From Ectocarpus siliculosus (lineage: Eukaryota > Sar > Phaeophyceae > Ectocarpales > Ectocarpaceae): DNA of 52,319 bases. Every line of letters starts with the position of its first letter. Positions within the stretch are counted from its first letter, which is position 1. Location of the stretch: assembly GCA_000310025.1 (NCBI GenBank), contig FN648742.1, forward strand, positions 3,200-55,518, read 5' to 3'. Both the position numbers and the translations under genes were made by a program. This document shows positions 1-52,319 of this stretch, piece by piece. The notes beneath the pieces were generated by a model. It did not search any database and had not been told where the DNA came from. It saw only the letters and a list, made by a program, of their open reading frames with translations.

Positions 1-1044
1 GTCCTCCTCCGCGTGGTTGGTTGCTGCTTGATGAGGTGACGTGGTGAGCTGCTGTCGAAGGAGTCGATTCAGACTGGGGCCGGACGGAGCAGCACGAGAA
101 ACGGCGTTGGGATGCTGCTGCACTTTCTACCTAACCTTGAACAATACAACCAAAGACATCATCAGCCGCTAGCAGTTAACGGCGGTGGCCACCCGGACGA
201 GGCTGGGGGGAACACACACACGAGCGTGCGGGCGTTTTTTTTTTTTTCTTCGTTCCGAAAAAAGAAAGAGCGGGTGGGTACTACAGCAGCGAGCTCTCTC
301 GGATGCGCGTGCACACAACGGCCGAAAAGCAGCTCTACTGTGAAGGAACGAGCCCCCGAGGAGGGGAGGAGTGCTCACGTTTGGTTCCTCAACACGTCTA
401 TGTATGGGTGGGCTGTAGGGATGTGCAGCAGTGCAGGTGAGGGTGTGTGGTTGTTGGGAGAGGCAGAGGTCACGCGACACACAGACAAACACCACGTTTC
501 TTGAAAAATTATTCTCTAAAAGACAACTGATCACCGGTGAGTTGCTTCTCTATCTCTCGGCGGACCCAACGCAACTGCCAAGCTAAGGCGACCCCTCAGT
601 ACATGCCAGGGTACGTGCTCACCACCACAGAAGCTCGCCTGAGGCCGTTTGGGGCTGCTCCAGACACGTGCTTTTTTGGAGAGGACTTGGGGAAAGGCGG
701 CAAAAAAAAGGTGTTTTTGATTCCAATCCTCAAGTCAAAAGAGGGGTTTACTTGCCGCCACAAGAAAATTCTCAAACTGATGTCACGAATTCAAACCGAA
801 GTTCAATAATTCCCTGTTATGTATCGTTGCTGTGGCTCGGAGATGTGTACTCCGGCTATCATCAACAGCAGTGTCAGCATCGTACAACAGCAGCAGCAGT
901 ATGTCAGCACCCCGTGGGTCGCGGGAGGTTAGCCGTCCTGGGTGCGTCAAACCTGTGCTATGTTAGATCCACAAGCCATCGGAGAGGTGTGCACTGGAGT
1001 AACAAGCATCGTTCTTTGGTTTCCTGTGTGGTGTTGACGTGGTG
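1..1044. other. Leading stretch without a recognisable gene
   Basis: Open frames here are short, overlap on both strands and show no family resemblance. A T-run near 235-247 and scattered CAG/CA-rich bits are the only structure. It lies immediately upstream of the Harbinger transposase remnant and may include its lost 5' part, but no terminal repeat was recognised. Confidence 0.5.
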
Positions 1045-2300
1045 CAGGTTATGCTGACGCTGGATCTGCTGTTGATCCCCGCGTTCATCCGAACGGACTG
1101 TGGGTTCGTGGTAAGCGGACGGGAGGCTCTGTGGGTGCTCCTGTATCGGCTCGCTTCCCGTGCCGCCTGAAGGACGTGCGCTTGGTTTTCAGGGTGAGCG
1201 AATCGTGTATCTGCGAAGCCTTCAACTGGATGTTGCATTTCTAGACTTCAGGTGGGGGTATCTGCTGTCCCTCGACGTGTCACGCCTGCAGCCGCACCTG
1301 ATCGAGTTTGCGGAAGCAATCTTCAACTCCGGCTGTCCTCTCACACACTGTTGGGGATTTATCGATGGCACCGTTAGCGGCATTGCAAGGTGAAGTCCGA
1401 CTCGACGGAGTCTGGCGTGTTGGTACATACCACAGACAGTAGCGTGATTCCCCCTTGCCCGCGGATTGCTTTATCCGCCGCGTATCCAACGCAGCATCAG
1501 CAGGCCATCTTGTACCTTCGTCGAGTTTTGCGACGCACTCACTAGATAGACCATTTATTTGATGATCTGTGTGGAACTGTAGTAGTGTGGTTGCGCGTGC
1601 ACATGATTGATTGCGATTTACCACGAGGTTGCAACACGCTATGAAGTTGTAGCAGAACGATTAAATACAGCAGCACTGCTGTTGGGTGTATGTCTTGACC
1701 ACCTGTGTTGTTGTTGTTGGCCCATCCTTCCGTACGCCCAAAACTGATTCGCAGGCCGAAGTACTGGCAGCGCCTGTTCTACAATGGGCACAAGAGGAGG
1801 CACGCCATGAAGTTCCAAGGGGTAGATACACCAGACGGGCCTTTTGTGGATCTGTGGGGCCCCGTGGCGGGGACACGTCATGACAGCTTTATTCTAGCGC
1901 AGTCTGGGTTGATGGAGAAGTTGTCGATGCTAAACAGCCCTACAGGCCATCCGTTCTGTTTGTACGGAGATCCGGCGTATGGACTGAGCAACCACCTTGT
2001 CTGTCCTCTTAGCGCGTCTAGTGTCGGCCCTCTCACGCCAGAGATGGCCGACTTCAACAAGCGTATGAGCCACTGCCGCGTAACGGTGGAGTGGGGATTC
2101 AAAGAGATGACCGGCAAGTGGGCCTTCGTGAACATGAAGCCGCAGCAAAAATTCTTGCTGAGCCCTGTCGCCAAGCATTACCGGGTAGCCACTCTGCCTT
2201 CAAATTGGCACTCATGCATGAACGGAGGCAACGAGATTGATTTCGCAATACTTTGGCGTGGTGCCACCCACTTTCGAGAGTTACGTAGCGGTGTAAGTGC
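1045..2300 (+). mobile_element. Harbinger/PIF-type DDE transposase, broken coding region
   Basis: The conceptual product resembles PIF/Harbinger transposases (DDE_Tnp_4 family), which cut and paste DNA transposons. Segments appear in the family order. First is a helical N-terminal piece (about 1,050-1,165, reading LLLIPAFIRTDCGF then EALWVLLYRLASR). A second helical piece contains VSRLQPHLIEFAEAI. The catalytic core has FIDGT (first D, 1,364-1,366), NGHKRRHAMKFQ, WGPVAGTRHDSF, YGDPAYG (second D, 1,969-1,971) and RVTVEWGFKEM (E, 2,089-2,091). It ends with YFGVVPPTFESYVA in another frame near 2,250-2,295. All three catalytic residues survive, but stops and frame changes separate the segments near 1,165, 1,240 and 2,250. 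A possible intron spans about 1,391-1,715. No terminal inverted repeats or partner Myb-like ORF were seen, so this is most likely a decayed copy. Confidence 0.8.
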
Positions 2301-3023
2301 AAGATGCACCCACGTGTGTGAGCATTTTATCCGTCTTCGGTGTTCCAGGCGTAAACCAACACAAACAACCGTTTGCTGGCGGGAGAAAGTCGCGCGCGAC
2401 ACACTTTCCAATTTTATGTGAGTTCGAGTGATCAGCGCCAAGATTATTTTTCCTCCTTGGTCGTTTATGTGGGCAAACGCGGGCGGATGCAGGGGACGAG
2501 CACGGACGGTGTATGTGTTTCGTACGGGTGTAAGCATTGCGGTTATTGGGCACCGTTTGTTTGGGGGGTTTGAACGGTCAACTTCTGCTTGGGGTGCTCA
2601 GCAGGATACTGATCTACGGGGCCTCCGGGGGTTACGTGGATGATGTTTGTGTATGATGGACATGATACCTGCGGGCCCCCTCGTGCCTCCGCCGTGCATG
2701 CCACTCTCTAATCAACCAAAGGTCTTGAGTCAACCTTCTTTCTTATTAGGCCCCTGACGGGCTACCGCACCCAAACACAATATATTGGGCCTGGTGTTGG
2801 TAGTGATTATTGGCGTCTGAGCTGTGTGAGCCGGTTCAACGGAGCGGCCGACACTTTTCTTCAATATTTCTTCACGCTGGGATCGCGGCCAACGGGGGCG
2901 AGGACAGCAGCACTGTGTAGCTGGTGCGGTGGCCATTGCGGGGACCGGGACAGCAGGTTTTATAGCTGGGACAGCACTTCGAGGCTGGGACAGCATATTT
3001 AGGGTTTTAGTTAGATATGTCGG
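2301..3023. other. Gap between Harbinger remnant and Copia gag
   Basis: No credible gene. This is where a Copia 5' LTR and primer-binding site should lie, but no matching 3' LTR exists in the window to define it. Repeated phrases around 'ctgggacagca' occur between 2,900 and 2,995. Confidence 0.4.
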
Positions 3024-3743
3024 ATGGTGGGGATACGGAGGATATTTGCAGCTGTGCGCGCGAGGCTGGATGAGGCGCTGCGAGCTATAGAGGCTGCTAA
3101 GGCTGAGACGGCGGAAGTTCGGGCAGCACAGCAGCAGTCGGCGGGTGCACCTGCCGGCAGCCCAGGAGGCGACGGTCTAGTTGCTACTGGACGGGCTCCA
3201 TCTGCATCGGTGGGGCCGACGGGGCCAGGTGGGGTGAGTCACAGTGGTGGTACTGGTGTGCCGGGTTTGCCTTTGGGAGGTACCATTGTCAGAACTCCTG
3301 TGCCTAGACTCCCGTCAAATTGCACCGCCGACGCTTTTCTTAGTTGGCGGAGACGGTTCCGGGTCAACGCGGACAACCATGATCTCCTGCATACCATCGC
3401 CGGCAGTGCTGAGGTTCCCGTTGTGAGTTGTCAAGACGTCGGATACCTGACTCGCCAGTTCGGTTCAAAGCTTGTTGGTGAGCACAAGAGGATGTGGGGT
3501 TTTATCTTGGAGGCAGCGGTGGGGGCCCCATTTGAGAACACCTTGTACTCTTGCCATTCCGTGGCCGATGCGTGGAGGATGATAGAGGATTGGTTTTTGC
3601 CGAACCACCCAGCCGATTGTCAGCTTCTTGTCGCCGAGCTTGACAACATCACAATGAAGGATGATGAGGACCCCAAGGTGTTCTTCTCGCGCGTTGCACA
3701 GCTTGAGACCAAGTTTGCGGGCTGTGGGCATTGTCAAGAGTGA
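3024..3743 (+). pseudogene. Copia gag, N-terminal part
   Basis: This 239-codon open frame begins MVGIRRIFAAVRARLDEALR and has a coiled-coil-like, alanine-rich start. It continues into a gag (UBN2-like) domain with FLSWRRRFRVNADNHD, DAWRMIEDWFLPNHPAD and ELDNITMKDDEDPKVFFSRV. Gag forms the virus-like particle shell. The frame stops after GCGHCQE, and the remaining gag sequence continues in shifted frames towards the zinc knuckles. The GC-rich glycine-coding stretch 3,880-4,110 probably belongs to a gag linker. Confidence 0.75.
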
Positions 3744-4200
3744 GCTGGAGGTTGTGCAGATTCTCATGCGCCAACTCCCTGCACGCTATGATGGCGAAAA
3801 ACGCAGTAGCCTTTCCAAGCGTACCTAACCCGCGCTGAGCTGTAGGACGTCGTGCGTGGTCGGTATGCTACGCTCAAGGCTACGAGATGAGGTCGGCGGC
3901 TGGGACGCCGGCGGTTTCCGCCAACCCGCATGCGCTTGTTGTTGGCCGTGGTTTTGGGCACGGCGGCAACGGGGGGGGCGGGTGGGACGGAGGGCAATGG
4001 CGGAATGGTAACGGCGGCGACGGCCGCGGGCAATATTGGTCCTCTGGGGGAGCTGTTGCCCAACAGCAGCGCACCGGCAGCCGCAACAGCAGCAGCGGCA
4101 GCAGCAGCAGTCCGCTATGATCGGGGTTGGCGGGATCTACGGTTGCGGTAGTAACGCCGTGTACTACCAGCCGGAGTGACCACCTCCGCCCGGCGGGTCG

Positions 4201-4434
4201 ATGGGTACAGTGCACCGATGCATGTGGTGTGGGAGGCACGGCCACCACGCCGGGCATTGCGCCGCCCCCCGCGGGTTCGGAGGTACGTGCGGCGCCTGCG
4301 GCCAGTACGGCCACATGTGGCGCAATTGTGCCAAAAGTAACCGGCACCCACCTCAACGTCGTCACTTCTGCTGGTGCTGTCGGTCCGGGGTACGCGTACG
4401 CCACCACGGATGCATCGGCCGCCCCATATCGTGA
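4201..4434 (+). pseudogene. Copia nucleocapsid zinc knuckles
   Basis: Two CCHC knuckles lie in one frame, with spacing C-x2-C-x4-H-x4-C: CMWCGRHGHHAGHC and CGACGQYGHMWRNC. Such knuckles bind the element RNA during packaging. They are followed in other frames by a glycine/alanine-rich linker leading to the protease. Gag and knuckles are no longer in one continuous frame. Confidence 0.8.
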
Positions 4435-4789
4435 TATCCCGGCGGCCGATGGGATGTACTACAGTGACGCCATGATGGGCGGTGGCGGTGTTGGCGGCGG
4501 CAGCGGCGGTGACGGCAGCGGTAGTGGGGGCGGCGTTGGCAATGGGGCGATCGTACAGCAGCAGGTTGTGACACCGGCCGAGCCCTTCTTTGAGTTTGTC
4601 GACATTTTCCACGGCGGCGGTGGCGTGGACGGTGGCGATGACGGATTGCAGCCCAACGGTGCCATGGCGACAAGTGACTCGGCGGGAGCGGTTCCTAAGG
4701 CGCTTGGCGGCGACGGCGAGGTTACCTTTAGTGGCGGTCTCTTCGCGATGCACCTTGTCTGTTCCGTCTCCTCATCCCCCCCTGCGCGC

Positions 4790-5144
4790 GAAATATCCAA
4801 CCTTTTCCCGCGTCGCCCGGGTTCCACAGTCTTCCTCGGAGACTCTGGCGCCGTGGTCCACGTGGTCCCTTCAGACCGAAAAGGTGTACAACAGGCGTCC
4901 ACCGCGCCCGGAGGAGCGGCTACTCATGCTTGGCGACGGCAAGCCCATCCTGATAGAGTTGTTCGGTGACTTGGATATGATTTTCCATTGCCATGAGGAT
5001 GTGCGTGTTACGCTGAAGAATGTTGGCGTGGTACCGGACTTGGCGCTAGATGTTCTGTCGCTGAACGAGATCCAGGAACGTCATGAGATCAAGCTCAACC
5101 GGCATGGGGCATCGATTTGGGGGGGGCTAGTGCAATTCACCTAA
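4790..5144 (+). pseudogene. Copia protease (aspartic, D-S-G)
   Basis: The sequence STVFLGDSGAVVH carries the D-S-G active site at 4,841-4,849. After a frame change near 4,880-4,930 the domain continues with MLGDGKPILIELFGDL, then VTLKNVGVVPDLALDVLSL, the usual flap and beta-strand pattern of Copia proteases. The enzyme would release Gag and Pol proteins from the precursor. The internal frame change inactivates this copy. Confidence 0.75.
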
Positions 5145-5217
5145 TTCCCGCACGGGAATTACATCCAGGGGACTCGCGTCGATCCTACCACGTCCAATCG
5201 CCGCGGTTGTCGCGGCG

Positions 5218-5643
5218 ATGCTACGGCCTGGCTTGCAGTCTAGTATCAACTACAACGATCTTCACTGCTTCCTCGGCCATGTCAACTCCAAGACCGTGTA
5301 CGAGACCGCTAAGCAGATGGGCATCAAGGTGACCGGCACTCCGGAGTGCTGTGACGGATGTGCGGAGTCGAAGGCGATCCAGCGCTCGGTCCCCAAGGTC
5401 ATCTCCCCTTCCCGCCGGACGACGCGGCCTCTTGAACGTGTCGCCATGGACCTAGCCGGTCCTTTCGGCTCATCAAGCGGTGGTGCCAAGTACTTGATGC
5501 AGATCTTGGACCACCACACCAACTACGGCTGGAATTTGTTCTTTCGGGAGAAGAGCGGTGCTAACGTCGTGGGCGCGTTCCGTGCGTGGTACGCCTCCAT
5601 CAAGGCTTTCTTGGCTACTCACGGGGAGCTGGCTGTGTTTTGA
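5218..5643 (+). pseudogene. Copia GAG-pre-integrase and integrase core
   Basis: The zinc-binding HHCC region is visible as DLHCFLGHVNSK ... CCDGCAESKA. It is followed by the integrase core start RPLERVAMDLAGPFG, which holds the first catalytic D. The frame ends at a TGA after GELAVF. In the next frame TDNGTK supplies the second catalytic D (about 5,646-5,654), followed by a premature stop. The third catalytic residue (E) is not preserved in a readable context. Integrase would insert element cDNA into host DNA. Confidence 0.85.
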
Positions 5644-5659
5644 CCGACAACGGCACCAA

Positions 5660-6130
5660 GTGAGTCTACGAGGAAATTCGGGGACTGCTGGCGGAACTGA
5701 ACGTTACGCGCGAGCTCACGGCGGTCGTGTGGAGCGGAGTATCGCGCTAGTGATGGAGGGAGGCAAGGCTGGGTTTCTGGAATACCCGAAGCATTTTCCC
5801 GGAGTTCCGTACCCGACCAAGGCGCTGTCCTTCCGGGCCAACTGGTCCGAGGCTTTCGCGTGGATGAACGATTCTTTGAACATCGCTGCTGAGGTGAGCA
5901 AGGAAGACAAGCGGTGCCCGGAAGTTCAGCTGTACGGCAAGAGGAGGATCCGGGTGGCGCTGCCGTTCATGATGCCCTGCTTCCGCCACCGTCACCGCCC
6001 GTCCAAGATGCACAACAAGGGGGAGCGGTGCTTCTACCTAAACTCAGGCCACGATCATTCCTCGGCGTCGCACAAAATTCTCACCCAGGCTGCGGTACCC
6101 ACGTACTCCGAACACTATACCTTTGGCTTC
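5660..6130 (+). pseudogene. Copia integrase C-terminal region, truncated
   Basis: The reading includes GRVERSIALVMEGG, SEAFAWMNDSLNIAAEV, QLYGKRRIRVALPFMMP and HNKGERCFYLNSGHDH, the post-core region that precedes reverse transcriptase in Copia polyproteins. Similarity ends at about 6,120 (YSEHYTFG), where repeat DNA takes over. No reverse transcriptase follows. Confidence 0.7.
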
Positions 6131-6159
6131 AGCAGCGAGGGTTTTCGGGGGAATGGACG

Positions 6160-8000
6160 TTGTTGGGGGTTTGCAGGAGCGGCAGCATCGGCAACAGCTC
6201 CGGCGGCGACGTCGGTCACCTCTGGGGGCAGTGTTGTCCCGCGGCGGTATGGGGGGAACGGCCGGGGTCCCCTTAGGGGCGGCAAGAGCGGCAGCATCGG
6301 CACCAGCCTCGGCGGCGACGGCGGCGACCTCTGGCGGCAGTGTTTCTCCCACGGCGGCGGCGGGGGGAACGGCCGGGGTGCAAGCGGTGGCGGCTGGAGC
6401 GGCAGCATCGGCAGCAGCTCCGGCGGCGACGGCGGCGACCTCTGGCGGCAGTGTTTTTCCGCCGGCGGCGGCGGGGGCAACGGCCGGGGTGCAAGCGGTG
6501 GCGGCAAGAGTGGCAGCATCGGCAGCAGCCCCGGCGGCGACGTCGGTGACCTCTGGGGGCAGTGTTGTCCCGCGGCGGCGTGGGGGGAACGCCCGTGGTC
6601 CCCTTTGTGGCGACAAGAGCGGCAGCTTCGGCACCAGCTCCGGCGACGACGGTGGCGACCTCTGGCGGCAGTGTTATTCCCACGTCGGCGGCGGGGGGAA
6701 CGGTCGGGGTCCCGTTAGTGGCGGCAAGAGCGGCGGCATCGGCAGCAGCTCCGGCGGCGACGGCAGCGACCTCTGGCGGCAATATTTTCCCCGCGGCGGC
6801 GGCGGGGGCAACGGCTGGGGTGCCCAACGTGGCGGCTGGAGCGGCAGCATCGGCAGCAGCTCCGGCGGCGACGTCGGTGACCTGTGGGGGCGGTGTTGTC
6901 CCGCGGCGGCGTGGGGGGAACGCCCGGGGTCCCCTTAGTGGCGGCTGGACGGGCAGCATCGGCAGCAGCTCCGGCGGCGACGTCGGTCACCTCTGGGGGC
7001 AGTGTTGTCCCGCGGCGGCGTGGGGGGAACGATCGGGGTCCCCTTAGTGGCGGCAAGAGCGGCAGCATCGGCACCAGCTCCGGCGGCGACGGCGGCGACC
7101 TCTGGCGGCAGTGTTTTTCCCACGGCGGCGGCGGGGGGAACGGCCGGGGTGCAAGCGGTGGCGGCTGGAGCGGCAGCATCGGCACCAGCTCCGGCGGCGA
7201 CGGCGGCGACCTCTGGCGGCAGTGTTTTTCCCATGGCGGGGGCGGGCAGAACGGCCGGGGTGCAAGCGGTGGCGGCTGGAGCGGCAGCATCGGCAGCAGC
7301 TCCGGCGGCGACGGCGGCGACCTCTGGCGGCAGTGTTTTTCCCATGGCGGGGGCGGGCAGAACGGCCGGGGTGCAAGCGGTGGCGGCTGGAGCGGCAGCA
7401 TCGGCAGCAGCTCCGGCGGCGACGGCGGCGACCTCTGGCGGCAGTGTTTTTCCCATGGCGGGGGCGGGCAGAACGGCCGGGGTCCAAGCGGTGGCGGCTG
7501 GAGCGGCAGCATCGGCAGCAGCTCCGGCGGCGGCGGCGGCGACCTCTGGCGGCAGTGTTTTTCCCGCGGCGGCGGCGGGGGCAACGGCCGGGGTGCAAGC
7601 GGTGGCGGCAAGAGTGGCAGCATCGGCAGCAGCCCCGGCGGCGACGGCAGCGACCTCTGGCGGCAGTATTTTCCCCACGGCGGCGGCGGGGGCAACGGCC
7701 GGGGTGCCCACGGTGGCGGCTGGAGCGGCAGCATCGGCAGCAGCTCCGGCGGCGACGTCGGTGACCTGTGGGGGCGGTGTTGTCCCGCGGCGGCGTGGGG
7801 GGAACCCCCGGGGTCCCGTTAGTGGCGGCAAGAGCGGCAGCTTCGGCACCAGCTCCGGCGACGACGGCGGCGACCTCTGGCGGCAGTGTTTTTCCCACGG
7901 CGGCGGCGGGGGGAACGGCCGGGGTCCCGTTAGTGGCGGCAAGAGCGGTGGCATCGGCAGCAGCTCCGGCGACGACGGCGGCGACCTCTGGCGGCAGTGA
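6160..8000 (+). repeat. 111-bp GC-rich minisatellite, about 16 copies
   Basis: The unit contains 'cggcagcatcggcagcagc' followed by 'ctctggcggcagtg' and recurs every 111 bp (for example at 7,261, 7,372 and 7,483). Copies in the centre (7,100-7,560) are nearly identical. Outer copies diverge and alternate between two variants (cgtggggggaac versus cggcggcggggg). Because 111 is a multiple of three, five or more frames on both strands remain open for hundreds of codons, giving Gly/Ser-rich, Ala-rich, Pro-rich and Arg-rich translations. I do not regard any of these as a gene. The array begins where the Copia homology ends. Confidence 0.95.
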
Positions 8001-8301
8001 CAATACACGATGCACATACTCCAGTTTGCGTTGCTTATGCTAGAAGGCGACAGGATGCTACTGTACCTACAACGCATACATCACACATAATAGTCTGTCG
8101 ATATCTATCTACAGATGAGACCATGCGGCAAAAAAAAGTCTGTGCTAGGCACTGCATGTATGCTCGCACTTCAAGTATGTGTCATGATTTATGAGTTGAC
8201 GTTCTCCGAAATCTCGCCCAATGAGCTGCGTGATTCTGTAGAGATCACAGTCCCTTGATGTCCCTGCGTAGACGCGCCCGGATGCACGATATTTACCCGT
8301 A
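8001..8301. other. Spacer between minisatellite and foldback region
   Basis: No gene or repeat recognised. Confidence 0.4.
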
Positions 8302-8363
8302 CTTCACGGTGCTGTAACTCGGCTCGCCCTTGGAGTCTAAAGCTCGCGACAGGGGCGCTGTGA
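8302..8363. repeat. Outer direct repeat, left copy
   Basis: About 62 bp with the core 'ctcgcgacaggggcg', matched in the same orientation at 10,210-10,272 on the other side of the foldback. The two differ by several substitutions. The pair may be a duplicated target or the remains of a host repeat into which the foldback inserted. Confidence 0.65.
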
Positions 8364-8429
8364 TCGTGAGAGTGGCACGCCCACGTCGGCGAAGACGGCC
8401 GAAAAAATTGTTTGAAGCCCATTAAAAAC

Positions 8430-9137
8430 AATAGACTACTAATTTTTCGGCCCGAAACATTCTGAGAACGACCCAGTCGCAGGCTATTTCAGCGGTCCCC
8501 AGCGATGCCGGTTCGCAAAACAAAATCGGCCTCTTTTATAAAATCTCCAAATTTCAAAAAAGACTGTTTGTACTACAGTACACACAGCTCTAGTCTACAT
8601 CGACTAATAGTCACCGGTACCTACATACATACATATGCATACACACCGGCATACCCTGTGTACAGCACAAGCAACCTCCTCCGATGGCAAAGCAACTGCT
8701 GTGTATATGCTCAAGTAGAGCATGTGGGGAAGCTGGTGGCATGGCCTGCCTTACCCTACCGTCGGATGACCGGAGGGCGAGATGGCTGAGATGTTTATTT
8801 TGGCGGTCGAACAGAACTACACGAAGCTTGGCGGGCGGGCGTCTCTCGTTCATGTCTCCCCAAGACCACCAATTGAAAAGCGACAAGCCGAATCAGGGCA
8901 GTGGCGGTTGCCCTCCGTTTGTTCGCGGACGCAAGGAAGGGTGCTGTCCCAGATGAGACGGACGGGCAGACAAGTGAGGCGACAGCAGGAGCCTTGGGGA
9001 AGTTTCGGAAGGCCGAAGCTCCGGCCGAAGCTCGGTGTGCTGCCTGGGAAAACGAAGCCTCGAGGCAAGGAGCTGGGGCATCGGACTTGTTTGATAAATT
9101 GCGGCTGTAGGACGAAGGACGATGTCATCTCTTCACT
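8430..9137 (+). repeat. Foldback left arm
   Basis: About 708 bp, paired with the right arm. It includes a short 'acatacatacatatgcataca' tract and an ORF-like stretch without known domain. Confidence 0.85.
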
Positions 9138-9439
9138 CCGAAGTGATGTTGTTACCTGTTTCGCTTCAATAATGGTCGCCACCCACATCATAAGGGACGG
9201 TAGCGTCGTCGAACACACTCCCGGACGCGGCGAGCCCCTCTAGGTTACGCACGAACACGATCCAGAAGCGACGGAGCTCTTACGGGACCACAGATACTAC
9301 GCGCTGCGCTTGGCTGCAACCGCGTCAGGATCGTGTGGTTGAATCTCCCCTCCCGCCTGCCCCCCCCCCGACTCTGTGCCTTCCACACGCCTGCCTGCCG
9401 TCGTTCTCACCATACCCCGCACCAGCAACATTATTCTCA

Positions 9440-10150
9440 GTGAAGAGATGACATCGTCCTTCGTCCTACAGCGGCAATTTATCAAACAAGTCCGATGCCC
9501 CAGCTCCTTGCCTCGAGGCTTCGTTTTCCCAGGCAGCACACCGAGCTTCGGCCGGAGCTTCGGTCTTCCGAAACTTCCCCAAGGCTCCTGCTGTCGCCTC
9601 CCTTGTCTGCCCGTCCGTCTCATCTGGGACAGCACCCTTCCTTGCGTCCGCGAACAAACGGAGGGCAACCGCCACTGCCCTGTTTCGGCTTGTTGCTTTT
9701 CAATTGGTGGTCTTGGGGAGACATGAACGAGAGACGCCCGCCCGCCAAGCTTCGTGTAGTTCTGTTCGGCCGCCAAAATAAACATCTCAGTCAGCCATCT
9801 CGCCCTCTGGCCATCCGACGGTAGGGTAAGGCAGGCCATGCCACCAGCTTCCCCACATGCTCTACTTGAGCATATACACAGCAGTTGCTTTGCCATCGGA
9901 GGAGGTTGCTTGTGCTGTACACAGGGTATGCCGGTGTGTATGCATATGTATGTATGTAGGTACCGGTGACTATTAGTCGATGTAGACTAGAGCTGTGTGT
10001 ACTGTAGTACAAACAGTCTTTTTTGAAATTTGGAGATTTTATAAAAGAGGCCGATTTTGTTTTGCGAACCGGCATCGCTGGGGACCGCTGAAAAAGCCTG
10101 CGACTGGGTCGTTCTCGGAATGTTTCGGGCCGAAAAATTAGTAGTCTATT
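9440..10150 (-). repeat. Foldback right arm
   Basis: About 711 bp, the reverse complement of the left arm with scattered single-base differences. Confidence 0.85.
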
Positions 10151-10209
10151 AAAACCGATTTCCCGCACCGCAACGTATAGCTCAATGACTGAAACAGTGG
10201 TTGCGGGCA

Positions 10210-10272
10210 TTCACCGTGCTGTAACTCTGCTCGCCTTTGGAGTTTCGTGCTCGCGACAGGGGCGATGCGATC
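10210..10272. repeat. Outer direct repeat, right copy
   Basis: Direct counterpart of 8,302-8,363. Confidence 0.65.
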
Positions 10273-10425
10273 CAGAGACTGGCCCGCTGCAGCGGGCAAC
10301 AGCCGGCGAAAAATAAGTCTCAAGGCGACCGCGAACTGATGCACCGAAAAAAACGTCTTGCTTTTAGAGTGCAACAATGGTTGAACTCTTGCGTCTCAGG
10401 CCTCCGACATAATTGTAGTTAAGTC

Positions 10426-11143
10426 TATACTCACAGGATGGTCGTCGTGACAAGATACATTTCTTGTTACTAGTATGGGAAAATATAAAAAAAAAGATGG
10501 CTCGATTTTTGTATTTCTACAGCAGTATGGACCAGACGCCGACTGTACATTGAAGTCGTACGAGTGTCGACTCAGTTGTGCTGTCACAACATCTTCCACG
10601 CACTTCTGCCAGGGCTGGTTTGTTGATTGGAGTCTTGTAGGTCGAGATACAGCAGTGAGATTCTCGGGTTGTGGAGGCCAAAGTGAACCAGAGCAAAAAA
10701 TTGCATGCATAGCTCGATTACTGCTGTGTTTTTGCAACAGCAGTATGGACTAGACACCGAACGACGTCCGCGTACTACCGCAACGACCTAACTGGATGGG
10801 ATACTTCCTGCCACGGCGAACCATAGTACAGTGCGATGCAAACATCCGTTCGTGTGTCGTGCGGCTGCCACATGTGTCGACGACGGGTACACGTAGAGCT
10901 CTCGTCATGTTGTCGTTACCGCGCAGGAGGACTCCTCGGAGATCTTCCACATGGTGCTACAACGACAGCAGTACTACTGTACATAGATGTCGTAGGAGAG
11001 TGGAGTTGTGCTGTCACGGCATCTTCCACGCACTCTCTTACCGGTGCTTGCGTCGATTGGAGTCTTGTAGGCCGAAACACAAGAGTGGGTTGGGCTCCCG
11101 GGTTGTGGAAGCAAACCTGCCTGCAACAACAGAGAACGCGGTG
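10426..11143 (-). repeat. DIRS repeat B2
   Basis: Matches B1 (12,118-12,852) in the same orientation with few differences. Both contain an internal duplication: 'gagttgtgctgtcac' or its variant, then 'gattggagtcttgta', occurs twice within each copy about 430 bp apart. Confidence 0.85.
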
Positions 11144-11145
11144 TT

Positions 11146-12114
11146 CTATTTACTAGAGTATCCCGCTCACCTTTTTTTTCTTTGCGACATGTGGTTGCAT
11201 ATTTATTTCTTTGCCACTGCGGAAAAAGACCACTGGATCTTTACGCAGTCCACCTTTCGCATTTATTTATCATTTTACACCGAACAACGCAGGACGGGTC
11301 GACCTATTATTGTTGTTATTGTTGTTGTTGTTGATGTCTTTACATTAAAAACCGTTCCGATCTCTCTCTACCCAGAAACTTCATATGTCCGTACTTGTGG
11401 ATTACCTGTTGGAAATTGTGGGAATCCCTTCATTCCGAGAGAGCCACAGGTCGGCATCCGGCCTTTTCTTTTTTTGTATGTACGTTTCTTATATGCACTT
11501 TTCTTGTTGTGAAGTTCTGACGTTGCGCTTGCCATCGTCGCTGAAGTGTTTGTGCCTTCAACCTTCTCAGCCGGCCTTCAAAGGTCTTGTTGATAAGTCT
11601 CCGTAGTAACTTCTCCGCGCATGAGTCATATATGACCTGCGCTTTGACTTTCACGATGGTTATTTTACCTCCCCGTCTTGCATTGGTGAGTGCCTGCGTT
11701 ATACGGAAGGATCGTTCCACGACGCAAACGTCGACGTCTCCTTTTTTTTTCTGTTCCCTCCGCACTCCTTGCTTGCGGCGGTTTTCACACCGACTTCGAA
11801 GGTGGGGTGCAATTTCCTCTCTTCGTACCTTCCTCGTCGGCCTTCTCCATCGTTATGTACATAATGTATACCTCGATTTTTCGGCTTTTCGATTCCGATA
11901 GAGACAAGACTACGGACCGACATTTCCCTTTCACCCCCGACGGGACCGCGTGCTCGTCGAGTGCCGAAGTTCTTCACTTCTTTTCGTCCCTTCTTTCTGC
12001 CCCAACAAATATTCTCCCCTTCTTCTTCTTTCCTTCCTCCCGGGCACTCACCACCATCCGTCCTGGATGTTGGCCCCCGGCCCCATTGGGGGGCGGGGGG
12101 CCAATCCTTAACCC
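11146..12114 (-). repeat. DIRS repeat A2
   Basis: Matches A1 (16,999-18,379) from 'tatcccgctcacctttt' through 'gccaatccttaaccctag'. It lacks a roughly 400-bp stretch present in A1. Confidence 0.85.
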
Positions 12115-12117
12115 TAG

Positions 12118-12852
12118 TATATATACTCACAGTATGGCCGTCGTGACAAGATACATTTCTTGTTATTAGTACGGGAAAATATAAAAAAAAAGATGGCTCG
12201 ATTTTTGTAATTCCACAGCAGTATGGACCAGACGCCGACTGTACATTGAAGTCGTACGAGTGTCGACTTAGTTGTGCTGTCACAGCATCTTCCACGCACT
12301 TCTGCCAGGGCTGGTTTGTTGATTGGAGTCTTGTAGGTCGAGATACAGCAGTGGGATTCTCGGGTTGTGGAGGCAAAAGTGTAAACCAGAGGAAAAAATT
12401 GTATGCATAGCTCGATTACTGCTGTGTTTTTGCAACAGCAGTATGGACTAGACACCGAACGACGTCCGCGTACTACCGCAACGACCTAACTGGATGGGAT
12501 ACTTCCTGCCACGGCGAACCATAGTACAATGCGATGCAAACATCCGTTCGTGTGTCGTGCGGCTGCCACATGTGTGGACGACAGGTACACGTAGAGCTCT
12601 CGCCATGCTGTCGTTACCGCGCAGGAGGACTCCTCGGAGATCTTCCACATGGTGCTACAACAACAGCAGTACAACTAACTGTACATAGATGTCGTAGGAG
12701 AGTGGAGTTGTGCTGTCACGGCATCTCCCACGCACTCTCCTACTGGTGCTTGCGTCGATTGGAGTCTTGTCGGCCGAAATACAAGAAAGAGTGGGTTGGA
12801 TTCCCGGGTTGTGGAAGCAAACCTGCCTGCAACAACAGAGAAGGCGGTGTTT
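12118..12852 (-). repeat. DIRS repeat B1
   Basis: Direct copy of B2. Its boundary with A2 lies at about 12,114-12,118, next to 'tatatactcacagtatgg'. Confidence 0.85.
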
Positions 12853-13172
12853 GTTTATTTCTTTCGAGTTGCTTCATCATTATCAGTTTCTAGATCACCA
12901 GGATAGAAAGAGAGAAGGGGTAGGAACCGGCGCTGAGAAAATACACAATCCACGCGCCTGATTCCCCCTCAAAAGCTCTCTCATTCTCTCTCTCGGAACG
13001 CAAGTCAGATAAATCCTGCCGGGGGAAAACACCGGCTACTGCTATTGCACGCAGGGGTCTGGAGTGACCAAGTCCCCAAATGGTACTCGACGATTCAACT
13101 ACACCCAAGCCGAGGTCCACTCCAGACTACTACTGCCTCCATGCAGCCGGCCATACTACTGCTCACGCGCAG

Positions 13173-14323
13173 TCAGCCCCTCGTACTCCATATCGTACCT
13201 TCCCCCGGCCGTCTTACGTCGAACCTCGTCCCGTTCGTTAGTTTTCGCGACACCCTACTCGAGTCCTCGACATTGTTCTGAGCATACTGCTTGTATACAT
13301 CCGACGACCATTTTCCTTCTCTCTGGATCACCCGCTTGGAAATGTCACCACCTGCTGCCAGCGCCGTAGCGCCCCCGATACGTAGTGAATGTAATGCATA
13401 GTGTTGGGGGTCTCGCCCGGACTCAGCGACGACGTCTCGGAGCGCCCTCAATGCTCTACTGTACTTTATCACTTGCACCGCTCCCCCCTTCTCGCGGAAA
13501 GACGATAGTGGTGCGGAGTCGGGCAACGTCGCATGACACGATATAACAACTCCACAACAAGAGCGACTGCCCCGCTACTCGCTCTTACCCCCGACTGCGG
13601 TCCCCTAACGTCATCCCGCGTCCGCACGCGAATGTTCCCTTTGTAATCCTGATCACCCTTGTGGCCACGGAAACGCAACTCTAGCCGATCAGCCTTGCGA
13701 TAGTTGCGGAAATCTAGTTGCTCGTTGCCTGAAAATAGAGCCACGCCCCCCCGTGTGAGACAATGCGATGCGTGTGCTACGCCAGCGTCGTTGGCGAAAA
13801 CCTCGTCAGATCGAGTAATCAGAAAGAAACTGAGACCAAGACACAGCCACATGACCCGTCCACCTGCTCCCTAACCCGGGATCCTGCATTCCGCGTCAAG
13901 CAGCATGCCCCAGGATATTGGTAAACGAACACGACGCGGTTTGCCGAGAGCTACATGATTCCTTGCGATCCCCCGCAATGCACATTTTAGCAACGGTGGC
14001 AAAATATCCAGCTCAACAGACGCCTCCACCCTGTGGTGAAACTGCACCGCTGCTAGCTTCCCTGAAATCGTACTAGCGGAGTTGCTCCCTACCTCAAAGC
14101 ACCATGCCGAAAAATCAATCAGCTCCCATACTCGGCGATCGTCGGAGATGCCGACTGGGATAAACCGCGGTTTGCCCATCATCCCTCGAAACGTGCACCA
14201 AGACTTGAAACCCGACGCGTAAGTGTGTCTAGACGAAGGCGCAATTGATTGCCCGACGAGCTGCACGCCAAGATGTCGGAGACTAGGTCCCGTCCTGCCT
14301 GCCCCAGTTCTTGCGCCTGCCAC
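13173..14323 (-). pseudogene. Tyrosine recombinase of the DIRS element, interrupted
   Basis: Read from 14,323 downward. An N-terminal SAM-like arm-binding part (SSRHTYASGFKSWCTF) leads to RIPG, then one in-frame TAG (about 13,870). The catalytic domain continues in the same frame with FLITRSDEVF, the first catalytic R. A frame shift near 13,500-13,520 leads to HSLRIGGATALAAGG (catalytic H-x-x-R) and GKWSSDVYKQYAQNN (W and nucleophile Y). The catalytic set is thus present but split by one stop and one shift. The enzyme would recombine circular element DNA into the genome. The frame overlaps the end of the reverse transcriptase ORF by about 145 nt in a different frame, a common arrangement in compact retroelements. 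Confidence 0.85.
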
Positions 14324-16377
14324 TGAATATCTGGTCGGAAAGCGCGGAGGTTGGGGAGGATACTGTCATAATCCCATCTCGAAATACCATCGGCGAGGGT
14401 GTTGGAGATGCCTTTCACGTGCCGCGCCCTAAAGGACCAGCCACTCCGCATCTCTAAGCACCCCATCACTCGCATCATCGCTCCCGACCTTGGCTCTTTG
14501 GGCCCTCTGCATTGATTGCACCAGTGCACAGCGCTCACATTATCGCCTCTCATAAGAACACTCTGTCCCTGGTACTCGGGCATGGTTCTTGCATCTACCG
14601 CAAATGCCCATACTGTGACCACCATGCCGAGCAGTTCCAGCACGTTGATGCTGAGATCATCTCTACCCAACACGCGGTTGCGCAAGCGTTGCCTGACGTC
14701 GCCGGAAAAGTCCATCCGCCAGTACTTCCCCGTCTCCAAACAGAAACCCCCCACTGCGTCCCCGCTAGCGTCGCTCCACAACGTACGGGCGTGTGGTTGC
14801 AAATAAAGGCTGTACAACGGCATGGCTAGCATCCCTTGCTTCTCAGCGCCCAGCGCCCTTTCAACCATCATATGCCAGAACGACACGTCCGAGCGGAACT
14901 CTGGGCCCAGCGTAACAATCCGATTGGAGCTATTCGGGCCGCCCCCGGAGCGATACAGTTTCTCGTCCCACGGCTGACCCGGCGGCAAACCCAACTGTTT
15001 GAGCATCCGACGAACGAAGAATTTTCCGGGACGAACTACCTCGCAAATGTGGAGAAGCTTGCCCATAAGTGACCGCACTTCGTTTTCTGGAGCGGTACTA
15101 CGGACCAACCAATCGGCCAACATGTCGTGAACACGGAGGAGTTTCGTGTGGGGCACAGAGATCGACAGCGATTTCGTATCAATATCCCAACCAAGGACCT
15201 CCATACGCGACTCCCACGACGTTAGCTTGCTCGACGAAAAGAGGGGGGGGAAACCACGCGGCCTGTCGCCGAATAATCTGAAGTGGTCCGACGCTAAAGA
15301 CGCTGACGCTAGCAGACACCGGTCGATGCCTGGGTGCTCGACGTGCACCTCGACGCCGATGACATCGTCTACATACGCTCTAGCGAAGAAAGGATCATCC
15401 GGTCCCCCGCCTGACCCCAGGGGAAGCGCACATGGCGCTGGGAGATGGGTCTGTTCTACCTCTGCGGCGGGCAACACGCGAATGTGCTCCGTGGCCGATC
15501 GACCGTGACATGTCACGACGGCGGAATCGACGGTAGTGCGATTGTGGGAGTGTTCGATAGCGGCCGTGCACAAGCAAAAATACTGGGGGCTAAGGTTCCA
15601 TCCGAATTGCAATTGCCGATCCACTACTAGGACCTCGCCGAAGGCGTAGCCGAAGGCGTAGCCGAACGTCGAGGAACGCGCCCTCTCCACCGACACTTGC
15701 AGAAAATCGTCTTTAGAGTCGATTTTGGAGATCATAATCACGGGGTTGGGCTCAGACGCGAAGCGAACAAACCGATTGTATAGATACAGCACTCGCCAGA
15801 CTACGTCACGCAACACGTGGCCCAACTTGCATTCCGGTGCGCTAGATGTATCCGTGTCTTGGTTCACACCCGAAAACCGCAAATCGTTGATGACCCGTGC
15901 TTTTTTCGGGTTGACGACCACTCCAAACGGTGAGACACGCAAACCATTGATCTGAGACGCCGCGGTTTTAGGAAAGACGAACGCTCTGCCGTACTGAACA
16001 TCATCTCTAACCTTTTCGAGGATCTGCGCGCCGTGCGGTCGTGCGGTCCTATGATTGCCGTACTGCAAGGCCGCAAGTATGTCACCCCCCGCTGTAACCG
16101 GTACCGGAACTCCGAAGGAAACGATGTGAACGAGCAAGTCAATCAAGGGGAAGTTTTTAACCCCACCGAACCATTGGCGAACCCGATTAGGGTCCACCCG
16201 GGGTATCGGCAGGACGTCTTCTAGCGTGTGCATGGATTCAAAGTTTCCGTCGTGCATGTCGAGGAAGGTCAGGCACACCCCAGCCACCCGAAACAAAGAT
16301 TCCCGTACAGCCACCGGCTCTTTAGCCGCTACGAGAGCGCCAATTTCCTGACTGAAATCACGCACAACCGCATCCAC
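14179..16377 (-). CDS. DIRS reverse transcriptase-RNase H polyprotein
   Basis: This uninterrupted 732-codon ORF reads a DIRS-type reverse transcriptase. It contains SPFGVVVNPKKARVINDLRFSG, a palm start at KIDSKDDFLQV, LQFGWNLSP (about residues 256-264) and the catalytic ARAYVDDVIG (YVDD about 335-338). RNase H follows, with LWSDASGDAVGG (D about 536), INVLELLGM (E about 581), MRGDNVSAVHW (D about 612) and NTLADGISRW (D about 664). The family copies element RNA into DNA. A 12-bp tandem duplication (15,638-15,661) gives a repeated FGYAFGYAFG just before the palm strand, which could impair the fold. The element is otherwise damaged in gag and recombinase, so in-place function is doubtful. Confidence 0.9.
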   Translation of the reverse strand: MDAVVRDFSQEIGALVAAKEPVAVRESLFRVAGVCLTFLDMHDGNFESMHTLEDVLPIPRVDPNRVRQWFGGVKNFPLIDLLVHIVSFGVPVPVTAGGDILAALQYGNHRTARPHGAQILEKVRDDVQYGRAFVFPKTAASQINGLRVSPFGVVVNPKKARVINDLRFSGVNQDTDTSSAPECKLGHVLRDVVWRVLYLYNRFVRFASEPNPVIMISKIDSKDDFLQVSVERARSSTFGYAFGYAFGEVLVVDRQLQFGWNLSPQYFCLCTAAIEHSHNRTTVDSAVVTCHGRSATEHIRVLPAAEVEQTHLPAPCALPLGSGGGPDDPFFARAYVDDVIGVEVHVEHPGIDRCLLASASLASDHFRLFGDRPRGFPPLFSSSKLTSWESRMEVLGWDIDTKSLSISVPHTKLLRVHDMLADWLVRSTAPENEVRSLMGKLLHICEVVRPGKFFVRRMLKQLGLPPGQPWDEKLYRSGGGPNSSNRIVTLGPEFRSDVSFWHMMVERALGAEKQGMLAMPLYSLYLQPHARTLWSDASGDAVGGFCLETGKYWRMDFSGDVRQRLRNRVLGRDDLSINVLELLGMVVTVWAFAVDARTMPEYQGQSVLMRGDNVSAVHWCNQCRGPKEPRSGAMMRVMGCLEMRSGWSFRARHVKGISNTLADGISRWDYDSILPNLRAFRPDIQWQAQELGQAGRDLVSDILACSSSGNQLRLRLDTLTRRVSSLGARFEG

Positions 16378-16399
16378 ACCTGAGGTAGCCCCCCCCGGT

Positions 16400-16998
16400 G
16401 CCCGGGAAGGTCCGCGCCCCTAATTTCTTTTCACGTTTTTTCGTTTCGGAAGAAGGAAGATGCTTTAGGCCTATCGCCGGTCCCCCCGACCGCGCCGCCT
16501 GCCCCGCTTCCGCCGCCGCTTCCGGTTCTACCGCTAGCCCGGCCCTGGTTGCCTCGGGCACGCCCCACGGGGCCCCTGCGAGCGCCCGATAATGTGCGGC
16601 CCGAAACGGGGCCCTGTGGGTGTACGTATCAGCACGTGGGGTTCTCGCAGCCTCCCTTGACGTGCGCGAAGCACATACGTGACTCGCGGCGGTGGTACCC
16701 CGCACTCGTCCAGGATGCCTGCTCGTTGCGCGCCGGCCCGTCTTTGCGCCTACGCTTTCGTCGGCGACATGAGGTTCGACGGAGGGGCCGGCCGAAAAAA
16801 GGCAGTGTTTCCCAGCCCCCAAGTCGCGATGAAGTTCCTCGTGGTGGTGAACTTGGGCGTGGGCACCGGGGGATAGTGCTCGACGCCGACCGGAGGGGCG
16901 ATGTGAATGCCTCTGATAGTGTGCGCGGCGGAGAACCAGTCGTTGGCGAACGTTTTGAAATCTTCGTCGAGGAATGACTTCGACAACAAACTTAGCTT
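16400..16998 (-). pseudogene. DIRS gag remnant with CCCH zinc finger
   Basis: In the minus strand a broken frame gives FANDWFSAAHTIRGIHIAPP (about 16,870-16,950) and, further on, MCFAHVKGGCENPTC followed by a stop codon and YVHPQG. This is a C...C...C...H finger like those in gag proteins of related elements, with a premature TGA just after its third Cys (about 16,622-16,680). A Gly/Arg-rich tail follows. The N-terminal part of gag is missing or merged with repeat A1. Assignment as gag rests on position and the finger. Confidence 0.5.
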
Positions 16999-18379
16999 TC
17001 TATTTACTACATACAGCAGTATCCCGCTCACCTTTTTTTTTTTGGGGGGGCATGTGGTTGCATATTTGTTTGCCACTGCCGAGAAAGACCGCTGGATCTT
17101 TACGCAGTCCATCTTTCGCATTATTAATCATTTTACACCGAACGACGCAGGACGGGTCGACCTTCATCATTGTTGTTGTTGTTGTTGTCTTCCCATTAAA
17201 AACCGTTCCGATCTCTCTCTACCCAGTACCTTCATATGACCGTACTGATCCAACACTTGACGCGGTCAATTCCCGTGTTCACACGCTAACTTACCCTAAA
17301 AAGGTACGCTCAAACAAACTGGCCCCGAGGGGTCCGCAAGTAAATAGAAATCAACGACAGAAATTGTCGAGTTCTCCGCTCCCTCTGCGCGCTATGCAAG
17401 GTATCAACTGAGACTAGGAGTCAGCATCACGGGCCAGAGAGAAAGAGGTACACCCCCTTGGTTCAATCTGGCTTTGACTTTCACGATGGATGGGTATTTT
17501 ACCTCCCCGTCTGGCATTGGTGAGTGAAGTTATCAGGAAGGATTGCATTGAAGTATGACTTTTTTCCCCTTGCGTTTCCTTCCCCTATCCTTCTTTGCGT
17601 ACCACATGTGTGTCATTAATCGTCGTCGGCCTCCTTGATACTAGTGGACTACCTGTTGGAAATTGTGGGAATCCCTTCATTCCGAGAGAGCCATAGAGGT
17701 CGGCATCCGGCCTTTTCATTTTTTGTATGCACTTTTCTTGTTGTGAAGTTTCGACGTTGCGCTTGTCATCGTCGCTGAAGTGTTTGTGTTTTCAAACCTT
17801 CTCAGCCGGCCTTCAAACTTCTTGTTGATAAGTCTCCGTGGTAACTTCTGCGCGCATGAGTCATATGCAGTTATGATCTGCGCTTGACTTTCACGATGGG
17901 TATTTTACCTCCCCGTCTTGCATTGGTGAGTACCTGCGATATACGGAAGGATCGTTCCACGACGCAAAAGTCGACGTGTCCGGTTTTTTTTTCTGTTCCC
18001 TTCGCACTCCTTCCTTGCCTCGGTTTTCACACCGACTTCGAAGGTGGGGTGCAGTTTCCTCTCTTCGTATCTTCCTCGTCGGCCTTCTCCATCGTTCTGT
18101 ACATAATGTACCTCGATTTTTCGGCTTTTGGATTCCGATAGACAAGACTACGGACTGACATGTCCCTTTCACCCCCGACGGGACCGCGCGCTCGTCGAGT
18201 GCGGAAATTCTTCACCACTTCCTTGCCTCTCCCAACACCGTCCCTTCTTCCAGCCCCTACAAATCCTCTCCCTTTCTTCTTCTTCTTGCCGTCCTCCCAG
18301 TAACTCCCCACAATCCGTCCTGGATGTTGGCCCACAGCCCCATCGGGGGGCGGGGGGCCAATCCTTAACCCTAGTTCAG
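16999..18379 (-). repeat. DIRS repeat A1
   Basis: Matches A2 but carries an extra stretch of about 400 bp (roughly 17,240-17,640). Part of that stretch ('ttttacctccccgtctggca', 17,497-17,516) repeats sequence found again at 17,905, so A1 has grown partly by internal duplication. Confidence 0.8.
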
Positions 18380-18480
18380 CCGTACTCACCAACCAAGTTT
18401 GAGTATACTTACTCAAAATACTCTCAGTACGGCGTTTAGTAATACTTTACTAAACACACCCTTGGATCATTGGTGTTGGT
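18380..18480. other. Pair of small palindromes outside the DIRS element
   Basis: Two short hairpins follow the A1 end: 'ttgagtatacttactcaa' and 'tttagtaatactttactaaa' (about 18,398-18,452). They may be host sequence at the insertion site or the end of another small element. No function is assigned. Confidence 0.4.
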
Positions 18481-18799
18481 AGCTGATGTCCTCCCACACA
18501 TACCGGTGAGGTTGTTAGACTATGCCTCACCGCTCCGTTGGCTAGCTACTATGCTACGCAGACTCATGCAACGGTAGGGGTGCACGAATCCCTTCTGAGT
18601 CTCAAACGTGGGAAGCTCCATATCTCAGCCTGAAATGGATATTGACACAATATGAAAATATGACGTGACAGGTAATCCGATGGGCTAGATGAAACACGAT
18701 TGAAATTTGAAATCGGAGTTGATATTCAAAGAATATTGGTTGGTTATTCATCTGAATAACCGAAGGTTCTGGGCCATAACGTGCTATCCCTACCGTTGC

Positions 18800-19460
18800 A
18801 TGACTCCGCAATTTCTTCATGAAGAAACCTCTGCACACTGCACACAGGCACGCTGATGTTTTGTCCGCGGCAGGTTCACGTCTTGTCACACTGTCGGTAC
18901 ACTTGTTTGGTGTTTGTCACCGCGGTACACATGCCGATGTGATTCTCAGTTGCCTCACCGCTACAATTGTTGGCTGTTACACGCCGTTGCATGGTCATCA
19001 CTGCACAAGCAGTTGCCTCGCGACGAAATCCCTGCAAGACACGCTAATGTTTTGCCCCGCAGCAGACCCTGCCTATAGAATACGCCGCTATGCTTGAGAC
19101 CGTCGGTAGATTTGTTTGATGTTTGTCACTGCTGTACACCGCCGATATGATTGTCAGCTGCCTCACCGCTACATTGGTTGACTGCTACACCTTTGTCCAG
19201 CTATTATTACGAAAGCGGTTGGCCTCATGACGAAATCCTTGCACACAAGACACGCTCATATTTCCCCGCAGAAGGTTTCCGTTGTGTTGGCTGGTACACG
19301 CCGTTCGATTGTTCACGTCGGAAAATGCTGTCGAACCACATGCTGGCGTGGGTTTCTTGGGTACAGCCCCCCCCTTGGTGGCTGTTACACACGGTTATGC
19401 ATCTATTGCACATACAGTTGTACTCACGAGGTTACTGCTGCATTTCCCCGCGCTGATGTG
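18800..19460. repeat. Degenerate tandem repeat, unit about 200 bp
   Basis: Three diverged copies carry the phrases 'gacgaaatcc.tgca', 'gacacgct.atgttttgcc', 'gcctcaccgctaca.ttg' and 'tacacgccgtt', starting near 18,815, 19,015 and 19,225. Similarity fades towards 19,570. No coding potential recognised. Confidence 0.55.
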
Positions 19461-19744
19461 GTTATTCATCGTCTCACAGTTGTTGTCGTTGTGATAAATT
19501 GGTGTCGTCGCGGCGCGCCGCTGCCGGTGTCCTGCCGCTACGTCTCATTGGCTGTACACGCCGTTGTACCACTACACCATTACAATTACGTCATCTCTTT
19601 GCCATACTGGCGGATAATATACATATCACCTTACCTCACCCGCATCGCATGCGACCGCGTTGGAGGTATCCCTCCCAACTAGGGAATATCTGGGCGCCCG
19701 TCACTGGCCGTCTTGTATCTCATGTAGCTTGTGCCTCATACATA

Positions 19745-19870
19745 GGCCACATATGGCTGTTTGGTGGTGCCTTTTTCCTTTGGGATTGCGTGTCCAACGT
19801 GCTCGCCACACAAATACATGCCGTTCGGTGGTGCTTTTTTCCCTTGGGGTTGCGCGTCCAACGCGCACAC
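19745..19870. repeat. Two-copy ~60-bp tandem repeat
   Basis: 'cggtggtgctttttt' and 'tttggtggtgccttttt' head two adjacent copies that both run through 'gcgtgtccaacg'/'gcgcgtccaacg' to a CACACAA-rich end. Confidence 0.7.
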
Positions 19871-20292
19871 CACACAACCACATAATAATAAGTAGTGATC
19901 GTCCGGGTTGTTTTATGTAAACACCACATGGTCACATGCCGAATTAGTTCCCGTGCCTGTCGCGTACTGATGTACCTCGTGGTGCACGCCCAACTAACAC
20001 CAACCCATATGCACACCAACTCCGCTGTAGCTAGCAATCCCGTCTGTGAGTAGGTAGACTTACACTTGGATAAGCCCGGCGAGACGTTGTGTTAGTTGGT
20101 CCGTGCGCTGTCATGTTTTCTCGACGGTACGCCTGGATACACAGCATCGAATCGACGTTTGCTTCGTAACGTAATTTCACACGCGGCCATACGAGTTGGG
20201 CCCCGCAAAGGAAATATATATTCCATGCTGTGTACCTTTCTATGTTTTCGGGAACCCGTGTTGTCAGTTCTCAGCGCCCAGGTTTCCTCTTC

Positions 20293-20326
20293 AAAAAAAA
20301 AAAAAAAACGGGGGGGGGGGGGGGGG
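20293..20326. repeat. Poly-A/poly-G homopolymer pair
   Basis: About 16 A followed by C and about 17 G. Length is likely unreliable in any assembly. Confidence 0.9.
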
Positions 20327-20479
20327 ATCTCGACAGTTCCTGTCATTCACGAAGTGCGAGTTTTGGGCCAGTCACGGCCTTCAATGCTTCGATATCATCT
20401 GCGATTCGGACACGATGACGTTCCGGATTCTCTAGAAAAAGCTGGACAAGCCGCGTGCCATACTCCGAACTGCTCTCGC

Positions 20480-21860
20480 CGATGGATGCATGTCGAACGC
20501 CGCAACGCGTTGCGGGCAAGTGAATGACCATGACTGTGGTGATCCGACCGGCGTTACTTTGGGCGCATGCGAGGTTGCCGTCCTTCCCAGATGGTCAAAA
20601 CGATCCAAAGTCGGGTCAATCTGGCATGTAGCGCTAACGCATCTGCGGGAAAAGTTCCACAAAGCGGCTTTCTCTGACGGTTTCCTCGCACGAAAGGCCC
20701 TGACAGCAAGCAAGCCACCCTCATCGTCAAACTTGACGCATCATCGGACGCGTCTTCCCTAGGCTGGGGTGGCGTTCTGTCAACATCGGGGGAGCCCAGT
20801 ACCGCGCTGGTGGTGTGATCCCAACTGATTGGCTGCACAAGCACATCAACAAGGAGATGTTTGCGTTGTTGTCGCGACTCTTTCCGTCTGCGCTTTCCGA
20901 CTGATTTGCAGCGGGCTCAAGGGTTCATCGACGTCGCGTTTGTTAGAGCTACAGATCGAGTACCCAGTGGCTGCTAATGTCGTCGCTGATGGTATCTCTC
21001 TGCCCTAGCGCGAAAGCATCGTTCGTCTAAACCCCGAGGGTTTTCCGTGCTCTCTGGGAGAACGTGCGGCTGGTCGCCGTTGTTCTCATGGCTTCGGCGA
21101 CCGAACAACGTTGTTGCTGAACGCAGGCCTCGGACCAAGACGGGTTCGAATGCCTCTGATTCTTGAGCACATAACGTAGAGGCACCAAGTGGGTGCACGA
21201 CAGAGCCATGCTTTGGCGTATAGACTAGGTATGATACAATTTCGCGCATGCCTTCTAGTTTCGCAATGCGCTAACAGTACACAGCTGCGTCGATGCAGAA
21301 AGGGATCGTGTCCAAGTCGAAGATGGCGATCCAAAAGCAGTTGGGGCAAGACGGCAGCTGGGACCCTGTTACGCGGTCGGGCGACCCGTGTCGTAGTCCT
21401 CTCGTAGACCCCTACGTCATGTTTACGAGGCAGGAACAGAAGCTTTGTCAACCACGCAGAGGCTATGTTGCCGCATGTTCTCTTCGATTTGTTGAGGGAC
21501 ATGCGCTTCCGGGCACAAAATGCGTCGCCTTTGGTGGTACGCATTGAGCATACCAGGGACGTCGCTTTGTTCTCGCTGGCGTTCGCGGCCACGACGACAT
21601 CTCCTTCACGATGGGATCGCAGATTCTTCGGCTGCCAGCGGGGGAGGATCTTATCTTCAATTTCCAGTTTGGTGAGACCCCCCATGACTCCGTAGACACC
21701 GTGGTTGCGGGCGCGGACGTTACGGGCTGCCCCACCGCTGCACGATGCCTTCCTCTCGGGACGGGGGATGTGTGGCACAGTTGCTGGATGGACCTGCAAT
21801 CGCTGTTATCATGAAAACTTGCCGGGCGGCGTACCAATAGCGTCGCACTTGGCGCCTACT
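20480..21860 (+). mobile_element. Second, decayed tyrosine-recombinase (DIRS-like) retroelement
   Basis: On the plus strand, around 20,725-20,800, an RNase H-like piece reads LDASSDASSLGWGGVL, the first-D motif of DIRS RNase H. At about 21,490-21,700 a separate frame reads LLRDMRFRAQNASPLV, RIEHTRDVALFSLAFA and, after a shift, LRLPAGEDLIFNFQFG, resembling the first half of a DIRS/Crypton-type tyrosine recombinase. The spacing and order (RNase H then recombinase) fit a DIRS element. Many stops and shifts occur, no palm YxDD motif was found, and the C-terminal H-x-x-R...Y part is absent. It is not closely similar to the 10-18 kb copy. Confidence 0.5.
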
Positions 21861-22090
21861 AGTGTAGGAACGGCGGGTTCCAAGACGAGCCGTAGCGAGT
21901 ACTACCCTGACCAAAAAAAGTCGCCGATTGTCGGCCGGCCACGCATACATTCGATTTTTTACGTGTGCGTGCCGTGGAAAAAAGGAAGTTTGGGTGGGGA
22001 GAGACCTACCTTAGAGGCTTGTGTGGTCAAAGCAATATATGGTCGATCAGACAATCATCAGGAAAATAATGGGCGGGACCACAGGCCGGT

Positions 22091-22523
22091 GCAGGAGGCC
22101 TCACCCAACCCAATCCAATACTTACATTGAATGATCTAGGTAAGGGACAAGAATACAACAGTAATCTCGGATTTGAGACGAATCTAGATCTCGGAACGAA
22201 ATCGGGAAGAGTCAGATATCCCATGAAGCATGTTGGAAAATGACTCTACCTTGTTCAGTCCCCTTTCTCTCTCCCAAAATACGCCGGGGCAGAGGAGGAA
22301 GAAGAAATATTTTAGACCATCCCACCCGCCCTACGAATACATTTTCTATTCATGAACTTGCTGATCATTCAAACGCTTCGGGTCTGGGCATATTGCGATC
22401 TGTATGCCCAGCCCGAAGAGTTACTTCACGGCGAGGCCCTCCTGTCGGTGCAGGAGGCCTCACCCAACCCAACCCAATACTTACATTGAATGGTCTAGGT
22501 AAGGGACAATAATCCAACAGTAC
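22091..22523. repeat. Pair of ~75-bp direct repeats
   Basis: 'caggaggcctcacccaaccc' through 'ctaggtaagggacaa' occurs at 22,091-22,165 and 22,449-22,523, 358 bp apart, in the same orientation. Confidence 0.8.
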
Positions 22524-22537
22524 CATTTTAGGGACTT

Positions 22538-23407
22538 GGTTGCCTCCACCGCAGGAGAGATCACCCTCAGTTGCTATTTGGAGGGAAGAGAGAGACATTC
22601 TTTATTGGGAGAGAGGCAGAGGCACGATTGAAAGGCCGCAGAAACGTGTCTGCGGGAAACGTGCTTTCTGCCAGTTTGGTATCTCTTTCTTCCTTCGGGC
22701 GGTAGAAAATATATATATATGCAATTCGAAAGCAAACAATAAAGGGCAGGTTTGTTTAAGGCGTAGACAAAGGCGTAGACAAAACAAACCGAGGTTCATT
22801 GAAATAACTCGAATTGCCATACTGTTTATATTGGGGTACCCGGAACGTATTGCGTACTGCGGGCCCCCCTCGGTCGAGAGGAGGAGTCGCATGTGTTACC
22901 ATTCTCTTCAAGCCTTGTGTCCACAGAGTCTTAGCGTGCCAGAGAGAGAGTATCGCAGAGACAACTAACGAGGTGGTCACATAGAAAGCTTCTAGTGGTG
23001 TGCCAGCTTCTGGAGCTGAAAGGAAGTGGAGTATTTTCCCACCCACCCACCGCTTTTCTTTCGAAGGTGGGGGAAAGGAGAGGACGGATTAAGTATCCGG
23101 TAGAACTTGTAGCTGTATGTATCTGAGGCGAATAAAATGGTAGGGTACCATGGTAGGGACTTATCATCTGAGGCTACTGGGTCCAGTAGGATTGGTTCCC
23201 CCCACCGCATGAGAGAGCACCCTCAGTTGCTGTTTGGAGGGAAGACAGAGACATTCTTTATTGGGAGAGAGGCAGAGGCACGATAGAAAGGCCGCAGAAA
23301 CGTGTCTGCGGGAAACGCGCTCTCTGCCAGTTTGGTATCTCTCTCTTCCTTCGGGCGGTAGAAAATAGAAATAAATGCAATTCGAAAGACAACAATAAAT
23401 AAATGCT
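22538..23407. repeat. Pair of ~210-bp direct repeats, LTR-like spacing
   Basis: Copies at 22,538-22,750 and 23,192-23,407 share 'accctcagttgct.tttgg', 'cattctttattgggagagag', 'aacgtgtctgcgggaaacg' and 'tccttcgggcggtagaaaat', about 90 percent by eye. Each ends with 'aataaa'. The 440 bp between them has no ORF of note. The layout resembles a small terminal-repeat element, but no primer-binding site was recognised. A plain duplication is equally possible. Confidence 0.7.
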
Positions 23408-24189
23408 AAGTATTCCAAAACCGTATGAGGTCCGTTATCCAAACTCTCCCAGGGGCCAAGAAATAGTGACGTCTAGGGGTGTCTCGTCCTCGAGAGCGAG
23501 GTAGGCAGACCCTGGCCACACTTCCTCGTCGGGCTTCGGCGACTGGTCTTCAGCTTCTAACGTGCAAAATTATTAATATCCCCCACCGTTATAACACGCA
23601 GCCGAGCATTCGGGGGTCAATCATCTACATAGTGCGGTCGGTACCGAGGTGGTTGAATCCCACGCAACTCAGGCACAGCGGGCGCACGTGGCGACGGGAA
23701 TGACAAAGAGCATCCTGTCCAAATACAAACGAAGATAATAACACTGCTTTTTGGCGTTGTTGTTACATGACACACCCGTTCCAAGTCGAGCGCCAAGCTC
23801 TGACGAAAAATATATACTAGCTGTAGATCTCGCTACAACGAGCGAGCGGCAGCTGATGAATGTAACTGTCGTCAGATGTGTGCGTCCACGGGCGGAAACA
23901 GGGTGTAAACACCACACACTTGATACTACTACACCTACCTGCTGTGCTGGTGTGAGAGCTGTGGTAACGTTCACTTTGACACACAGGTTACCCTCCCAAC
24001 CCCCACCCCCTTCCATATCCCGCTTTCGTCGTCGTACATTTCCTCCGCATACTGTAGTCGTGCTGAACCCACGGTTGCCTCTTCTTTTGTTCGGTGTTTT
24101 TCCAACTGCCAGCGAAACAGCAGGACACCAGTCACGCAGGACTCGTCGCCTGGCGCACCAAACGTCACCATCGCACCACTTCGAGCGTG

Positions 24190-24427
24190 TGCTCCATTGT
24201 GGTGTCATATAGCGTGACAGTTGTGTTAGGCATGGGTGCTGTGTGTGGCAAGAGCATCGTGGCGATGTGAAATCCGGTTTGGCTTACTCGCCTGCCGATG
24301 CGGCCGATGCGGCCCGAGTGCCCGGGCCAAAAATGTCTTGGATTCCAAGTCGCCACTGAGGTCTCCCCACACGCAGCACCCATGCGTAACACAACTGCCA
24401 CGCTGAATGACACCACAATGGAACACA
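24190..24427. repeat. Imperfect inverted repeat (MITE-like)
   Basis: Arms of about 60 bp (24,190-24,249 and 24,368-24,427) contain 'tccattgtggtgtca' and its complement. They extend outward with interruptions to 'catcgcacc'. The 118-bp spacer includes a short 'gatgcggccgatgcggccc' duplication. It may be a non-autonomous DNA transposon or a hairpin transcript. No target duplication was noted. Confidence 0.65.
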
Positions 24428-25507
24428 GGTGCGATGGCGATCGGCGTCCTAGGTTTCAAGAACTAATATGCTGCTGTGCCCACATTCCTGGCAGTTGAGC
24501 TCGGCGGTCAAAACAATACATGCGGGACAGCAATATATACCACAACAACAGGCGATCCTCATGATTGAGAAAAAATCATTTATTGAGAAAATATTTTTGT
24601 TTTTGTCGAACAAAAAATGACCAAAACATTCTTGGTAACAGGTCAGGTCCTCCAACCTTAACTAGATTCACCCCTCGCAGACGCAGTGGCCGGGAGGTCG
24701 CCAGAGACTCGGAATGTTGTCGCCTAGATTTTTTGGCGTCGATTTCAAGAAAGACACAGACAAATGAACGTTGTACCTCGTATTTCGTACGTCTGTCTGC
24801 CAACAGGTTTTGTTGATGTTCGGTGTTCGACTAGCAGACTACAGCAGTACATGTAGTTCGATATAAACAATAATGTAGATATCGCAAAATAAAAATCCCC
24901 GGTCTCTTCTCAATACTTTCTAAATGCGTACCTACCGGTCCCAACTGACGCAGGGACGCCTTCGGTGGTCGCAGGCCACCTACCATATGAGGGTATCAGA
25001 AACTCAAGAAAAAAATAGCACGGACGCGAGAAACCTCAGCACAGAATATGAAGCCATCAAACCCCTACCCACACCACAGTCATACGGCGCTGGCGACATT
25101 TCGCGAAAGCCACAACCCCTGCCTACAAGTAACCTTTTTCAACCCAACGTGTTTCTCCGTCTGGCCTACAGTAGAGTACCGTTCAATACCCCGGGCACCC
25201 ACTTGTCGTGCCTCTCTTGGGGTGCCTGTTTAGGGGTAGTGGCTCAACAACCCTTGCCCTACGAAAACTTCCTACACCTACAGCACTACCGCTTCCGTAT
25301 CTCACTGGAATATACAAAATGCACAGCACACACAATACCTAGAACGCAATTGAGAGGGGGAGAGGAATGAAGAGGAAACACGAAACTCTGCATGCAGTGG
25401 TATTTGCTGGGTTGGAAAACACGGCAGAAATGAGGCGACTACCCTCGATCGTGAGCAACATGCCTCTCGACGCCTTGTCCAATGACGATGGTGATAGAAT
25501 CTTCGTT
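24428..25507. other. Stretch downstream of gene B
   Basis: ORFs here are short and lack recognisable features. If genes A, B and C form one mobile element, its left end should lie in or before this stretch, but I found no terminal repeat. Confidence 0.4.
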
Positions 25508-28500
25508 CTACCCTTGACTGGCTTGAGTCTCTGGAACCACTTGCATGGCCTCGTTCGTTTTGTCGCCAAGATGTTTCCTTCGGCCTTCCCCAGGGCTCCT
25601 ACGCCCTTTGCCAAGGGCACCACCAACAGCCTTCCTCTTTACGGCGAGCCTCGTGCCGTGTTCGTGATATTCCATCGCAGCTTTAAGCTTGCTCTTGTTT
25701 CGTCCACTTCCGACCTCTTTGTTTGAGGTTGCGGTCGGCTTGTTGGTTTCTTCACCCCCGTTTTTCTTCCTGGACTTGCCGGCGGTCTTTCGTTCGTTCT
25801 CCTTCTGTTTGTTGGGCTTGCGCCCGTCGCCTTGGTGGTGAGAGTTGTTGCTTACATCCTCATCCGAGCTGCTGGAACTCGAGTCGCCACTGGATTCCGT
25901 ACTACGTGTGAGGTAAGCAGGCACAAATCGTCGCCGCCTTAATTCCTCGAGGGCCTCGTCAGCATCGTCCTCGTCCTCGTCGTCATCGGATGAGGGGGAG
26001 GAGGAGGAGGAGGACCGGAGTTCCTGCGCCCCCCTGTTCGTCGTACGGGCCTGCAGCGATCCGGCCTCGTTGTGATCCTCTCCTCCTCATCGTCATCTTC
26101 CTCCTCCTGGCCGTTGACTTCGTCCTCGTCGTCGGCGTCGGCGGCGTCGGCGGCGGCGGCGTACGCGGCGGCGGCGGGGGCGGCGGAGCGGGTGATGCGA
26201 TTTCCTCCCTGGGTCGTACGGGACTCGGCAACCTTGGTCTTGATCTCCTCCTCCGCCGATTCCTCCTCATTCCCCGCCGATTCGTCCGCTTCCTCTTCCT
26301 CATCCTCGTACGAGCGACCGAGATATCCCTCTCCGGCCCCCTCGTTGACAATCTCGTCGTCGTCTTCGCTGTCGTCCCCGGCGTCGTCACCGCTTGCACC
26401 CGGTGTCTTCGCCTTCTTCTTAGAAGTAGCGGCAGCACCCCCGAGGGTAGAGGTAGGCCCGGTACCGCCTGCTACCACCATATCATCGGCCGTGACAAGG
26501 ATCGTCTTCATCACGTCCGAACTGCCAGCCTTGTATGATCTGAAGTTGTAGCCGACCAGAGCGCAGCCCATGTCTGCCGTGGCCGAGGTGGCAGGAGTGG
26601 GTGGTTGCCAGCGTCCGATCATTGCTTCCTTGTCACTAGAGAGCGGCAGCGCCGACCTGATGTCCATGCGAGTTTCTCTTCGATCGGTCGACCATCTCGC
26701 CCAGTACATCAGGCAAGTTGGCGCGACCTGGAGGAATAGCTGCGCAGTCGACGAGGTGAGGCACGCCTCGCCGGGAGTGCAGCAGGCCCTCAGCTGAGCG
26801 TTGGACGCCGCCCGAATAAGACGAACGTAGCGCTTGTCGTGAGCATCCTCGTCGAGGGACAGGTACGCGTCACGCCGCGAGTCGTATACGTGGAGGCATC
26901 CCCAAATCAGCAGGTCGAAGGTGCCGGGGGTGTAGTTTACGCCAGGTGCAGTGTAGAGGGCGCGGTCGTCGAACTGAGTCTCCTGTCGATGTTGGACACG
27001 GCAGCGGGCAAAGGTGCACGGGTGACGTTCAGAGTGAGGTGGGTTGTATGGGCAAACCAAAGTACATTGCGCTGTGGATGATGAACATGCCATGCAGGCC
27101 GCGATCGTGTGGGCGTTCATGCTTAACAGGCTGAATTTATGCTTTCGCTACCTTCAGCCTAAGTTGCGGGCAGCTTGTGACTGACTGAGAGTCTACAGAG
27201 GGGGTAATAAACAAACGTAACGGTGCTTTTCGGCAGTTCTTCCTACAGGGAGCTTCGTTGCACAGTTTCTGTCACGCCTCAGCATATGGACATAAGCCTC
27301 GCTGACCGGAGAAAGAGTGTTGGCGTGGATAGAGATGTTGCAATTGCCACCAGGAATACAAACTACCAGTTGCAATAGGGAAACGTGAGTTCAAGGCGGT
27401 ATCTGTAAACGCAAGCAACACTGCTGCTTAGCCTTGCATGAGTCTCACGGATGAATCGAGGGCCACGACCTTCTTCCTGACTCGTGCGTCCGTCGGCGGA
27501 ATCGGCAGTGCCCGTGATACGCTTTAGCGCTTCGCGCACCTTCGGCGGTGTTGTATCCAGGGGTAGACCACGTGGGAGTCGGCCGGGTTTAATTTCCACT
27601 TCAGTCGGCACAACGACCTCCGGCTGTTGAACGAAATACGGAAGGGTAGGTACCGGAAACGGCGTTTCAGACACTCATGTCAGCGTGAAGGTAGGCAATG
27701 GGCAAAAATATCAGGGTGAGCTACCGGACGAGTACTCTAAAGGGGTGAGGTCAAACAAGCAAGCCCTACAGAACCTTTCGCAGTTTTTGTTGTCTGCGCC
27801 GTACACCGGAAAAGGCAAGAAAAGCCTAGACGCCCACGGCAAGGTGGTATCGCTTGCAAGATGCCAACCTGGAATATGCCCCTGGTGTACGCAGTCCGAA
27901 AGGCTGTCTCCCCCCATTCTTGGACGTGCTCCACATGCGTTTCTGACGTGACGTACGCCTCTACCCGTCGTCCTCGTGCGAGGCCTGTCGCAACGCAAGC
28001 GTTTCGTTCCGCACCGAGGACGATGATCGTGTCGCCTTGGTTGGTGTACCTGTGCACCGTTGGTTATCGAGGTATGAATAAAGTGGGTCGACAACATCTA
28101 CGATTGAGTCGACAACATCCAAGAAAAACACAACAGGTCGAATTTTGGCCGTCTGCCTGTCTGTCTGTGTGTCTGTGTGTCTGTTTGTCTTTCACTCGAC
28201 TTCTCGCTCTCTCGCTTGCTCTCTCTCACAGAGTTTGGAAAACGCACATATCTTCGTCAGTCGGTCTTCCTTTCCAACAGGATGCGATGAAGGCTACAAA
28301 ACATTCGTGGGCGAGACGGCTCAACGAAAGATCCGTTTGGACATGAACACGGTGACTCTGTATCTGCAGACGCGGTACTCTACACCCGTTTTCTGTGAGA
28401 GAATGGGTCATTTTTAACAAATCAAGGATCATGCCCCAACCCCCCACAGCTCTCCCCGTCACACGGCGTGACTGCTTCGTGTATGCTTCTTGCCCAAGCA

Positions 28501-31500
28501 TGGATTTCAACCCTCCCCCGGTAACACTAGTCGTCACCACAAGACATCAGGCCGGCAGAGATAAGGCTAACAACACCAGATGTAGTCACGAGAGTCTACA
28601 GACTTCCAAGGACGTAGACACCACTTTCACCTGTTGGTCAGTAACAACAGAACCTTGGAGGGCCAGTCCACGTCCGCCCCTTCATACGGGACATCAGTGA
28701 GGATCGATGTCGAAGAAGGCGGACTAGCTGTCTGGTTGTTCCCGAACAAGTCGTCTGTCGTCGCGGAACAGTTGACGGTGAAGCCATCGACTGGCGGGTT
28801 GGATGACCGTTGAGTCAAGTGCGCGAGCATCACACCCTCCTGACTAATCTTCAAGTGACCATGTTTTGCAGAAGCCGTGCGTCCTCCAATACCTCCAGCA
28901 TACTGCACAGTCAGCAAGTTGTCTTCGACGGATATCTAGACGGTCTTGGCGGTTAGAGCGTCTGCGTGCACACGGCCAGCGGTGGAACACGTTGGTGTTG
29001 TAATAAGGGTTGATTATCACTCGGGTATGACAACCCGGCGATGAATCGACCAACGACGTGTCGAATGGGCACGTGTTAGGCAGGGCACCTACCGAATGTT
29101 ATCTCCCGTACATGCCATCTGGACGGAGGTAACGCCTGCTCACCGTACAGGCGGCCTCTGTGGACGACCCACGGGGGGGGGACCAGAGGTGCCATAGTCC
29201 CCAAGCCGTGGAGGAAGTCGTGCCTGATAGTGTAGAAGACGTCTACGAGCTGCTGGTCGGTGATCTTGGTCTGCTTCAGGAGTCCGGGAAATGCGGCCAG
29301 GTTGAAGACGACCAGCTTGGAGGTGTTGCGAGGTTCGAGCTCGTCGAGTTGCGAGCGGCTCCTTCTGAACACGTCGTACTCTTTATGTATAACGAGCTTG
29401 TCCTCCCTGTTCGGTTGCGACGTAGGGGGTCGCCAGAAATTTCAAGGGAAAAGGAAGCTCACGAGACTGGCGTCGCCTAGGTGGTGCGGAGTCTATCAAG
29501 TCAAGTCCCACCAAGTAATGACGTTGTGTGATTGGGAGCGTACCCCCCTCGTCAGCTGCCAATATCACGTTACGACTGATATCCGTTTGAGACGATCCGT
29601 TCAACCTGCCCCGGTAACTCTAGGGTACGCCAAACTGTTGACTACCAGTATGTCATATCCACCACGCACTACAAGACCGTAAGCACTGGTCGTCGTCGGC
29701 TCTCCCCGTCGACTCCCGTCATGTTTTCTCTCTGTCTACCGTGCCTCACATGCACTCGGCGAAACGCTCATCGTCGTCTTGAGTGGTGGGTCGTGCCGTC
29801 AGCAGCTTGCCTACTGAATTCCTCTTGCACTTCCTCTGCCGACTCTTCTTCCCACCAGGCACCGCCGGCGTCGATCCCGTCACGGGGTCCCCCATTACCT
29901 TCGCTTTCCCCCGTCCCATTACCTTTCCCTCTCCCTTTCCCTTCTTCCCCTTGTCCTTCTTCGTCTTGGATTGGGATGTCGTACGGTGATCCTCCTCGTC
30001 GTCTTCTTCGTAGTCACCACCCCCCCCGTCGCCAGCCTCCATGAAGTCACAGCCACCGTTGTCGTCGTCATTTCCACTTTCCCCACAGCCGCCGTTGTCG
30101 TCGTCGTCTCCACTCCCCTCACAGCCCCCCCTGTCGTCTGCAGACGCCTCTGGTTCCGGAACAAGCTCGGCGAAATTCTGTGATAAGAGAACCCCCTGCA
30201 GCCTTTCCTCGTTCTTCTCGTACAGCTTTTTCATGCCAGGGTCCTGCTTGGCGACCTGGATACAGCAGCAGCAGCAGAATTCGTTAGTATGCGGTTATAG
30301 GGGATGGGAGCGCAGGGGATAAGGCAAGACCGCACGCACATTACGGTGACGTAGTGACGACACTCACGCGCGTCGACAAGTGAGTACCAATTGGGAGTCT
30401 ACAACACTTGCACTCGGCGTTTCGTAACTGGTTTTAATGTATACCACCGTCACTGCTTGTGCCGCACTGATATGAATGCTTTTGTATGAGGTACCTTCAG
30501 GACTCGGTTCATGGGTTTGGCGACAATAATGCGCCGCTGATCCTCGGGAACCTTGTCGCCCGGCAACTTCTCGTCAAGATCAGCTGCTAAGTCGTCCTGT
30601 TGTCGCATATGCGGTCTCACTGATCCCTCGAGACCTCCCGGCTGCTTGTGCGAGTACTTGTCTACGATCCTGACACACACGAGGGAATACGCGTAGTCGG
30701 GGAGGTCCGCATTTTGGCTTAGCTTTCAAGGACTTGCAAATGTTGTTTCGGACTCGGGTGGTCACACTCTGTTAGATTCCACGGACGATCCAAGATGTCG
30801 TTTCCGGTGTAGAGGTCAGCGCGGTGAATCAGCATGTTGCCCATCTGTTTCGCACCTAGGGTAGCCAGTGTGGGTTAGGTCGATAGGTGGCGGGGGAGTG
30901 AGGGGGGGGGGGGGTGTACTCACAGTCGTGCATGCCGTAGTCGTTAGACCATTGACCTCGCATCCCTACAAAGCCGGGACGGAGCAGGCCGGGTTCTCAC
31001 CGGACTAGACTCTCACATCACCAAGCGCGAAGCAGGGAGGTGAGGGGAACGGACTAATCCCTAAAAAACAACCTAGTGTGAAGACAATCGAGGGACGACA
31101 CGGCTGGATACCCTCTCACTCGTTAAGGGCTTTCGACCACCCGGATTCTTCACCGAAGACAGTAGCTGTTCGGACGTAAAAATCCCGATACTCCCTCGTG
31201 AGGGCCGCAAGTTGATAGGTCACCGAGAGTCGGCGCCTTGCTCTTGTCGTCGCGGCTCTTAAACCAGTGGCGAAACAACAGAAGGACATATTAGGTATGA
31301 GCACGGATGTAGGCCACAACGATAAGAGTATTTCATTTTTTCTTCTAGTGTTGGGTACAATTTCTCAGCCACTACAGTACAACCTAGAGGCATTTGAGTC
31401 ATACCTGGCAATATGCTCAAGCATGAGAGCTTGGGTTTGTTCGTTCCCAGGGGCGTCCTCTAACACCCATGGTGTGAAGGCCGTGTCGGAGAGCATGAGC

Positions 31501-32931
31501 CACGTGAAAGATCCCACGTCAATCGAGGCGTCGGAGGGCGACGATTCCTGGATACTCACGAGTCTTTGGAAAGCGGTGGAGCTCATCCTCATCATGTTTT
31601 TTGGCGACTGCGAATGACTGTGCGAGAGGGCACACTTTAGCACCCGCCTGCGTGCTGCTTTCATACAACGCGCGACGTAGTCAAGGACAACAAAATATGT
31701 CGACTTGGCACCCCGAAAAATGCACTAGGAGGGTTGCGCCCTCGATGAAGATAGTTCATTGTTCCTATCACGACACATGACGCCACGACTAAGCGAGGTA
31801 GTCGGAGGCAAGTGACGCATAAAGTGCGCTTTTTCAACCCAGGGTTACCGTGACCGATTCCGCTGGGACGCTTTACGACCAACCAATAGTACCGTTGTTC
31901 CGGAACGAAAGGGTTGTATGCGCGGCCAGATCGCCAAGCTGGCACTCGACATACGATAATATCGATAGCTGCACGACTATCATGTTCACTAACGAAAGAC
32001 ACATCATTGAAGCATGGAAAATTTCCATACCCCCCCTGCCCCGCCCCCCACGCCCCGCGCTTCGTAGCAATGGAGCTGGTTTCAATCTATCCATTTCCCT
32101 ATGCCACGAGACGCACCGTCTTGTAGGCGTCCATGAGTTGCGTGGTCGTTGGAAAGAGGCCCCCTGATTCCATGCGAAAGGCCTCACTAGTCTATTGAAG
32201 AAGAACATCCAGTCTGCAACGCCCCGAACGACAACAGCCTCCGTCACCGTATTCAGGGCTGAACGCACGAAAGGGTGTCCGTCGGCGGCGAGAGAATGTA
32301 GTCAGTCAACAATCTGGACGCCGGAAGAGCAGAAGACACGTTCTGCCTGCTGGTCGTGCCCCTAGGCGAAATGCATTGTGCTCGTCCTTCCTTGAAGGGA
32401 CGCATGATGTCAGACATGTGAACTCGTTAGAAGTCGATCCCAGCATCGAAAACGCCGTGCTGTTGGGTTAACGATAAAGTGTAGCAGCGAACGAAACAAG
32501 AAAACAAAATCGCGAGTCTAAAAGGAGCTGCTGCACCCAGTGTACTCATCACCAGCAAGAATCGTGTGCCTGACGTCCCCGAACTCTCGGTACAGCCGGA
32601 ACGGGAACTTAACGTCCGCGCCGTGAATTTCTTTGAGAGCTTGCGTCCTGTACGCGCCGTCTAATATTCGCACAGGGGCGTTCGCTAACGCATCCGAGGT
32701 TAGCTGATTGGGGGGCATGTCGGTTGACTCGATTACCACCAACGGAGTACAGTGACGAAGGAAGCCACCGTTGTTGATGGAGGTCTTGATCTTAGCTTGC
32801 CCAGAGTCGGTGACAAGATGTCCACTGATGTTGACGTTCTTCAGCGGCAATTCGTACGTGCCGAGATAGTTGGCCTCAAGCTTGGCGGTCATGTCGACAC
32901 TGGCTCCCGAAACCTGAGCATCATGAGCCAT
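25508..32931 (-). CDS. Gene B: ParB-like/methyltransferase-like fusion, paralog of gene A
   Basis: Multi-exon minus-strand gene; this span includes introns. Exons supported by phase and by match to gene A: 32,931-32,553 (ATG start; ParB-like, with RILDGAYRTQALKEIHG, residues 88-104), 32,258-32,188, 31,607-31,405, 31,257-31,120, 30,965-30,924, 30,855 to about 30,768, 30,717-30,495, 30,255-29,750 (acidic Gly/Asp repeats), 29,406-29,144 (motif IV region: KLVVFNLAAFPGLL ... FLHGLGTMAPLV), 28,922-28,631 (ILTDVPYEG), 28,049-27,869 (motif I region: YTNQGDTIIVLGAERNACVA), 27,623 to about 27,449, and a last exon from about 27,071. The last exon carries VYDSRRDAYLSL, then a long acidic/Ser-rich tail. 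Both methyltransferase motifs look degenerate, so catalysis is doubtful. Uncertain points: a junction between 31,120 and 30,965 needs an extra short exon (31,053-31,022 would fit), 30,767-30,718 is only 50 nt, and the tail changes frame near a G-run at about 26,024. The frame then stays open through RRRRFVPAYLTRSTE to a stop at 25,508. If the frame is not shifted, the product stops at 25,939. Confidence 0.75.
28140..28230. repeat. CTGT/GTCT and CT-rich simple repeat in a gene B intron
   Basis: 'ctgtctgtctgtctgtgtg' followed by 'ctcgctctctcgcttgctct'. It lies in the intron between 28,631 and 28,049. Confidence 0.9.
30903..31012 (-). repeat. Dispersed ~110-bp repeat, gene B copy
   Basis: Its reverse complement recurs at 39,270-39,380 inside a gene A intron. 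This copy contains the likely gene B exon 30,965-30,924 (MRGQWSNDYGMHD) with flanking splice sites 'tttgtag' and 'gtgagt'. Confidence 0.85.
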
Positions 32932-35900
32932 TGCCAGAAGCCCGTCTGCAGGACGCGTTTGGTTCGATTTGCGGAATCATGACAGGAGGTTATGTGAGCT
33001 AGCTTGTTGGTGGATGTCAGGTAGCCTATGAAGAAAGAAGTTCAGAGGCTCGTGGCATAACATGAGGATAATACCTATATACGAGCATTCTTAGAGTGCG
33101 GGCTCGATACATCGATCGATGAAGGGTGAACGGGGACCGAGTAATACAAAACAGACCCCGTTGTTTTCGCGACCGGAGCACCCACCTTTCAATTCCCGTC
33201 CTCAGGTTCTACGACTGTCTACAACTACTGTACCGCGATATTGGAGGACTGGTTGCTCACGGCGTTGTTCACCGAACAATATACATACCGCTGTGGATAT
33301 TGCAAAATACGCGTGGTGGGAGGAAATAAGTTGAGGCAGGGCACGCGGGCCGAGGAATCTCTAGATAGATGTTGACGAAATCTTTTGCCGTAGTAGGGGA
33401 AGTGTAGCCCACGCCTTTTTGTGTGTCGGCGTGCAGTGGGGACGAGAGAGCCTGACCGGGGAAAATCGCTCACCGAATACGCTCCGGCACACACAATAAG
33501 ATAGCACGCACACTCCCTGGACCTAATTGGTACCTCGAGCTTGTCCGCGGCGAAGAGGACGCCAAAACATTCTTTGGGACGTTGTCGCAAACCTGTCGAC
33601 AAGACGGTTACCACACCACCAGATAGATTATTTCGCCCCACCAATCACTGCTGTGGGTCAATTGGGCTCCGAATTTGGTCAAGGGGGTGATATCTCATGG
33701 CATCTACGGTAGTCGGAAAGGTGGCGTACAGAAGAGTCCCATCTCTTATTTTTTATTTCCGTTTTTCCTCGGCGTTGCCTGCAGAGTGGGAGAGGACGGG
33801 CTGTGCGTGAGTGTATCAACACCCCTTTATCGATCGTTTCCCTTGCTTCGTGCGGCATGTCACCTGCTTGATGCTGCTGCTGCAGCAGTCATATTCGTTT
33901 TAATATCGCCTCGCTTAGAATGGGTCCTCATTCCTTCCGCGGGTCCTCGCGCGGGTCATAAATAAATCATGTATGCACAGTAAACCGGGAAAACTTAGAC
34001 TTCGCGTTCAGAACTGGACTTCGCGTTGAGGAACGGTCCCGAACCGACGCCAAACCGTCGATTTGATTCCGAAAACCAAATCAAACACGTCACGGCCTGC
34101 GACACCAAACGACCAATCGCCCCAAAAACTTCCTCATCGGCCGCCGCTCCAAATGGGCACTGGTAAGCCCCTACGCTGGTGTGCGCATGCTCTGGTGTAT
34201 GGTAGACATGTTGCCGTTGCTTTGGCGCGTGTAGGCAGCACCGCGGCCTCATGGCAAAAAACCTAATCACCACGTCGGAGAGAGGGAGAGAGAACGAGCC
34301 CTCGGTCACACACACACCCAAAACGAAAGCTTTACGTGTGTCGTGGCTCCTGGCGTACATGTTGGAGACTGCTGTCCCTCGCCTCACGCACGCCCTACTC
34401 TACACACACACACACAGCACGTTGGTAGTGGATAGACAGACGTACAGCAGCAGTAGGGATAGAAGGAGAGATACAGGGCATCATCACGGGTAGGATGGAG
34501 AAGAAGAAGAAGAAGAAGAAAGAAGAGCGCAGTCGGGGCAACAACGAAAAGTCAGCCCAATCAAGGACAGGCCGATCTCGTTTGGACATCCACCCGAGCA
34601 GGGCGCGCCACAAGCAACGCCTGCCTGATTTGCTCGTGACCCTGTCGGCACGCTCTCTCTTGATACATGTGCGGGTCTATTGTGGCTCTGCCTGTACTCT
34701 CTCTTTCTCGAAACGTGTGCCGGTCGGTGGTCTATCCACCTTTTGTTTTTTCGGTCGCATGTATGTCCTCCTCCTCCTCCTCCTCCTTCTGTTTTGACCC
34801 TTCCTTGCAACGACCGCGCCTCATGTATGTATAAACAAAGTGTACGTGCTCCCTCGCACAACAACAACAACAGCACACGCGAGCACGCCTTTGACCTGTC
34901 TGTAGCTGACCTTCCACACAGCACGCGGCGAAGGAGTAGAGAGCTGCGCAAACCTAGTGGCAGAAAGGGTTGCGAGGAGAAGAGCACAGCGTGTGTACGC
35001 AGGTAGGTATGGGTAGGACTTCGCCCCCCCTCTGTCAGCGTAGGTATTGTAGTAGTCTTCTTTATGTGTGTTGTCGTACAGCAGTAACTACTGCCGTATT
35101 TCCTTCTCCGCCGTGAAACTGAACCTGCAGCAGCAGTATTCCACCACCGTCCGTTGCACAGACGGAGTGGCTAAAATGGACGTGATCATGTGTGATTGTT
35201 TGTTCGACGAGTCGAACCAAATGTTGGTGACGGGTACCGTTCGGCAAGGGTGATGAAATGGATGCACTGCTTCGATCCCCGCGGACAGGTCAGACAACAC
35301 CGGGTCCGAGAACAGCAGTGCGTTCCTGCCTAAAGACAAGCAGGGGGTCATCCGAGCTTGGTTTTGGTCGCCTATCTGGGAGAGCCCATGATGTACTTCT
35401 GCTGTAGAAGGGAGATGTCGCCTATCTGGGAGGGCCCATGATGCACTCACTGCTGCTGTAGTAGAAGAAGGGAGACGAGCCAACTTCTTCAAATTGCGAG
35501 CCAGGTACGGTGCCTCTCTCACAACAACTGCTGTGCTACTGTAGGCTACTTGTATTGGTGTTTTACATGATGAGAAGGTAGGGGTATTCGATATCAACAA
35601 CGGAAGCATGGTGTACAGACGCTCTTCCGCGACTTTGTACTGCCTGTTGATAAGCACGATGACCACTAGATCACTAGTCAGGGTTGCGGTGCGGTCGCCA
35701 TTTGACGAGGGGGGTTTCTGTGTAGTCTCACAATGAGTTTTGTCTGTTGTCACTCTTGGTGTGAAACGTCGTTCCTACTTTAGTTAAGCTCTCCTTCTGG
35801 AGCAGTGACCGATACTAGGAGTTGCAATGTCACGAGATAGATATTGTTTTGTCGTGGTGCTCGTCACGCTTTTCCTCCTTGTTTGGCTCTGTTTTGCTAT

Positions 35901-37364
35901 GCTGCCACTCCATGCCCCTTGTCTAAGCTGATGATACGTTTGGCCGCGTCTTCCATTGTCAGGGGCGTCGTTGCTTGGACCACCGCTTGGAATGGAGGAC
36001 AGGGGAGATGGAAAGAGGCTACACAGGAGTGGAACAGCTTGTAATGGAGGACAGGGGAACATGGGTCGGGGCGGTACCTTGGGAAAGCTTGAGACCACGT
36101 CTGGGGCTGCACGTGATCGAAAGAAGGCGACGCGGCGGGGCGGGGATAATAATTAGAAGTGCGTACCAATCGGATTGCAGGCCGTTTTCCCTCCCAAATA
36201 TGGAGCACGTTCGGGCAGCAAGTGGATACTCTTATTTTGTTTTAGGCGTAAGTTGGCGTAGGATTCGGTGGTAACTGTTTGTTGCGCGGGGGCATGAAGG
36301 GTGGAGCACGCACGAGGGACCACACCCGCTCCGCATGCTAGAGTGAGAGGTAGCGGCGCATCAATAATAGTATCAGCAGTGGTGTGGCAGAAGGTTCTGA
36401 GTTCGGCGTTTGTAGCGCCCCTCGTGCTTGCTGTTGTCGCAACAGGTTGGAAAGCAGCCGCATGTGATAAAGGTCGAGAGGCAGCGAGATGAGTAATCCT
36501 AGGCACGTTATTCGTGACTGTTTGTACACGCCTCTGTATACAGCATTGGCAACGTCAGGAGACGAAGCGTTGCCGTCGTCTTACAGCAACCGAATGTCTA
36601 AATGTGATGCATGTAGAGGCGCGTACTAAATTGGTACGGTTACCCACTTCGTTTGTGTGGAAGGTCCAACCCTCCAACCCTCTTCTTCAGTAGAAGAGAG
36701 TGCCCACCCAACAACACAAGAAAAGTTCCCTTTTTTTTTTTACTGTTGTACCATTGAAAGAACCAATCGTCCACTCACATAGAAACAGGGACGATGAAGC
36801 GAGGAGATGGCGGTGGCCGCCAAGCATTTCGAACAACGCATACGTTTCACACCACACTCCGTCACTCGCTGTGGGTAAACCGACGCCCGTCCAACAAAGT
36901 AGATCATTCCGCACACCGATACCGTTGGGACGTTGCACGTTGATACTGCCCAAGAAACGGGTGTGTGTCCGTCGCCTACAATTAATTCGTTCTACCGTGC
37001 TGCTACTTGAATGTGAAACGATGCGAAATTAGTCGACGGGCAAGAAACGAACAGAAAAAAATATACACCCTGAGAGAAACTGGCGAGGGTGCACTCGGGA
37101 GTTCCTCAGTAGACTCAATCATGCTCTTCCCTGGTACCTCCCCCCCCCAAAAAAAGAAGAGTACACCCTCCCAACCCCCTTCCCCTCTCCTATTGCCTTT
37201 AGTACCGGAGCAGTCTCCACACCAACGACACAGACAGCAATTATTGTTCCTTGAAGACGGCCATCTCTATATTGCCATTACCCATGTGGCCGAAAAAACA
37301 AATGCAAGAAAAAAAAACGGTAGTCGACTTCTCTGTACTACCTCTGTATGGAAAACAACAAGCT
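32932..37364. other. Inter-gene region between genes B and A
   Basis: This 4.4-kb stretch has no convincing gene. Possible exon-like frames are noted at 33,500-33,640 (minus, LRQRPKECFGVLFAADKLE, flanked by 'cgacag' and 'gtacca'), 35,220-35,340 and 35,650-35,740 (both minus). None could be joined or matched to genes A or B. Simple repeats include AAG at 34,500-34,521 and CTC near 34,768-34,790. A two-copy ~50-bp tandem repeat ('tcgcctatctgggag') lies at 35,370-35,475. Confidence 0.4.
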
Positions 37365-40300
37365 CTAGGGACTCCCGCCCTCGTCGTTGCAGGATGATTC
37401 CGTTTCCGGCGATTTGTACCATCCAGGGCGAACGACAGACAAGCCTGGTTGGACGTGTACCACCCGACCCCGGCCCTCGGCAGCAATTTCCTGGCACACC
37501 TTGAGGAACACAGGGAACTCAGTAGAGCCGGTTCCCCTGAACTTCGCAACCAGATTGCTCGTCGAGTCAGTTCGTGTACACCTGTTCCGAACCTCGTGGG
37601 TTCCAACGTTATCTTCGGATTCATCCCACAAGGCGTAGAACGCCGGGCAAGATGTGGCAACCCTAAGATAAAGGCCAGCGTCCTCGGACACGACGCTCTC
37701 TTCGGACTCCTTGCACATCCGCCTTAGCAGTTGGGTGTCAGCGACGTGAAGGAGTCGCACGTACTGGAGGTTTTCGTCGTCGTCGTCGGGTTCAATCGAA
37801 GCATAGGCCTGCTCGCGCGAATCATACACGATGTACTCCCCCCACACGGGAAGGTCGGAAGCGCCCACCTTGTAGCGCTGGGCCTCCAGGGCGAAGAGAG
37901 CCGCACGAACGCCTAGCTCTTCCGGCGGCTGCGGCACGACATGCGCACAGAGTTGGGGTTTGACGAGTTTTGAGACGAACAGGAGCAGGCAGATGGTTCT
38001 AACGAACAAGAGGGTAGAGCACTGTACAAATTGGACAACAGATTCGAGGGAGATATTGCGCAAATTAGTTTGGAGAGTTTGCGACATGAAACGGTGCACG
38101 CTACCTACATTCATTCAAGGGTTCGGTGAGACCGCGATTTTTTTTTTTTATCAGATTAAAGTTTTTGTTTCTGAGAGGCGAATCCATCATGGCCGCCCAC
38201 CTCCCGACATCCATACATACACATGCCAATACTACTGCAAATATGCAAGACAGCTTCTTGCAATAAACTCACGTCCAGGCGTACTTCCCACTGGAAGTCA
38301 CGAGCCACCTTACACGCCACTTCAACCATGGCTTGGATCCTAGCGCCTTCTTCATCCTTCCCCCCTAAAACCAAATTTGCCGTCCAGGTGTCGATTTGGT
38401 CGACGATACCTCGCGGGGTGTTCTCCGGGGGAATGCCAAGCGGCAGCGTGCCATGGCGGACTTTGTGGATGTTGGTGGCCGGTGATTTCCGCTTTGGAGA
38501 TTGGAAGCAGCAAAGTATACAGGAGTTGAGAAAGGAAGGACCGGAGCGGCGGTTGGTGGGCTTAAAGAACGCGTAACCTGCACGCATATGTAATATCTCG
38601 CTCTACTTGTAGACTACACATCCATATATATTTATATGGTATTGAACTTTCCAGCACAGTCATCGCACGTATCCCCCACGACTTTCCTACAGTAAATACC
38701 AACGACGGCAGGAAAGCGGACGCATTACCAAGCAAAAGGAAGTTGAGCAAGTCTACCTACACTCACTGGGGGGGGAGGACCTGTGTTAGGGATGTGCTGA
38801 CAAGGGGAAAGCTGCAATGCATGTCGCTATTGCACAACAACAAGTATCCTTCGGGTGCCCACCATGAATATTCCCATTCTCCAGGGGTCTTCGAAGGCTC
38901 GCTCCGCCCGTGTGATGATGCCTTCGCGCTCGTTTGGGTCCGTTAGGAACAAGCCCACATTCCGCCCGTAATTCAGTGCTGTCTCGAGGACACCGTCCTT
39001 GTCGGCGGTAAGCGTCATGACGGTGTCCCCTTGCTTCGTGAAACTTGGGGATGCATAAAACGACAGAGTATACAGAACTGTGAGGTATGAGGGTTACGGT
39101 AGGGCTTGTGCGGCATGTGGAATTCTGGTACTTGGCACTCATCGAACGAGGGTTAGGGCGTCCAGGTATGTTATTATTTGATTGAGTGAAGACGACTATC
39201 CCCCGTACACCACCCGCACAACAACAAATAGTTCTTCCCATCCTGCCGATACGCCCCCCCCCCTCGTACCTGGTCCGGTGAGAACCCGGCGTGCTCCGTC
39301 CCGGCTTTGTAGGGATGCGAGGTCAATGGTCTAACGACTACGGCATGCACGACTATGAGTACACCCCCCCCCCCCTCGTACCCCATGAAGACACACCCCA
39401 CCCCCATCTACCGCGTGGTCCGTCCTGTCAAGGACGCGTGGTTAATGGTCTACCTCGCGAGGAGAGTAACCCCCACCCTACCCACTCACGGCCCACCGCC
39501 ATCTACGCAAATGTGCTACTTAGATGGGTGAGGGGTGAGATCCCCCCCGGAAGTTGGGAACAAGAAATAAAACAAACTATATGAATGGAGATATATCCAA
39601 ACCCCACACGCCATGTGGGCATTTCATGGGTGACGAGGATGAAGTATTTTATTTTCACGTACGAGCCTCTCATGTCGCGGAGTAAAGCGGCTCGTTCAAG
39701 ACTCAGGGGCTCACCGTTGAATCCTCCAGGAGGCGACGTTGTTGTGGAAGCATCGAGAAGCCCCAAGGTAGGGAACGTCGTTCATGACGCACTCGTGGCC
39801 ATTGTTGACAGGAATCCGCTCGCCATTTGCCCAAACCTTATCCGGAACGTTCTGCGGCAGCACGTCCTTGTTGCATCGGAAGCTAGCGCCATCGGGATGA
39901 GCGATAAGAAAGATGTCGACACCCCCTGAAAGATGGTTTGCCTTGGATGTAGCTGTGATTCCACCTCCCCTCTTTCCGTACACAACCACCAGCGGATTGT
40001 CTTCTACAACCAGTCCCAAATCGGGCCGCTTGAGGGCGTCTACACGGTGAAAAAGGAGCAAACAAGAAGCAACACGACACAATCGAACAAGGACGGCGCC
40101 TGTTAGTCCGTACGTGACGGAGGGGACAAAGGGCATCGGGAGCGTCTTCTTCTTCGCGCCCAGATAGTCCCTCCAAACTCCACGTCATTCCCCGCTAAAA
40201 AAAAATCGAAAGCAAGACGACGACGACCATGCTGACGTGAAAGCTCGTACAAGAGAGAAAAAGCAATAAATAGACAACACTGACCCTCGATGCGCCGACC

Positions 40301-43300
40301 ATGGTGAAGATAGGAGTGAGGAACGTGGACGATCATGGTGCCTTCCTCGTGCAAGAAGTCGCACACGCGGTAGATGATCTTGCTCAGGCGGTCTTTCCAG
40401 GGAGCAGTTTCCCTGAGCAGATCGTCGTTCACACCGGGATCGACGAACAAGAGCATGGCCTTGTCACCGTCGACCTCGATAGGAGAGTCGGGTCCTTCCA
40501 CGCGGAAATCACGACTAAGCGGCATAGCGTCGTTGATGCGGATGCACTCAGCCCTGTATGTCGACGGCAAGCAGTGGGTGGTGGGGCATGCGGCATGGAA
40601 ACCACGGGAACAAAAAGCAAAATAATGTCAGGGTTATGGATATTCGTTTGTTTATTTATTTCTTGCTGCTTCGGGCCTAGCGTCGACCAACAAGCTCTAG
40701 AGCGAATCTTGGGGAAATGGTACTAGTAGTGTACATCGCGCCTTCATCATTCATTGTCACAGTACCTGCGTAGGGTCTTGAGGTCGTCACCCGTGCCGCC
40801 AGGCGAGGACGGGAGAGTGGGCAAGGTCGGTGCCGGTGACGAGGGCGTTGGGTCCCTCCTGGGCCTTTTCCCCTTATCCCGCGCGCCGGTTCGTCCGGAG
40901 GGGGAAGACGGACCACCGTCCTCCCCGTCTCCCGAACGTCCTGGGGCGGGGCGCTTGCTGGCATCCTGCTGGCTTTGTTCCCCCTCCTCAGGACCCTCCG
41001 GTTCCGCTGGCTCCTCTGGCTGCTGCTGTGGCTGCTTGCTGAGGTGGCAGTCCTTGCAGTCTCTGACTTTCGACGTTTCGCTGTCCTCCGAAAAGTCGGT
41101 GTTCGCGCAACCACCAGTGTGGCGAATTTTGCAGACGGAACACGAATAGCTAAGGCGAGGGGAGCGAAGAGTAATGGGGACGAGAGACAACAAGGGTGAA
41201 GAGGGCGGCGATATTTGAACACTGTCGTGTCGTAAAAGAAGTAACTCCTACTTTGTACATGGCGCGATACATAGAGGCCGCGCGAAAATATACAATTAAT
41301 GGTAAGATGGACACGAACCGGTGTTAAAGTCGACAAGAAGGGTCACACCGGGCATGGGATGCGAGCGGCGTAAACTCGCGGTGAGATTGCGACGGTCGGC
41401 CACGCGAGCGGACAGGCCGCATATGAAATATAGGCGTGTTCCCAACAGGCGTGATCATTCATCCTGTACCTCCCTGGTCCTCACCTCGAAGAGGTTGGTG
41501 CTTTGCAGACGGTGCAGGCAAGACCCTCGCTGTTAGGGTTGCCGACGGGTTCTCGTGGACGTGGTTGCACTGGCTGAGTGACTTGCAGCTTCAAGCTTCT
41601 GACCTTGTTCAAAGCGCTTTCGTACAGTTCCTCGTGCTCGACGAGCATCGGGCGAAAGTTGAGGTCTTCGCGCATGACCTGCCATACGACGAACCAACAG
41701 AAAGCAACAAAACTTTGGCCTTCCACCCGCGACTATGTCCCGCCTGTAATAATTTGCGCGGAGAAACGCGACCAACCCTCCTCGCTCGCCCCAATCCGAG
41801 TGATTGCAGATGTGCTAGTGAAACCCGTCCCAATAACGGGCAGGGGGGAAAGAAGGGTGTGTGCATATGCAAAACAGCAAAACAAACACATAATAACTAG
41901 TGCTGGGTTGGCTGCGCCCATCCACAATAACCTGTACAGAACTCGAACCGCAAGGAAAAATGCTACAAACACGCTTAGGCGAACAAAGCAAACGCAAACG
42001 CCCTAAATTGTACGGGATTCACCTTCCTGATGGTGGGATGTAGCTTCGAGCGAATGGCCAACACTACATCTTCGTCGAGCTCCTTGATGTGCGGAGGAAG
42101 CGACTCGCGGAGCTCGCGTACCTCCGCCTCTCTCTCAAGTTGGTGTGGCTTGACGTAGTTAGCGTAGTGGCCGGTCTTCACGAACGCGAAGTCGCGGACG
42201 GTGCTGTTGATGTGGGCCATGGGAACCCCGGGAAGATATTGAATGCGGTCGAGGTTAGTGAACGTTCGTCGTCTTCTTTCTAGGGTTGCCCCTACCAATC
42301 ACGGACAACCACCGCAAGAACAATATTGCCGAGTGCCACGCCCCAATCTACGTTGTCGCTGCACTCACCCCTTCAGCTTGTCTGACCATTGGTCTCTGGG
42401 CACTACGTGCTCAATACCCTCGACCCAAGACGCCGTCATCTTCGCCCGAGCCAACGCCCAGCCTATCTCGTCCAACCCCTCGCGGTCTCCTTTTTTGGAC
42501 GTCTTCGGCATCCTGCAGAAGTACCCAAACCACACGGTGGGGTTCTAATCGAGGATGGTCTGCATGGATGCATGCGTTCCGACGCTGATCGTCCGCTTAT
42601 ATTGGTATACACGAGTGATCAACATGGCAGCGTAGAACCTTTGACACAAACACTACCGCCAACAGCAATACAGTTGCAGAGGATGTCAACGACGAACGAA
42701 GCATGTTAATATATCACGCTTGTATCACACTTGGATGGTCTTACTCGTTGCCTCCCATATTGCATACCTCACGTAAATGTCGAACATGAGGGCCTGGGTT
42801 TGCGGCTGCTCTTCTTTCAAGTCCCGCACGCGAGGGTCGGCGAGGAAGGCCTTGGTGATGCTTTGGTACCCTGGAACGCGTTGATCCGTCAGAGCACGAA
42901 GCGCGATCAGTGCTTCCTGGCTCGTGTCGTTGACGATAGAAATCCACTGGCGAAGGGTGTTGGCTGCCGGTGCCTGGCTACCAGCCTGAATATTGCAGCA
43001 AAAAGCACAGAAAACAATGCTATAATACGAAAATACTGGGGCTTGTACAGTAGTAACAGTACAGTAGTAACATGGCCTGATGTCGGCGACAGGCTACAGG
43101 AATAAACACCCACCAGAAATATGGAGAGTATCAGCACCAAAAGAATGCGTCAGTCGCACTCACCCCCTTCCAGCATGACGCTAGCTTAGCCGCGGTGACA
43201 GACGGTTTCGAACGACCATTAGAAGACCGCCGGCGACCTGATGATGCCTCTTTATCCTGGCTCATCAGCGACGTCATCATCCTACTGTAGAAATAGAGCT

Positions 43301-44391
43301 GATCGTAGATTGTCCGCGCTTGGAACGTGGCCGTCGTGACGTTGCACACTGGGGTGTACAGCAGCGGCAGCGGTGGCCCAGGAGACGAGTCACCGATCCA
43401 TCGGAAATGTGTGGGTGCGTTGTTGAGGAGTCACTACCGCCACTACCGTGTCGTTGTGTCAGGAACTGCTGTACCGCAGTACACCAACTAATAATGGTGT
43501 TATTCATTGGAGTATCTCAAAAGGGTACATCGTATGCTAGTCTTGTTCGTGCGGTGTTGCTGTGTTTTTCGTGGTATCGATAATTAATTCGGTCAATTCC
43601 GCACGTGAAGAGGCGCGCGAGCAGCGACGTGCTCATCATCTCTTCGTTGCTGCTGCGGCTGCGGCTGCTGCTACTTGCTGCGCCTTTGTAACATTATCGT
43701 CTGACACCTCGACTGCTACACACACCCTAACATACAAGTAAGTATGTACCATATGCAACATACATACCCTCCAAACAAAGTACAAAAATCCGACGCAATT
43801 TCTATGACAAGCTTGAGAGGCGATAGATGTGTTTGAGAGCAGCAGGAGGAGTGCTCGTAAGTAAGCGTAATCAACAGACGTCTTCCCAACAAGACCGTGT
43901 TTGCTTCATCCACTGTCGAGAGTACACTCTTCCATCTCACCGTCAGAGGCGATTTGCCTGGCGAAGCTATCCGCGATGAACCGGTAGCACGTGCACCTGA
44001 TGAGCCGATCTTCTCCGTACACCTCCTTGCAGGCAGCCAAGCGATGATTTCCATCGATGACGACGGCATGTAGCCTAGCGGCGAGCTCGGCAGTCATCTC
44101 TTGCCCTTCTGTCAGATCCGAGAACATCACTCGCGGAAAGCTATCCACCCATCCATGAGCTTGGATGCTCTCGACGACGTCCTGCACCGCGGTCGGGCTG
44201 GTTTGCCTGCTGTTCTCCGCCAACGTGATGTGCTTTAGTGGCACGTCCCACTCCTTCACGCAGTGCGAAGCCAAGACCTCGCCGATGTTTGTTGCGCTTG
44301 TCGGATCATCACCGTGGTCACCCGCAGAAGACGAAGCACCACCACCGCCACCAACAGCACGACGCCCTCGTCCTCGCTGCCCGTTGGCCAT
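37365..44391 (-). CDS. Gene A: ParB-like/zinc-cluster/methyltransferase-like fusion
   Basis: Twelve minus-strand exons join with consistent phases to about 1,128 aa: 44,391-43,941; 43,348-43,164; 42,985-42,768; 42,512-42,369; 42,275-42,023; 41,678-41,485; 41,149-40,766; 40,553-40,285; 40,039-39,715; 39,043-38,863; 38,491-38,273; 37,928-37,365 (stop). Exon 1 starts MANGQRGRGRR and holds a ParB/Srx-like domain (about residues 50-135), with LAENSRQTSPTAVQDVVESI and VIDGNHRLAACKEVYG. Exons 6-7 give a Cys cluster (about 472-496: CTVCK ... CSVCKIRHTGGC), then a Pro/Glu/Gln-rich linker. Exons 8-10 resemble a class-beta DNA N4/N6-methyltransferase. Motif IV-like LLFVDPGVNDD is at about 644-654, FLHEEGTMIVHVPHS follows, and last comes motif I-like FTKQGDTVMTLTADKDGVLETALNYGR (about 809-835, quoted in two parts: FTKQGDTVMTLTADKD, GVLETALNYGR). 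Neither DPPY nor FxGxG is intact. Exon 12 is a domain shared with gene B (GEYIVYDSREQAY). ParB-methylase fusions occur in phages and plasmids. The role here is unknown; DNA recognition or a non-catalytic partner of gene C is inference. Confidence 0.8.
39270..39380 (+). repeat. Dispersed ~110-bp repeat, inverted copy in gene A intron
   Basis: Matches the reverse complement of 30,903-31,012 at about 95 percent by eye ('atgcgaggtcaatggtcta', 'tccggtgagaacccgg'). It lies in the intron between gene A exons 9 and 10, on the opposite strand. The donor site 'ctgtgagt' of the gene B copy is 'ctatgagt' here, so this copy could not splice the same way. A weaker third relative follows at 39,415-39,465. 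Confidence 0.85.
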
Positions 44392-45151
44392 GACAAGGTC
44401 GGTCGGAGGAGCCTTGAACCCGCGTGGCAGGACAGAGAGGAGGAAGGTGACAACAAACAAACGGAGGCCAGAGGGGGACGTACGATTGATTGTTTGGTTG
44501 ATGGGTGTCGGCACGCCACGCGGCCACGGGCATCAGCGGGCCTCCTGCGGGTCTAATCCTAAGTACGCATTCGAGGTACCCCGCTTGATTATCGGGAACA
44601 TAACGAGTAGCGTTGCCCTACGTCTCCTCTGGACTCCCTAATCTCACAGTTCGAGAAATGGGGTGTCTTAGATTAAGGAGCGCAGGGATGAACTTTGCAA
44701 TCGTAACGACCAAAATTGGGGCCGCTGGGATTATATTCTTCTTTGCGACGATTTTTCCGTTCGATTCGATTACAAACTAATCATATCGTTCGTAGAACGA
44801 GCGTTTTTTCTTTAGATCTGCGCGGAAACGTCCGCGTGTCGGTTCAGACCACGATAGATTCCGATGTAATCGAATTGGCATCTCTGGTCTCCAAAAAGAT
44901 TAAAAAAATCGTCTGGCCTCTCTCACTGGTCATTTTGATTACAAAGCGCTGCCCTGAGCCCTGTAATAAAGATGTCCGCTTGTTGATGACACATCGATTA
45001 TCGACTGCTCTACCACTCTCTCTTTCCGGGTCGAGACGCGAGAGGTACGATACAGGGAGCTCTACTTCAAGAAACCCACACACACACGCACACACACCAC
45101 AGCAACCAACCGAGGAACCAAGGGCACACGTAGTAAGCGTCCAACGAAGCG
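44392..45151. promoter_or_regulatory. Divergent intergenic region between genes A and C
   Basis: About 760 bp separates the start codons of gene A (minus) and gene C (plus), so it must hold both promoters and 5' leaders unless non-coding exons lie elsewhere. No TATA-box or other element could be assigned with confidence. An alternating 'cacacacgcacacacacc' tract precedes gene C at about 45,079. Confidence 0.5.
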
Positions 45152-48100
45152 ATGCCCGTGGCGGATTCTGCGGCATGGCTCTTCGGGAAAGCAGATACCC
45201 CAGCGGACAAAGCGCGCCGGCAGCGCGAGGAGGAAGAGAGGCGCCAGAAGAGGGCACGAACGACTCCCCTTTTCAGGAGACAGGATGACTCGGGAGACAC
45301 CCTCGGGGCTCCACAGAAACAGCAGCGTTCCAAGCGCAAGTGGGGGGAACCACAATCCGCGCAGGAGTGTTGGGAGCGCATGAAGGCAACAAGCAACGAA
45401 CAGCAGCAGCAGCAGCAGCAGCAGCAGCTGCGGTGCTGCAGGTTGAATTGCATCGAGCTGTTCGCCAACGGCGGGGGGGGTAGGGATGATGACGAGGGCG
45501 GCGCCAGCAACAGTAACCACAGCAGCAACAGCAGCAACGACAACAACAACAACAGCTTTTGTCACGACGGGGATTTCTTGGAACGGGAGCAGGCCATTTT
45601 CAAAGGGTTCACGCGAGAGGAAGACCGCAAGCGGTTCGTCACGGAGCACGTCCCCCTCGCGAAGCTAAGTCAGGGAAGCATGATCGCGGCGGGCACCCCT
45701 GTCTGCAATCGAGCCTTCAGGGAGTTCTTCAGGGTTTCCGACAGCCTCATATGTTCATGCAAAGGGACGGAAAAGGCTCCGGCGTCTAGATCAGCGACAA
45801 GGTGTGTGTGTGTGTGTGTGTTGGTTTGTGGGCTGCTAGCGTGTTGGGCCTCGTTTGGTAAATACTACCACTTACTGTCAATAAGCAGTACTACTACAGG
45901 CATGCTGCTCTCAAGATAGACATAGACTATGTAAGATTAAGTATGTTTGTAGAGATTGCAGCAGCAGTAAGTAGTAGATAGCTGTCTACTTAATTAAACA
46001 TCCATAAATACGTACATTCGATGAGCGGGCAGCTCACTTGTACTTGTCCTTTGGCCTTTGGCTGACGACGTCTTTCCCGTTCGTGCATGTTGTCACTCCT
46101 GTATCGTTCATAATTGTGTGTTGATGGGTCTGTCTAAAGATGTCCTGTGCAAAAGACCAGAGATTCACCCAAGAGGGACAGGGCCATCGGCTTCCTTCAG
46201 CACTACCAGGACACGTTCGCGCAGCACATGCCGAATTCCGACGACAAGTACCTCTACCTAAAGAACAAAAATGTATGTATGTGTACGCACTTCATATGTT
46301 TGTATGTTTGTATGTATGTAGACTATGTACTGCGCGTATGTATTTGGGTTGTGACGGGAGGGAACATTACCCTCCCTCCTCAGTTTGTGGAAGGAAGGAT
46401 AGCCCAAAGACGCCAACAAGTTTAGTCTTCTGTATGTGGTGTACTCTTGTTCCCATGGTGGTGGTGGTGGTCGTGGGTGTGCGTGTGGAGCATTGCGCAG
46501 GTAAAAAAAAGGTCGATCCGCAGTAAATTGATAATATTATATCATTTATTTGTTGACCAGTTCGTGCTGACCGAGTGGTCTATCCTAATTGTTAGCCTTT
46601 TTCTGATTGGTAATACAAGCCTACTGCTGCTGTACTCTTCTATCTACCACTACCTATCGACGAGTCGCCATTGCCACAGCAACAGCTGGAGTACGTAAAT
46701 ACTGCTACTGGCAGCCGCATCCATCCACTATCCATGCACGCCTCTCTTTTCGACTACATGTATTGTCATCTTCGCAGGAGTTGTTTGACGAGTACGAGAG
46801 CAAAACCCGGAAGGAGCTCCACGGGGAGCTAGTGGGACTGGACGCAGCCCTCTGCACGCGCGAGTACTTCAACAGGATATGGGCCCAAGAGTTCCCCCAT
46901 CTCAAGTTGAAACCAACCGGAGACTTCATGCTTTGCAAGATCTGCACGCTCCTCAAGTCTGCGATCTTCGGAACGCAGTCCGGCTCCAGAGGCATCCAGG
47001 ACGAGGCGGAAAAAGACCTGAAGAGAAAGGAGTACGACGACCACATGGAGGTGCGTATGTATGTATTTGCTATTTGCGTGGTTTACAGCGTCATACGACG
47101 ACATCACAACCCAACATGTTTTTTGAACAGACGCCACAGCAGCACAAACCCGGGGATGCACAGTATATATTAGACACCCTGTCTACCGCCTACCTCCCCA
47201 AGAAGAGGTTCCAGGGGTGGTCACACCGGCTGCTGACATGATTGTCGCGCTTACCCTTGAACACGGAGCAGCTAATCTGTGCCTTCGTGTTCGTGTCGAC
47301 AGGACGTGAGCAACGACCGGAAGGCAATCTCAAAACTTAAGACGGCTGCAGCGAATGCCAAGATGAACGGGGTGCCGTGGGACCAGCCCTACTGCATGAT
47401 GGACGGCGCCAACCAGAGCAACTTCGTTGTCCCTCTGTCCAAGGACAAGGCTCACGGGATCGACGACAAGTAAGGGAACCCGTTGCTTTAGTAACGTAGT
47501 AACAATTTGTCGAGTAGGCTACGCGGAAAACACATACTTTAATGTAATTGGTTACGTTAACTTAAATCAGCGTGGTATCAGCGAACGTGGACAGGTCACC
47601 GGTCGTGAGGAAAAGAAGAAATAGGTGGTAGTAACAGGCCCGTCGGCCCCTTCATCCACCACGAGGAATCGCAACCCCACACCCCATCGCGCGCTCGCAC
47701 CGCCCCCTGTCTAATTCCTGTTTTCCAGGGGGTATGGCGAACGCGCGAAGGTATACGGTGTGCTCGTCGCCGGGATGGTCATGAACGTGTTCTTCGCCCC
47801 CCAGATTCTCGGCACGGGTGAGTGCGCATGATGACTCACGTTTGAGGCATGTTCGAGCAGGGTGGGAGACTTTACATCTGAGAACGTAGAAGGGAGCAAG
47901 CTATTCACGGACGGTAGCAAGATAAAACTCTTTCATTGCATGTTCGTTCATGATCGAAATGTTCGCCGCTTGCTGATGAGGCTTGCGTCGGTTGGTGTTA
48001 GGGTGCATTGCCGCGCGCAGGCAGTATGCCCGACTGCCATGCTCACACCTCTAACGCAGGGAAGTACGCTTGGCAGTCGCGTTATATTTACGTTGATTGG

Positions 48101-50304
48101 CGACCGCCGTCTTCAATGGTTTTGAGCTCAGTTGCATTGATCTTGTCCTTTCAACGCGTATCGCCGTTTGGCTTGGGCCGCGGCACAAGTCTAGTTCTAC
48201 GTGGCGCGAGATAAAAAGACAGCTAGGTATCATAAACCCAATGAATTTGCGGACATCGTCATGTATGTACGTTTTATTCTCATCATGTATGTTCTCGTGC
48301 TATGGGGGGGTGACACGTTTTTCCGTCGCAGGTACAAATCTCGTCGCAACGGCGCTTTACTACCAGTTCATGGAACTGACCCTCTCCTGGGAACATGCCC
48401 TGGGAGACGTGACCATGCAGGTGGACAACACTGTCGCCGAGAACAAGAACAACTACCTCATGGGCATTTTGGCAGCGATGGTTGGTCGGGGAATCATGAG
48501 GACGGTCACGCTCTGCTTCATGATGGTTGGCCACACCCACATCCAGATCGACCAGATTTTCTCCTGGTGAGTAGTCGTCGCGGAAGAAACACATAAGAAT
48601 AATGCACAGGATGGTCGACGTATAGTATGTATCCACTGTGCGTTCGAGGGACGTTACATTTTTCGTCTTGCAGCGCCTACTATGTGTTGATGAAATTAAT
48701 GGATATCCCTCGTGATCGAGCCTTTGTCCTCGGGGTGCGGTTGATCTAAGGCGTATATCCACATCTTCATCTTGCCGACAAATAGATCCCGACGTCAACC
48801 ATTTACAAAAGACACCCCCAACCTTTCTTGTTCGTCTCGTGCCCCCCCCTTTTGCCCACGTCGTATTGGCCATTTTGATGCGAAGCTTCGCCAAAGCGGT
48901 GAAAGGGGTCGACATCTTCACGCGAGAGGAGCTGGGGGACGCCTTCAGACGCGGCTACAAAAAGGTACAAGTAAAATGCCGGACCCTAGAAAACCTCGCC
49001 AACTTCAAGGACCTGGTGGCTCCCGTAACACGACGCATCCCAAACATCACCAACTTCCAAGCTTTCAAAATCTACAAGGAGGGGCCCTCGATGGTGGTGA
49101 CGGTAAAGATGAAGATGCACCACGAGGACTGGTTAGGCTTCAGCGAAGATGGGAAGACGGTGGGGAGTGGGGACGGATTCAGCCCTTGGCGCCTGATGCA
49201 CGCACATGCAGTGCACTTGGAGGCAACCCCGCCCTACGAGCTCAAACTGGTCCAGGATGAAATAATTCACCGGGTAGAGCTGCGCCAACAAGCCTCGTGG
49301 CAGAAGCTACCAGTCGCCTACGTCGGCGGTACGTTTTCGTTTTTTTCGCAATATCGTTCAACGAGAGTATCCTAATATGTTGCTTGCCGTACAAGAGCCC
49401 CGGTAATGACGTATCCTGAGTTCGTTGTTCGCCTTTGTCAATGACATGATGCTGCAAGAAACAAAGCTCTCAAGCGTTGCGAAACCGTTGTCCCGAACTA
49501 CTACGCGCCTTAATGGATCCAGACCCGGAAAAGCAAAAGCGCGTCAAGCTGGATCACGCCGACAGCCTCAGAATATTAAGGACGACGGGAACCAAGGCAT
49601 TCGACCTGGACACATCCTGGCTTCCTCTTCAGGTCTCCGGCGACGACTCTGAACCAGACCTGGACGACGGTGGCGACGAGGGGGGTCTCTCACACGGTCT
49701 CTCCGACGACGATGACGACAGCTCGTTCGGAGACGATCTCGATGAACGTCTACGGCAGCATCAACAAAGTTGCCGTGCCGCCCAGGGGGGGGGGGCGGCG
49801 GCTGCGGGATAAACAGACATGGGCACATGGCACAATGCACTCTTTCTCGTTCTTTCTGTCGGATGGAGCCCCTTTTCTTGTGGGAAAGGTCATCGACAAG
49901 CGCGAAGTTGACGGGCAGGAGGAGGTAGCTCTTCACTGGTACACCCCTAGGAAACGCCTGGTCGACAGCGCGGTGAATGTGTCCTTCGACACGTACGCCG
50001 GAGCGTCCTTCTCTCCTACCTACATAGCAGGGGACGCGACTTCCCGTGTGAACTCTCGTCGCAAGCTACTGCCGGACTCGTCGTGGGAGCCTGTGTCCGG
50101 GATCGTAGCGACGTCCTCCACTCTCATCTCGGGAGGGTCCAAAATTCCGGCACACGTCAAACAAGCCATTAAGACGGCAAACCAACTTACGGCCGCGGAT
50201 GATGAGGATGGGGGTGGTGGCGGGTGCGACAATCCGGGCGGGGGGGGCAATATCGTCACCGAAGGAGGAAAGAAAGGCAAGGGGCGGCTGCGAACCGAAC
50301 GAGA

Positions 50305-50335
<31 letters not shown>

Positions 50336-50578
50336 GAGGAGGAGGAGGAGGAGGAGGAGGAGGAGGAGGAGGAGGAGGAGGAGGAGGACAACGACCTCAA
50401 TAAGGAAGGCGATACCATGCAGCAGCCTGAGAAGAACATATCGAAGAACGACAGACTACATGGGGGTGGACAGGAGAGCGGAGTAGAGGCGGGGGGGGAC
50501 ACGCACCCCGGAAGCACTGTGCAGGTCCAGGGTGTGCGGACCAGCGCGCGTGGACATGTTCCACGTAGGGAGTGGTAG
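45152..50578 (+). CDS. Gene C: DUF7869-type protein, putative RNase H-fold transposase/integrase
   Basis: Eight plus-strand exons with consistent phases: 45,152-45,801; 46,140-46,272; 46,778-47,050; 47,303-47,469; 47,729-47,817; 48,332-48,566; 48,886-49,328; 49,475-50,578. Exon 1 has a basic/acidic start, a polyglutamine run, LRCCRLNCIELF, and TPVCNRAFREFFRVSDSLI, a segment typical of the family N-terminus. Exon 3 holds REYFNRIWAQEFPHLKLK and a C-x2-C (MLCKICTLLKSAI). The core gives YCMMDGANQSNF (D386), MQVDNTVAENKNNYLMG (D469) and VGHTHIQIDQIFS (H505, H507, D511), the conserved pattern of DUF7869 proteins found in repeat-rich genomes. The C-terminal part has PFLVGKVIDKREV ... VALHWYTPRKR, an SH3-like reader-type segment, then a polyglutamate run and a charged tail. 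The last exon changes frame within a run of 10 G (49,785-49,794); with 9 G the product would be about 1,030 aa. That run may be an assembly error or a real break. Transposase activity is inferred. Confidence 0.8.
45402..45427 (+). repeat. CAG repeat encoding polyglutamine
   Basis: Nine glutamine codons, mostly CAG, within gene C exon 1. A CAACAA/CAG-rich asparagine/serine stretch follows at 45,509-45,556. Confidence 0.9.
49785..49794 (+). other. Ten-G run where gene C changes frame
   Basis: The frame entering from exon 8 ends at TAA 49,810-49,812. The neighbouring frame stays open to 50,578 and carries the conserved C-terminal segment. A one-base length difference in this homopolymer explains both. 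Confidence 0.75.
50309..50390 (+). repeat. GAG/GGA trinucleotide array encoding polyglutamate
   Basis: About 27 consecutive glutamate codons near the gene C C-terminus. Copy number is likely variable. Confidence 0.9.
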
Positions 50579-52319
50579 GAGAGAGAAGATCAAACATGTA
50601 CAAAATTAAAACATGAAGAATCACCTTTTTTTTTGGGTGTTGTTGGTTGGATGGCTGAAGGTTGCAAACTTAGGTAGGTCCCAGTCAGTCGTTCATAGCC
50701 TCTCTCTCTGCGACAGCATTCGAAAGGGTGCGTAGCATTTGTTTCTGTGGGCCAGTAGTGTCCACATAAGGTAAGTAAGGTCTGATCCCGACCAAGGTGC
50801 CTTTGACATAAGGGTAACAGGACGAAGTGATGTTGTACTCACGGTTGTTGTAGTAATTGTGTTGATTGAGCACGGAAGCGGGGTGGTTGTCTCCGGTGAG
50901 CGTGGAAAAAATCCTGTTATTCGTGCGGAATGCATTGCTGCATTGCTGCCGTACATGCATGCATATGTATTTATATATGGATGGTCCTCGGCTCGACTGG
51001 GCCCACATCAATGTTCTGTGTGGGTTATGAGGTTTTAGCGGTCCACGTTGTTGGTTGATTGTGGCCAAAAACGAGGTCCACGTTGTTCGCTGGTTGTGGC
51101 CAAATAACGAGTTTTGAAATTACGTGACTTACCCTGGTTGATACCTTGCATGCGTGTGCTTTTGACAGCTCCGCCCACTATTCTACAAGAAGTAGTGGGG
51201 AGCACACACAAAAAAAAACTGAGTCCTGCTCACTTGGGGTCTTCTCCTAACCCAAACATCATCTCGACACCGTACTGTGCCCCAAGTGCAACACAAGTTC
51301 ACATTTGGTGCCGTCTACAAACGGCCTACTACATGGCGAGACACACGGAGAAGAAGAAGCTTGGCAAATCTCACAAGTGATTCTCGCATTCATCTCGTTG
51401 CCAGTGGCATCCCTAACCGAAAGGCTCCGCGTCCAGCTTTCGGAGTTATTACTTCGGGACGAAAACGCGCCGATGGCGGCGGACACATGAAATACACATC
51501 GTTAACCATTTTCGCTACTACCACCGCACGGTGGTTCTACCTGTCGTCCATGCCATCTGCCGACCAATTCCAAAAAAAATAAAACCTTTCTACTTCTCCA
51601 CCCGCTAGGGCTACGTGCACAGACTACGCTGCCGGACTTGACAATAACAGCAGCAAGCTAGTACCTATAGCTAGCTGTCCTCGCCTAAGCCAAGCGTCAC
51701 CTCCATTCAACCGCACGCCATCATGACGCGGTCTCAAGCGTCCTCTCAACTTTCCCACTCTGCCGCCCCTCTCTATTGTCCTCTATCCTCCAATAACAAC
51801 CGTCGGTGGAAGCCACGCCCCCTTTGCTGATCGGTGGAAGCCACGCCCCCCTTGCCGATCATGTGGGAGACAACGGGCCGACAACGTATATTTAGGTTAG
51901 ACGGGGGGGGACGAGTGGTGCATGGCCAAACAAATCACACACAGTGAATGGACAAGGACATAGCAAATACCTACTGGTTGGTGTAGTGGCTCATAGACTC
52001 GATAAATTCTCCCGAACGAGACCGGAAAATCAAAGAAGGTGAGCAATACTGCACGCAACATGCCATCTTGTTTCAGTCTCACCTCATGTGCAATGAACGA
52101 CAGGCAGCGAAGGAAACTTTCTTACACATAAGCACAACACATCCGTTATGCGAGAGAAGGAGCGAAAGCCAAATGTGTGTGCCCGCGCGTGTGAGAGAGA
52201 GGGAGGGAGGAGCACATGTACATGGATGGAACAACAGGTACACTAAGACTCACAGATCGAGAGAGAGGGAGAGAGAAAGAGAGAGCAAGAGAGAGAGAGG
52301 GGGGGGGGGGGGGGGGGGG
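50579..52319. other. Region downstream of gene C
   Basis: No gene recognised. Structures seen: a two-copy ~35-bp tandem repeat at 51,040-51,110 ('ggtccacgttgttggttga'/'ggtccacgttgttcgctgg'), and a two-copy ~30-bp tandem repeat at 51,800-51,860 ('tcggtggaagccacgcccc'). If the A-B-C cluster is a mobile element, its right end may be here or beyond the window. Confidence 0.45.
52250..52319. repeat. GA-rich and poly-G simple repeat at window end
   Basis: 'gagagagagggagagagaaa' grades into at least 20 G. The sequence ends in this tract, as at a contig or gap edge. Confidence 0.9.

Follow-up and report, generated by a model that had tools for sequence, protein, structure and literature searches.

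Two long, intron-rich genes, here called A and B, lie close together in a stretch of 52,319 nucleotides of Ectocarpus siliculosus DNA (the window), and both appear to begin with a ParB-like domain that is followed by a methyltransferase-like module. They raise the question of what such proteins do in a brown alga, and whether the two genes form a tandem pair from an undescribed family, as the first-pass annotation had it. The window corresponds to positions 3200–55518 of contig C206, which is 55,518 bp long and ends where the window ends, and was searched against the genome of 189.5 Mb in 492 contigs.

The transposon around gene A

Gene A shares a transposon copy with a transposase gene:

33983–52319, plus strand: transposon copy, 18,337 of about 21.4 kb, the rest cut off by the contig end
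33983–34263, plus strand: left terminal inverted repeat (281 bp) of gene A's transposon, with an edge common to the C50, C246, C106 and C94 copies
37365–44391, minus strand: gene A, predicted ParB/Srx plus degenerate class-beta methyltransferase protein (open model of 11 exons and 1059 aa)
44392–45152, no strand: putative divergent promoter, shared by gene A and the transposase gene and containing 11 GATTA pentamers, from pentamer counts
45153–50578, plus strand: multi-exon transposase gene with approximate outer limits (DUF7869, E 3.1e-20 and 3.4e-5)

The left edge of the element falls at 33982/33983 in all three fetched contigs that reach it (C50, C246 and C106; five copy-bearing contigs were fetched, and C296 and C378 stop short of the edge), and its terminal 24-mer occurs at 11 genomic places, ten times exactly and once with a mismatch. 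A complete copy of 21,414 bp was found on C94 (48036–69449), bounded at both ends by 281-bp inverted repeats of 89% identity and by the terminal 24-mer. Sola1 DNA transposons combine a 4-bp target site duplication with a DDD transposase, and duplications of this length flank both the C94 copy (CAGA/CAGA) and the C106 copy (CTTG/CTTG); the ends of the latter lie 42 kb apart, and it presumably carries an insert of about 21 kb. Direct searches for terminal inverted repeats within the window found none, as the window stops at the contig end and the right end of its own copy lies beyond. AGTA, the left flank of the window's copy, is also the 4-mer that follows a right-type end on C123; this end probably belongs to the insertion seen in the window and marks its opposite side. 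The element thus fits, as judged from its sequence, a recently active Sola1-type cut-and-paste transposon, a name that we assume from layout, size and general features of the group rather than from comparison with the published consensus. Two GACTTCGCGTT repeats in its inverted repeat (33998–34008 and 34017–34027), with a spacing of 19 bp, may serve as a binding site for the transposase or the accessory protein. Elsewhere in the window, inspection of the open frames by eye suggested a Harbinger-type transposase together with a copia-like polyprotein (1699–5643) and a tyrosine recombinase with reverse transcriptase/RNase H of Ngaro/DIRS-like type (13469–16419, minus strand), and a tandem repeat array with a unit of about 110 bp, several of whose reading frames are open, spans 6173–7999.

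The transposase gene stands head to head with gene A and starts 761 bp upstream of it; its putative DDD triad was placed by eye. Searching with the transposase exon returned 12 genomic matches, six of them at 97–100% identity, while exon 1 of gene A returned 11, namely eight at 97–100% identity (one with a stop) and three diverged. Diverged pairs of a ParB-methyltransferase gene and a transposase gene occur at C106 (exon 1 42%, transposase exon 73%) and C460 (29% and 64%), where the start of the divergent gene was seen by eye to adjoin exon 1, and a further pair at C33 is identified by position only (43% to the last exon of B, transposase 55%). On C125, a transposase match of 72% stands on a contig without a ParB exon-1 match.

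An element of this kind has been described in Ectocarpus. Sola1-1_Ec32, according to the portion of the source consulted, measures 21.5 kb and carries a gene for a 1104-aa ParB and N4C/N6A methyltransferase protein opposite its transposase (PMC12477816), and the family that the first-pass annotation had called undescribed is therefore already represented in print. The same portion suggests self-methylation of the transposon for such proteins and names green and red algal transposon proteins as similar, citing Iyer et al. 2011 and Petroll et al. 2025. Sola1-1_Ec32 and the present element are both giant (21.5 kb against 21,414 bp here) and have the accessory gene opposite the transposase; compared by length, their accessory proteins differ, with 1104 aa against 1059 aa in our model. 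The consulted portion mentions neither motif loss nor further lineages nor gene B, the word "catalytic" is absent from the main text of PMC12477816, and among the papers listed by literature searches, judged by titles, no other on such proteins was found.

GATTA occurs on average 0.61 times per 761 bases, but 11 times in the putative shared promoter. This count is reached by 7 of 1032 sliding windows, a non-overlapping scan found the promoter to be the only comparable block, and in 12 of 2000 simulations some 5-mer attained it. The promoters of the relatives show no enrichment of GATTA (three in 1302 bases and one in 1071), and we treat the cluster, found post hoc, as a candidate binding site and a lead only. 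In the C460 promoter, a 22-bp block around CACAGCGCTGTG occurs twice, and in that of C106 a different 22-bp block is present in two inverted copies. Palindromes of 16 bp noted by eye in the divergent promoters were within chance by our own estimate and were discarded.

Gene A, its copies and its domains

The gene A model starts at 44391, has GT-AG introns throughout and keeps an open reading frame, with exon 1 carrying VIDGNHRLAACKE, the DVPY exon and the GDTVMTLTADKDG exon all present as originally claimed. A model of 1105 aa with 138 extra bases was dropped for the 1059-aa version, since the acceptor before DALK is common to B and C460; the earlier alignment, on which the Pfam, PDB, PhiCh1 and exon-block tests were run, still includes the 138-base stretch, and a newer alignment took its place in the main profile test. 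The domains are distributed as follows:

43941–44391, minus strand: exon 1, ParB/Srx-like domain (PHROG ParB 6.7e-4, structure model, N-terminus of M.PhiCh1-I)
40766–41678, minus strand: exons 5–6, Cys-rich CxxC region, possible zinc finger, followed by a low-complexity linker (by eye)
40285–40553, minus strand: exon 7, region aligned to motif IV with LFVDPGV replacing DPPY (global profile alignment)
39715–40039, minus strand: exon 8, mid-module, with NDVPY at its end (profile alignment and gene model)
38863–39043, minus strand: exon 9, motif I/II block with the SAM motif lost (block score 45.1)

Across the three full-length copies (C106, C50 and C246), the exons of gene A contain no stops and no indels, against 15 indels in the introns (nine, three and three, respectively). 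Substitutions relative to gene A amount to 50/3180 exon and 85/3699 intron bases in C106, 7/3180 and 7/3841 in C50, where exon divergence is not below intron divergence, and 12/3180 and 37/3836 in C246. The corresponding pN/pS values are 0.79, 0.77 and 0.31, and the partial copy on C296 (771/1059 codons) gives 0.10. With values near 0.8 in two of the four comparisons and the exon divergence of C50, constraint among the copies is weak. Gene A might accordingly be a neutral passenger, useless to the element and persisting only through the youth of its copies, for which the two high ratios and a TAG in exon 1 of the complete C94 copy would speak. We regard this as very unlikely, as the gene is paired with the transposase in diverged lineages, the lineages have residues in common and the indels are confined to introns.

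Exon 1 found a single match in the protein database, P0001 (113 aa), from a public 1715-base contig that encodes this exon at 93% identity, so that close relatives of gene A exist in other data. The full protein gave no hit at E ≤ 10 among the 7996 best-word-sharing candidates scored, nor did the methyltransferase part among 1470 candidates. Two scans of viral contigs yielded no relative, and Rfam and tRNA scans were empty.

The ParB/Srx fold proposed for exon 1 was supported by structure prediction, although the AlphaFold2 model reaches a mean pLDDT of only 61.3: in the PDB it most closely matches ParB, Noc and sulfiredoxin, and a GxxR-type motif is present. The N-terminus of M.PhiCh1-I aligned to the algal exon-1 profile above shuffles; the Pfam ParB_N profile matched neither gene A nor any other place in the genome. 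For exons 5–6, the Pfam hit to C1_2 (E 0.032) stayed under the cut-off.

Class-beta N6/N4 DNA methyltransferases have a permuted motif order, with the motif X–I block on the C-terminal side, and their canonical motifs read (D/N/S)PP(Y/F) for motif IV and DPFxGSGTT for the SAM-binding motif I. The profile built from A, B, C106 and C460 was aligned by hhalign with that of 12 class-beta enzymes (YhdJ of E. coli plus 11 of 12 fetched phage regions, L060 omitted) and scored 47.2 over 179 columns, against 23.4 for the best of 200 column shuffles, with motifs X and I in register and their block C-terminal. Taken singly, C106 (39.0) and C460 (36.2) exceed the profile null, while A (20.6) and B (20.1) remain within it. 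In the exon-block tests, which used the earlier alignment, exon 9 with its motif X/I block scored 45.1 against a null maximum of 18.3 (0/100 shuffles), exon 7 with its motif IV region reached a score equalled by 43/100 shuffles and was not significant, and exon 8 placed NDVPY on DPPY over 8 columns with 5/100 shuffles reaching its score. The permuted class-beta-like module of the first-pass annotation is thus upheld as a whole, while its motif IV exon does not stand by itself. DVPY probably does not represent motif IV, being placed ~20 residues ahead of motif I and replaced by VPR, VPF and LPP in three other lineages. Two short alignments nevertheless point to it, that of exon 8 alone and that of B alone, whose best match of 12 columns at motif IV sets the NDVPY counterpart onto DPPY.

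Conventional searches might suggest that the relationship is a chance profile match to a module of another fold. Pfam returned no methylase match in the four sequences scanned (earlier alignment) and no methyltransferase in gene A, genome-wide matches to PF01555 were two, both chance-like and sub-threshold, PDB sequence searches gave chance-like hits only, and exon 7 is not significant. Against the profile score, twice that of the best shuffle with motifs X and I in register, and against two lineages each exceeding the null singly, we hold this explanation to be extremely improbable; on these alignments, the later module of gene A is related to class-beta N6/N4 methyltransferases. M.PhiCh1-I of the Natrialba phage PhiCh1 has the same domain order (ParB_N E 5e-5, N6_N4_Mtase E 3.4e-35), but is a protein of 419 aa from an intronless gene without a transposase partner, has a much shorter linker and keeps its DPPY and DPFAGSGST intact.

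Methylase motifs across lineages

Motif I was read in five lineages (A, B, C106, C460 and C33), leaving out C95, whose exon 9 match contains a stop, and motif IV in four, leaving out C33. The motif I sequences are TLTADKDGV (A), SMHAESDGV (C106), STCGDRDKT (C460), VLGAERNAC (B) and GIGVETTTA (C33). The leading D and the glycine at the fifth position are absent from all five and present in all 12 bacterial and phage controls, and the glycine site is occupied by D or E in every lineage. At the motif IV column, the global profile alignment gives LFVDPGV for A and the family alignment VFVPLGL, LFLNPGA and VVFNLAA for the others, so that the motif is non-canonical in 4/4 lineages (DPGV, PLGL, NPGA, NLAA) against (D/S)(P/L)PY in 12/12 controls. 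As the acidic replacement is common to the lineages, it suggests one old loss with later constraint and not separate decay. This loss across lineages is, at the level of aligned sequences, what is new here; together with the transposon around gene A it was missed by the first-pass annotation, the exons and folds of which largely held.

The alternative that gene A encodes an active ParB-methyltransferase, which would bind to its own transposon and place N6-methyladenine or N4-methylcytosine there, has the class-beta relationship in its favour, as well as the D-P of A and the N-P of C460 retained at the first two motif IV positions, and both the domain call and the suggestion of such activity are in print, in the portion of PMC12477816 consulted. 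It was set aside as first choice because the motifs are lost, motif I in all five lineages and motif IV in its canonical form in all four, and no Pfam methylase match was obtained from the four sequences scanned. We therefore consider it unlikely, and the motif loss makes the published idea of self-methylation doubtful for this group.

Gene B and the reading of the locus

Gene B lies outside the transposon, about 1 kb from its edge:

about 25508–32931, minus strand: gene B, diverged ParB-methyltransferase relative outside the transposon, with partly unclear junctions, probable relic
28936–28938, minus strand: in-frame TAG interrupting one of the conserved exons of gene B (gene model)

The element edge at 33983 places A inside the transposon and B outside it in single-copy DNA, and on this ground we reject a tandem duplication and with it the side-by-side unit of the first-pass annotation. 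Counterparts of the exons of A are found in B, roughly colinear but diverged. In genome-wide searches, exon 9 of A and its counterpart in B match at E 1.4e-3, and the last exon of B matches copies of the last exon of A at 38% (E 2.5e-13), its nearest match being C33 (43%, E 7e-14). Exon 1 of B does not find that of A at E ≤ 0.1 and has one other genomic match, at C106 (28%, E 3.1e-5). Judged by these matches, the homology of A and B is beyond chance. The region 24440–33900 is single copy except for a short dispersed repeat (at least 42 matches, with the best 40 of 587 candidates scored). A dispersed repeat of ~110–130 bp occurs at 30903–31008 in the intron region of B and, in opposite orientation, at 39270–39375 in an intron of A; it has many genomic copies and is absent from the C106 element copy.

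Gene B is most likely a relic, as far as its gene model tells. The alternative that B was domesticated from such an element and now works as a functional gene of the host would agree with its single copy at the DNA level, with most of its exons being open and with a last open frame of 402 codons. Against this stand the in-frame TAG, for which no bypassing in-frame splice was found by eye, several unclear junctions, and the result that no matching transposase was found next to B, nor by eye in 1500 bases beyond the C123 end. Domestication thus appears distinctly unlikely.

At a probability of about 0.6, we favour the reading that gene A is an accessory gene of a recently active Sola1-type transposon and encodes a non-catalytic DNA-binding regulator, while B is an older relic. 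The retained fold without its motifs and the tie to the transposase in diverged lineages are most simply explained by such a regulator. Between the 281-bp inverted repeats, the head-to-head transposase and ParB-methyltransferase genes would form a unit in which protein A no longer methylates DNA; its ParB-like domain and retained fold may instead serve to bind DNA of the element itself, with the shared divergent promoter as the likeliest site, and this binding would control transposase expression or assist transposition. Gene B would stem from a related lineage, with the younger element having inserted beside it. Quite unlikely in its full detail is a bolder proposal, in which an ancient pseudo-methylase lost catalysis and had the acidic residue of its SAM pocket fixed before the lineages split, and now acts as a ParB-type clamp or repressor on promoter site clusters, controlling the transposon in much the way that plasmid partition proteins regulate the operons encoding them.

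Algal transposons with bacterial-style ParB-methylase genes have been proposed to set epigenetic marks on themselves. Should the domain be catalytically dead in all of these lineages, as the motifs suggest, this self-marking proposal would fail for the present group, and gene A would become a candidate for a regulator that binds the DNA of a giant eukaryotic transposon. Its young copies, its defined ends and the candidate site in the shared promoter make this directly testable.
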